Source: an uncultured Opitutia bacterium
GTDB lineage: Bacteria > Verrucomicrobiota > Verrucomicrobiia > Opitutales > Opitutaceae
Direction of reading: 5' to 3'
DNA: 37,005 bases
Assembly: GCA_903839035.1 (NCBI GenBank)
Contig: CAIMAQ010000059.1
Span: 1 to 37,005 of the forward strand
Shown: piece after piece, positions 1-37,005 of the stretch
Position numbering within the stretch: position 1 is the first letter of the stretch
Layout: the number at the start of each line of letters is the position of its first letter
The notes under the pieces: model-generated
Database searches by the model: none
The model's input: only the letters and a program-made list of their open reading frames with translations
What the model was told of the DNA's origin: nothing
Program-made: the position numbers and the translations under genes

Positions 1-30
1 CGAGCGCGCAACCCACACGCTCTTCCCTGC

Positions 31-342
31 ATGCACGCCCCCATCAACATCCAGCTCATCGGTACCGAGGTCGCCATCGTCTGGGATGACGGCGTGGAAA
101 GCTATTTTGCGGCGGAAAAACTCCGCGCCGCTTCGCCCAGTGCCGAGACCCAGGGCGAGCGGGATATCTTTGGCCACAAGTACGGCGGCGACGGCCCGAA
201 GACTTTCCCAGGCGTGTCAGTGCTGGGTTGGGAGAAAATCGGCAACTACGCCGTGCGGTTCGACTTCAGCGATGGCCACCGCACGGGGTTGTACAGCTAC
301 GATTATCTGCGGCGGCTGGGTGCCGCCGCGGGTGATAGGTGA
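31..342 (+). CDS. DUF971 domain protein
   Basis: This 103-residue protein consists of a single DUF971 (GBBH-like N-terminal) domain. The visible pattern is an early I-W-DDG-ES-F run (about residues 17-27), a central IFGHKYGG stretch, and a closing W-IGNYAVRF-FSDGH-TGLYSYDYLR block, which is the family's usual ending. In other proteins this domain occurs alone or fused to gamma-butyrobetaine hydroxylases and iron-sulfur proteins, and may bind zinc or assist Fe-S proteins; no specific role can be assigned here. The ATG at 31 is the only start that gives the whole domain. The last three codons and the TGA stop lie inside a tandem heptamer repeat that starts at 331, so the C-terminal GDR may be encoded by the repeat. 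Confidence 0.85.
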   Translation: MHAPINIQLIGTEVAIVWDDGVESYFAAEKLRAASPSAETQGERDIFGHKYGGDGPKTFPGVSVLGWEKIGNYAVRFDFSDGHRTGLYSYDYLRRLGAAAGDR

Positions 343-448
343 TGGGCGAGAGGCGATGGGTTACAAACCATCAGTGAGCCGTCAGGCCCTATCACCCATA
401 ACCGCCTTTGTCCGGTACCTATCGCCTCGCGCCTCTCGCCTCGCGCCC
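331..448. repeat. Inverted heptamer-array element, locus 1
   Basis: The left arm (331-365) is five tandem 7-nt words: GGTGATA, GGTGATG, GGCGAGA, GGCGATG, GGTTACA. The right arm (420-447) is four words of the complementary type (TATCGCC, TCGCGCC, TCTCGCC, TCGCGCC). Read on the minus strand these have the same GGCGMGA form. A 10-bp segment of the left arm (330-339) also has a perfect inverted copy at 388-397. The element fills nearly all the space between the DUF971 gene and hisI, and the left arm includes the DUF971 stop codon. It could fold as a long imperfect hairpin with G-U pairs. It matches the architecture of two other loci in this window. Confidence 0.75.
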
Positions 449-496
449 AATTAAATTGCCTCGCCACAGTGGAACGGCAAAAGGTCCCTTTCATCC

Positions 497-964
497 ATGA
501 GCACGAGCCCGTTCGTCTTTCCCGCCCGCACCACCACCGCCGAGATCGAGCTTGGCACCACGCTGCAGCCGAAGTTCGGCCCCGACGGCCTACTCCCCTG
601 TATCACGACTGACCACGTCACGAACGAAGTGCTCATGTTCGCGTTCATGAACCCCGAGGCGCTCGCACTCACCCTGTCCTCAGGCAAGGCCACTTACTGG
701 AGCCGCTCGCGCAACAAGCTCTGGATCAAGGGCGAGGAGTCCGGCAACGCCCAGATTGTGAAGGAATTGCGTGTGGACTGCGACCAGGACGTGATCCTGC
801 TCAAGGTCGAGAACGTCGGCGGAGCCGCGTGTCACAACGGCTACCCTTCCTGCTTTTACCGCAAGCTCTCCGGCGGCGCGAGCGTGGCCGATCCGGCCAC
901 GCTCAAGCTCGAGCTGGCGGCGCGCCGGGTGTTCGACCCGGCGACGGTGTACAAGAAAAAGTAG
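497..964 (+). CDS. hisI: Phosphoribosyl-AMP cyclohydrolase
   Basis: HisI catalyses the third step of histidine synthesis, hydrolytic opening of the adenine ring of phosphoribosyl-AMP, in the cytoplasm. The 155-residue protein shows the full signature: FMNPEAL, then [33 protein letters not shown], and [15 protein letters not shown]. The DCDQD acidic triad binds magnesium, and the cysteines of DCDQD and AACH-SCF are the family's zinc ligands. The length fits a monofunctional HisI without the HisE pyrophosphohydrolase domain. No other his genes are in the window. The ATG at 497 follows AAAAGG at 478-483 rather than a canonical ribosome binding site. The stop TAG at 962-964 is part of the GTAG that opens a REP-like inverted pair. 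Confidence 0.95.
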
Positions 965-1057
965 GTGGAGCGCGTAGTCCCTAACGCGCTTGCTCGCGCT
1001 GCTTGGGGATGCGGCTCCAACCACTCCAACGCGTTAGGGACAACGCGTTCCACCTCC
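961..1057. repeat. Inverted pair of REP-like hairpins between hisI and lpxA
   Basis: The left unit (961-988) opens with GTAG and the right unit, read on the minus strand (1057-1030), opens with GGAG. After these tetranucleotides the 24-nt bodies match except at two positions. Each unit can also form its own hairpin around a TCCCT loop: the first with GCGCGT/ACGCGC, the second with ACGCGTT/AACGCGT. A GTAG or GGAG tetranucleotide followed by a hairpin, in inverted pairs, is the known layout of REP/BIME elements. The pair lies between convergent genes. It supplies the hisI TAG stop and begins two bases beyond the lpxA TGA, so it may also act as a bidirectional terminator or mRNA stabiliser. Confidence 0.7.
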
Positions 1058-1058
1058 C

Positions 1059-1847
1059 TCAGCTCGCGCCGGGCGCGAGGCCGCGTTCGCTGGACTTGGC
1101 GAACGTGATCACGCGTTGGAACTCCGCGCTCGCGGCGTACTCGTGCGCGGTGAGTTTCTCGAGGGCCTGCGAGCGGTTGAGGCCGTCGCGGTAGAGGATG
1201 CGGTAAATCTGCTTCACGCGCTCGAGCTGCTCGGCGGTGTGGCCGCTGCGCTCGAGGCCGACCTTGTTGAAGGCGCGCACCTCGGCCGGCGTGCCGTCGG
1301 CGATGAAATACGGCGGCAGGTCCTGCACGAGCTTGGCCATGGCCGAGAGCATCGCGTAGGCGCCGATGCGGCAGAACTGGTGGATACCGGCCGCGCCGCC
1401 CATGACAACGTGGTCCTCGACCGTCACGTGACCCGCCATCGAGATCGCGTTGCTCATCACGATATGGCTGCCAAGCACGCAGTCGTGCGCGATGTGGCAG
1501 TAGGCCAGCACGGAGTTGTCGGAGCCCAGCACCGTGAAGTCGCCGTCGTGGGTGGCGGCGTTGACGGTCACATATTCTCGAAACACGTTGCGGTCGCCCG
1601 CGCGGAGGCCGGGCCGGCCACCCTTGTACTTCAAATCCTGGGTCTTCCCGCCAATGCAGGCGTACGGAAAAACCTCGCACTTCGCACCGAGGGTGGTGAA
1701 CCCCTCGACCGAGGCGTGGTGGTGCAGCTTGGTGCCGTCGCCGAGCACCACGCCGGCGCCAACAAAGGCCAGCGCGCCGATTTCCACGTCGGCGCCGAGC
1801 TGGGCCCCGGGCTCCACGACCGCGGTGGGATGGATGGTCGTCGCCAT
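1059..1847 (-). CDS. lpxA: Acyl-ACP:UDP-N-acetylglucosamine O-acyltransferase
   Basis: LpxA performs the first step of lipid A synthesis, moving a 3-hydroxyacyl chain from ACP to the 3-OH of UDP-GlcNAc in the cytoplasm. The 262-residue protein has the family's usual length. Its N-terminal two thirds are hexapeptide repeats that form a left-handed beta helix (IHPTAVVEPGAQLG, VEIGALAFVGAGVVLG, and so on), followed by a helical C-terminal part from about residue 190. Typical markers are IGGKTQDLKYKGG, the IAHDC segment with the catalytic-type histidine, and GLERSGHT near the acyl-binding end. It starts only 4 nt downstream of lpxC-fabZ and is surely cotranscribed, so three early lipid A/fatty acid activities sit in two adjacent genes. 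Confidence 0.97.
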   Translation of the reverse strand: MATTIHPTAVVEPGAQLGADVEIGALAFVGAGVVLGDGTKLHHHASVEGFTTLGAKCEVFPYACIGGKTQDLKYKGGRPGLRAGDRNVFREYVTVNAATHDGDFTVLGSDNSVLAYCHIAHDCVLGSHIVMSNAISMAGHVTVEDHVVMGGAAGIHQFCRIGAYAMLSAMAKLVQDLPPYFIADGTPAEVRAFNKVGLERSGHTAEQLERVKQIYRILYRDGLNRSQALEKLTAHEYAASAEFQRVITFAKSSERGLAPGAS

Positions 1848-1851
1848 GGAC

Positions 1852-3195
1852 TTACTCGGAGTCGTCCTCGATCACGGCGAACATCATCTCGGCGGACGAA
1901 ACGACCTGGCCGTCCACGGTGCAATTGGCCTCGGCCATCGCCATCTTCTCGCCGCGGTATTTCACGATCTTGGCGTTGATGATGAGCTGGTCACCGGGGC
2001 GCACGGGCTTGCGGAACTTCACCTTGTCCGCGCTCATGAAAAACGCGGCCTTGCCGGCGTTGTTCGCGCGACGAAGCATGACGATGCCGGCCGCCTGGGC
2101 CATGGCCTCAAGCTGGAGCACGCCAGGCATGACGGGGTTGGCCCCGCGCGTGGCGCTGGCGGGAAAGTGGCCGTTGAAATAAGGCTCGTTGATCGTGACG
2201 TTCTTGATCGCGACGAGCTCGTCCTGGCCGATGAACTCGACCACGCGGTCGATCAGCAGGAACGGATAACGGTGCGGGAGGGTGTCGAGGATGCGCCGGA
2301 TATCGAGCGAAGTCTCGGTCGGCAGCACGCCGGCCGGCCGCGGCTTCTTTTTCGGACCCTTCTTGCGCTCCTCGAGCTTGGCAAAGAGCGCCTTGGTCAG
2401 CTCGGCATTGATCGCGTGGCCCGGACGGGTGGCCACGATATGCGCCTTCAGCGGCATCCCGAGCAGCGTAATGTCGCCGATGATATCGAGGATCTTGTGG
2501 CGGACAAACTCGTCTTTGAAGCGCAGCGGCTCCTTCGAGATGATCTTGTCCCCCTTGATGACGACGGCGCAGTCCAGGGAGCCGCCCTTGATCTTGCCGA
2601 GCTTCAACAGCTCCTCGATGTCCTCGTAGATCGTGAAGGTGCGCGCCGCCGCGACCTGCGTCATGTAGACATCGGGATCGATCGTCAGCGAGAGGTGCTG
2701 CGTGTGGATGCCGCGGTTGTCCGCGGAGGTGCAGGAAATCTTCAGTTCGTCGCAGGGCAGCGCGATGATGGACGAGTCGCCCTTCGTGACCGACACCGCC
2801 GCGTCGAGGGTGAAATACTCGCGCTCCTTGTCCTGCTCCATCGGCTCGCCCTCAAGGATCATGTTCACGTAGGGCTTCGCGGAGCCGTCCATGATCGGAG
2901 GCTCGGAGGCATTCATCTCGATCAGGACGTTGTCCACCCCGCAACCGCTCAGCGCACTCAGCACATGCTCGACGGTGTGGATCTTGGCATGACCGGACTG
3001 GATGGTCGTGGCCCGCACCAGGTCGGTCACATCGGCGATCCGCGGCCGCAACTCCGGGCTGCCGCTCAGGTCGATGCGTTTGAACACGATGCCATGGTCC
3101 GCCGGGGCGGGCTTCATCGTCAGCGTGACCGCCTCGCCCGTGTGCAGCGCGCTGCCTTGGATCGAGACCTCGCGCGCGAGAGTGCGTTGTTTCAT
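1852..3195 (-). CDS. lpxC-fabZ: Bifunctional UDP-3-O-acyl-GlcNAc deacetylase / 3-hydroxyacyl-ACP dehydratase
   Basis: This 447-residue fusion joins LpxC (residues 1 to about 275) to FabZ (about 295-447) through a short basic linker rich in K and P. LpxC is the zinc deacetylase that commits the cell to lipid A synthesis: H77 in HTVEH, H233 and D237 in the VRHKILD motif are the expected zinc ligands, with E76 and H260 as catalytic residues. FabZ dehydrates 3-hydroxyacyl-ACP: [10 protein letters not shown] (308-317), catalytic H343 in NGHFP and E363 in VLQLEAMAQ are all present. Such fusions are known from Bacteroidota and related Gram-negative lineages. The loop between GHFP and PVMPG is eight residues, where two are usual; the extra six are in frame. 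The gene is followed directly by lpxA. Confidence 0.97.
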
Positions 3196-3256
3196 AGGGT
3201 TGCCACAGTCTCGGAAACACGCCCGGCGGAGCGCAAGCGCGATGTGGCGCGCGGCC

Positions 3257-3285
3257 TTGACAGCCCCGGAGCCGTTTCCCCACTC
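3257..3285 (+). promoter_or_regulatory. Possible sigma70-type promoter for efp
   Basis: A perfect TTGACA at 3257-3262 lies in the 135-nt spacer between the divergent lpxC-fabZ and efp genes. At 17-18 nt downstream there is only a weak -10 candidate (CACTCT, about 3280-3286). The position, about 70 nt ahead of the efp start, is reasonable. This is inference from one good hexamer. Confidence 0.3.
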
Positions 3286-3330
3286 TGAACCCTTTCACCA
3301 CTTAAAACCCGTCTTCAACCGACCTCCGTC

Positions 3331-3888
3331 ATGCCCGCAGCCAACGACATCCGCAAAGGCCAAGTCATCAAGTTCAACGGCGAGCCCCACCTCGTCATGG
3401 AAACCCAGCACCGCACGCCGGGCAATCTCCGCGCGTTCGTGCAGGTCAAGATGCGCAATCTGCGCTACGGCAAGGCCCTCGACCAGCGCTTCGCCTCGAC
3501 CGACACGATCGAGGTCCTCCCGACGGAGAAAAAGTCCCTCGAGTTCAGCTACGCCGACCGCGAGGCGTTCGCGTTCATCGACCCCGACACCTTCGAGCAG
3601 ATCGAGCTGAGCGCCGAGCTCCTCGGTGACAGCAAACATTACCTCACGGCTGGCGGCAAAGTCGACGTGCTCTTCGTCGACGAGAAGCCCCTCACCCTCG
3701 AGCTGCCCTCCACGGTGGCGCTGAAGGTCATCGAGAGCTCCGACGGCATCAAGGGCGACACCGCCAGCAACGTCCAGAAGCCCGCCAAGCTCGAGACCGG
3801 CCTCATGGTCCAGGTCCCGCTCTTCATCAAGGAAGGCGAGATCATCAAGGTCAGCACCGCCGACGGCAGCTATCTCGGGCGGGTTTGA
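3331..3888 (+). CDS. efp: Translation elongation factor P
   Basis: EF-P binds between the ribosomal P and E sites and relieves stalling at consecutive prolines. The 185-residue protein has the usual three domains: an N-terminal KOW-like domain (FNGEPHLVMET), an OB domain, and a C-terminal OB domain ending in GEIIKVSTADGSYLGRV, close to the family signature. The loop that contacts the P-site tRNA is T29-P30-G31-N32-L33-R34. In the common KPGKG form the modified lysine (K34 in E. coli) aligns with N32, so this protein lacks the residue that EpmA lysylates; R34 is two positions further on. It may act unmodified or by another modification. A YebC-family gene lies about 1 kb away. Confidence 0.96.
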   Translation: MPAANDIRKGQVIKFNGEPHLVMETQHRTPGNLRAFVQVKMRNLRYGKALDQRFASTDTIEVLPTEKKSLEFSYADREAFAFIDPDTFEQIELSAELLGDSKHYLTAGGKVDVLFVDEKPLTLELPSTVALKVIESSDGIKGDTASNVQKPAKLETGLMVQVPLFIKEGEIIKVSTADGSYLGRV

Positions 3889-3895
3889 GCGGAAG

Positions 3896-3989
3896 TTAGG
3901 AATTAGGACTTAGGGAGTCAGGCCGGAGGTTGGGTGCTGAAAACAGCTGCCCGCTCCGGCCTTCTTAATTCCTAAATCTTGATTCCTAA
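3896..3989. repeat. Inverted heptamer-array element, locus 2
   Basis: The left arm (3896-3916) is TTAGGAA, TTAGGAC, TTAGGGA in tandem. The right arm (3962-3989) is TTCTTAA, TTCCTAA, ATCTTGA, TTCCTAA, that is, the inverted TTAGGAA type with the same 7-nt period. Inside the arms is an 8-bp perfect stem, AGGCCGGA (3920-3927) with TCCGGCCT (3955-3962). The right arm ends against the stop codon of the carbonic anhydrase gene (3990-3992), and the left begins 7 nt after the efp stop. The AT-rich words stand out sharply from the surrounding GC-rich coding sequence. As the genes converge here, a bidirectional terminator role is possible, but the ordered heptamers go beyond what a terminator needs. Confidence 0.75.
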
Positions 3990-4634
3990 TTATTTCGACA
4001 GCGCCTTCACCGCGCTCGCGTAGTTCGCGGCGGCGTCCATGAGGTTGTTTGCGGAGCAATTGAGATCGTGCAACCGGCCGTCGCGCAGGCCGTAGATCCA
4101 GCCGTGCACCGTCAGCTCCTGGCCCCGCGCCCAGGCGTCGCGCACGATTGAGGTCTGCCAGACGTTGGCCACCTGCTCGACCACGTTGAATTCGCAGAGG
4201 CGCGCACTGCGGGCGGTTTCCTCCAGCTGGCAGAGGCACCCCTGGTGCTTCTCCGACACGTCCTGCACATGGCGCAGCCAGTTATCGGCCAGTCCCACCC
4301 GCTCGCAGCGGACCACCGCCCGCACGCCGCCGCAGCCGTAATGGCCCACCACCATGATATGCTTCACCTTGAGCAGATCCACGGCGAACTGGATCACGGA
4401 GAGGCAGTTCAGGTCGGTGTGCACCACGACGTTGGCGATGTTGCGATGCACGAAGACCTCGCCGGGCAGCAGGCCGATGATTTCGTTCGCCGGCACCCGG
4501 CTGTCCGAGCAGCCAATCCAGAGGTGCTCGGGGTTTTGCTGGTGGGAAAGTTTCTCGAAGAACTGCGGATCCTTCTTCCGGATGGCGTCCGCCCAGTCCT
4601 GATTCTGTTTCAACAGATGCGGCAACGTGTCCAT
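3990..4634 (-). CDS. can: Beta-class carbonic anhydrase
   Basis: This enzyme interconverts CO2 and bicarbonate in the cytoplasm and supplies bicarbonate for carboxylation reactions such as fatty acid synthesis. The chosen start, ATG at 4634, gives 214 residues (MDTLPHLLKQNQDW) and aligns without gaps to the E. coli Can numbering. The zinc ligands C42 and D44 (in WIGCSDSRVPA), H98 and C101 (in VVGHYGCGGVRA) are all present, with the D44-R46 dyad. Longer in-frame starts exist up to 4841 but would add 69 residues with no family similarity and overlap the divergent yebC-type leader. It converges on efp across the heptamer element, and is divergent from the YebC-family gene with a 218-nt spacer. 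Confidence 0.95.
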   Translation of the reverse strand: MDTLPHLLKQNQDWADAIRKKDPQFFEKLSHQQNPEHLWIGCSDSRVPANEIIGLLPGEVFVHRNIANVVVHTDLNCLSVIQFAVDLLKVKHIMVVGHYGCGGVRAVVRCERVGLADNWLRHVQDVSEKHQGCLCQLEETARSARLCEFNVVEQVANVWQTSIVRDAWARGQELTVHGWIYGLRDGRLHDLNCSANNLMDAAANYASAVKALSK

Positions 4635-4852
4635 GCGACTGGCATGGTCGAAACCCCGCAGAAATTGTCCATCCCGAATCCCGTGCGGCGGTCCAACGGA
4701 TTGGCCCCAAGGAGCTCCAAGCAGCGCAAATAACCAGTGGGCGGACCCGGCCCTGTTGCCTTCATCGTGTGCTTCCTGCGCCTCTTTGTGGCCAAAAATG
4801 CGGTGGTTTCGGCATTGCCCACGCCCAGTCGCCCGGCACACTGGGAGGCCTT

Positions 4853-5584
4853 ATGGGACGTCAGTGGCTCCACGCGAAACGCGCGATCGTCAACCTCAAG
4901 AAAGGCCAGACGGTCGGCAAACTGGTTAAGGAAATCACCGTCGCCGCCAAGCTTGGCGGCGCCGATCTGGGTGGCAACGCCCGGCTCTTCGCCGTGGTCG
5001 AGAAGGCCCGCAAGGCGAGCGTCACCCGTGACGTCATCGAGCGTGCCATCGCCAAGGGCGCCGGCACGGGCAGCGACAAGAGCGCCCTCGAGCACGTCAT
5101 CTTCGAGGGCTACGCGCCGCACAAGGTGCCGGTCATCGTCGAGGTGTACACCGACAACCACCAGCGCACCGCCCCCGACATCCGCCAGCTCTTCCGCCGC
5201 GGCATCCTCGGCCACGCCGGCAGCAACAAGTTCCTCTTTGAACACGTCGGCCTCGTGGAGGCCCACCACGCCGACCTGACGATCGACCGCGAGACTGCCG
5301 CCATCGAGGCGGGCGCCAACGAAGTCGAGGCGATCTCCCACCAGCAGAACGACGACATCCCGGAAGGCCGCGCCGGCGCTCGCTTCATTTGCGACCGCAC
5401 GGCCGTGCACTCGGTTTCAGTCTGGCTCGCGAAGAGCGGCTGGACCGTCATCACGAGTGAAATCGGCCATCTGGCGAAAACCTTCCCTGAACTGAGCGAC
5501 GCCGACCGCGCCGACGTGGGCGAATTCCTGCAGGCCATCGAGGACCACGACGACGTCCAGCGCGTCTGGGCCGCCGTCAAATAA
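4853..5584 (+). CDS. YebC/PmpR family protein
   Basis: The 243-residue protein belongs to the YebC/TACO1 family. It begins MGRQWLHAKRA and has the conserved KLVKEITVAAKLGG, the V-RDVIERAIAKGAG helix, and the FEGYAP...V-V-VYTDN-QRTAPDIR-LF-RG block ending in GSNKFLFEHVG. Members were first called transcriptional regulators (PmpR); more recent work assigns several of them to the ribosome, where they help translate proline stretches, as mitochondrial TACO1 does. The MGR start, instead of MAGHSKW, is the form seen in the second (YeeN-like) branch. The ATG at 4853 is supported by GGAGG at 4843-4847, one of the few clear ribosome binding sites here; an upstream in-frame start at 4769 adds non-family sequence. 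The CDGSH gene follows after 11 nt. Confidence 0.9.
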   Translation: MGRQWLHAKRAIVNLKKGQTVGKLVKEITVAAKLGGADLGGNARLFAVVEKARKASVTRDVIERAIAKGAGTGSDKSALEHVIFEGYAPHKVPVIVEVYTDNHQRTAPDIRQLFRRGILGHAGSNKFLFEHVGLVEAHHADLTIDRETAAIEAGANEVEAISHQQNDDIPEGRAGARFICDRTAVHSVSVWLAKSGWTVITSEIGHLAKTFPELSDADRADVGEFLQAIEDHDDVQRVWAAVK

Positions 5585-5595
5585 ACTCCCCTTTC

Positions 5596-5832
5596 ATGCC
5601 CACACCCAACATCCCGCAAAAGTCGCCCATCGTTAAGGAAATGCCTCCCGGCACCTATTGGTGGTGCACCTGCGGCAATTCCAAGAACCAGCCGTTCTGC
5701 GACGGCGGGCACAAGGGCACCGGCTTCACCCCGCACAAAACCGAGCTGACCGAGACCAAGACCGTGGCGTGGTGCGCCTGCAAGCACTCGAAGAACGGCC
5801 CGTTCTGCGACGGCTCGCACAAGGCGCTCTGA
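5596..5832 (+). CDS. Tandem CDGSH iron-sulfur domain protein
   Basis: This 78-residue protein carries two CDGSH-type 2Fe-2S motifs: CTCGNSKNQPFCDGGH (about residues 24-39) and CACKHSKNGPFCDGSH (about 60-75). Each has the three-cysteine, one-histidine ligand set C-X-C-X(n)-C-X(3)-H that defines the mitoNEET family. The first motif has G in place of S before the ligand histidine. Two small CDGSH modules in one soluble protein are typical of bacterial type members; proposed roles are electron transfer or Fe-S trafficking, and none can be fixed here. The gene starts 11 nt after the YebC-family stop, so the two probably share a transcript. Its TGA stop lies in a palindrome shared with the convergent PhyH gene. 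Confidence 0.93.
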   Translation: MPTPNIPQKSPIVKEMPPGTYWWCTCGNSKNQPFCDGGHKGTGFTPHKTELTETKTVAWCACKHSKNGPFCDGSHKAL

Positions 5833-5857
5833 GCCCCGCGCCCGGCGCCGGGCTCAG
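5829..5857. terminator. Palindrome spanning two convergent stop codons
   Basis: CTGAGCCC (5829-5836) and GGGCTCAG (5850-5857) form a perfect 8-bp stem around a 13-nt GC-rich loop that can fold further. The TGA of the CDGSH gene (5830-5832) and the TGA of the PhyH gene on the other strand (5854-5856) take mirror positions in the two arms. There is no T tract, so intrinsic termination is possible but unproven. Confidence 0.5.
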
Positions 5858-6801
5858 CAGATCATCCCGCGCTTCGCCGCCAAGCCGTGACCGATGGGAT
5901 TTTCGCCGATCCAGCGGTCGTCGATCGGCTCGGACGCCGGCTGGTAACGCGTATCGGTCGAGAACCGGAAAAAGCGCGTCTGGTTGTCGAGGCTAGCGTG
6001 CACCGTGCGCATGCCGAAGATCAGCAGGTCGCCCATCCGGTACTCCGTGCTCAGCCAGCGGCCGCCCAGGTGTTCGCGCAGGCTGTAGGGGTTGTTCGAG
6101 AGTACCCCGCCCCACTTCCAGGGAATTTCGCCGGCCCTGATCTTCGGCCCCTCGGGCCGGTTCTCGCAGTAGTTGTCCACATCGCGGTTGAGATAATTCT
6201 TCAACCGCTCCGCCTGCCGGTGCGAGCCCTCCAGCACCATCAGCCCGCCGATGTCGTAGCTGATGTCGCCGTACGGCACCCACAGGGAACAGAGCCGGGA
6301 GCTGCCCCGGCCCATGTAAACGTTGTCGCAATGCGGGTCCGTGCCAAAGCCCTTCCCCATCGTGCGCACCCAGGTGAAATCAAAGTGCCGGATGCTCTCA
6401 CCAAAGAAACCCTCGAACAGCCCGATGATTTTCCCCGAGTAAAGCAGCCGTTGCATCGCGGCATTGGGCTTCGCCAGGGAGTTCATGAACTCCACCGCCG
6501 GACGCGGATCCGCGAGGAAACTCATGTCGGCGCCGGTCTTTTTCACCGCCTCGATCGCCGGGTAGGCCGGATCGAGCAGGCCCTTCTCCGCGAGTTTTTG
6601 GGTGATATGCCGCCGCGCCTCAAGGATGTCGGCCCGCGCGAAGAAACCCGGGATGAACAGGTAGCCGTCCTCGTCGAACCGCTGCCGCAGCTCCGCGAAG
6701 TCCGTCTGCACGTCATCCGAGCGGCGCAATTCGCCAAAGGAGCTTTCCGTCAGGTCCAAGGCATGGCCCTTGGCCAGGATCCGGGGTAACGTCGCATTCA
6801 T
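5854..6801 (-). CDS. PhyH-family Fe(II)/2-oxoglutarate dioxygenase
   Basis: The 315-residue protein matches the phytanoyl-CoA dioxygenase (PhyH) family, cytoplasmic non-haem iron oxygenases that use 2-oxoglutarate. Visible marks are FDEDGYLFIPGFF at the start of the double-stranded beta helix (about residues 43-55), the H-X-D iron dyad in DPHCDN, the distal histidine in FGMRTVHASLDNQ, and a following arginine in FRFSTDTRYQP that would hold 2-oxoglutarate. The start MNATLPRILAKG at 6801 keeps the whole domain; the frame stays open upstream but that part overlaps the next gene out of frame. The substrate is unknown. Members of this shape hydroxylate small metabolites as often as lipids. Confidence 0.88.
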   Translation of the reverse strand: MNATLPRILAKGHALDLTESSFGELRRSDDVQTDFAELRQRFDEDGYLFIPGFFARADILEARRHITQKLAEKGLLDPAYPAIEAVKKTGADMSFLADPRPAVEFMNSLAKPNAAMQRLLYSGKIIGLFEGFFGESIRHFDFTWVRTMGKGFGTDPHCDNVYMGRGSSRLCSLWVPYGDISYDIGGLMVLEGSHRQAERLKNYLNRDVDNYCENRPEGPKIRAGEIPWKWGGVLSNNPYSLREHLGGRWLSTEYRMGDLLIFGMRTVHASLDNQTRFFRFSTDTRYQPASEPIDDRWIGENPIGHGLAAKRGMIC

Positions 6802-6875
6802 GGGGGGATTCTCGCGGGGGCGGGGTTCGAGGCTCGGCCCGCACCTTGATTTGCCCCGGTCGCGCTCGCAACCCT

Positions 6876-7463
6876 TTAGATTCCGCGGGACCTGTCGTAG
6901 GTCGGGTACAGCTCCGCAAACCGCAGCCAGGTGTCGCTTTCGATCTCCGGCGCGTTGGACCGCACGATGTTGAGCGTCACCTGCAATTCCACCAGCGCCT
7001 TGGCGAACGCCGCGCGCAGGGTCTTGTCCTTCCCCGCCACCGTGTTCCGCAGGACCGTGGTCGTGACCGGCTCCACCTTCACCAGCGAATAAATCTTCCG
7101 CGCCATCACGCTGCACTCCTCCACCGGCCGGTGCAGCCGCGGGTAATGCTCCTTCGCCAGGTGCTCGAGGGTCATGAGCACGGCCCTCCCATGCTCGTCC
7201 TTGCCGTAGAAAATCTCGTCCGGAAACTCCGCCGGCAACTGGTTCTTCCAGCTCCACACGGCGCCGATCTTTTTGCCCCAGCCTTTCTCCCCCGGCTGCT
7301 TCTCCGGCAGGTCCACGGCATCCCAGAGGTTCGGACCCGTCTTTTTCTTGTCCGCGAAGATCGTGCACTTGTCGACCGCCAGCACGTACGCATGGGCCTG
7401 CGCGAGGGTTTTCAGCCGGTATTTCTTCGGCGCGGTGACCTTAGGGGAGGGCTTTGTTTTCAC
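6876..7463 (-). CDS. AlkZ-related-like hypothetical protein
   Basis: The 195-residue protein has an N-terminal helix-rich part (YRLKTLAQAHAYVLAV), a PNLWDAVDLP segment, W-SWKNQLPAEFPDEIFYGK (about 70-88), and a helical C-terminal half. The P-LWDAV, W-WK-LP and FYGK pattern resembles small proteins annotated as AlkZ-related, distant relatives of the winged-helix AlkZ/YcaQ DNA glycosylases. I cannot point to catalytic residues, so the function is open. The start lies 10 nt downstream of the metallophosphatase stop and the gene is followed by the PhyH gene after 74 nt; the three minus-strand genes could form one transcript. Confidence 0.6.
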   Translation of the reverse strand: MKTKPSPKVTAPKKYRLKTLAQAHAYVLAVDKCTIFADKKKTGPNLWDAVDLPEKQPGEKGWGKKIGAVWSWKNQLPAEFPDEIFYGKDEHGRAVLMTLEHLAKEHYPRLHRPVEECSVMARKIYSLVKVEPVTTTVLRNTVAGKDKTLRAAFAKALVELQVTLNIVRSNAPEIESDTWLRFAELYPTYDRSRGI

Positions 7464-7473
7464 GGACGGTAAT

Positions 7474-8997
7474 TCACTCCCTCACTACCACGGTCTGCTT
7501 CGCGGTGAACACCTGGCCGTCCGGATCCGTCGCGCGGACCTCGATTGTATGCTCCCCCGCCGGCAGATCCGCCGGCAGGTAGGCACGCCAGAGGTGGTAG
7601 CAGATGGTCGGGTCGGGCAGTCGCTTTTCCGTCAGCGGCGCGCTGGCGGCATCCTGCGCGAGGTAGCGCTGGGCGTAGGAGGGATCCCATTCGAGCACGC
7701 GCTTCATCGCGTTGAAGGTCCGGCCATCGAGGCGCGACTCGACCTTCCAGCCGTCGTGGCCGTTGAAGACATTGGCAAAATAGGAAACGTAGCCGAGCCG
7801 GGCCTTCACCGCTTCGGGCGCGTGCAGGCCGATCTGGTGACTGGCGGGTTCGCGGGCCGCGCGGTAGTCGGCGCTGATTTTGTCCCCGTCCACGTTGAGC
7901 ACGGCATAACCGTGCGGCGTGCCGTCCCACATCGTGGCGACCGGAATGCCGCTGGCATCGGGCGGACCGCCCCAGAAACCACCGCACGCGGCGGCCACGT
8001 TGTACTCGTGCAGCGGCGAAGCGCCCTTCCAGCCATCGGCGGGGCCGTAGAACACATGCCGCTGGTAATGCGTGTGGCCGGACAGCCAGAAATTGTGCGG
8101 CCGGTCCGATAGCAGCGCAAAGAGCCGCGCCCGGTCCGCGAGCCGGAAGGTCTCGGCATTCGCCGGGTTCGGATAAAACCACGGGATGTGCATCATCAGC
8201 ACCACGGGTTCGTCGCGCGGCGTCACGCGCAGCAGGTTTTCCAGGAACGTCAGCTGGTCCGCCCGCAAGCCCCCGATGTACCGCGGGCCGCCCAGGAAGC
8301 GCACGTCATTGAGCGCGACAAACAGTACCCGGCCGTAATGAAACGCATAGGTGGACGGGCCATACACCGCCTCGAAACTCGCACTCGCACCGCGGTCGTC
8401 GTGCGTGCCCAGGTCGAGGTCATGGTTGCCGTTGAGGTTGTACCACGGGACGCCGATGCGGCCCATCACCGCATTGAGCGGCGCGAACAAATCATGCCGG
8501 TCGTACACCACGTCGCCAAGCGTCACGCCAAACGCGTAGTCCTTCGTCCCCGCCAGCCGCTCCACCAGAGTGCGCTCGAGGTACCCGACCTCCTTCGGCG
8601 AGACGGGCTGCGGGTCCGTGAAAACCAGCGCGCGAAACCGGTCCGGCTCCGCACCCGCGATCAACGGAAAATCCACCGCCGCCGCCGCGGCCGGCTCCCG
8701 CCGCCGGTAGAACTGCGGGAGTTGCTGCGGGTTCACGGCAGGATGCCAGCCCCGCGGCTTGATGACAAAAATCATTGCGCCATCCGCCGCGGCCAGCTGG
8801 TAGTGCCCGGCGGCATCGCTCAGCGCCACCGCCGTGCCGTCGGAAACCGCCACGCCGGCCAAGCCGGGTTCGCCGGCGTCGTGGTGGCCGTTCGCATTGC
8901 GGTCCTCAAACACCGTGCCGCTCACCGGGGTCGCCGCAGACTGCCCCATTACCAGCAATCCCAGACCCAACGCAGCGGACAGGCGGAGTGAAATCAT
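7474..8997 (-). CDS. Exported calcineurin-like phosphoesterase, three-domain type
   Basis: This 507-residue protein starts at MISLRLSAALGLG (ATG at 8997), which gives a clean signal peptide ending near QSAA; a longer in-frame start at 9060 would hide it. The order is a SdrD_B/MetallophosN-like beta domain (VSGTVFEDRNANGHHDAGEPGLAGVAVSDG), a metallophosphatase core with FTDPQ, GDVVYDRHD, NGNHD, MMHIPW and GHTHYQ metal-binding motifs, then a C-terminal beta domain (MetallophosC-like) ending in VRATDPDGQVFTAKQTVVV. The first motif has DPQ where DXH is commoner. Proteins of this layout are exported phosphodiesterases or phosphatases of unknown substrate, common in polysaccharide-degrading Bacteroidota and Verrucomicrobiota. 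Confidence 0.9.
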   Translation of the reverse strand: MISLRLSAALGLGLLVMGQSAATPVSGTVFEDRNANGHHDAGEPGLAGVAVSDGTAVALSDAAGHYQLAAADGAMIFVIKPRGWHPAVNPQQLPQFYRRREPAAAAAVDFPLIAGAEPDRFRALVFTDPQPVSPKEVGYLERTLVERLAGTKDYAFGVTLGDVVYDRHDLFAPLNAVMGRIGVPWYNLNGNHDLDLGTHDDRGASASFEAVYGPSTYAFHYGRVLFVALNDVRFLGGPRYIGGLRADQLTFLENLLRVTPRDEPVVLMMHIPWFYPNPANAETFRLADRARLFALLSDRPHNFWLSGHTHYQRHVFYGPADGWKGASPLHEYNVAAACGGFWGGPPDASGIPVATMWDGTPHGYAVLNVDGDKISADYRAAREPASHQIGLHAPEAVKARLGYVSYFANVFNGHDGWKVESRLDGRTFNAMKRVLEWDPSYAQRYLAQDAASAPLTEKRLPDPTICYHLWRAYLPADLPAGEHTIEVRATDPDGQVFTAKQTVVVRE

Positions 8998-9067
8998 GCG
9001 CCGAGAAAAAGCCCACCGGCCAGCCGGGTCGAGCCCGGAGGCAGGACGGGTGTGGTCCAAGCCAGGG

Positions 9068-9088
9068 CGGGTCCAAGACCCGCCCCAC
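9068..9088. repeat. Perfect hairpin GGGCGGGTC/GACCCGCCC
   Basis: GGGCGGGTC (9067-9075) and GACCCGCCC (9077-9086 region) form a nearly loopless 9-bp stem between the metallophosphatase start and the broken PLDc_N gene stop. There is no T tract. The core CGGGTC...GACCCG recurs at 18606-18624. Confidence 0.5.
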
Positions 9089-9093
9089 CCGGC

Positions 9094-9276
9094 TCACGCC
9101 CAGGTGTTCCGGCGGCCAAAGATGAAGTACAGAATCGAGCCGAGGAACGGCAGCAGGATGATCACGACGATCCACACGATCTTGTTGGGATTGTCGCTCT
9201 TGGCGCAGTCGATGATCGCCACGATCTACAGGACAAACCACAGGATGGAGAGGAAGTAGCTGAGACTGGTGTTCAT
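9094..9276 (-). pseudogene. PLDc_N small membrane protein, interrupted by amber codon
   Basis: On the minus strand, ATG at 9276 reads MNTSLSYFLSILWFVL, then TAG (9226-9228), then IVAIIDCAKSDNPNKIVWIV and a further segment VIILLPFLGSILYFIFGRRNTWA to a TGA at 9094-9096, all in one frame. This is the PLDc_N (phospholipase D/nuclease N-terminal) type of small two-helix membrane protein; the KIVWIVVIILLPFLGSILYFIFG block is the family signature. A single C-to-T change from CAG (Gln) would create the TAG. Either the gene has a nonsense mutation, the codon is read through, or the base is a sequencing error. Everything else in the frame is intact, so the loss is recent or only apparent. It is too short for usual gene callers in this state. 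Confidence 0.75.
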
Positions 9277-9370
9277 GCCTGCTATCGTGTTCCGCCGGTC
9301 GGGCTGGTTCCCAAGAAACGCGAGGTAGGGCTTGTCCTGCCCCCGCGTTCCCGGTCTGCTTTCCGCCGGT

Positions 9371-11710
9371 ATGCGCCTTACCCCCATCAATAGCGCCGAA
9401 GCCGTCTTCGCGCCCTTTTTTGACGAATGCCTGGCCGAACTCCCGCGCTGGACCGCCGACGCCCCGGGCGCCCTCGGGCTCAAGCTCACCCAGAGCTGGG
9501 CCTTTGTGATCATCAATTGGGAGCGGCCGGCCGCCGACGGACTCGTGCTTCGGCTCCACCGGCGCTTCGACGCCCTCGATTGCTCCGCCTACGACCGGGT
9601 GCTCATCACGATCAACCTGCCCGAGGACAGCGTCATTTCCATCGCCGCCGAAACCGACGCCGGCCCGCGCGCCCGCACCGGCACGCCGTGCGGCGCCACG
9701 CGTCACGAGGAATGGCTCGCGCTCGACGGCGCGAAGCGGATCGACGCGCTGACCGTGGAGGTGCGCAGTCCGCACCCTACCGCCGGCTCCGGCTGGCTGC
9801 TCTGGTTCGGCCTGCAGAGCACGGCGCGGCTCCCCTTCCACCTCGCCCAGTGGCAGGGCTACGACGAAAAATGGGACCAATATCTCCAGCCGCCGGAATT
9901 CGAGCCCACCTTCGAGCCGACCTACGGGCTGATGATCAACGCGGAGGAGCTCGCCGCGGTGCGGCGCGACTTCGCCGGCTCCGACGTCACACGCGAGCTG
10001 CGCACCGTCGCGAACATGGCGCAGAAGATCCGGCCCGAGAGTCTCATCCGCGAGAACATCAATTTCTGGAATTTCACCGGCTTCCGACGCGAGCGCGACA
10101 TGGACGGCACGCTGACCATGCACCACGGTCCGTTCGCCGCCCAGGCCGGCGTGCTGTGGAAGGACAAGGCGCTGTGCCGCCTCGCGGCGCGCTTCGCCCT
10201 GAGCATCGTGCACTGCGACCACTGGGAGGACATCTTCTTCGCCTGGATGCGCGGCGCCAACTGGGAGCAACGCGGCTTCGTGCAGTCCATCGGCGTGATC
10301 GACTGCGCTATTATCCTCGATCTCTGCGGCGAATGGTTCACGCCGCTGGGCCGCGACCTGATCCTGCGCCGCATCGCAACCGAAGGACACGGCGCGATGT
10401 GCCATGCCTCGTGGTGGTGGGAGTACATGTATCACACCAACCAAATGGCCTGGATCACGCCCGCTCGCATCTACGGACTACTCATTCTCGAGAAAACCAT
10501 GCCGGCGCGGCACGAGAACTACCCGTTGCCCGCCGCGTCCCGCGTGGCGCCGCACACCGACATCGCGTGGGCCGACCTGCAGGACAACCTCAGCAAGGCC
10601 ATGCTGTCCGACGGCGGCTACGTCGAGGGCGCGACCTATTTCACCTGGGTCGCGCGGCAGGCGGCACTGTCCGCCCTGCTTTACGGTCGCGGTCGCAACC
10701 GCGATGCGCGCCAGCTCGTCCCGCCCCAGCTGTTCAAGACGGATCGGCTGGCCGAGATGCTGTATTCGACGGATGACGGCCAGGACATGCTGCTCACCGG
10801 CGACGCCTGCTATTGCACCGGCGAGAGCCTCGCCTTCCTCGCGTGGCTGATGCCGTCGTCGCACTGGGTCACGATTTACCGCAAGTCCCTCCGGCGCGCC
10901 GGCGCCGCCGCGATGCTCATGGCGCTGCGCCTCGACCGGGAAATCCCCGCGGCCGGTCCCGCGCTCGCGCCCTTCCTCGAGATGCCCGACCTCGGCTACA
11001 TGGCCTCCGTGCGGAAACTCGGCCCGGAGCTCGTGAAACTGTTCATCCTCGGCAACAAGGCCGGCGGCGACCACCAGCACGAGGACAAGGGCAGCTTCAT
11101 CCTCGAGTGCGCGGGCGACAGTTTCGCCTTCGACTTTGGCGTCATGGACTACGCCAACCCCGTCACCACCCTGATGAAACAGTGCCAGCGCCACAACATG
11201 CTCACCCCGTGGTGCGAGACGGAACGGCCCCGGCCGGACAACCCCCTCCGCACCGACGTGAAACCCCGCGGCACCGGCGACGCCCAAAAATTTCACGCGA
11301 CGATGGACTGCACTCCCGGCTGGGAGGGCTGGTTCACCCAGTGGCACCGGACCTGGGATTCGCCCGCGCCCGACACGCTCGTCATCACGGACGAGTGGGC
11401 GATGGCGCAGGGCGAAGGCGCGCTCTTCCACTGGACCACCCGCCTGCCGATCCGGCTCGAGGGCCGCAAGGTCATCATCCCGGGCCGCCGCGCCCGCGCC
11501 GAGCTGCAGTTGCCGGAAGGAGTCGAGGCCGTGATTGAGCAGCTCCCGCTGATGGATCCGCGCCGCCGCGCAACCGACGAGCAACGGCGCGAATTGATCC
11601 AGTTCGGCTGGGCGCAAGCCGAGACGCAGCCCCGGCTCACGCTGCGGCAGCGCGGCCAGTCCGGCACCTTGCGCGTCGAAGTGAAGCTGTTCCTGAACCC
11701 GCCGGCATGA
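9371..11710 (+). CDS. Heparinase II/III-family protein, copy 1
   Basis: The 779-residue protein starts MRLTPINSAEAVF (ATG 9371), matching the start of its paralogue 4.9 kb on. Family features are an N-terminal beta-rich region (1 to about 170), an alpha/alpha toroid with SWWWEYMYHTNQMAW and GGYVEGATYFTWVARQ (a typical catalytic-tyrosine region), and a C-terminal beta region with GNKAGGDHQHEDKGSFILECAGDSFAFDFGVMDY; H568 and H570 sit in that conserved block. Heparinase II/III proteins are lyases that eliminate at uronic acids in polysaccharides such as heparin or alginate. No signal peptide is visible, so it probably acts on imported oligosaccharides in the cytoplasm. The substrate cannot be told. 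The stop overlaps the next start (ATGA). Confidence 0.85.
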   Translation: MRLTPINSAEAVFAPFFDECLAELPRWTADAPGALGLKLTQSWAFVIINWERPAADGLVLRLHRRFDALDCSAYDRVLITINLPEDSVISIAAETDAGPRARTGTPCGATRHEEWLALDGAKRIDALTVEVRSPHPTAGSGWLLWFGLQSTARLPFHLAQWQGYDEKWDQYLQPPEFEPTFEPTYGLMINAEELAAVRRDFAGSDVTRELRTVANMAQKIRPESLIRENINFWNFTGFRRERDMDGTLTMHHGPFAAQAGVLWKDKALCRLAARFALSIVHCDHWEDIFFAWMRGANWEQRGFVQSIGVIDCAIILDLCGEWFTPLGRDLILRRIATEGHGAMCHASWWWEYMYHTNQMAWITPARIYGLLILEKTMPARHENYPLPAASRVAPHTDIAWADLQDNLSKAMLSDGGYVEGATYFTWVARQAALSALLYGRGRNRDARQLVPPQLFKTDRLAEMLYSTDDGQDMLLTGDACYCTGESLAFLAWLMPSSHWVTIYRKSLRRAGAAAMLMALRLDREIPAAGPALAPFLEMPDLGYMASVRKLGPELVKLFILGNKAGGDHQHEDKGSFILECAGDSFAFDFGVMDYANPVTTLMKQCQRHNMLTPWCETERPRPDNPLRTDVKPRGTGDAQKFHATMDCTPGWEGWFTQWHRTWDSPAPDTLVITDEWAMAQGEGALFHWTTRLPIRLEGRKVIIPGRRARAELQLPEGVEAVIEQLPLMDPRRRATDEQRRELIQFGWAQAETQPRLTLRQRGQSGTLRVEVKLFLNPPA

Positions 11711-12522
11711 GCTTCGCCACCCGCCGCCTGCTGTCCTGGCTCACCGCCGGCCTGCTGGCCGCGGGGGCGGCCCGGGCGACGGAAAAGACCCTCCCGCCCA
11801 CGCTCGGCGAGGCGTGGCAGACGCTCTCCATCGGGTTTTACGCCGACGCCGGCGACCAGTTCAGCGCCACGGCCAAATCCCGCGAGGCCTCGCTCGGCCT
11901 CGCGCTAACCCAGCTCAACCGCCCTCCGGTCACCCCCTCCTCGCTCGCGGAGGCCGAGCGACAGCTGGCGGAGCTGGCCGCCGGCAATGACACCACCAGC
12001 CACGCCGCGCGCTACTTCCTGGGCCGGTTGCGGCAGATCCACCCGATGACGCCGGACCCCGTTGCCGCCGCGCAGGACTATGAGCGCCTGGTCGCCACAC
12101 GCGCGGATGACACCTGGTGCCGGCTCGCCTTGGTCAAACTCGCAATCCTGCGCCTCACCGTCCTGCCCGCGGCGGGCACCCTCCCCGCGCAACTCGCCGC
12201 GGTTGAGCCGCTGCTGGCCCACACCGCCGATCCCGCCACGCAGCACGACCTGCATCTGGTCCTCGCCGAGGCCCGGCTGAATCACGAATTCTACGACGCC
12301 ACCACCCTCGGCCACCTGCGGGCGGCCCTCGCGACCACGCGCGAGGCGGATACGATGCGCGCCGACCTGCTCATCCAGGTCGCGCGGCTGGCCAGCCTGC
12401 TCGGCGACCGCGCGACGGCAAAGGAACACTACGAACGTTTCCTCCAGGACTACCCGAAGGAGCGCCGCGCCTTCACGGTCGGCGCGGCCCTGGCGCACCT
12501 CGACGGTCCGTTCCCGCCATGA
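11707..12522 (+). CDS. Exported TPR-like protein
   Basis: This 271-residue protein has an N-terminal signal peptide (TRRLLSWLTAGLLAAGAARA, about residues 5-25) followed by helical repeats. The helix pairs around EAERQLAELAAG, AARYFLGRLRQ and LASLLGDRATAKEHYERFLQDYP resemble tetratricopeptide repeats. TPR proteins mediate protein contacts; here one would expect a periplasmic partner. Its start overlaps the stop of the heparinase-like gene and its stop overlaps the start of the sugar-binding protein (ATGA on both sides), so the three are translationally coupled. I see no enzyme motif. Confidence 0.75.
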   Translation: MSFATRRLLSWLTAGLLAAGAARATEKTLPPTLGEAWQTLSIGFYADAGDQFSATAKSREASLGLALTQLNRPPVTPSSLAEAERQLAELAAGNDTTSHAARYFLGRLRQIHPMTPDPVAAAQDYERLVATRADDTWCRLALVKLAILRLTVLPAAGTLPAQLAAVEPLLAHTADPATQHDLHLVLAEARLNHEFYDATTLGHLRAALATTREADTMRADLLIQVARLASLLGDRATAKEHYERFLQDYPKERRAFTVGAALAHLDGPFPP

Positions 12523-14123
12523 ACCGCCGCCTGCATCTCCTGGTCGCCCTCAGCCTGCTCGGCGCCGCCTACCTGGCCTCGGTGGTTTATATCGTGCACC
12601 TGCGGCGGACGGCCACCAACCCCCATGGTCCGCCGCGGCTGGTGATCCGCTTCGCCCACTGGCAGCTCGAGTCCGGGATGCGCGAGGCTTTCGACTTCAT
12701 CGCCAACCGCTACATGGCGCTGCACCCGGATATCCGCGTCGAGCAGTTCGCCGTGCCGGGTCGCGTTTACCGCCAATGGCTCAGCACCCAGCTGGCCGCC
12801 GGCACCGTCCCGGACCTCGTCTGCTTCAACTCCACCGACCAGTCCGATGTCGCCCAGCTGCCGCGGAATTTCTCCGCCATCACGCGCTGGATGGATGAGC
12901 CCAATCCGTACAACGCCGGCACGAAACTCGCCGGCGTGCCGTGGCGCCTGACGTTCATTGACGGCGGGCGGAACCGCGCCACGTACATTGACCAGTACCG
13001 CAACTATTACGCCGTCGGCCTGAGTTCGCACTCCATGCGGATTTTCTACAACAAGGACCTCCTGCGCGAAATCACCGGGAGCGACGCCCCGCCGGCGGAT
13101 TTCCGCAGCTGGCTGGAGCTCGGCAAGAAGGTCCGCGCCCATCGCCCGGGGCTCATCCACGTCGCCGGCGCGCACGACAATACGATCTGGCTGATGCCGA
13201 CGCTCATCAACCAGGCGATGGCCAAGTGGATCCTCACGGGCGACCACGAGCTGCGCTTTGCCGCCACGGGCTTCGATGTGTTCGGCGACATGGTGGCGGG
13301 CCGCTGGGATCTCCGCAGCCCGCCGCTGCAAACGTCGCTGCGCATCATGCAGGCGTTTGGCGGCGAGATGACTCCCGGATTCCTCCAGCTCGACCGCGAC
13401 AGCGCGATGCGGGCGTTCATGCGCGGCGAGGCGCTGTCCCTGCCCGATGGCACCTGGGATTACCCCACGATGCGGGAAACGGCCAAGTTCCAGATCGGCG
13501 CATTCCGCCTGCCGCTGCCGGGACCGGATGACCGCGAGTACGGCGGCTACGCGCTGCTGCCGGTTTCCGACGGCGGCGCCGGGACCGCCCTGCCGTTTTA
13601 CCTCGCCCGCCAAAGCCGGCATCCGGAGGCCGCCATCGATTTCCTGCGCTACGTGACGAGCTTGGAAGGCAACCGGCTCTTTTCTCAGGCCAGCCATTGC
13701 ATGCCTTCCGTCGAGGGCGTGGAGATCGCGCCGGAGCTGCAGCCCTTCCAGCAGAACAACAACGGCTACATCATCACGGACGTGCAAAACGGCCCCCAGC
13801 TGATCAACGGGGCTGGCGCGGCCTACACGCAACTGTTCGAGACCAACCTCCACGTGCTCTACGCTCCCGATGGCGGCGTGGAGGCCTACACCCGTGTGCT
13901 CGAGCGCCAGGTCCGCGCCATCGTGTTGTCAGACCTGCGCAAGCAGATCCACATCCAGCGCGAGAACCTGCGCCGCCGCGACACCGCCCTCGCCGCCCTC
14001 TCGTTCCTCGGACCCGCCGAGCAGGCCGAAAACATCCACCAGCAACCCAGTCAGCACCTCAACGAGCTCCACCTGTACCTGATGGAAACCAAGCTCGCGG
14101 CCGCAGCGAAGCCGCAGCCCTAA
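12519..14123 (+). CDS. Membrane-anchored sugar ABC solute-binding protein
   Basis: The 534-residue protein has one N-terminal membrane segment (HLLVALSLLGAAYLASVVYIVHL) without a lipobox cysteine, then an extracellular solute-binding protein family 1 fold: LVIRFAHWQLESGMREAFDFIANRYMALHPDIRVE, WLSTQLAAGTVPDLVCF, MRIFYNKDLLREI, GEALSLPDGTWDYP, GGYALLPVSDGG, and HPEAAIDFLRYVTS. Such proteins capture sugars or oligosaccharides for ABC importers. No permease or ATPase gene lies in the window, so its transporter must be encoded elsewhere or it works as a sensor. About 100 residues at the C-terminus, beyond the normal fold, are helical and charged. It is coupled to the TPR-like gene, and its TAA stop is the first part of a heptamer array. 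Confidence 0.85.
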   Translation: MNRRLHLLVALSLLGAAYLASVVYIVHLRRTATNPHGPPRLVIRFAHWQLESGMREAFDFIANRYMALHPDIRVEQFAVPGRVYRQWLSTQLAAGTVPDLVCFNSTDQSDVAQLPRNFSAITRWMDEPNPYNAGTKLAGVPWRLTFIDGGRNRATYIDQYRNYYAVGLSSHSMRIFYNKDLLREITGSDAPPADFRSWLELGKKVRAHRPGLIHVAGAHDNTIWLMPTLINQAMAKWILTGDHELRFAATGFDVFGDMVAGRWDLRSPPLQTSLRIMQAFGGEMTPGFLQLDRDSAMRAFMRGEALSLPDGTWDYPTMRETAKFQIGAFRLPLPGPDDREYGGYALLPVSDGGAGTALPFYLARQSRHPEAAIDFLRYVTSLEGNRLFSQASHCMPSVEGVEIAPELQPFQQNNNGYIITDVQNGPQLINGAGAAYTQLFETNLHVLYAPDGGVEAYTRVLERQVRAIVLSDLRKQIHIQRENLRRRDTALAALSFLGPAEQAENIHQQPSQHLNELHLYLMETKLAAAAKPQP

Positions 14124-14231
14124 TTTCGAATTTCGATCTTCGAATTTCGATTCTTCAATCCCAGCTGCCCTCATTCAGTCTCTCTCACCCCGCACTCCGA
14201 AATCGAAATTCGAAAATCGAAATTCGAAAAT
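14122..14231. repeat. Inverted heptamer-array element, locus 3
   Basis: The left arm (14122-14156) is AATTTCG, AATTTCG, ATCTTCG, AATTTCG, ATTCTTC in tandem. The right arm (14198-14231) is a 6-nt CGAAAT followed by CGAAATT, CGAAAAT, CGAAATT, CGAAAAT. CGAAATT is the exact reverse complement of AATTTCG. The left arm begins inside the TAA stop of the sugar-binding protein, and the right arm runs to 4 nt before the ATG of the second heparinase-like gene, leaving no room for a normal ribosome binding site. At roughly 70% AT it is an island in a GC-rich region. A transcript would fold into a long hairpin that could attenuate or insulate the downstream gene. Confidence 0.85.
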
Positions 14232-14235
14232 TCAA

Positions 14236-16572
14236 ATGAAACTAACTCCCATCAACAGCGCCGAGGCCGTCTTCGAGGCGTTCCACGACCCCCAGCTCAG
14301 CGAACTCAGCCAGTGGTCCGTCACCGGCGACGGCGTCCCCGGCTTCAAGTTCTGGCAGAACTGGATCTGGGTCCAGTGGGCCTGGGAAAAGCCGGCCCCC
14401 GACGGCCGCCTTGTGCGTTTCCACCGGACTCTCGACCTCGACTGCTCCGCCTACGACCGCCTTATCTTTTGCGCCGCCACGCCCGAGGGCGGCTATTTCA
14501 CGGTCCGCGCCGAGACTGACGCCGGTCCGCGCACCCGCCGCGGTGAGCCGCTGGGCGCGACCAAACGCGAGGAATGGCTGCCCCTCGAGGGCGCCAAACG
14601 CATCACCGCGCTCACGATTGAAGCCTTCTTTCCGCCCGGCGGCTCCGGCAACGGCTGGATCTACTGGTTCGCCCTGCAGAGCACCGCCCGCCTGCCCGCC
14701 CATCTCGCGCAGTGGGCCGGCTATGACGAGCGCTGGGAGAAATATTTGCAGCCCGAAAGCTTCGAGCCCGCGTTCAAACCCACCCACGGCCTCCTGCTCA
14801 CGGCCGAGGAACTCGATACCGTCCGCGCGAAGTTCGCCGCATCGCCCACCGCCGACGCCATGCGCGAGGCCGCAGCCGACGCCCGGGCCATCCGGCCCGA
14901 AAGCCTCATCGGGCAGTATGTGAACATGTGGAATTCCAACTCGCTCCGCCGCGAGCGGGACCATGGCAAGGTCATCATGATCCACGGCGCCAACGCCGCC
15001 CAGGCCGGCCTGTTGCTCAAGGACAAGGCCCTGTGCCGGCTCGCGGCGCGCTACGCCCTCAGCATCGCGCACTGCGAGCGCTGGGACGACAACTTCGTGT
15101 GCTTCATGCCCGGCAGCACGTGGGAGCAGCGCCCGTTTGTGCAGTGCGTCTGCGTGTTCGAGTGCGCTCTCATCCTCGACCTCTGCGGGGAATGGTTCAC
15201 CGAACTCGGCCGCCAGCTCATCCTCCGCCGCATCGCCGAGGACGGCATCGGCAACATGAACTTCGGCACGTGGTGGTGGGAGTACATCTTCCACTGCAAC
15301 CAGCTCGCGTGGTTCGCTCCCGGCCGGATCCTCGGCTACCTCCTGCTCGAGCGCACCATGCCGGCGCGCTCTGAAAACCACCCCAGGCCCGAGTCGTCGC
15401 GCGTCGCCCCCTACACGGAACTCGCCCTCAACGACCTCCTCGAAAACCTCAACCGCTGCCTCCAGCCCGACGGTGGCTACGTCGAGGGCCCGACCTATTT
15501 CACCTGGGTCGCTCGGCAAGCGTTCGTCGCCCTCCACCTCTACGCCCGCGCCCGGGGCAAGTCGCTCCAGGACATCATGCCCGCGCAGATGAAGAAAACC
15601 GCGCTGCTGGCCGAGATGCTCTACTCGACCAACGACGGGCAGGACGCGATTTTGATCTGCGACGCGATGTACATCTTCCCCGAGGCGCTCGCCTACCTCG
15701 CGGCGTTCATGCCCGACAGCCATTGGGTGACGATGTACCACAAGCAGCTCAACCGCCCCGGCGCCGGCGCCGCGCCCTCCCTGCTCGCGATGAGCCTCGC
15801 CGCCACCATCCCCGCCCAAGGCCCGTCGCTGCGCGCGTTCGTGGACATGCCCGACACCGGCATGATGTGCTCCGTCCGCCAGCTTCACGGCGAGTCCGTG
15901 AAGCTCTTCCTCATGGGCAACAAGGCCGGCGCCGGACACACGCACGAGGACAAGGGTAACTTCGTCCTCGAGTTCGCGGGCGACAGTTTCGCCCTCGATT
16001 TCGGCGTGGTGGATTACAGCAACCCCCTCGTCGAGGAGCTGAAGACCGCCCAGCGCCACAACATGCTCACGCCGCTGTCGGCCGGGCTGCGCCCGAAACC
16101 ATCCAATCCCATCAACGCCGACATCCGGCCCACCGGTCGCGGCGACGCCACGCACTTTCACGCCACGATGGACGCCACCGCCGGTTGGGAAGGCTGGTAC
16201 CAGAAATGGGTGCGCACCTGGGACTCACCCACGCCCGACACGTTGGTCATCACCGACGAGTGGGCCGTGGAGAAAGGCGAAGGCGTCATCTTCCACTGGA
16301 CCACGCCGCTCCCCATGCGCCGCGAAGGCGACAAGGTCCTCATCGAGGGCCGCCGCGGCACCGTGGAGATCACGATCCCCGCCGGCACCGAGGCCGTTAT
16401 CGAGCAGCTCCCCCTGATCAACGCCGGTCGCCGCGCGATTGACGAGCTCCGCCGCGAAATCGTCCGCTTCGGCCTCCGTCACGCCGACACCCAGCCCCGC
16501 CTCACCATCCGCCAGCGCGGCACGAGCGGCACGCTGCGCATCGCGGTGAAATTAAGACTGAAGCAGTCCTGA
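14236..16572 (+). CDS. Heparinase II/III-family protein, copy 2
   Basis: The 778-residue protein is a clear paralogue of the protein at 9371, nearly equal in length and collinear throughout: MKLTPINSAEAVF at the start, WWWEYIFHCNQLAW, VEGPTYFTWVARQAF, and GNKAGAGHTHEDKGNFVLEFAGDSFALDFGVVDYSNP with H568 and H570 at identical positions. Like copy 1 it lacks a signal peptide. The N-terminal 170 residues are more diverged than the catalytic core, suggesting different but related substrates, for example two linkages of one uronate-containing glycan; that is inference. It is separated from the coupled three-gene unit by the AT-rich heptamer hairpin, which may give it separate expression. Confidence 0.85.
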   Translation: MKLTPINSAEAVFEAFHDPQLSELSQWSVTGDGVPGFKFWQNWIWVQWAWEKPAPDGRLVRFHRTLDLDCSAYDRLIFCAATPEGGYFTVRAETDAGPRTRRGEPLGATKREEWLPLEGAKRITALTIEAFFPPGGSGNGWIYWFALQSTARLPAHLAQWAGYDERWEKYLQPESFEPAFKPTHGLLLTAEELDTVRAKFAASPTADAMREAAADARAIRPESLIGQYVNMWNSNSLRRERDHGKVIMIHGANAAQAGLLLKDKALCRLAARYALSIAHCERWDDNFVCFMPGSTWEQRPFVQCVCVFECALILDLCGEWFTELGRQLILRRIAEDGIGNMNFGTWWWEYIFHCNQLAWFAPGRILGYLLLERTMPARSENHPRPESSRVAPYTELALNDLLENLNRCLQPDGGYVEGPTYFTWVARQAFVALHLYARARGKSLQDIMPAQMKKTALLAEMLYSTNDGQDAILICDAMYIFPEALAYLAAFMPDSHWVTMYHKQLNRPGAGAAPSLLAMSLAATIPAQGPSLRAFVDMPDTGMMCSVRQLHGESVKLFLMGNKAGAGHTHEDKGNFVLEFAGDSFALDFGVVDYSNPLVEELKTAQRHNMLTPLSAGLRPKPSNPINADIRPTGRGDATHFHATMDATAGWEGWYQKWVRTWDSPTPDTLVITDEWAVEKGEGVIFHWTTPLPMRREGDKVLIEGRRGTVEITIPAGTEAVIEQLPLINAGRRAIDELRREIVRFGLRHADTQPRLTIRQRGTSGTLRIAVKLRLKQS

Positions 16573-16611
16573 GACCCGGCGAGCCCTTGGCAATTGTCTT
16601 TAACCTCTGTC

Positions 16612-16684
16612 CGCCACTCAGCGATGAGGAGCTCAACACGCTGTTCGCCACTCAGCGATGAGGAGCTCAACACGCTGTTCGCCA
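16612..16684. repeat. 34-bp tandem duplication in the GNAT gene start
   Basis: The unit at 16612-16645 is repeated exactly at 16646-16679, and the identity runs 5 nt further, to 16684. As 34 is not a multiple of three, it shifts the reading frame of the 5' part of the gene. Confidence 0.95.
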
Positions 16685-17010
16685 GCGCGTGGACCAATCG
16701 TGGGGACACCAAACCTGCGCCCTTGGATCATGCCTTATTTTATGCCTGCGCCTTCGACGGTACACGGCTGATCGGCTTCGCGAAAGTCATCGGTGATGGT
16801 GGCGTCCACGGCTTTCTCCTGGATCCCACCGTCGCACCGGAACACCAGCGCAAGGGCATTGGCCGCCGGCTGATTGAAGCCTGCGCCACGGAGGCGCGTC
16901 GCCGCGGGGTCGAGTGGCTCCATGTCGATTTCGAGCCAAGGCTGGCGGATTTTTACCGCGCCTGCGGATTCTCTTCCACGCCAGCCGGGCTGCGAAATCT
17001 GAAAACGTAG
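16624..17010 (+). CDS. GNAT-family N-acetyltransferase, N-terminus rebuilt by duplication
   Basis: The protein has the GNAT core: GTRLIGFAKVIGDGGVHGFLLDPTVAPEHQRKGIGRRLIEACATEARRRG, with the QRKGIGRR acetyl-CoA loop, and an ending FYRACGF. The natural N-terminus, still readable from about 16587 as LAIVFNLCPPLSDEELNTLF, is cut off from the core by the 34-bp tandem duplication: that frame now runs into TGA in the second copy. The first copy, read in another frame, provides ATG at 16624, giving MRSSTRCSP joined to the intact LSDEELNTLFASAW. The product may remain functional at about 128 residues. The original start may have been TTG at 16587. The TAG stop is formed by the GTAG of the following repeat. 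Confidence 0.75.
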   Translation: MRSSTRCSPLSDEELNTLFASAWTNRGDTKPAPLDHALFYACAFDGTRLIGFAKVIGDGGVHGFLLDPTVAPEHQRKGIGRRLIEACATEARRRGVEWLHVDFEPRLADFYRACGFSSTPAGLRNLKT

Positions 17011-17060
17011 GTCGGGCTTTACGCCCGATATCCGGATATCGGGGATAAACCCCGACCTAC
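17007..17060. repeat. Inverted pair of REP-like hairpins after the GNAT gene
   Basis: Two 27-nt units face each other: 17007-17033 and, on the minus strand, 17060-17034. Both open with GTAGGTCGGG and end with CCGATATCC. They differ at three positions. Each forms its own hairpin: TCGGGC/GCCCGA around TTTAC in the first and TCGGGG/CCCCGA around TTTAT in the second, so two of the three differences are a compensating base-pair swap. GTAG plus hairpin in inverted pairs is the REP/BIME layout. The TAG of the first GTAG is the stop codon of the GNAT gene. No RAYT-type REP transposase is in the window. Confidence 0.8.
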
Positions 17061-17082
17061 GACGGGCCCGATTACGGCCCGC

Positions 17083-17111
17083 AAAAAAGCCCCGGCCTTG
17101 CGGCCGGGGCT
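17083..17111 (-). terminator. Intrinsic terminator of deoA
   Basis: On the minus strand AGCCCCGGCC pairs perfectly with GGCCGGGGCT around a 4-nt loop, followed by six T. It lies 20 nt after the thymidine phosphorylase stop and is the clearest intrinsic terminator in the window. Confidence 0.9.
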
Positions 17112-17131
17112 GAAGTGGGGAAACGCGAGCC

Positions 17132-18475
17132 TTAGGCCACGCGCTCGACGATGAGCGGCGGGGGCGTCGGGCGCTTCGGCGCGAGACGGTAGGCGTTCTT
17201 GAAGTGGTCGAGCGCCTGCTCGAGCTTCGCCTCGTCGTTGTAATGGATCATCATGAGCGGCTCGCCCTGCTTCACCTGCGTGCCGACCTTCTTGATCTCG
17301 GAAACACCGACGGAGTAGTCGAGCTTGTCATGCGGCGTCTCCCGGCCGGCGCCGAGCAGGTGCACGCCGCGCGCGATCATCGCCGCGTTGATGGTGTGCA
17401 CGTAGCCGCGCTTCGGGGCGGGGAGCTTGCGGATGTGTTTCGCCGCCGGGAACTTGTCCGGGTGGTCGATGAAGGTCGTGTCGCCGCCCTGCGCCTTCAC
17501 GAGGTCCTTGAACTTCGCGAGGGCCGAGCCGTCGGTCAGGTGACGCTGCACGGTCTGCTTGGCCGAGAGGGTCGAGCCAGCCACGCCGGCGAGACGGACG
17601 ATCTCCATGCCGAGCTTCAGCACGAGTTCCTTCATGTCCTCGGGACCGCCGCCCTGAAGGAGCGCAATGGCTTCCTTGACCTCGAGCGAGGTGCCGACGG
17701 TGTCACCGAGCGGCTGGTTCATGTCCGTCACGAGCGCGACGCAGCGGCGCTTCATGGAGCGGCCGACGCGGGTCATGGAGCGGGCGAGCTGCTTGGCCTG
17801 CTCGAGATCCTTGATGAAGGAGCCGTTACCCCACTTCACGTCGATCACGAGACCCTCGGAGCCCTCGGCAAGCTTCTTGGAAAGCACGGAGCCGGTGATG
17901 AGCGGGAGGCTGGGGATGGTGCCGGTCTCCTTGCGGAGGGCGTAGAATTTGGCGTCCGCCGGGGCCAGGGCCTCGCTCTGGGCAACGATCGCGCCGCCGA
18001 TGCGGGCGAGCTGGGACGTGAACTGCTCGATGGTCTGGTGGCTCTTGAAGCCGTGGAAGCAGCCGAGTTTGTCGAGGGTGTTGATGACGTAGTCGTGCTC
18101 GACGCCGCACATCATCGGGACCACGACACCGCTGGCCATGGCCAGAGGGACGAGGACGAGGGACGTTTTGTCGCCGACCCCGCCGGTGGAATACTTGTCG
18201 ATCTTCGGCTTCGCGATGTGCGAAAGGTCGATGACCTCGCCGGAAAGCATCATTTCCTCGGTCAGGTCAGCCGTTTCCTGGGCCGACATGTTGGAAAAGT
18301 AGATGGCCATCATCAGGGCCGACAGCTGGTGCTGGGGCATTTCTCCATCCAGCGTGCTATCAATGATATAGCGAATCTCCTCCTGGGTAAACTCACCGCC
18401 ATCGCGCTTCTTTTCGATCAGAAATTCGAAGGTAGGTTTAATGAACCGGCGGGTGGGAATATTGCGTTTGCTCAT
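17132..18475 (-). CDS. deoA: Thymidine phosphorylase
   Basis: The enzyme splits thymidine (or uridine) with phosphate into base and deoxyribose-1-phosphate in nucleoside salvage. The start MSKRNIPTRRF (ATG 18475) gives 447 residues, near the family's usual 440. Visible are the N-terminal helical domain with GEMPQHQLSALMMAIYF, the phosphate loop KYSTGGVGDKTSLVL, the pyrimidine-binding R, S and K in FYALRKETGTIPSLPLITGSVLSKK (spacing as in E. coli R171, S186, K190), DVKWGNGSF, TDMNQPLG, and the C-terminal domain with GYVHTINA. The hinge motif usually written SGRGLGHTGGTLDKLE reads CGVEHDYVINTLDKLG. The base-binding residues are kept, so activity is likely; the hinge change may alter domain closure or specificity. 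Confidence 0.9.
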   Translation of the reverse strand: MSKRNIPTRRFIKPTFEFLIEKKRDGGEFTQEEIRYIIDSTLDGEMPQHQLSALMMAIYFSNMSAQETADLTEEMMLSGEVIDLSHIAKPKIDKYSTGGVGDKTSLVLVPLAMASGVVVPMMCGVEHDYVINTLDKLGCFHGFKSHQTIEQFTSQLARIGGAIVAQSEALAPADAKFYALRKETGTIPSLPLITGSVLSKKLAEGSEGLVIDVKWGNGSFIKDLEQAKQLARSMTRVGRSMKRRCVALVTDMNQPLGDTVGTSLEVKEAIALLQGGGPEDMKELVLKLGMEIVRLAGVAGSTLSAKQTVQRHLTDGSALAKFKDLVKAQGGDTTFIDHPDKFPAAKHIRKLPAPKRGYVHTINAAMIARGVHLLGAGRETPHDKLDYSVGVSEIKKVGTQVKQGEPLMMIHYNDEAKLEQALDHFKNAYRLAPKRPTPPPLIVERVA

Positions 18476-18605
18476 GAGGATAAGGTGTTTGCCACGGGCG
18501 GGTGCCGCGGCGCGGAAAAGTTTGCCATCACACCTACCCCCGGGAATTTGTCGAGCCAAAACTGCCCGGGTCGGCCGGTGTCCCGGCCCTTGAAATCCGT
18601 CGTGG

Positions 18606-18624
18606 CCCGGGTCCGCGACCCGGG
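18606..18624. repeat. Hairpin in the deoA-argS spacer
   Basis: CCCGGGTC (18606-18613) and GACCCGGG (18617-18624) form a perfect 8-bp stem with a CGC loop in the 219-nt divergent spacer. It is preceded by GTGG. The stem core CGGGTC resembles that of the hairpin at 9067-9088. A role in transcription of the two divergent genes is possible, but no clear promoter elements are visible. Confidence 0.45.
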
Positions 18625-18694
18625 ATTCCCCTCATCATTCCGATTCCCAACTCCGCGCTTGCGCGCTCCCCGCCCCCGCCCGGAATGTGTGCCG

Positions 18695-20470
18695 ATGCAC
18701 GTCGCCTTCAATCTCGCCGCCGACCTCGATGCGGTCCTCCTGTCCGCCGCGTCCACCGCGGGGCTTGAGGTCGCCGGCTTCGCGCCCGAGGTCCGCACCG
18801 CCGATTCCCGCCATGGTGATTTCCAGGCGAACGGCGTGCTCGGCTACGCGAAGGCCCGCAAACTCAACCCTCGCGCCATCGCCGAAAAGCTCGTGGCCGC
18901 CCTCCCCGCCGCGGTGCCCAGCGCCTACGAGGTCGCCATCGCCGGCCCCGGTTTCATCAATTTCACCCTCAAACCCGCCGTCCTGCTCGACTGGCTGCGC
19001 ACCTACGACTCGCCTGCCCACCTGAAAGCCGGCGCCGGCACCGCCAAGTCGGGCCAGACCTGGATCGTGGACTACAGCTCGCCCAACACGGCGAAGCAGA
19101 TGCACGTCGGCCACCTGCGCTCGGCCGTGATCGGCGAGGCCATTTGCCGCCTGCTGGACTTCAACGGCGCCAAGGTCGTCCGCGACAACCACGTTGGCGA
19201 CTGGGGCACCCAGTTCGGCAAGCTGATCTGGGCCTGCAAGCAGGCACGCACCCGGGATGAAGCCGCCCTCAAGTCGGCCATCGCGCTCGACCCCCTCGAG
19301 GAGTTCGAGCGGCTTTACAAGGTGGGCAATGAGGCGGCCGACGCCGATCCCACCGTCATGGAGCAGGCCCGGGCGGAACTCGTCAAACTGCAGAACGGCG
19401 ACCCGGAAAACCTAGCCATCTGGCACCAGATCAACGGCGACTCGCTCGCCGCGTTCCAGCTGATTTACGACCAGCTCGGCATCAAGTTCGACGTGATGCT
19501 CGGCGAAAGTTTCTACAACGACCAGGTCGAGCGCATCTACCGCGAACTTACGGAGAGCGGAATCGCCCAGGAAAGCCAGGGCGCGCTTGTCGTCTTCCAC
19601 CCGGAACACCCGCGGTTTAAGACCCAGCCGTTCATCATGCGGAAGGCCGATGGCGCGAGCAATTACGCCACCACGGACTTGGCGACCGCCCTCTACCGGC
19701 TCGAGCATTTCAAGGCCGATGGCATCGTCGTCGTTACCGACTACCGCCAGGCCGACCACTTCGAGCAGCTCTTCCTGACGGTGGGCAAATGGTTCGCCGG
19801 GAAAAATTACCGGCTGCCGGAACTCCACCACGTGACCTTCGGCGCGGTGACCGGCGAGGATGGCAAGGCGCTCCGCACCCGCGACGGCGGCACCATCCGC
19901 CTCAAGCAACTCCTCGACGAAGCGGAGGCCCGGGCCCTCGCGCTGGTCTGCGAACGGAGCTCGGACATCCCCGCCGAGGAGCGCGCCCAAATCGCGAAGA
20001 CCGTCGGCGTGGCCTCGGTCCAATACGCCGACCTCTCCCAGAACCGCTCCAGCGACTACGTCTTTGCCTGGGACAAGATGATCTCCCTCGAGGGCAACAC
20101 CGCCGCCTACCTGCTCTACGCCGGCGCGCGCATCCACTCGATCTTCCGCAAGCTCGGGGTCACCCCGGGCGACGCGACCATCGAGGCCGCGGCCAGCCCG
20201 TTGGAGACGCCCGCCGAGCTCATGCTCGCCCGCAAGCTCGTCAAGTTTGCCGACGCCATTCGCATCGCCACCGAGACGCTCCGCCCCCACTTCCTCAGCC
20301 TCTACCTTTACGAGCTGGCTGGAGAATTCAGCACGTTCTACAGCGCCGACAAGGTCGCCGTGGACGACCCCGCCGTGCGCGCCCGCCGGCTGCTGCTCTG
20401 CGCGCGGACACTGCTGGTGCTCGAGACCGGCCTGAACCTGCTCGGCCTGCGCACCCTCACGCGCATGTAA
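18695..20470 (+). CDS. argS: Arginyl-tRNA synthetase
   Basis: ArgRS charges tRNA-Arg with arginine. The 591-residue protein starts at ATG 18695 and shows the N-terminal Add-1 domain (about 1-105, closing with GPGFINFTLK), the class I site SSPNTAKQMHVGHLRS (the HIGH-equivalent is HVGH), DNHVGDWGTQFGKLI, the Rossmann core with YATTDLATALYRLEHF and VVVTDYRQADHFEQLF, VTGEDGKALRTRDGGTI in the place of KMSKS, and the C-terminal anticodon-binding DALR domain ending LNLLGLRTLTRM. As in many ArgRS the KMSKS loop is degenerate. It is divergent from deoA. Confidence 0.97.
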   Translation: MHVAFNLAADLDAVLLSAASTAGLEVAGFAPEVRTADSRHGDFQANGVLGYAKARKLNPRAIAEKLVAALPAAVPSAYEVAIAGPGFINFTLKPAVLLDWLRTYDSPAHLKAGAGTAKSGQTWIVDYSSPNTAKQMHVGHLRSAVIGEAICRLLDFNGAKVVRDNHVGDWGTQFGKLIWACKQARTRDEAALKSAIALDPLEEFERLYKVGNEAADADPTVMEQARAELVKLQNGDPENLAIWHQINGDSLAAFQLIYDQLGIKFDVMLGESFYNDQVERIYRELTESGIAQESQGALVVFHPEHPRFKTQPFIMRKADGASNYATTDLATALYRLEHFKADGIVVVTDYRQADHFEQLFLTVGKWFAGKNYRLPELHHVTFGAVTGEDGKALRTRDGGTIRLKQLLDEAEARALALVCERSSDIPAEERAQIAKTVGVASVQYADLSQNRSSDYVFAWDKMISLEGNTAAYLLYAGARIHSIFRKLGVTPGDATIEAAASPLETPAELMLARKLVKFADAIRIATETLRPHFLSLYLYELAGEFSTFYSADKVAVDDPAVRARRLLLCARTLLVLETGLNLLGLRTLTRM

Positions 20471-20539
20471 CCGCGCAACACCGCGCCCAATAAACTCTTG
20501 CTGCGCCTCCGGGCCACAGCCACAGTTCGACCCATAGCC

Positions 20540-21283
20540 ATGGAGGAAATCTACATCCGCAGCGAGTCCGAGACCGAGGCCCGCGGTCCGTTCAATCTGG
20601 AGCAGCTGGTCTCGCTCGCAGACACCGGCCAGGTGACCGCCGAGACCCTTTTTTACGACGCCACCACCGAGCAATGGTGCGCCATCGGCTCCAACGAGGA
20701 GCTCATGGGCCAGATCCTGCCCCAGCGGAAAAAACTCAAGATCAAGAGCAAGGCCAAGCTCACGCTGTTGAACGAGGAGGGCGACAGCTCGCCTCCCATC
20801 ACGGTGGACGAGATGCTCGCCGCCGCCGAGGGCCGCACCGCGGAAACCGCTGGCCGCCAGGATCCCACCATTGCGATGGCCCGCGCGGCCGTCATCGGCC
20901 GCTGGGCGGTCATCTTCATGTTTCTGGTCTGCGCCGTCGGCGAACTGCTCCCCGCGTCGGATGCGGTCATGGCGATGGACCCGATGAAGCTGCTGCCCTA
21001 CCCCATGGTACTTATCGGGGCGATCGATCTGGTGCTCGCCACCCTGCTCGGGCTGGGCGTCGTCAGCCTCTATCCCTTTGTCCGCTTCCGCGCCGCGCTC
21101 GGCCTGGGTTTCATCGGGTTCATCTTCTGGACCAACGGCCAGGTGATGCCGCTCTTCTACCTCGCCGGCGGTTCGCTCGGCCTCTACACCTGCACCATCT
21201 TTGTGAGCTACATGCCGGTGTTTGTGGCGGCCGCCCTCGGCCTGGCGGGCCTCGGTGCCGTCTCTTGGTTCCTGATTTCCTGA
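20540..21283 (+). CDS. GYF_2 (DUF4339) membrane protein
   Basis: The 247-residue protein begins with a GYF_2/DUF4339 domain: YIRSESETEARGPFNLEQLVSLADTGQVTAETLFYDATTEQWCAI (about 5-50), a module common in Verrucomicrobiota and Planctomycetota that is thought to bind proline-rich peptides. A basic linker (KKLKIKSKAKL) and a short acidic stretch follow, then about four membrane helices from residue 118 (WAVIFMFLVCAVGELL, MVLIGAIDLVLATLLGLGVVSLY, LGLGFIGFIFW, MPVFVAAALGLAGLGAVSWFL). ATG at 20540 was chosen because it opens the domain directly; the frame is open upstream. YihY follows after 16 nt, suggesting cotranscription. The function is unknown. Confidence 0.8.
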   Translation: MEEIYIRSESETEARGPFNLEQLVSLADTGQVTAETLFYDATTEQWCAIGSNEELMGQILPQRKKLKIKSKAKLTLLNEEGDSSPPITVDEMLAAAEGRTAETAGRQDPTIAMARAAVIGRWAVIFMFLVCAVGELLPASDAVMAMDPMKLLPYPMVLIGAIDLVLATLLGLGVVSLYPFVRFRAALGLGFIGFIFWTNGQVMPLFYLAGGSLGLYTCTIFVSYMPVFVAAALGLAGLGAVSWFLIS

Positions 21284-21299
21284 GTCCCGTCGCGCGCCC

Positions 21300-22811
21300 A
21301 TGGCCAGCCTTGCCGAGCGCCGGCACTCAATCGCCCATTTTTTCCGCAAGGAAATCTGGGCGACCACCCACCTGAAGGACCGTTCGCCCCGCGGCTGGCT
21401 CTACGCCACCCTGCGCGTCATCTCGATCACCTGGACCGTCTTCAACGAGAACAAGGCCGCCAGCCGCGCCGCCGCCCTCAGCTTCAGCTCCCTCCTCGGC
21501 CTCGGTCCGCTCATCGCCATCGGCGTGCTCGTCGGCGGCTTCATGCTGGGCCAGAACAACGACCCCCATCTGGTCGCCAACAAGCTCAGCGACTTGATCA
21601 AACTCGCCGCCCCGCAGCTCGCCCAGCTGGAAACCCTCAACAGCCAGCAGGCCGCGGACGCTGCCCACGCCTCGACCGGTCATGGCACGCCCTCAGCCCA
21701 GATCGCCGTCGACCCCAAGCTGGTCGATCTCATTAACGGCATCATTTCCGGCGCCCACTCCAGCACGGCCGGGGTGTTCGGCGCCCTTACCCTCATCGTG
21801 ATCGTCCTGTTTCTCTTCAAGTCGATCGAGGACGCCTTCAATGACATCTGGGGCGTCCGCCTCGGCCGCTCACTCCTGATGCGCGTGGTCTTCTATTGGA
21901 CGATCCTGACCCTCGGCGCGGTCCTGTTCTTTGCGGCGGTGGCCCTGCTGGGCGCCGGCGCCTTCATCAACGTCTTCATGGAGAAACTCCCCGGCGGCAC
22001 TGAGCTGCTCCGGGTGCTGCGCTGGTCGCTGCCGGCGTTTTCGTTCACCTTGCTGGTCGTGGTGCTGACGGTGTTTTACCGCGTGATCCCCAACACCCGG
22101 GTCCTCTGGCGGGTAGCCTTCACCGGCGCCCTGCTCGTCGCAGCGCTGCTGATGGTGAACAATTTCATCGCCCTAATCTATGTGCGCCGCGTCTACCTGG
22201 AGAAAAGCCTCTACGGGTCGCTCGGCATCCTGCCGGTCCTGATGTTCGGCCTCTATATCTTCTGGTTTTACGTGCTGATCGGCGGCGCGCTCACCTACGC
22301 CCTGCAGAACGTGCAGTTCCGCAACAGCCAGGCTGCGTGGAAGAGCCTCACCGACGCGATGCGGGAGCGCCTTTCGCTGGTCGTGTTCCTCACCATCTGC
22401 CGGCGGTTTCACGCCTGCCTGCCGCCCATCTCCGCCTCCCAGCTCAGCACCTTCGTGAAGGTCCCGGCCCAGCTGCTCAACGAGTGCCTCAACCGCCTGG
22501 CCGACATGCATCTCATCACGGCCCTGCGCCCGGCCCCCGGCGCGCCCGTCACCGACCCCGTTTACCAGCCCAGCCGGCCGCTGAGCCATATCACCCTGCA
22601 CGACTTCAAGCGCCTCGAGGACCATATCGGCGACGATCCCCTCGGCCCGGTGCTGGAGCGCATCGACCCCATCCTGCCGCATTACAATCAAGCCCTGGAA
22701 AAACTGGGCCAGCAGGAGTTCTTTCAGAAGAGCCTAGAGCAGCTTTTTGCCGATCATGCGTTTGAGGACTCACGGCCGCCGTTTGCCATGGGCGAACCGC
22801 CGCGCCGCTAA
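21300..22811 (+). CDS. YihY/BrkB-family membrane protein
   Basis: This 503-residue protein has the YihY/virulence factor BrkB fold, formerly called ribonuclease BN by mistake. Key parts are AASRAAALSFSSLLGLGPLIAIGVLV (about 53-78), LIVIVLFLFKSIEDAFNDIWGV, FYRVIPNTRVLWRVAFTGALLVA, and YGSLGILPVLMFGLYIFWFYVLIGGALTYAL, giving about six membrane helices. A cytoplasmic tail from about residue 350 contains a winged-helix-like segment (ISASQLSTFVKVPAQLLNECLNRLADMHLITAL), seen in several large members of the family. A Q/A/H-rich loop of about 50 residues is inserted after the first helix pair. The transport or other role is unknown. Confidence 0.88.
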   Translation: MASLAERRHSIAHFFRKEIWATTHLKDRSPRGWLYATLRVISITWTVFNENKAASRAAALSFSSLLGLGPLIAIGVLVGGFMLGQNNDPHLVANKLSDLIKLAAPQLAQLETLNSQQAADAAHASTGHGTPSAQIAVDPKLVDLINGIISGAHSSTAGVFGALTLIVIVLFLFKSIEDAFNDIWGVRLGRSLLMRVVFYWTILTLGAVLFFAAVALLGAGAFINVFMEKLPGGTELLRVLRWSLPAFSFTLLVVVLTVFYRVIPNTRVLWRVAFTGALLVAALLMVNNFIALIYVRRVYLEKSLYGSLGILPVLMFGLYIFWFYVLIGGALTYALQNVQFRNSQAAWKSLTDAMRERLSLVVFLTICRRFHACLPPISASQLSTFVKVPAQLLNECLNRLADMHLITALRPAPGAPVTDPVYQPSRPLSHITLHDFKRLEDHIGDDPLGPVLERIDPILPHYNQALEKLGQQEFFQKSLEQLFADHAFEDSRPPFAMGEPPRR

Positions 22812-22839
22812 GGGGCCACTTCGCCCTTGCCTCACACCG

Positions 22840-22864
22840 CCGGCGACCTAGCGTCGCCGGTTTT
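22840..22864 (+). terminator. Hairpin with short T run before the PpiD-type gene
   Basis: CCGGCGAC (22840-22847) and GTCGCCGG (22853-22860) form a perfect stem with loop CTAGC, followed by TTTT. It lies 28 nt after the yihY stop and only 6 nt before the next ATG. It may terminate yihY transcription; if transcribed through, it would sit at the ribosome binding position of the downstream gene. Confidence 0.6.
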
Positions 22865-22870
22865 CCCTCC

Positions 22871-24532
22871 ATGATCTCCTGGATTCAACGCTACTTTCAG
22901 CACCACTTCCGCATTGTTTTCGGCCTGGTGCTGCTCGCCACGATTATCTCGTTCATCATCGCCTTCTCCGGCTCGAACGTCGGCCGCGGCACCGGCCAGC
23001 GAGCCGCTCTCACCCGGGAGTTTTTTGGCTATAACCTGAGCTCCTCGGACGACCAGGCCCGCCTCTTTGGCGACGCCAACCTGAGCGCCACCCTCCAAAC
23101 CGGCTACAGCTCCCTCGAAAACGCCGATCTCCAGAACTACGCGCTCCAGCGCGCCGCCGCCCTCGCCCTCGCCGACCAGTTCAATCTCCCGGCCACGACC
23201 AACCAGGAAATTACCGATTTCATTAAGGGCCTCCGCGCTTTCGCGGGCGAAGACGGTCAGTTTGACGCCAAGCGCTACGAATCCTTCCGCGACTCCCTCA
23301 AGGCCAACCCCCGCCTCACCGAGGCCGTCGTCCGCCGCGTGCTCGCCGACGATGTCCGCACCGAGAAAGTCAAGCAGGTCATCGCCGGCCCGGGCTATGT
23401 GCTGCCGGCCGATGTGAAGACCCAGCTCGACCGCGCCGACTCCGTCTGGACGCTCGGGGTCGCCACTGCCGACTACGCGAGCTACGCTCCCTCCCTCTCG
23501 GTCTCGGACCTGGCCCTTGCTAAATTTTACGAGGAAAACTCCTTCCGCTACACCGTCCCGGCCCGTATCTCTGTCGCCGCCGCCTTCTTTCCCTCCACCG
23601 CCTACACCGGCAGCGTCAGTGTGACCGAGTCTGAGGTCCGTTCCGCCTACGCCGCCAATCCCGCCCGCTGGCCCAATCCCGCGGCCAAGGCCGGCGCCAA
23701 GGCCGACCCGGCCGCCGACTACACCGCCGTCCGCCCGCAGGTGGAGCTGGCCCTGAAGCTCGAGCGCGCCCAGCGCATCGCCGCCAAGGTCGCCTCCGAC
23801 CTCTCGTTCGCGCTCTACGAAGGCAAGATCGCCGCCGGTTCCCCCGCCTTCGACGCCCTCCTGGCCGCCCAGCACGTCACCCTGAAGCCGCTCGCCCCGT
23901 TCACCCGCGAGGAAGGCCCCGCCGAACTCGGCGGTTCGCCCGAGATCGCCGCCGAGGCGTTCAAGCTCGGCGAGAGCCGCTCCTACTCCGATGCCCTCGG
24001 CGCGCCCGACGGCGCCGTGGTGCTGTTCTGGAAGGGCACCCTGCCCCCGCGCCAGCCGCTGCTCACCGAGGTGCGCGCCAAGGTCGCCGCCGACTCCACC
24101 GACCACGAGAAGCGCAAACGCTTCGTCGAAACCGGCCGCCTCATCCGCAGCCAGATTGAAACCCGGCTCAAGGCGGGCGACACCTTCGAGGTCGCCGTGG
24201 CCGCCGCCGGCAACGCCACGTCCACCCAGCTCACCGCCAAGGTCCTCCCGCCCTTTTCCCGCCGCACCCCCCCGAAGGAAGCCGATGGCTCCGTCCTCGG
24301 TGCGCTTGATCGTCTGGCCAAGGGCTCGGTCTCGGACATGAGCATCGTCAAGGACCAGGGCGTCCTCATCTACGCCGTGGACAAGAAACTGCCCGACCTC
24401 AGCGAGTCCGGCTCCGCCTTCGCCGCGATGCGGACCCAGCTCGCCGCCGTCAACGCCCGCATCGGCACCAGTTCCTACCTGGCCGCGATGGTCGAGCAGG
24501 AACTCAAGAAGTCCGAGCCGCCGGTCAAGTGA
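22871..24532 (+). CDS. PpiD/SurA-type periplasmic foldase
   Basis: The 553-residue protein begins with a cytoplasmic stub and one membrane anchor (FRIVFGLVLLATIISFIIAF, about 13-32), then a SurA_N-type helical chaperone domain (FFGYNLSS through VRRVLADDVRTEKV, about 50-170). The remainder is a long alpha/beta region with repeated helical segments ending in YLAAMVEQELKKSEP. This is the layout of PpiD, the inner-membrane-anchored periplasmic chaperone that assists proteins leaving the Sec translocon. A canonical parvulin isomerase core is not evident: the expected HILV and GGDLGWF motifs are missing, so it may be a chaperone without isomerase activity. The TolC-type gene follows after 274 nt. 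Confidence 0.75.
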   Translation: MISWIQRYFQHHFRIVFGLVLLATIISFIIAFSGSNVGRGTGQRAALTREFFGYNLSSSDDQARLFGDANLSATLQTGYSSLENADLQNYALQRAAALALADQFNLPATTNQEITDFIKGLRAFAGEDGQFDAKRYESFRDSLKANPRLTEAVVRRVLADDVRTEKVKQVIAGPGYVLPADVKTQLDRADSVWTLGVATADYASYAPSLSVSDLALAKFYEENSFRYTVPARISVAAAFFPSTAYTGSVSVTESEVRSAYAANPARWPNPAAKAGAKADPAADYTAVRPQVELALKLERAQRIAAKVASDLSFALYEGKIAAGSPAFDALLAAQHVTLKPLAPFTREEGPAELGGSPEIAAEAFKLGESRSYSDALGAPDGAVVLFWKGTLPPRQPLLTEVRAKVAADSTDHEKRKRFVETGRLIRSQIETRLKAGDTFEVAVAAAGNATSTQLTAKVLPPFSRRTPPKEADGSVLGALDRLAKGSVSDMSIVKDQGVLIYAVDKKLPDLSESGSAFAAMRTQLAAVNARIGTSSYLAAMVEQELKKSEPPVK

Positions 24533-24536
24533 ACCC

Positions 24537-24556
24537 TTGGCGCCGTCGCGCGCCAA
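24537..24556. repeat. Hairpin after the PpiD-type gene
   Basis: TTGGCGC (24537-24543) and GCGCCAA (24550-24556) form a perfect 7-bp stem 4 nt after the stop codon, without a T tract. It is a weak candidate for transcript 3'-end formation. The rest of the 274-nt spacer shows one other small dyad, TCAGCCGG/CCGGCTGA at 24704-24728, and no promoter that I trust. Confidence 0.35.
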
Positions 24557-24806
24557 CCGTTCATCCCCGCCGCGGACCGCTCGACTCAATTCGCCTCGAA
24601 CTGCCGCGCGGCGACCGGTAGTTCAACGCGCCATGGCGCCATCCGTCCCGTCCCCCATTCCTTCCGTCCGGGGAAACTTTGGCCCCGCCGCCCGTCTCAC
24701 GGCTCAGCCGGTCATCGTCTCCGGCTGACCCAATGGTTTGAATCACCGTAACTTTTCGACACTTGCCGTGTTCTCCTTTTCACTTCCCGTCCACGTCCTT
24801 TCCAAC

Positions 24807-26357
24807 ATGTCCCGCCTCACCGCCCGCGTCCTCCTGTCCTCACTCTGCCTAGCCGCGCTTACCCGCCTGCCGGCTCAGGAACCGGCCCCGGCCCCCGCGC
24901 CCACCCCGGCCGACCTCCCCGCCGCCACCTCCGCCCCGGTCGTCGCCGGGCCGGACCTGTCCCTCGAGGAATGCATCAACCGGGTCCTCCAGAAAAACTT
25001 CAACCTCCGCGTCCAGGGCTTCAACACCGCCAACGCCCAGGAAAACCTCGTGATCTCAAAGGCTGGCTTTGACCCGACCTTCACCGCGATCGGCCAGCGC
25101 ACGCACACGCAGGGTGTGACGTCCTTCAACAATTCCCCCGGCACCAGCACGAGCTCGAGCTACCGGCAAGACCAGACCGACATCCGGGTTGGCGTCAACC
25201 AGACCATCCAGACCGGTGCGGCCGTCAGCCTGAGCGCCAGCGTCCTGCGCAGCGGCAACAACCTGCCCTCCACCACCCTCAATCCTTCCTACAACAGCGA
25301 CATCTCCCTCTCCGCCACCCAGCCCCTGCTCAAGGGCGCCGGCACCAAGGTCAATCGTGCCTCGATCGAGAACGCCAAGCTCGGCATCACCATCGCGAAC
25401 CTCAACTACAAGGGCAGCGTCCTCCAGGCCGTCCGCGACACCGAGGCCGCCTACTACACCCTCGCCTTCGCCCGCGGCCAGCGGGCCGTCAAGCAGCGCA
25501 GTCTCGAGCTCGCGCAAAAGCTGTACGACGAGAACAAGGTCAGGAAGAACACCGGCGTCGCCACTGACCTGGACGTGCTCACGGCCGAGGTCGGCGTCGC
25601 CACCGCCCAAAACGGTGTCGTGCTCGCCCAGCAGCAGGTGCGCAACAGCGAGGACAACCTCCTCGCCCTGACCGGCCAGTTCGAATTCACCACGCCTCCC
25701 GGGCCGGTCAGCTTCAGTGCCTACTACGACCCCGCCCCATCCATCGAGGACGCCTTCAATCACGCCCGCGACCTGCAGCCCACCTACGTCGCCGCCCAGT
25801 CGACCATCAAGCAGCTCGAACTCGCCGTCTATGTCGCCAACAACGGCCGCCTCCCGACGCTGAACGCCGATGCCGCCCTCGGCTTCAACGGCACCGACCG
25901 CTCGACCAACAGCTCGATCGACAACCTCAAGACCGGGGACAATTACAACTGGCAGGCCGACCTTTCCCTCAGCGTGCCATGGGGCCTGCGCGCCGACCGC
26001 GCCCGCGCCCGCATCGCCCTCAACAACCTCCACCAGGAACAGGCCCAACTCCAGTCCATCGAGCAGAACCTGCTCGTCCAGGTCCGCGCCGCCGTCCTCG
26101 CCGTCTCCACCAATATCGAGAGCGTCCAGATATCCGCCAAGACCACCGAGCTCGCCGAGAAACAGTACGAACTCCAAAAGGCCAAGTTCGACGCCGGTCT
26201 CTCCACCAGCCGCGACGTGCTGCAGTCCCAGACCGACCTCGAGACTGCCCGCGTCAACGAACTCTCCGCCAAGGTCAACCTGCGCATCGCCGTCGCCAAC
26301 CTGCACCAGCTGGACGGCTCCTCGATCGACCGCTTCCACATCGCCCTCGCCGACTGA
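24807..26357 (+). CDS. TolC-family outer membrane channel protein
   Basis: The 516-residue protein starts at ATG 24807 (MSRLTARVLLSSLCLAAL) with a signal peptide ending near LPAQ; longer in-frame reading to 24738 adds nothing. After a short A/P-rich linker come two outer membrane efflux (OEP) repeats: LSLEECINRVLQKNFNLRVQGFN...VISKAGFDPTFTAIGQ, then LEARDTEAAYYTL-like helices (AVRDTEAAYYTLAFARGQRAVKQRSLELAQKLYDENKVRKNTGVATDLDVLTAEVGVATAQNGVVLAQQQVRNSEDNLLALTG), and a second similar half. This is the outer membrane part of a tripartite efflux or type I secretion system. No adaptor or pump gene is adjacent, so the partner system is unknown. Confidence 0.9.
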   Translation: MSRLTARVLLSSLCLAALTRLPAQEPAPAPAPTPADLPAATSAPVVAGPDLSLEECINRVLQKNFNLRVQGFNTANAQENLVISKAGFDPTFTAIGQRTHTQGVTSFNNSPGTSTSSSYRQDQTDIRVGVNQTIQTGAAVSLSASVLRSGNNLPSTTLNPSYNSDISLSATQPLLKGAGTKVNRASIENAKLGITIANLNYKGSVLQAVRDTEAAYYTLAFARGQRAVKQRSLELAQKLYDENKVRKNTGVATDLDVLTAEVGVATAQNGVVLAQQQVRNSEDNLLALTGQFEFTTPPGPVSFSAYYDPAPSIEDAFNHARDLQPTYVAAQSTIKQLELAVYVANNGRLPTLNADAALGFNGTDRSTNSSIDNLKTGDNYNWQADLSLSVPWGLRADRARARIALNNLHQEQAQLQSIEQNLLVQVRAAVLAVSTNIESVQISAKTTELAEKQYELQKAKFDAGLSTSRDVLQSQTDLETARVNELSAKVNLRIAVANLHQLDGSSIDRFHIALAD

Positions 26358-26407
26358 GCGCAGTGTAAAACGCGCGGTTCCCCACGCGTTGCTCGGGCAG
26401 TTGCAGT

Positions 26408-26430
26408 CGCGGCGCCCTCGCCGCGGTTTA
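26408..26430 (+). terminator. Candidate terminator between tolC-type gene and miaA
   Basis: CGCGGCG (26408-26414) and CGCCGCG (26419-26425) form a perfect 7-bp stem with a CCCT loop, followed by GTTTA. It sits between convergent genes; the T run is short. Confidence 0.45.
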
Positions 26431-26469
26431 GACTGAGACACGGCCAAGTCGCCACCTCACCCGAAACCC

Positions 26470-27375
26470 TCACGCGCCGAACAGCCGCTCCAGCGTGAGC
26501 CCATCCGCCTTCACCTCCCGGTGCGGGGGCAGCTGGGTGCGAAACCACGTGCGCTGCTTCTTCACCAGCGCCCGCGTATTCTGCGCAATCACGCCCGCCA
26601 GTTCCGCCTCCGCCAGATTCCCGTCGAGAAAATCAATCGTCTCCCGGTAGCCAATCGCGCGCGCCGCACTCGGGTTCTCCCGCAATCCGTCCGCGCACAG
26701 CTGCTTCACCTCTGCCACCAGCCCGTCGCGCAGCATCGCCGCCACCCGGGCTTCGATTCGTTGGTCCAATTCCGCCGGGGGCCGCTCGATCCGGGTCAGT
26801 TCCACCGCCCAGCCGGCGAAAGGCCCCGGCAACCGGGCAAATTCCTCGGCCAATGCCGCCAGCGTCCGCCCCGACGCGAGGCAGCGCTCCAGCGCGCGGG
26901 TGACCCGCCGCGGATTCGCCGTGTCCAGCGCGCCGAGCCCTGCCGGGTTGAGCGTGTGCAGCCGGGCCACCGCCGCCGCCAGCCCCAATGAGGCTACTTC
27001 CGCCCGCAACGCCGCGGACACCGCCACCTCGTCCGCCACGGGTGCAAAGAAGCTCTTCAGGTAAAATCCGCTGCCACCCACCACCAGCACCGGCCGGCCG
27101 CGCATCAAAATTTCCTCCACCGCCGTCCGCGCCTTCGTCACATAATAGGTGACATCCATCCGGTCACCTACGCCGCAAATGTCGATCAGGTGGTGCGGCA
27201 CGCGCGCCTGCTCCGCGGCCGTCGGTTTCGCGGTGCCGCGGTTCATACCGCGGTAAAACAGCAGCGAGTCGCACGACACAATCTCGGCGCCCCGCGCCTC
27301 CGCCCAGCGCAGGGCCCATTCCGTTTTTCCGACGGCGGTACAGCCGGTCAGGACCTGAATCGTGGGTTTCATCAT
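26470..27375 (-). CDS. miaA: tRNA dimethylallyltransferase
   Basis: MiaA transfers a dimethylallyl group to A37 of tRNAs reading UNN codons, the first step toward ms2i6A. The 301-residue protein has the P-loop GCTAVGKTE (11-19), the DSLLFYRGMNRGTAKP segment (the D-S-QVYRGMDIGTAKP motif of the family), PHHLIDI, the VVGGSGFYLKSFF block, and the C-terminal SAARAIGYRETIDFL and NTRALVKKQRTWFR tRNA-binding motifs. The Walker A proline of GPTAVGKT is Cys here, which leaves the nucleotide-binding residues intact. Translation can start at 27375 or 27372 (MMKPT); GGTGAGGT lies immediately upstream and fits the second ATG better. Confidence 0.95.
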   Translation of the reverse strand: MMKPTIQVLTGCTAVGKTEWALRWAEARGAEIVSCDSLLFYRGMNRGTAKPTAAEQARVPHHLIDICGVGDRMDVTYYVTKARTAVEEILMRGRPVLVVGGSGFYLKSFFAPVADEVAVSAALRAEVASLGLAAAVARLHTLNPAGLGALDTANPRRVTRALERCLASGRTLAALAEEFARLPGPFAGWAVELTRIERPPAELDQRIEARVAAMLRDGLVAEVKQLCADGLRENPSAARAIGYRETIDFLDGNLAEAELAGVIAQNTRALVKKQRTWFRTQLPPHREVKADGLTLERLFGA

Positions 27376-27786
27376 ACCTCACCCAAAACATCTTTGCCCC
27401 GCCGCGCGAGGCGAACTATCCGCTCGGCGCTCGCCCCGTCGGTGCAGACCTGTTTCATCGTTAATCCCCGCTCCGCCGCGCGGCCCGAGTCAACCCCCGC
27501 GTGCAGGCCTTGGCCGCCGCCCGGGATGCCCGCGTGGACGATGGCCTGCTCGATCTCACGGCGCTCCCTCCAGTCTTAGTCCGGCCGGCCGGCCCCGTGA
27601 TCACCCGTCTGTTTACCGGCTCATTCGGTCATGCGTGGGGATGTGCTGCACCTGCGCGCGGAGCGTTTTGTGGTCGAGCGGTCCGCGCCCGGACTCGTCA
27701 CACCGACGGCGAGACCCACCCCGCGGGCCGGCGAGTTGAATTCTGCATCCGTCCCGCCAGCCTGCGCGTGCGCGCGCCGGCCCCGG
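27376..27786. other. 410-bp spacer with possible decayed coding sequence
   Basis: No recognisable gene fills the space between the divergently placed miaA start and the end of the REC-GGDEF gene. A plus-strand frame from about 27465 through GTG 27501 has GC-rich third positions for about 50 codons (VQALAAARDARVDDGLLDLTALPP and on), then loses that bias; a neighbouring frame from 27631 (MRGDVLHLRAERFVVERSAPG) takes it over. This looks like a gene remnant broken by a frameshift, but I do not recognise a family. No terminator with a T tract was found. Confidence 0.3.
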
Positions 27787-28689
27787 TCACAGATCGCTGA
27801 ACGCCACCGCGCGGTTCCGCCCGCGCGACTTGGCCGCGTACAGTGCCTTGTCCGCCGCCGCCACCAGCTCGGCGCCGGTGCTGGCATTGGCCGGCATCTC
27901 GGCCGCCCCTGCGCTGACCGTGATCTTGAGCGCTAGGTCCGGCCCGATCGGAATCGGGGCGCTCGCCACCGCGGCACACGCGCGCCGCGCCGTCTCCATG
28001 GCGGCCGAGCGGTCCGCCTGCATGATGATCAGCGCGAATTCCTCACCGCCGAAGCGCGCCGCGCGATCCACCGTGCGCAACCCGCCCGACACCCGGGCGG
28101 CCACCGCCTGCAGCACGAGGTCGCCCACCTGATGGCCGTGCGTGTCGTTGACGGACTTGAAATGGTCGATGTCCAGCATCACCAGCGAGAACGGGTGACC
28201 GAATCGCCGGGAGCGCTCCTCTTCCTCTGCGAGGATGCGGTCAAATTCGCGGCGGTTCAGCATGCCGGTCAGCTGGTCGCGCGTCGCCAGTTGCCGCAGC
28301 GCCTCGAGCGTCTCGGCCAGCTTCAGGGCGTAACGCAGCGAGCGCTCCAGGCTATGCGAGGAAATTTCGCCCTTCACCAGGTAGTCGAGCGCGCCGGCAT
28401 TCATCGCCTCGATATCGATTCGCTCGGAGGACTCCGCCGTCAGGAATACGATCGGCGTGTGCGAGCCGCCCGCCACCGCCTCGCGGATGAGTTCCAGGCC
28501 GTTGCGCTCCCCGAGCTGGTAATCCAGCAGGCACGCGGCGTGTTTGCCCTCGAGGAGCTGCGCCAGCCCCTCCTCGTACGTCTCGGCCCAGTCGAGGTCG
28601 AACGACTCCCCGCGGAAATTCTTGAAATGCGCCTGCGTGAGCCGGAATTGCAGCCGGTCGTCGTCAATGAGGAGGATGCGTCGTTTCAT
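27787..28689 (-). CDS. Response regulator with GGDEF diguanylate cyclase domain
   Basis: The 300-residue protein joins a receiver domain (1 to about 125; phospho-acceptor D56 in CLLDYQLG, acidic pocket DDD at 9-11, conserved K106) to a GGDEF domain (about 135-297). The catalytic motif is GGEEF (214-218), and an RXXD inhibitory site for cyclic di-GMP (R205-D208) lies exactly five residues before it. It should make cyclic di-GMP upon phosphorylation by an unknown kinase, with product feedback. Its ATG overlaps the TGA of the upstream epimerase (ATGA at 28686-28689), so the two are translationally coupled. A link between envelope or exopolysaccharide sugar synthesis and cyclic di-GMP is plausible but inferred. 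Confidence 0.95.
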   Translation of the reverse strand: MKRRILLIDDDRLQFRLTQAHFKNFRGESFDLDWAETYEEGLAQLLEGKHAACLLDYQLGERNGLELIREAVAGGSHTPIVFLTAESSERIDIEAMNAGALDYLVKGEISSHSLERSLRYALKLAETLEALRQLATRDQLTGMLNRREFDRILAEEEERSRRFGHPFSLVMLDIDHFKSVNDTHGHQVGDLVLQAVAARVSGGLRTVDRAARFGGEEFALIIMQADRSAAMETARRACAAVASAPIPIGPDLALKITVSAGAAEMPANASTGAELVAAADKALYAAKSRGRNRAVAFSDL

Positions 28690-29639
28690 GGGAGCACGGG
28701 GACCAGAGGTCCGGAAATCAGTTCGGCCAGCCCCGCGGCGACGCCGGTGCGCGCGATGAAGCCCAGCGCTTCCACCGCCGCCGCGGGATCGCCCAGCGAG
28801 TGCAGGATGTCCCCGGCCCGCGCCGGCCGGTGCTCAGGTGCGCCCACGCCGGGATGGGCGGCGGAGAAAATCCCGGCGAGTTCCAGCAGCGAGGTCGCCC
28901 GGCCGGTGCAGATGTTCGCGGCGCCGGAAGCGAGCCCGGGCTTGGTCGCCGCCAGCGCATTCGCGCGGGCCACGTCACGCACCGCGATGAAATCGCGCGT
29001 CTGGCGGCCGTCGCCGTAAAGCGTCACGGGTTTTCCCTCACGGTAATTGCGGGCAAAGATCGAGATGACACCCGAGTAAGGCGAGGCGGGATCCTGCCGT
29101 GTCCCGAAGACGTTGAAGTACCGCTGACAGCGCACGGTGAAACCGTAGCAGGCGCCGTGACCGAGCAGCAGGTCCTCGGACGCGAGTTTTGCCGCGCCAT
29201 AGGGACTGACCGGGCGTTTTTCCGCCGACTCGCGGATCGGCCGCTCGGTCGCATCACCGTAGATCGCGGCCGAGGAGGCAAAGACCACCCGGCCCACGCC
29301 ATGCAGCCGCGCCGCCTCGGCGACGAGCTGGCTGGCCAGGATGTTGAGGGAGAAATTCAGCTCCGGGTTGGCGATGCTTTCCTGCACGCTCACCAGCGCC
29401 GCCAGATGGATGATGGCGTCGGGCCGTTCCGCGGCCACGAGGGCCGCGAGCACGCCGGGAGCCGCCACGTCCTTCACCTGCAGGGCAAACGCCGGCGAGC
29501 GCAGCGCGGTCGCGAGATTTTCCTTCCGCCCGGTCCGGAAATTATCCACGCCGACGACCACATGCCCCTCGCCCAGCAGGCAATCGGTCGTGTGGCTGCC
29601 GATGAAGCCGGCGGCACCCGTGACGAGGATCTTGGCCAT
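28686..29639 (-). CDS. NAD-dependent nucleotide-sugar epimerase/dehydratase
   Basis: This 317-residue extended short-chain dehydrogenase has the NAD loop GAAGFIGSH (8-16), DNFRTGRKENL, HLAALVSVQES, the catalytic S in FASSAAIYGD, and YXXXK in SPYGAAKLASE, followed by RYFNVFGTRQDP, YSGVISIF and LYGDGRQTRDFIAVRDVA. The pattern is that of UDP-glucose 4-epimerase and UDP-GlcNAc/GlcA C4-epimerases (GalE/WbpP group); the RYFNVFG-RQDP-SPYSGVISIF segment fits the WbpP-like branch better than GalE proper. It would supply UDP-galactose-type or N-acetylgalactosamine-type sugars for surface polysaccharide. It overlaps the downstream REC-GGDEF gene by 4 nt. Exact substrate uncertain. Confidence 0.9.
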   Translation of the reverse strand: MAKILVTGAAGFIGSHTTDCLLGEGHVVVGVDNFRTGRKENLATALRSPAFALQVKDVAAPGVLAALVAAERPDAIIHLAALVSVQESIANPELNFSLNILASQLVAEAARLHGVGRVVFASSAAIYGDATERPIRESAEKRPVSPYGAAKLASEDLLLGHGACYGFTVRCQRYFNVFGTRQDPASPYSGVISIFARNYREGKPVTLYGDGRQTRDFIAVRDVARANALAATKPGLASGAANICTGRATSLLELAGIFSAAHPGVGAPEHRPARAGDILHSLGDPAAAVEALGFIARTGVAAGLAELISGPLVPVLP

Positions 29640-29683
29640 GGTGGCAGGGTTAGCGCCCCGTCCGGAGGGGGCAAGCCGTCATG

Positions 29684-30487
29684 TCAGCGGTGCGTCCCCG
29701 CCGCGAGGTCGGCCGTCACCGCGGCAAGCCGGGCGGTCATTTTATCCGGCGCCCCGAGATTTTCCCGGATGCAGTTGACCAGGGCGCTGCCCACGACGAC
29801 ACCGTCCGCCTGCGCGGCGACCTGGGCGACTTGCGACCGGGTGGAGATGCCAAACCCGACCGCGACGGGCAGCCGGGTGTGCGCCCGGATGCGGGCCACG
29901 GCCTCGGGAATGTTTGTCGCGGCATCCTTCCGCACGCCAGTGACCCCCTCACGCGAGACGTAATAAATGAAACCGGTCGTCGCCGCCGCGATCACCGGGA
30001 TGCGCGCATCCGGCGTGGTCGGCGCGATGATGAACACCGTGTCGAGCCCGTGTTTTTTGGCCGCCGTCATCACCTCACCCGCCTCCTCCGGCGGGAGATC
30101 CAGGGTCAGCATCCCGTCCAGGCCCGCGTCCGCCGCGGCCCGGACATAGGCGTCCACGCCATTCGCGAACACCAGGTTGTAATACGTGTAGAACACAAGC
30201 GGCGCGTCGGGAAACTCGGCGCGCAGGTGGCGCACCAGCTCGAGGACGCGCGCGGCGTTCATGCCGCCCTCCAGCGCCCGCTGGGCGGCCAGCTGGTTGG
30301 TCAGGCCGTCTGCCAGCGGATCGGAAAAAGGCACGCCGAGCTCGAGGATGTCTACGCCCCGGCCGAGCAGTGTGCGGCAGACGGCGAGCGAGGTCTCGAA
30401 ATCAGGGTCGCCGGCGCACACGTAGCCGATGAAGGCGGCGCGGTTTTGGGCTTTGGCCCGGGCAAAAGCGGAGGCGAGGCGGGACAT
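29684..30487 (-). CDS. trpA: Tryptophan synthase alpha subunit
   Basis: TrpA cleaves indole-3-glycerol phosphate to indole, which passes to TrpB. The start MSRLASAFARAKAQ (ATG 30487) gives 267 residues, the usual length. The TIM-barrel motifs are intact: AAFIGYVCAGDPD, ILELGVPFSDPLADGLTNQ with the catalytic E and D, the LDLPPEEAGE segment, FIIAPTTP, FIYYVSREGVTGVR, and the phosphate-binding VAVGFGIST and ADGVVVGSALV. trpB and other trp genes are not adjacent: its neighbours are an epimerase gene downstream and an EEP-family gene upstream, which is unusual as trpB and trpA are coupled in most bacteria. Confidence 0.96.
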   Translation of the reverse strand: MSRLASAFARAKAQNRAAFIGYVCAGDPDFETSLAVCRTLLGRGVDILELGVPFSDPLADGLTNQLAAQRALEGGMNAARVLELVRHLRAEFPDAPLVFYTYYNLVFANGVDAYVRAAADAGLDGMLTLDLPPEEAGEVMTAAKKHGLDTVFIIAPTTPDARIPVIAAATTGFIYYVSREGVTGVRKDAATNIPEAVARIRAHTRLPVAVGFGISTRSQVAQVAAQADGVVVGSALVNCIRENLGAPDKMTARLAAVTADLAAGTHR

Positions 30488-30652
30488 GCGAGGGTTTAGC
30501 TCAGAGGCATTCGCGCCGCGGTGCAATTGTCGTTTTCAGACCCGGCCCACCGTCGAAAACCAACGGGGTTTTGCCGCGAATGAGCCCGCCAACTAGCAGG
30601 CTCCGTGGATTCTCCATGTCAGCTGTGACACGGGTTTGGAAATACCGCCGGC

Positions 30653-31426
30653 CTACACCAGATCGAAATCCACCAGTACGGGGCGGTGATCGGACAACAT
30701 CACGCGCAGGACCTCGCTGTGCACCCTGCCGCAGGGCGGCGGCAGGAGTACGAAGTCGAGCAGACGCTGCGGCAGCGGCGAGGGGAACGTCTTTCCCTTG
30801 CGCGGGTGCAGCACGTAGTCGGCGTAATCCGAGAGATGGCTGAGCAGGGCCGCGGTCGCGTCGGGGCTGTGCCCGGGATTGTTGAAGTCCCCGCAGATGA
30901 TCGGTGGCAGGACCCAGTGCGGCCCGCGCTCGCGGAGTTTCTCGCGCAGCCACGCCAGCAGCCGGCCGATCTGCCGGATGCGGTGCTCGCGCGAGCCAAA
31001 GTGCAGGTGGATGTTGACGATCGGCACGATCCGCCCACCGACGTCGAACTCCGCAAAGAGGAACCCCTTTTCACCCACCGTGCGCAGCCCGAAGACCACG
31101 GTTTCGGTCGCCAGGATCGGGTGCCGCGACAGCAGTGCGTTGCCATAGCAGAGGTTGAGCAGGCCCTTCCGGCGCGTGTTGATGCCGAAAACAGCATGGG
31201 GAAAGCCGGCGTGCAGCCGCAGGTACTCGAGATGGTCGAAATTCCCCGCCCAGCGTGAACGCTCGTCGATTTCCTGCAGCGCCACGATGTCCGGCTGCAG
31301 CTTCACAATCAGCTTCGCGATCTTCCGCAGGTTGTTCTTCAGCTTTTGGCCCGAAGTCAGGCCCTGGATGGGGTTGAGCCCGCGGCCATGCGCGATGTTG
31401 AAGGTAAGGAGACGCAGACGCGGCAT
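30653..31426 (-). CDS. Endonuclease/exonuclease/phosphatase family protein
   Basis: This 257-residue protein has the EEP (DNase I-like) fold: LLTFNIAHGRG (first strand, metal-binding N), ALQEIDERS with the catalytic-type E, YGNALLSRHPI, IVNIHLHFGSREHRIRQI, ICGDFNNPGHS with the D-X-N pair, and the closing SDHRPVLVDF with D and H. All family catalytic residues are present. It lacks a signal peptide, so it is probably cytoplasmic; DNA, phospholipids and phosphorylated sugars are all known substrates of the fold. ATG 31426 was chosen because MPRLRLLTFNIAHG opens the domain directly. The spacer to trpA is 165 nt and shows no clear signals. Confidence 0.88.
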   Translation of the reverse strand: MPRLRLLTFNIAHGRGLNPIQGLTSGQKLKNNLRKIAKLIVKLQPDIVALQEIDERSRWAGNFDHLEYLRLHAGFPHAVFGINTRRKGLLNLCYGNALLSRHPILATETVVFGLRTVGEKGFLFAEFDVGGRIVPIVNIHLHFGSREHRIRQIGRLLAWLREKLRERGPHWVLPPIICGDFNNPGHSPDATAALLSHLSDYADYVLHPRKGKTFPSPLPQRLLDFVLLPPPCGRVHSEVLRVMLSDHRPVLVDFDLV

Positions 31427-31648
31427 GGCGTCCGCCAGCCTGAAACACGTCCCCCGTGGAGCAACGGCAAAGCGCCCGGCGTACCTGCACGGGGAAGGAT
31501 CCGACGTGAGCGATCGGAGCCCAATCAAGTCCCGCAAGCCACCCGCGCCCGCCGGTCGGGGGAGATTTGCAATTTGAGTTTCCGTCCGAATTACCGATTG
31601 GTCGCCACCCACCCCACCTGCCACCCGTGGCCCTTCCCGCGGAAGGGA

Positions 31649-31677
31649 TTGACAGTACCCGAGCCGCTCGTGAAGTT
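31649..31677 (+). promoter_or_regulatory. Possible promoter of tRNA-His
   Basis: TTGACA at 31649-31654 matches the -35 consensus. A poor -10 candidate (GAAGTT, 31672-31677) lies 17 nt downstream, 14 nt before the tRNA. The rest of the 265-nt spacer to the EEP gene shows nothing else that I can name. Confidence 0.35.
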
Positions 31678-31691
31678 TCCCGGCTCTTTAC

Positions 31692-31769
31692 GGCGGTCAT
31701 AGCTCAGTTGGTTAGAGCACTAGATTGTGAATCTAGGGGTCGCGGGTTCGAGTCCCGTTGGCCGCCCCA
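31692..31769 (+). tRNA. tRNA-His(GTG)
   Basis: The sequence folds as a complete cloverleaf: acceptor GGCGGTCA with TGGCCGCC (eight pairs, counting the extra G-1:C73 pair that identifies tRNA-His), D arm GCTC/GAGC, anticodon stem CTAGA/TCTAG with loop TTGTGAA (anticodon GTG), and a T arm with TTCGAGT. The 3' CCA is encoded (31767-31769). The 3' part is the integration site of a genomic island: bases 31745-31773 recur at 36881-36909. Confidence 0.97.
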
Positions 31770-31773
31770 TTTT
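31745..31773 (+). repeat. attL core (tRNA-His 3' end)
   Basis: This 29-bp sequence begins at the T loop (GGTTCGAG) and ends four T after CCA. It matches 36881-36909 at 28 of 29 positions; the difference is G at 31761 against A at 36897. Confidence 0.9.
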
Positions 31774-31849
31774 ATCGGTTTTCAGAGGTGAAACAGAGGT
31801 TGTTGGACAGGTGGTTTGGCGGCTAATCATCCGACCCAAGCCGGTCACA

Positions 31850-31873
31850 GGTTGGCACCGAGGTTGGCACGAA
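31850..31873. repeat. Tandem 12-bp repeats near attL
   Basis: GGTTGGCACCGA and GGTTGGCACGAA lie in tandem, 77 bp inside attL and 40 bp before the integrase start. A similar tandem pair is at the other island end (36744-36765). They may be integrase arm-type binding sites. Confidence 0.5.
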
Positions 31874-31913
31874 CGCCATTGACTCCCCGACGGGGAAATC
31901 TGGTCCAGTTTCT

Positions 31914-32636
31914 GTGCCATCTATCTCAGCTCAAAAGCGTAACGGAAATGTCGTCGGGTATTCCGTCTATCTCGGGAAGCAAGGAGACCAGCGGAGACAA
32001 CGACGGTTCTTCGTGCAGCGTTCGGACGCTGTGAAGTTCGTGGAGGAACGAAACAAGACACCCCTCCCCATCGGTGAGCTATGGGACCGGAAGGCTGAGA
32101 TCCTTTACAACCTTGAACGGCTTCGGCCCGTGAAAACGTCCCTGACGGACGTGGTCACGTATTACCTCACCACCAAGGTCAGCCAGTCCGACAAGAAACT
32201 GGCCGACGTGGCGACGGAGTTCTTGGCCGAGAAGAAGCAGATCGGTCGCTCCCAACTCTACGACTCAGCGATGAGATATTCATTCGGTCACTTCATGAAA
32301 TACATCGGAGGGGACCGACGGATGGCGGAAATCACACGGCAAGAAATCTCGGACTACATCTACGTCCAAAACAAGCACGTCCGACCCATCACCAAACGGA
32401 ACCTCCTCACCAACCTCAGCGTGTTGTTCAACTTTGCGGTGCGGAGGGACTACGTGGTGACGAATCCCTTGGTGAAGATCGACCGTCCCACGGTTCCGTT
32501 CGTCAAACCCCACGTCCTCAACCCCACCGACTTTGAAAAGCTCCTTCAAAAATGCTTCACGAAGAAATGGCATGACCGACTCGTCCTCTTCGTCCTCGTG
32601 TCTCACCATCCCCGACTCGGATTTCAGAGACCCTAG
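31914..32636 (+). pseudogene. Phage-type integrase, truncated before the catalytic domain
   Basis: From GTG 31914 the frame gives 240 residues: an N-terminal arm-type region (GNVVGYSVYLGKQGDQRRQRRFFVQRSDAVKFVEERN), a central SAM-like core-binding domain (LADVATEFLAEKK through NLSVLFNFAVRRDYVVTNPLVKI, about 90-195), and the very beginning of the catalytic domain (LNPTDFEKLLQKC...RLVLFVLV). Where SGLR with the first catalytic arginine is expected, the frame reads SHHPRLGFQRP and stops at TAG. The catalytic R, K, H, R, H and Y are all missing. The break lies near 32600, next to the end of the convergent recombinase, so insertion or deletion with that element probably removed the rest. This was likely the island's own integrase. 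Confidence 0.85.
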
Positions 32637-33727
32637 GATGCAGCGAGTGACTGCTCCGGAGCATACTTCGCCAGCCCGTGCGGATGGCACCTGGCATGCA
32701 CTTCACGCAACTGCGTGATCGAGACGGCGGTGTAAATCTGGGTCGTGTCCAATCGGGCATGACCGAGCAGCTCCTGGATCATGCGCAGGTCCGCCCCGTT
32801 TTCCATGAGATGGGTGGCACAGGCGTGGCGAAACAGATGGCAGCTGCCGGTCTTGCCGAGCTGCGCTTGGTCGATGGTTCTGCGGACCCAATTGCCGAGG
32901 TAATGCGGATTCAGGCGCCCGCCGTATCCCGAGATAAACAACGCGCGTTCAGTGCCGGTCACTTCCAGAAGCGGACGGCACTCTTTCAGATATCGCTCCA
33001 CCCAGGTAAGCGCGGCGGCGCCCAGCGGAGCGAGCCGGGTCTTCCCGCCCTTGCCCCGGCGCACCAGCACAACGCCGCGTTCGCGGTCCACATCGCCTAC
33101 GTCCAAGTTGACCATTTCCCGCCGGCGCAGACCCGTGCCGTAAAGAGTCTCCAGGATCGCCCGGTCGCGCACGCCGAGGGGATCAGTCACATCCGGCACC
33201 GCGAGGATTGTCTCAACCTCTCCCTGCGAGAGTGTGCAGGGCAAGCCGCGCGGTGGTTTTCTGGGCAAGTCGAGATCGGCAGCGGGATTGGCGGGCAGGA
33301 CATTTTCGCGGCAAGCCCACGCAAAGAACGCCTGCAGCGCGCCGAGATGGCTGCGCTGGGTCGCGATGGCGAGCGGCTGACCGTCGTCCTTGCGATAGGC
33401 CCATAGCCAGTCCTGGAAGTCCTCCAGCAACGGTTTGTCCACCTTTCCGGGTCGGTGCAGCCCCTTCGCCTGCGCCCAGGTCAGAAATGAGCGGAGAGCC
33501 CACACCCGGGCCGCGATGGTTTGAGGCGAGTAGGCCCGTACTTCCAGTCGGCCCAGCCAATGATCGACCAGACTCGCGAGGGTGAGCGAGTCGCGCCGGT
33601 CAAAACCGTCGGGCGTGGAGGCAAAGCCGCCTTTCTTCTTGGCCCATCCGCGCATGGCGCGGGCCCGCTCGATCCCGCGCAGTAGCTTGTCGTTCATCGG
33701 TTGAACCCTGACGAAGCGCGGGGGCAT
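32633..33727 (-). CDS. XerC/D-like tyrosine recombinase
   Basis: The 364-residue protein has a basic N-terminal extension (to about 45), a core-binding domain (SLVDHWLGRLEVRAYSPQTIAARVWALRSFLTWAQ), and a complete catalytic domain. Counting from the ATG at 33727, the active residues are R201 (TGLRRRE), K226 or K229 (GKGGK), H297 and R300 (CHLFRHACATHL), H323 (LLGHARLDTT) and Y332 (QIYTAV). It could also start at 33697 (MNDKLLRG). The enzyme looks competent to cut and join DNA. Proteins of this size on mobile DNA act as transposon resolvases or integrases. It faces the broken integrase and overlaps its end by 4 nt; it may be part of an element that disrupted that gene. Confidence 0.9.
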   Translation of the reverse strand: MPPRFVRVQPMNDKLLRGIERARAMRGWAKKKGGFASTPDGFDRRDSLTLASLVDHWLGRLEVRAYSPQTIAARVWALRSFLTWAQAKGLHRPGKVDKPLLEDFQDWLWAYRKDDGQPLAIATQRSHLGALQAFFAWACRENVLPANPAADLDLPRKPPRGLPCTLSQGEVETILAVPDVTDPLGVRDRAILETLYGTGLRRREMVNLDVGDVDRERGVVLVRRGKGGKTRLAPLGAAALTWVERYLKECRPLLEVTGTERALFISGYGGRLNPHYLGNWVRRTIDQAQLGKTGSCHLFRHACATHLMENGADLRMIQELLGHARLDTTQIYTAVSITQLREVHARCHPHGLAKYAPEQSLAAS

Positions 33728-33849
33728 TTATTAGGGACCAAACCACGGGAAAGGACATGGAGTCGGAGCCAAGTCCCGAGCGCCTGGCTGGACCTTGAAT
33801 AGTCCGGACGGGTCGCACTTGCGGCCCGAATTGGAGACTGCTTCAAGGG

Positions 33850-34504
33850 TACGCTATTACGGCACGAGGTACTATTCCCCGACCGCGACGCGGTACGTCT
33901 CGATCACCGCCTCCGCCGTCGGGCTGCGGTACAGGTCCAGGTTCACGACATAGCGCGAGTAGTCGTCCAGGAACGCGACGGCGTAGGCGTACTTGCCGCC
34001 CAATCGGAACGTGAAGATGTCCGACTGCCACATCTGGTTCGGCGTCGCCCGCTCAAAATGCCGCGGACGCACCAGGTTGCGGCGGGCCTTCACCCGACCG
34101 TTCATGAGGTCCGCCTCGTGGAGCGTCTTACGGACGGTCTCCGGGCTCGCCTCGAGGAAGAACCACCGGCGCAAGCCGTCGGCGATCCGTTTCACCCCAA
34201 AGAAGGGGTTTCCTCGCTTCAGTTCCACGATCTTCTGTTTCACCGCGCCCGGGTGTCGTCGTCCCGGCCGGGGCGACGACTCCCGCTTGAGCCCCAGCTC
34301 CCCGTGCTGGCGGTAATCCCTCAGCCACGCCCCCAGCGAGCTCGTGCTGACACCTGTTTCCTCACTCACCAGCTCCACCTTGAAGCCCTCTTCAAGGTGG
34401 AGCTTCACCGCTCGCAGCTTCTCCTCGTAGGTGTAGCGCTTGCGGCGGGGGCCGGTTCGGCCCCCGCGTTTCACGGTCTTTTCGACTGACTCTTTCTCGT
34501 CCAT
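33850..34504 (-). pseudogene. rve-type insertion sequence transposase, C-terminally truncated
   Basis: The 210-residue frame (33872-34504) has a helix-turn-helix domain (YTYEEKLRAVKLHLEEGFKVELVSEETGVSTSSLGAWLRDYRQHG, about 24-68), a second HTH, and the first part of an rve/DDE integrase core: W-Q-S-D162 and the second aspartate in FLDDYSRYVV (D180 or D181). It stops at VIETYRVAVGE before the third acidic residue; the normal family continues by about 100 residues. After the stop the reading (YLVP) still resembles the expected GVP turn for a few codons. The family is IS3/IS481-like. No matching terminal inverted repeat is seen on the truncated side, so the element cannot move by itself. Confidence 0.85.
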
Positions 34505-34536
34505 GGTAACACTCCTGTTTTCATTGGAGTGTTACC
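34505..34536. repeat. Perfect 11-bp inverted repeat at the transposase start
   Basis: GGTAACACTCC (34505-34515) and GGAGTGTTACC (34526-34536) are perfect inverted copies 10 nt apart, immediately upstream of the transposase ATG (34502-34504). The spacing would hide the ribosome binding position in a hairpin of the mRNA. This could limit transposase translation, or be the terminal repeat region of the insertion sequence. Confidence 0.7.
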
Positions 34537-34572
34537 CAATTGGCCCGTTAGTTCGTGTCTATGATCTGGTAG

Positions 34573-34635
34573 TTAGCACAAGGACAGGACGACGCCGAGG
34601 AGAAGGAGGGCGGCGAATCGGATGAGCGTTTTCAT
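34573..34635 (-). CDS. 20-residue hydrophobic peptide overlapping the thioredoxin-like gene
   Basis: The frame MKTLIRFAALLLLGVVLSLC begins at ATG 34635, overlapping the TGA of the upstream gene (34632-34634) as ATGA, which argues for real translation. The peptide is a basic start plus a hydrophobic core ending in LSLC, then TAA. It looks like a signal peptide or lipoprotein leader without a body, so it may be the remaining start of a small lipoprotein cut off by the insertion sequence that begins about 35 nt downstream. A complete mini-membrane peptide is the other option. The lipobox is imperfect (Leu where Gly, Ala or Ser is usual before Cys). Confidence 0.5.
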   Translation of the reverse strand: MKTLIRFAALLLLGVVLSLC

Positions 34636-35645
34636 TTTCCGGTCCCTCCCACTAGTTTGGTGAGCTTGTCCTTGAACTGGTCCAAGCCGTGCACGTCCTG
34701 CAGAATGCCACTGCGATCAATCAGGTAGATCGAGGGACAGCGGGTCAGGTGGAGCGCAGTTGCGATTGCTCCATCCGGCCCGGTTGGATCGTAAATCTGG
34801 ATGGAGTCAGGCGCGACCTTCGCCATTTGCGCCTGCGCGGCCGCCGAATCCGCATCGAGGTTCAAACCCACAAAGACCACCTGGGTGTTGCCCTGGGCGA
34901 TCAGGCGCTGAACCCACCCAGAGGAGCCAGTGGCCCGGCCGGTCCACGTGTAGAGCACAACCACCTTGCCGCGGAATTTCGACAGGGTCAGCGGCTGACC
35001 CGTGCTGGAAGTGGCTGCAAGATCGAGCGGGGTACCCACCATGGCCTCACGATCCAGGATGCGGCTGGCCGCGGCCTTGATCGCATCCGGGGCCTTGGAA
35101 TCCATCAGCTCAATCGCGAGCGGCCCGGCGGCGCCGGTCTCGGGCGAATCTTCGGCCAGCGCGAGGAGTGAGGCATATGGCTCTGTCTGGTTCGGGAATT
35201 CCGCGATCAACTTTCGAGCGAGGTCGGCGTAAGCCGCGAACTTCGCCTTCCGGTCCTTGCCGGTGGGTTTCAGGTCCAGCGCGGCGGCGCGCGCGACGAG
35301 TACGTAGCGGTCATATTCCGGGAGGTCGGCATCACCCCGCAGGGTGTTGACGAGTGTCGTCAGCCTGCTCGACTGGCTTCGGTCGCCTGATTCAGCGACG
35401 CTCAGGAGGGTCATGGCCTCGCTCGTCTGCGAGAGCGCCAGAGCCTGCGCCGCGGCTGCCGGATCAGCCGGTGTGGAAGCAGCGGTCGGAGGCAGGGTCT
35501 GGTCGGTCGAGGTCGCGGCGGCGGGTGACGTGGTTGCTGGCGCGGAAGCCGCTGGCGCCGCCGCGGGCGCACTCTGCGCACTGAGTGAAATCCAGCCGAT
35601 GGCCGAACTAAGCAACCAAGCGGCAACAGGATGAAGTATTTTCAT
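34632..35645 (-). CDS. Exported TlpA/redoxin-like protein lacking CXXC
   Basis: The 337-residue protein has a signal peptide (MKILHPVAAWLLSSAIGWISLSAQS), a low-complexity A/P/T region (26-70), a helical domain (about 71-200), and a C-terminal thioredoxin fold of the TlpA/AhpC-TSA type: GTPLDLAATSSTGQPLTLSKFRGKVVVLYTW, and the cis-proline loop CPSIYLIDRSG (P304). Where TlpA proteins have W-C-X-X-C the sequence is W234-T-G-R-A-T-G, so both redox cysteines are absent; C303 just before the cis-proline is the only cysteine. It is thus unlikely to be a disulfide reductase and may bind a partner or substrate. A 20-codon peptide gene overlaps its stop. It is cargo of the tRNA-His island. Confidence 0.8.
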   Translation of the reverse strand: MKILHPVAAWLLSSAIGWISLSAQSAPAAAPAASAPATTSPAAATSTDQTLPPTAASTPADPAAAAQALALSQTSEAMTLLSVAESGDRSQSSRLTTLVNTLRGDADLPEYDRYVLVARAAALDLKPTGKDRKAKFAAYADLARKLIAEFPNQTEPYASLLALAEDSPETGAAGPLAIELMDSKAPDAIKAAASRILDREAMVGTPLDLAATSSTGQPLTLSKFRGKVVVLYTWTGRATGSSGWVQRLIAQGNTQVVFVGLNLDADSAAAQAQMAKVAPDSIQIYDPTGPDGAIATALHLTRCPSIYLIDRSGILQDVHGLDQFKDKLTKLVGGTGK

Positions 35646-36042
35646 ACGCGTGGTGGGTCTGGGTCCGTCCGCCTGGCCGCGTCGTGAGGCGCATCCATGC
35701 AGGCGTGGGTAATTTTTCCGTGGCGGAAAATTGAGTGCTGGGGTTGGGGAAAGATAGCGGCGTCAGATTTGCACAGGGACCCCGCAGCCGAGACTCCGGA
35801 CACTTTTTCCGCCACGATCAAGTCTCGCGGCTACTTGGATTTATGTATCGATGAAAACCCGTGGAAACCCCGGCAATTAGCAGCTAAAACTCCCTTTTCC
35901 GGGCGTTCCGACCTATACTTAGATTTAAGTATCATGGTCTTTTCCCACAGTAAGATGGGGTCATGTAATTAAAATGTAAGAATCCAGTAAATTTATCCTA
36001 CCGGTTCGCGGCCCTTCGGTTTCAACGCCATCCTCGCCGACC
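35646..36042. other. 397-bp regulatory spacer in the island
   Basis: No convincing gene is present in this region between the divergent thioredoxin-like and response regulator genes. It becomes increasingly AT-rich toward the response regulator. It holds a hairpin TTTTCCG-TGG-CGGAAAA at 35714-35730, with TTTTCCGCCAC repeated in inverted form at 35805-35815, and two related dyads at 35832 and 35916. A TAAAAT at 35971-35976 could be a -10 element for the response regulator gene, without a clear -35 partner. Confidence 0.6.
35832..35937. promoter_or_regulatory. Pair of related dyads upstream of the response regulator
   Basis: TACTTAGATTTAAGTA at 35916-35931 is a perfect dyad (TACTTA, GATT, TAAGTA). 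A degenerate copy, TACTTGGATTTATGTA, lies at 35832-35847, and both continue with TC(G)ATG. The copies are 84 bp apart, eight helical turns, so they could bind a protein on one DNA face. Autoregulation by the NarL/FixJ-type regulator encoded downstream is a natural guess. Confidence 0.5.
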
Positions 36043-36702
36043 ATGCGCATCGTCGTCGTCGAGGACCATCTGATGTTCCGGGAGGTGCTGCGAAAATTCT
36101 GCGTGAACGAACTCGGTGCGCAGGTCGCCGGAGTGGCAGTCAGCGGGCGCGATGCAATAGGGCTTATTCGCAAGACCCAGCCTGACTGCGTACTGCTCGA
36201 CTGGCGTCTAGCGGATGGCGATGGATTTGAAGTCGTGCGATTCACGAAGGAACGCAGGCCCTCCACGCGGGTGCTGATACTCTCGGCCCATTGCGATGAT
36301 TACACTCTGTTTCGTGTCGAGCAGTCCGGTGCAGACGCCTTCGTCGACAAGGGGACCCAAAGCCTGGGGGTATTGCGGCGGGCATTCGCCGCCGTGCTCC
36401 GCGGGGAACACTTCTACTCCCAAGCCTATCAAGAGGCGCAGCGGGCGCGGGCGAGCGATCAGCACTTCTCAAAGATTCTCTCGTCCCGAGAGTGCGCAGT
36501 ACTGGTCCTGATTGGGCAGTCCCTCTCCGATGAGGATATTGCCCAACAGCTCGGCATCTCGCCGAACACTGCACAGACCCACCGCAGCCACATCTTGAGA
36601 AAACTTAATGTCTCCAGCTCGTTAAAGCTCGTGCAGTATGCGTTGGAGCATGGCTTCACGTCCTTCGCGGCCCAGCGGAACGGGAAGCAGGTGCTGCCCT
36701 GA
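36043..36702 (+). CDS. NarL/FixJ-type response regulator
   Basis: The 219-residue protein has a receiver domain (1 to about 120; acidic E7-D8, phospho-acceptor D53 in CVLLDWRL, and the conserved lysine in FVDKGTQ) and a C-terminal LuxR-type helix-turn-helix (about 147-205: LSSRECAVLVLIGQSLSDEDIAQQLGISPNTAQTHRSHILRKLNV). The HTH is fully conserved, including the T-Q-T-H-R-S-H-I-L-R-K-L recognition region. No histidine kinase is in the window, so it is an orphan regulator carried by the island. The chosen ATG starts the first beta strand (MRIVVVEDH). Upstream lie two related dyads that may be its operators. Confidence 0.93.
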   Translation: MRIVVVEDHLMFREVLRKFCVNELGAQVAGVAVSGRDAIGLIRKTQPDCVLLDWRLADGDGFEVVRFTKERRPSTRVLILSAHCDDYTLFRVEQSGADAFVDKGTQSLGVLRRAFAAVLRGEHFYSQAYQEAQRARASDQHFSKILSSRECAVLVLIGQSLSDEDIAQQLGISPNTAQTHRSHILRKLNVSSSLKLVQYALEHGFTSFAAQRNGKQVLP

Positions 36703-36743
36703 TTTGCACGTCAGGCCTCATTAGTTGCATCCCTTCGCAAGCA

Positions 36744-36765
36744 GGTTGCCCAAAGGTTGCCCAAA
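36744..36765. repeat. Tandem 11-bp repeats near attR
   Basis: GGTTGCCCAAA occurs twice in perfect tandem, 116 bp inside attR. It shares GGTTGSC with the tandem pair near attL. Confidence 0.55.
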
Positions 36766-36880
36766 AATCTGTTTTTGGCTTCAATTCGCAGCATCTTCCT
36801 GCTCTCATACGTGGGTCAGAAAACATTAACCTTCAACTAAGTCCGCGTTTTCTAGCAACTTAGCTTCAGGCGCCAAAGTT

Positions 36881-36909
36881 GGTTCGAGTCCCGTTGACCG
36901 CCCCATTTT
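36881..36909 (+). repeat. attR (partial copy of tRNA-His 3' end)
   Basis: This is the 29-bp repeat of 31745-31773 with one difference. It is preceded by unrelated sequence, so it is a partial tRNA end and not a second gene. Confidence 0.9.
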
Positions 36910-36911
36910 TG

Positions 36912-36929
36912 ATCGCCACAGGCGATTTC
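36912..36929 (+). terminator. Probable original tRNA-His terminator, displaced by the island
   Basis: ATCGCC (36912-36917) and GGCGAT (36921-36926) form a perfect stem with loop ACA, followed by TTT. It lies directly after attR, where the 3' flank of tRNA-His would have been before integration. The rest of the window to 37005 shows no gene. Confidence 0.5.
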
Positions 36930-37005
36930 CCTCGGCCAAAGCCCCCGTGGTCTGGAATTCGGCCCCGCGAGGGTTCCCTGACGGAAACTTCCCGGAAAAA
37001 CCCGC

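What the first reader, a model, noticed from the sequence alone, without database searches (positions are those of the whole stretch)
31745..36909. Compact tRNA-His island with regulator and redox-fold cargo
The 29-bp att repeats, integrase remnant and displaced terminator define exact borders. The cargo is small: an exported thioredoxin-fold protein and an orphan response regulator, transcribed divergently. This pairing has no obvious relation to phage or defence and may be a sensing module of its own.
Basis: partly seen in the sequence, partly recalled or inferred. Interest (0 to 1): 0.58.

Follow-up and report, generated by a model that had tools for sequence, protein, structure and literature searches.

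The report
Headless Rhs operon on tRNA island
A small, decayed piece of inserted DNA at a bacterial histidine-tRNA gene carries a gene switch and an exported redoxin-like protein that has lost its redox chemistry; in relatives this protein usually leads operons for giant, repeat-built proteins that are missing here.

Summary
The island is real: a genus member (G005) has the empty tRNA-His site, flanks 92-95% and 86% identical up to the 29-bp att, nothing between. The 'redox' protein has no active-site CxxC, like all 41 family members compared. In relatives its gene leads operons of giants: 36 of the 40 best relatives have a co-oriented ORF of 300 aa or more directly downstream, the other four lie at contig ends; 24 of 36 downstream slices match RHS_repeat. 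The own genome has no RHS_repeat match. A related regulator lies upstream in 10 of 57 relatives, divergent in six. The spacer holds two TAC-N10-GTA dyads with NarL-site geometry; among 12 genus genomes that pattern occurs only here and before the G006 counterpart. Best reading: regulator, operators and first gene of a YD-repeat operon without its giants. Binding and function are inferred.

The parts
31693..31769 (+). tRNA-His (GTG), integration target
   Evidence: ARAGORN; Rfam RF00005
31745..31773 (+). attL copy of the 29-bp repeat
   Evidence: single copy at the empty site of G005
31914..32636 (+). integrase remnant; homology to the G004 integrase ends at 32603, catalytic domain missing
32633..33727 (-). 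intact XerC-like tyrosine recombinase, 364 aa
   Evidence: (best NCBIfam model PRK01287, 359.9 bits against a cut-off of 371)
33821..33874 (+). 54-bp repeat, second copy at own C121:272-325 (94%)
33872..34504 (-). truncated IS481/IS3-like transposase; IS homology spans 33873-34581 (87% to an intact copy in G010)
34632..35645 (-). redoxin-fold protein without CxxC; in relatives the first gene of giant-protein operons
35832..35847 (+). operator-like dyad TACTTGGATTTATGTA
35916..35931 (+). operator-like dyad TACTTAGATTTAAGTA
36043..36702 (+). NarL/LuxR-type response regulator; Glu7, Asp8, Asp53, Ser81, Lys103 present
36725..36880 (+). non-coding island right end; similar sequence in own C121, G008 C24 and twice in G010 C1
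36881..36909 (+). attR copy of the 29-bp repeat
36912..36926 (+). hairpin beside att, possibly the displaced tRNA-His terminator
   Evidence: sequence, similar in L048; read by eye

Best explanation
A 5.1-kb decayed genomic island in tRNA-His of a bacterium of (probably) the family Opitutaceae. Its cargo is the control head of a YD/RHS-repeat giant-protein operon: a NarL-type response regulator, two operator dyads in the divergent spacer, and the operon's first gene, an exported redoxin-fold protein without the residues for thiol chemistry. In relatives that gene is followed, often with 4-bp overlaps, by giant Ig/Fn3/RCC1-type and YD-repeat proteins. Here they are missing; an IS fragment begins about 50 bp after the stop codon, then a XerC-like recombinase. 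Proposed mechanism: the phosphorylated regulator binds the TAC-N10-GTA dyads as a dimer and switches the divergent promoters; the CxxC-less protein goes to the cell envelope and serves as a non-catalytic partner (chaperone or adaptor) for making or displaying the giants. Shown: att repeats, empty site, integrase loss, gene order in relatives, absence of CxxC, conservation of the dyads. Inferred: DNA binding, direction of control, partner role, and that the giants once stood on this island or its source.
For: Empty site and borders. Decay. Family: 54 places (window included) in 40 of 252 genomes of the family. Of the 40 best relatives 36 have a co-oriented ORF of at least 300 aa starting between 324 nt before and 91 nt after the redoxin-like gene's end; the other four have 481-1023 bases to the contig end. 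With a limit of 500 aa it is 34 of these 40, and 40 of all 57. RHS_repeat in 24 of 36 downstream slices; giants of three loci carry He_PIG, fn3, RCC1, Ig, TSP3_bac and RHS_repeat. Contrast: of 17 weaker hits 7 hold a CxxC and none of the 7 has an ORF of 500 aa right downstream, against 6 of 10 without CxxC. No CxxC at the active-site position in 41 of 41. Regulator within 1.3 kb upstream in 10 of 57 relatives. Pattern TACWYRRATTTANGTA: 2 hits in the own genome, 2 in G006, none in the 10 other genus genomes; none in 100 shuffles of the window. General dyad with at least 7 of 8 pairs: 9 of 40 loci, 0.08 sites expected. In 5 of 8 loci of the closest paralogous regulators the same dyad form lies upstream of a neighbouring hybrid kinase. 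NarL prefers inverted heptamers 2 bp apart, e.g. the engineered site TACCCCTAAAGGGGTA (passages of PMC4549865). Own genome: no RHS_repeat match.
Against: A dyad of at least 5 pairs is present in only 6 of 11 loci with a regulator (window included), in 8 of 46 without one, and in 1 of the 17 weaker hits. The regulator is near the gene in only 10 of 57 relatives. 3 of 8 paralogue loci have no dyad. All 4 hits outside the family fetched lack a giant right downstream, so the arrangement was seen only inside the family. G020's regulator has Asn at the acceptor position (alignment). No sigma-70-like promoter in the spacer. The structure model is poor (pLDDT 57), so the partner role rests on gene order alone. 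No remnant of a giant was recognised on the island, so its loss is inferred. Spacing of the two dyads differs (84 bp here, 122 bp in G006).
Confidence: 0.6

Rival explanations
1. An independent two-gene sensing module: the regulator controls an envelope redox sensor or reductant, and islands spread the pair.
For: Divergent pair with open reading frames and intact receiver residues; the G006 pair has the same divergent arrangement.
Against: No active-site CxxC in 41 of 41 family members; in relatives the gene mostly leads giant-protein operons, also in G006; no tRNA in the fetched stretch of the 40 best relatives.
Confidence: 0.15
2. Junk: island remnants that happen to contain a regulator and a redoxin-like gene, both on the way to loss and no longer used.
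For: Broken integrase, broken IS, no giants, no RHS_repeat in the genome; in G010 a regulator remnant with a stop lies at a similar right end.
Against: Both genes are open over their full length and both dyads are kept.
Confidence: 0.2
3. The dyads are sites of some other regulator that controls these operons, not of the adjacent response regulator.
For: Dyads also occur in 8 of 46 loci without a regulator nearby.
Against: Same form beside 5 of 8 loci of the closest paralogous regulators; geometry equals that of NarL sites; within the genus the exact pattern goes with the pair in G000 and G006.
Confidence: 0.2

Closest known systems
tRNA-borne genomic islands of the tyrosine-integrase type
   Same: att repeat at the tRNA 3' end, integrase gene next to attL, empty site in a relative
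   Different: the integrase lacks its catalytic domain; a second, unrelated recombinase sits inside
RHS/YD-repeat (teneurin-like) protein operons
   Same: in relatives the same first gene is followed by RHS_repeat giants
   Different: giants absent here; a redoxin-fold first gene and an upstream NarL-type regulator were not found in the papers searched
NarL-family response regulators with 7-2-7 sites
   Same: receiver plus LuxR-type domain; 16-bp TAC-N10-GTA dyads
   Different: no nitrate link and no partner kinase on the island; binding not shown
Redoxin/TlpA/DsbE-type envelope thiol proteins
   Same: redoxin domain by Pfam; profile hits to DsbE/CcmG structures
   Different: no CxxC; long region before the domain, predicted helical with low confidence

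Membership tests
tRNA genomic island | direct repeats with one copy at the tRNA 3' end | tested here: met
tRNA genomic island | empty site in a relative | tested here: met
   G005
tRNA genomic island | functional integrase for this site | tested here: not met
   catalytic domain missing; the XerC-like enzyme is intact but its site is unknown
thiol-active redoxin/thioredoxin | CxxC at the active site | tested here: not met
   41 of 41 lack it
NarL-type response regulator | receiver domain with acceptor Asp plus LuxR/GerE domain | tested here: met
NarL-type response regulator | binds 7-2-7 dyads | not testable with these tools
   dyads of that geometry found; binding not shown
RHS/YD-repeat operon | RHS_repeat protein encoded at the locus | tested here: not met
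   no match among the five island ORFs scanned and none in the own genome
anti-phage defence island | match to defence-system models | tested here: not met
   four proteins scanned: only weak hits, the regulator's C-terminal part to CARF3 models (E 7.8e-07) and the integrase remnant to PglZ (E 0.0058)

The most novel reading that the evidence does not exclude
A clade of NarL-type regulators with TAC-N10-GTA operators controls a previously undescribed operon class of this family: an exported redoxin-fold partner protein without CxxC, followed by giant Ig-type and teneurin-like YD-repeat surface proteins. Islands move the control head apart from the giants, leaving a mobile regulator that could act in trans on other copies.
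Probability: 0.3. Interest if true: 0.68.

Novelty: new variant of a known kind. Interest (0 to 1): 0.48.

Why it matters
Giant YD-repeat proteins are widespread, mostly without known function or regulation (general knowledge). A conserved head gene plus a predicted operator would give a handle on how such operons are switched on and how the giants are exported or displayed in this family, and would be a case of the redoxin fold reused without redox chemistry. The island itself is ordinary and decayed.

Tried and rejected
An RHS scrap at about 33840-33890, suggested by a YYGTRYYSP reading, was rejected: nearly the same 54 bases recur at own C121:272-325, where that frame meets a stop at once (by eye). 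An integrase on the inner side of C73 was considered; Pfam gave no match, so it is not claimed. Structure prediction with three sequences gave pLDDT 57, too poor for a fold search; none was run. The related-loci scan with A1 gave only 3 loci. The 17 weaker redoxin hits are a mixture with ordinary redoxins and gave no strong dyad; they are reported. L160 (near copy of L159) was left out of the dyad count only. One search scored at most 8 candidates a genome, so its count is a lower bound. Paper searches: 'YD repeat'+thioredoxin+Verrucomicrobia, Rhs+Verrucomicrobia+Opitutaceae and 'RHS repeat'+'response regulator'+Opitut gave 0 papers; 'RHS repeat'+redoxin+operon 1 (iron stimulon of Bacteroidetes); 'YD repeat'+Verrucomicrobi 2 (only listings with starts of abstracts seen). 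'Not in print' is claimed for those searches alone. Reg_prop in the own genome: 0 matches, but the 24-position model also gives 0 in G003, G010 and G011, which hold homologues of the L184 kinase, so this is inconclusive.
Full report
1. The island is real. The window is a whole contig (G000:C59, 37,005 bases; genome 97.24% complete, 126 contigs). tRNA-His lies at 31693-31769 and a 29-bp repeat at 31745-31773 and 36881-36909, 28 of 29 bases identical. In G005, of the same genus, the site is empty: window 28002-31473 is 92.3% identical over 3,476 aligned positions, 31642-31773 is 95.5%, and 36881-37003, beginning at the same att, is 86.2%; the insert has no match (E 1e-5) in the 12 kb fetched. 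Own contig C73 continues the right flank, collinear with G005 at 90% over 2.5 kb. G+C is 67.2% left of the tRNA (25001-31690) and 60.3% inside.

2. The assembly holds two arrangements. The last 125 bases of the window (att and right flank) are identical to part of C73, but C73 has another sequence on the inner side of att. The window contig ends there, as expected at a branch of an assembly graph (inference). A mixed population is the simplest reading; a binning error is not excluded.

3. The island is decayed. The integrase ORF 31914-32636 matches only an N-terminal SAM-like domain. G004 has a 351-aa relative at its tRNA-His with the catalytic domain; homology ends at window 32603 and no significant C-terminal match was found in the window. 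Next come an intact XerC-like recombinase (at E <= 1e-60 one copy in the own genome and relatives in 4 of 56 others), a 54-bp repeat, and a truncated IS481/IS3-like element (33873-34581), 87% identical to an intact one in G010. About 50 bp separate the IS end from the stop codon of the redoxin-like gene.

4. The right end recurs. Sequence like window 36725-36880 is found in own C121 (84%), in G008 next to the same att (77%), and twice in G010 C1 (74-76%), there next to what looks like the 3' end of another tRNA (by eye, no tRNA gene in the fetched stretch). At one G010 copy a regulator remnant (aa 128-218, 58% identical, one stop) lies close by, so the link of regulator and right end may be older than this insertion (inference).

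5. The cargo protein has a signal-peptide-like start (by eye) and a redoxin domain. The three-sequence model is weak (pLDDT 57, pTM 0.37) and shows helices at 62-202 before the domain. At the active-site position no CxxC is present in any of 41 members (window and 40 relatives); three (L149, L158, L162) have one Cys just before the conserved Trp, and L155 has a CxxC near its N-terminus. Profile hits in the PDB are led by DsbE/CcmG (E 8.5e-06).

6. What it does in relatives. A profile of five members finds 54 places in 40 of 252 genomes of the family, window included. In 387 genomes sampled from the phylum 9 match at 1e-15, 5 of them of this family, window included. The best 40 of the 53 non-window places were fetched first. 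36 of these 40 have a co-oriented ORF of at least 300 aa at or overlapping the gene's end; the other four have 481-1023 bases before the contig end. With 500 aa as limit it is 34 of 40. RHS_repeat was found in 24 of 36 downstream slices of up to 500 aa. Giants of three loci carry He_PIG, fn3, RCC1, Ig, TSP3_bac and RHS_repeat. The remaining 13 places and 4 from outside the family were fetched next. 7 of these 17 ORFs hold a CxxC and none of the 7 has an ORF of 500 aa or more right downstream; of the 10 without CxxC, 6 do. None of the 4 from outside the family does. The own genome has no RHS_repeat match; 5 of 12 genus genomes have. No tRNA was found in the fetched stretches of the first 40; the other 17 were not scanned.

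7. The regulator. A related regulator lies within 1.3 kb upstream in 10 of 57 relatives, divergent in 6 (in L152 with a small ORF between) and co-oriented in 4. The G006 pair (regulator 55%, redoxin-like protein 46% identical over the alignment, 55% in the best local match) is divergent and followed by a 2103-aa gene and a YD-repeat gene. The window's receiver keeps Glu7, Asp8, Asp53, Ser81 and Lys103; G020's has Asn at the acceptor position. In the genus the next best relatives of the regulator are in G010 (58%, not beside a redoxin-like gene) and others at 45-50%, so the regulator is not confined to this pairing.

8. The operators. The 397-bp divergent spacer holds TACTTGGATTTATGTA (35832-35847) and TACTTAGATTTAAGTA (35916-35931); the G006 spacer holds two of the same kind. 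TACWYRRATTTANGTA was drawn from these four. It hits the window twice, with 0 hits in 100 shuffles, and in 12 genus genomes hits only these two places, 2 and 2. The general form TAC-N10-GTA was then sought from 400 bases upstream to 100 inside in 40 loci (39 relatives and the window). With at least 7 of 8 pairs it occurs in 9 of 40 loci, 0.08 sites expected from the rest of the same loci; with at least 6 in 11 of 40 (0.23); with at least 5 in 13 of 40 (0.75). Without window and G006, from which the form was drawn, this is 8, 10 and 11 of 38. In the 17 weaker hits there are none with 6 pairs and 1 with 5. By regulator: 6 of 11 loci with one (window included) and 8 of 46 without one have a dyad of at least 5 pairs.

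9. A second setting of the same regulator clade. Eight of the closest genus paralogues were fetched (L183-L190). In 5 of 8 the regulator stands beside a convergent gene of about 1,290 aa. The one scanned (L184) is a hybrid sensor kinase: HisKA, HATPase_c, receiver, Reg_prop; the other four are 56-67% identical to it. In each of the five a dyad of form TACCGG..TTCCGGTA lies just upstream of the kinase and is the only dyad with at least 6 pairs in some 16 kb. L183, L188 and L189 have none. The engineered NarL site used in print is TACCCCTAAAGGGGTA, two heptamers 2 bp apart (PMC4549865, passages seen). The geometry is the same; binding by this regulator is not shown.

10. Verdict. The finding's anatomy is mostly right, its reading partly. 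The island is ordinary and broken. Its cargo is best read as the control head of a YD-repeat giant-protein operon without its giants. That the giants were ever on this island is not shown, and the partner role of the CxxC-less protein rests on gene order alone.

Noticed in passing
L052, L053, L055, L057, L051/L123 compared with L048, L054, L056, L060: A segment of about 135 bp holding tRNA-His and its upstream region is inverted relative to its flanks in G002, G011, G009, G007 and apparently G008, but not in G000, G005, G006, G010 and G003; G001 and G004 not determined. It may be an invertible tRNA locus.
   Followed up: partly
window 36881-37005 and L049 (own contig C73): Two different inner sequences join the same right flank at att (125 identical bases), suggesting strain variation at the tRNA-His site in the sampled population.
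   Followed up: partly
window 33821-33874 and L118 272-325: 54-bp repeat with two copies in the own genome; its 28-base core was not found in 56 relatives with up to 3 mismatches. It lies between unrelated sequences; possibly a recombination site of the XerC-like enzyme.
   Followed up: partly
L163 about 3932-16200 (G010:C1 67931-80199): Two copies of the island right end 12 kb apart enclose several kinase-like and regulator-like ORFs, perhaps an island at another tRNA.
   Followed up: no
window 35719-35730 and 35805-35816: Perfect 12-bp inverted repeat CGTGGCGGAAAA / TTTTCCGCCACG with 74 bp between, in the same spacer as the dyads.
   Followed up: no
L184, L185, L186, L187, L190: Conserved locus of a NarL-type regulator, a hybrid kinase of about 1,290 aa with a TACCGG..TTCCGGTA dyad, and a long neighbour of about 1,000 aa that had no Pfam match in L184, the only one scanned.
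   Followed up: partly
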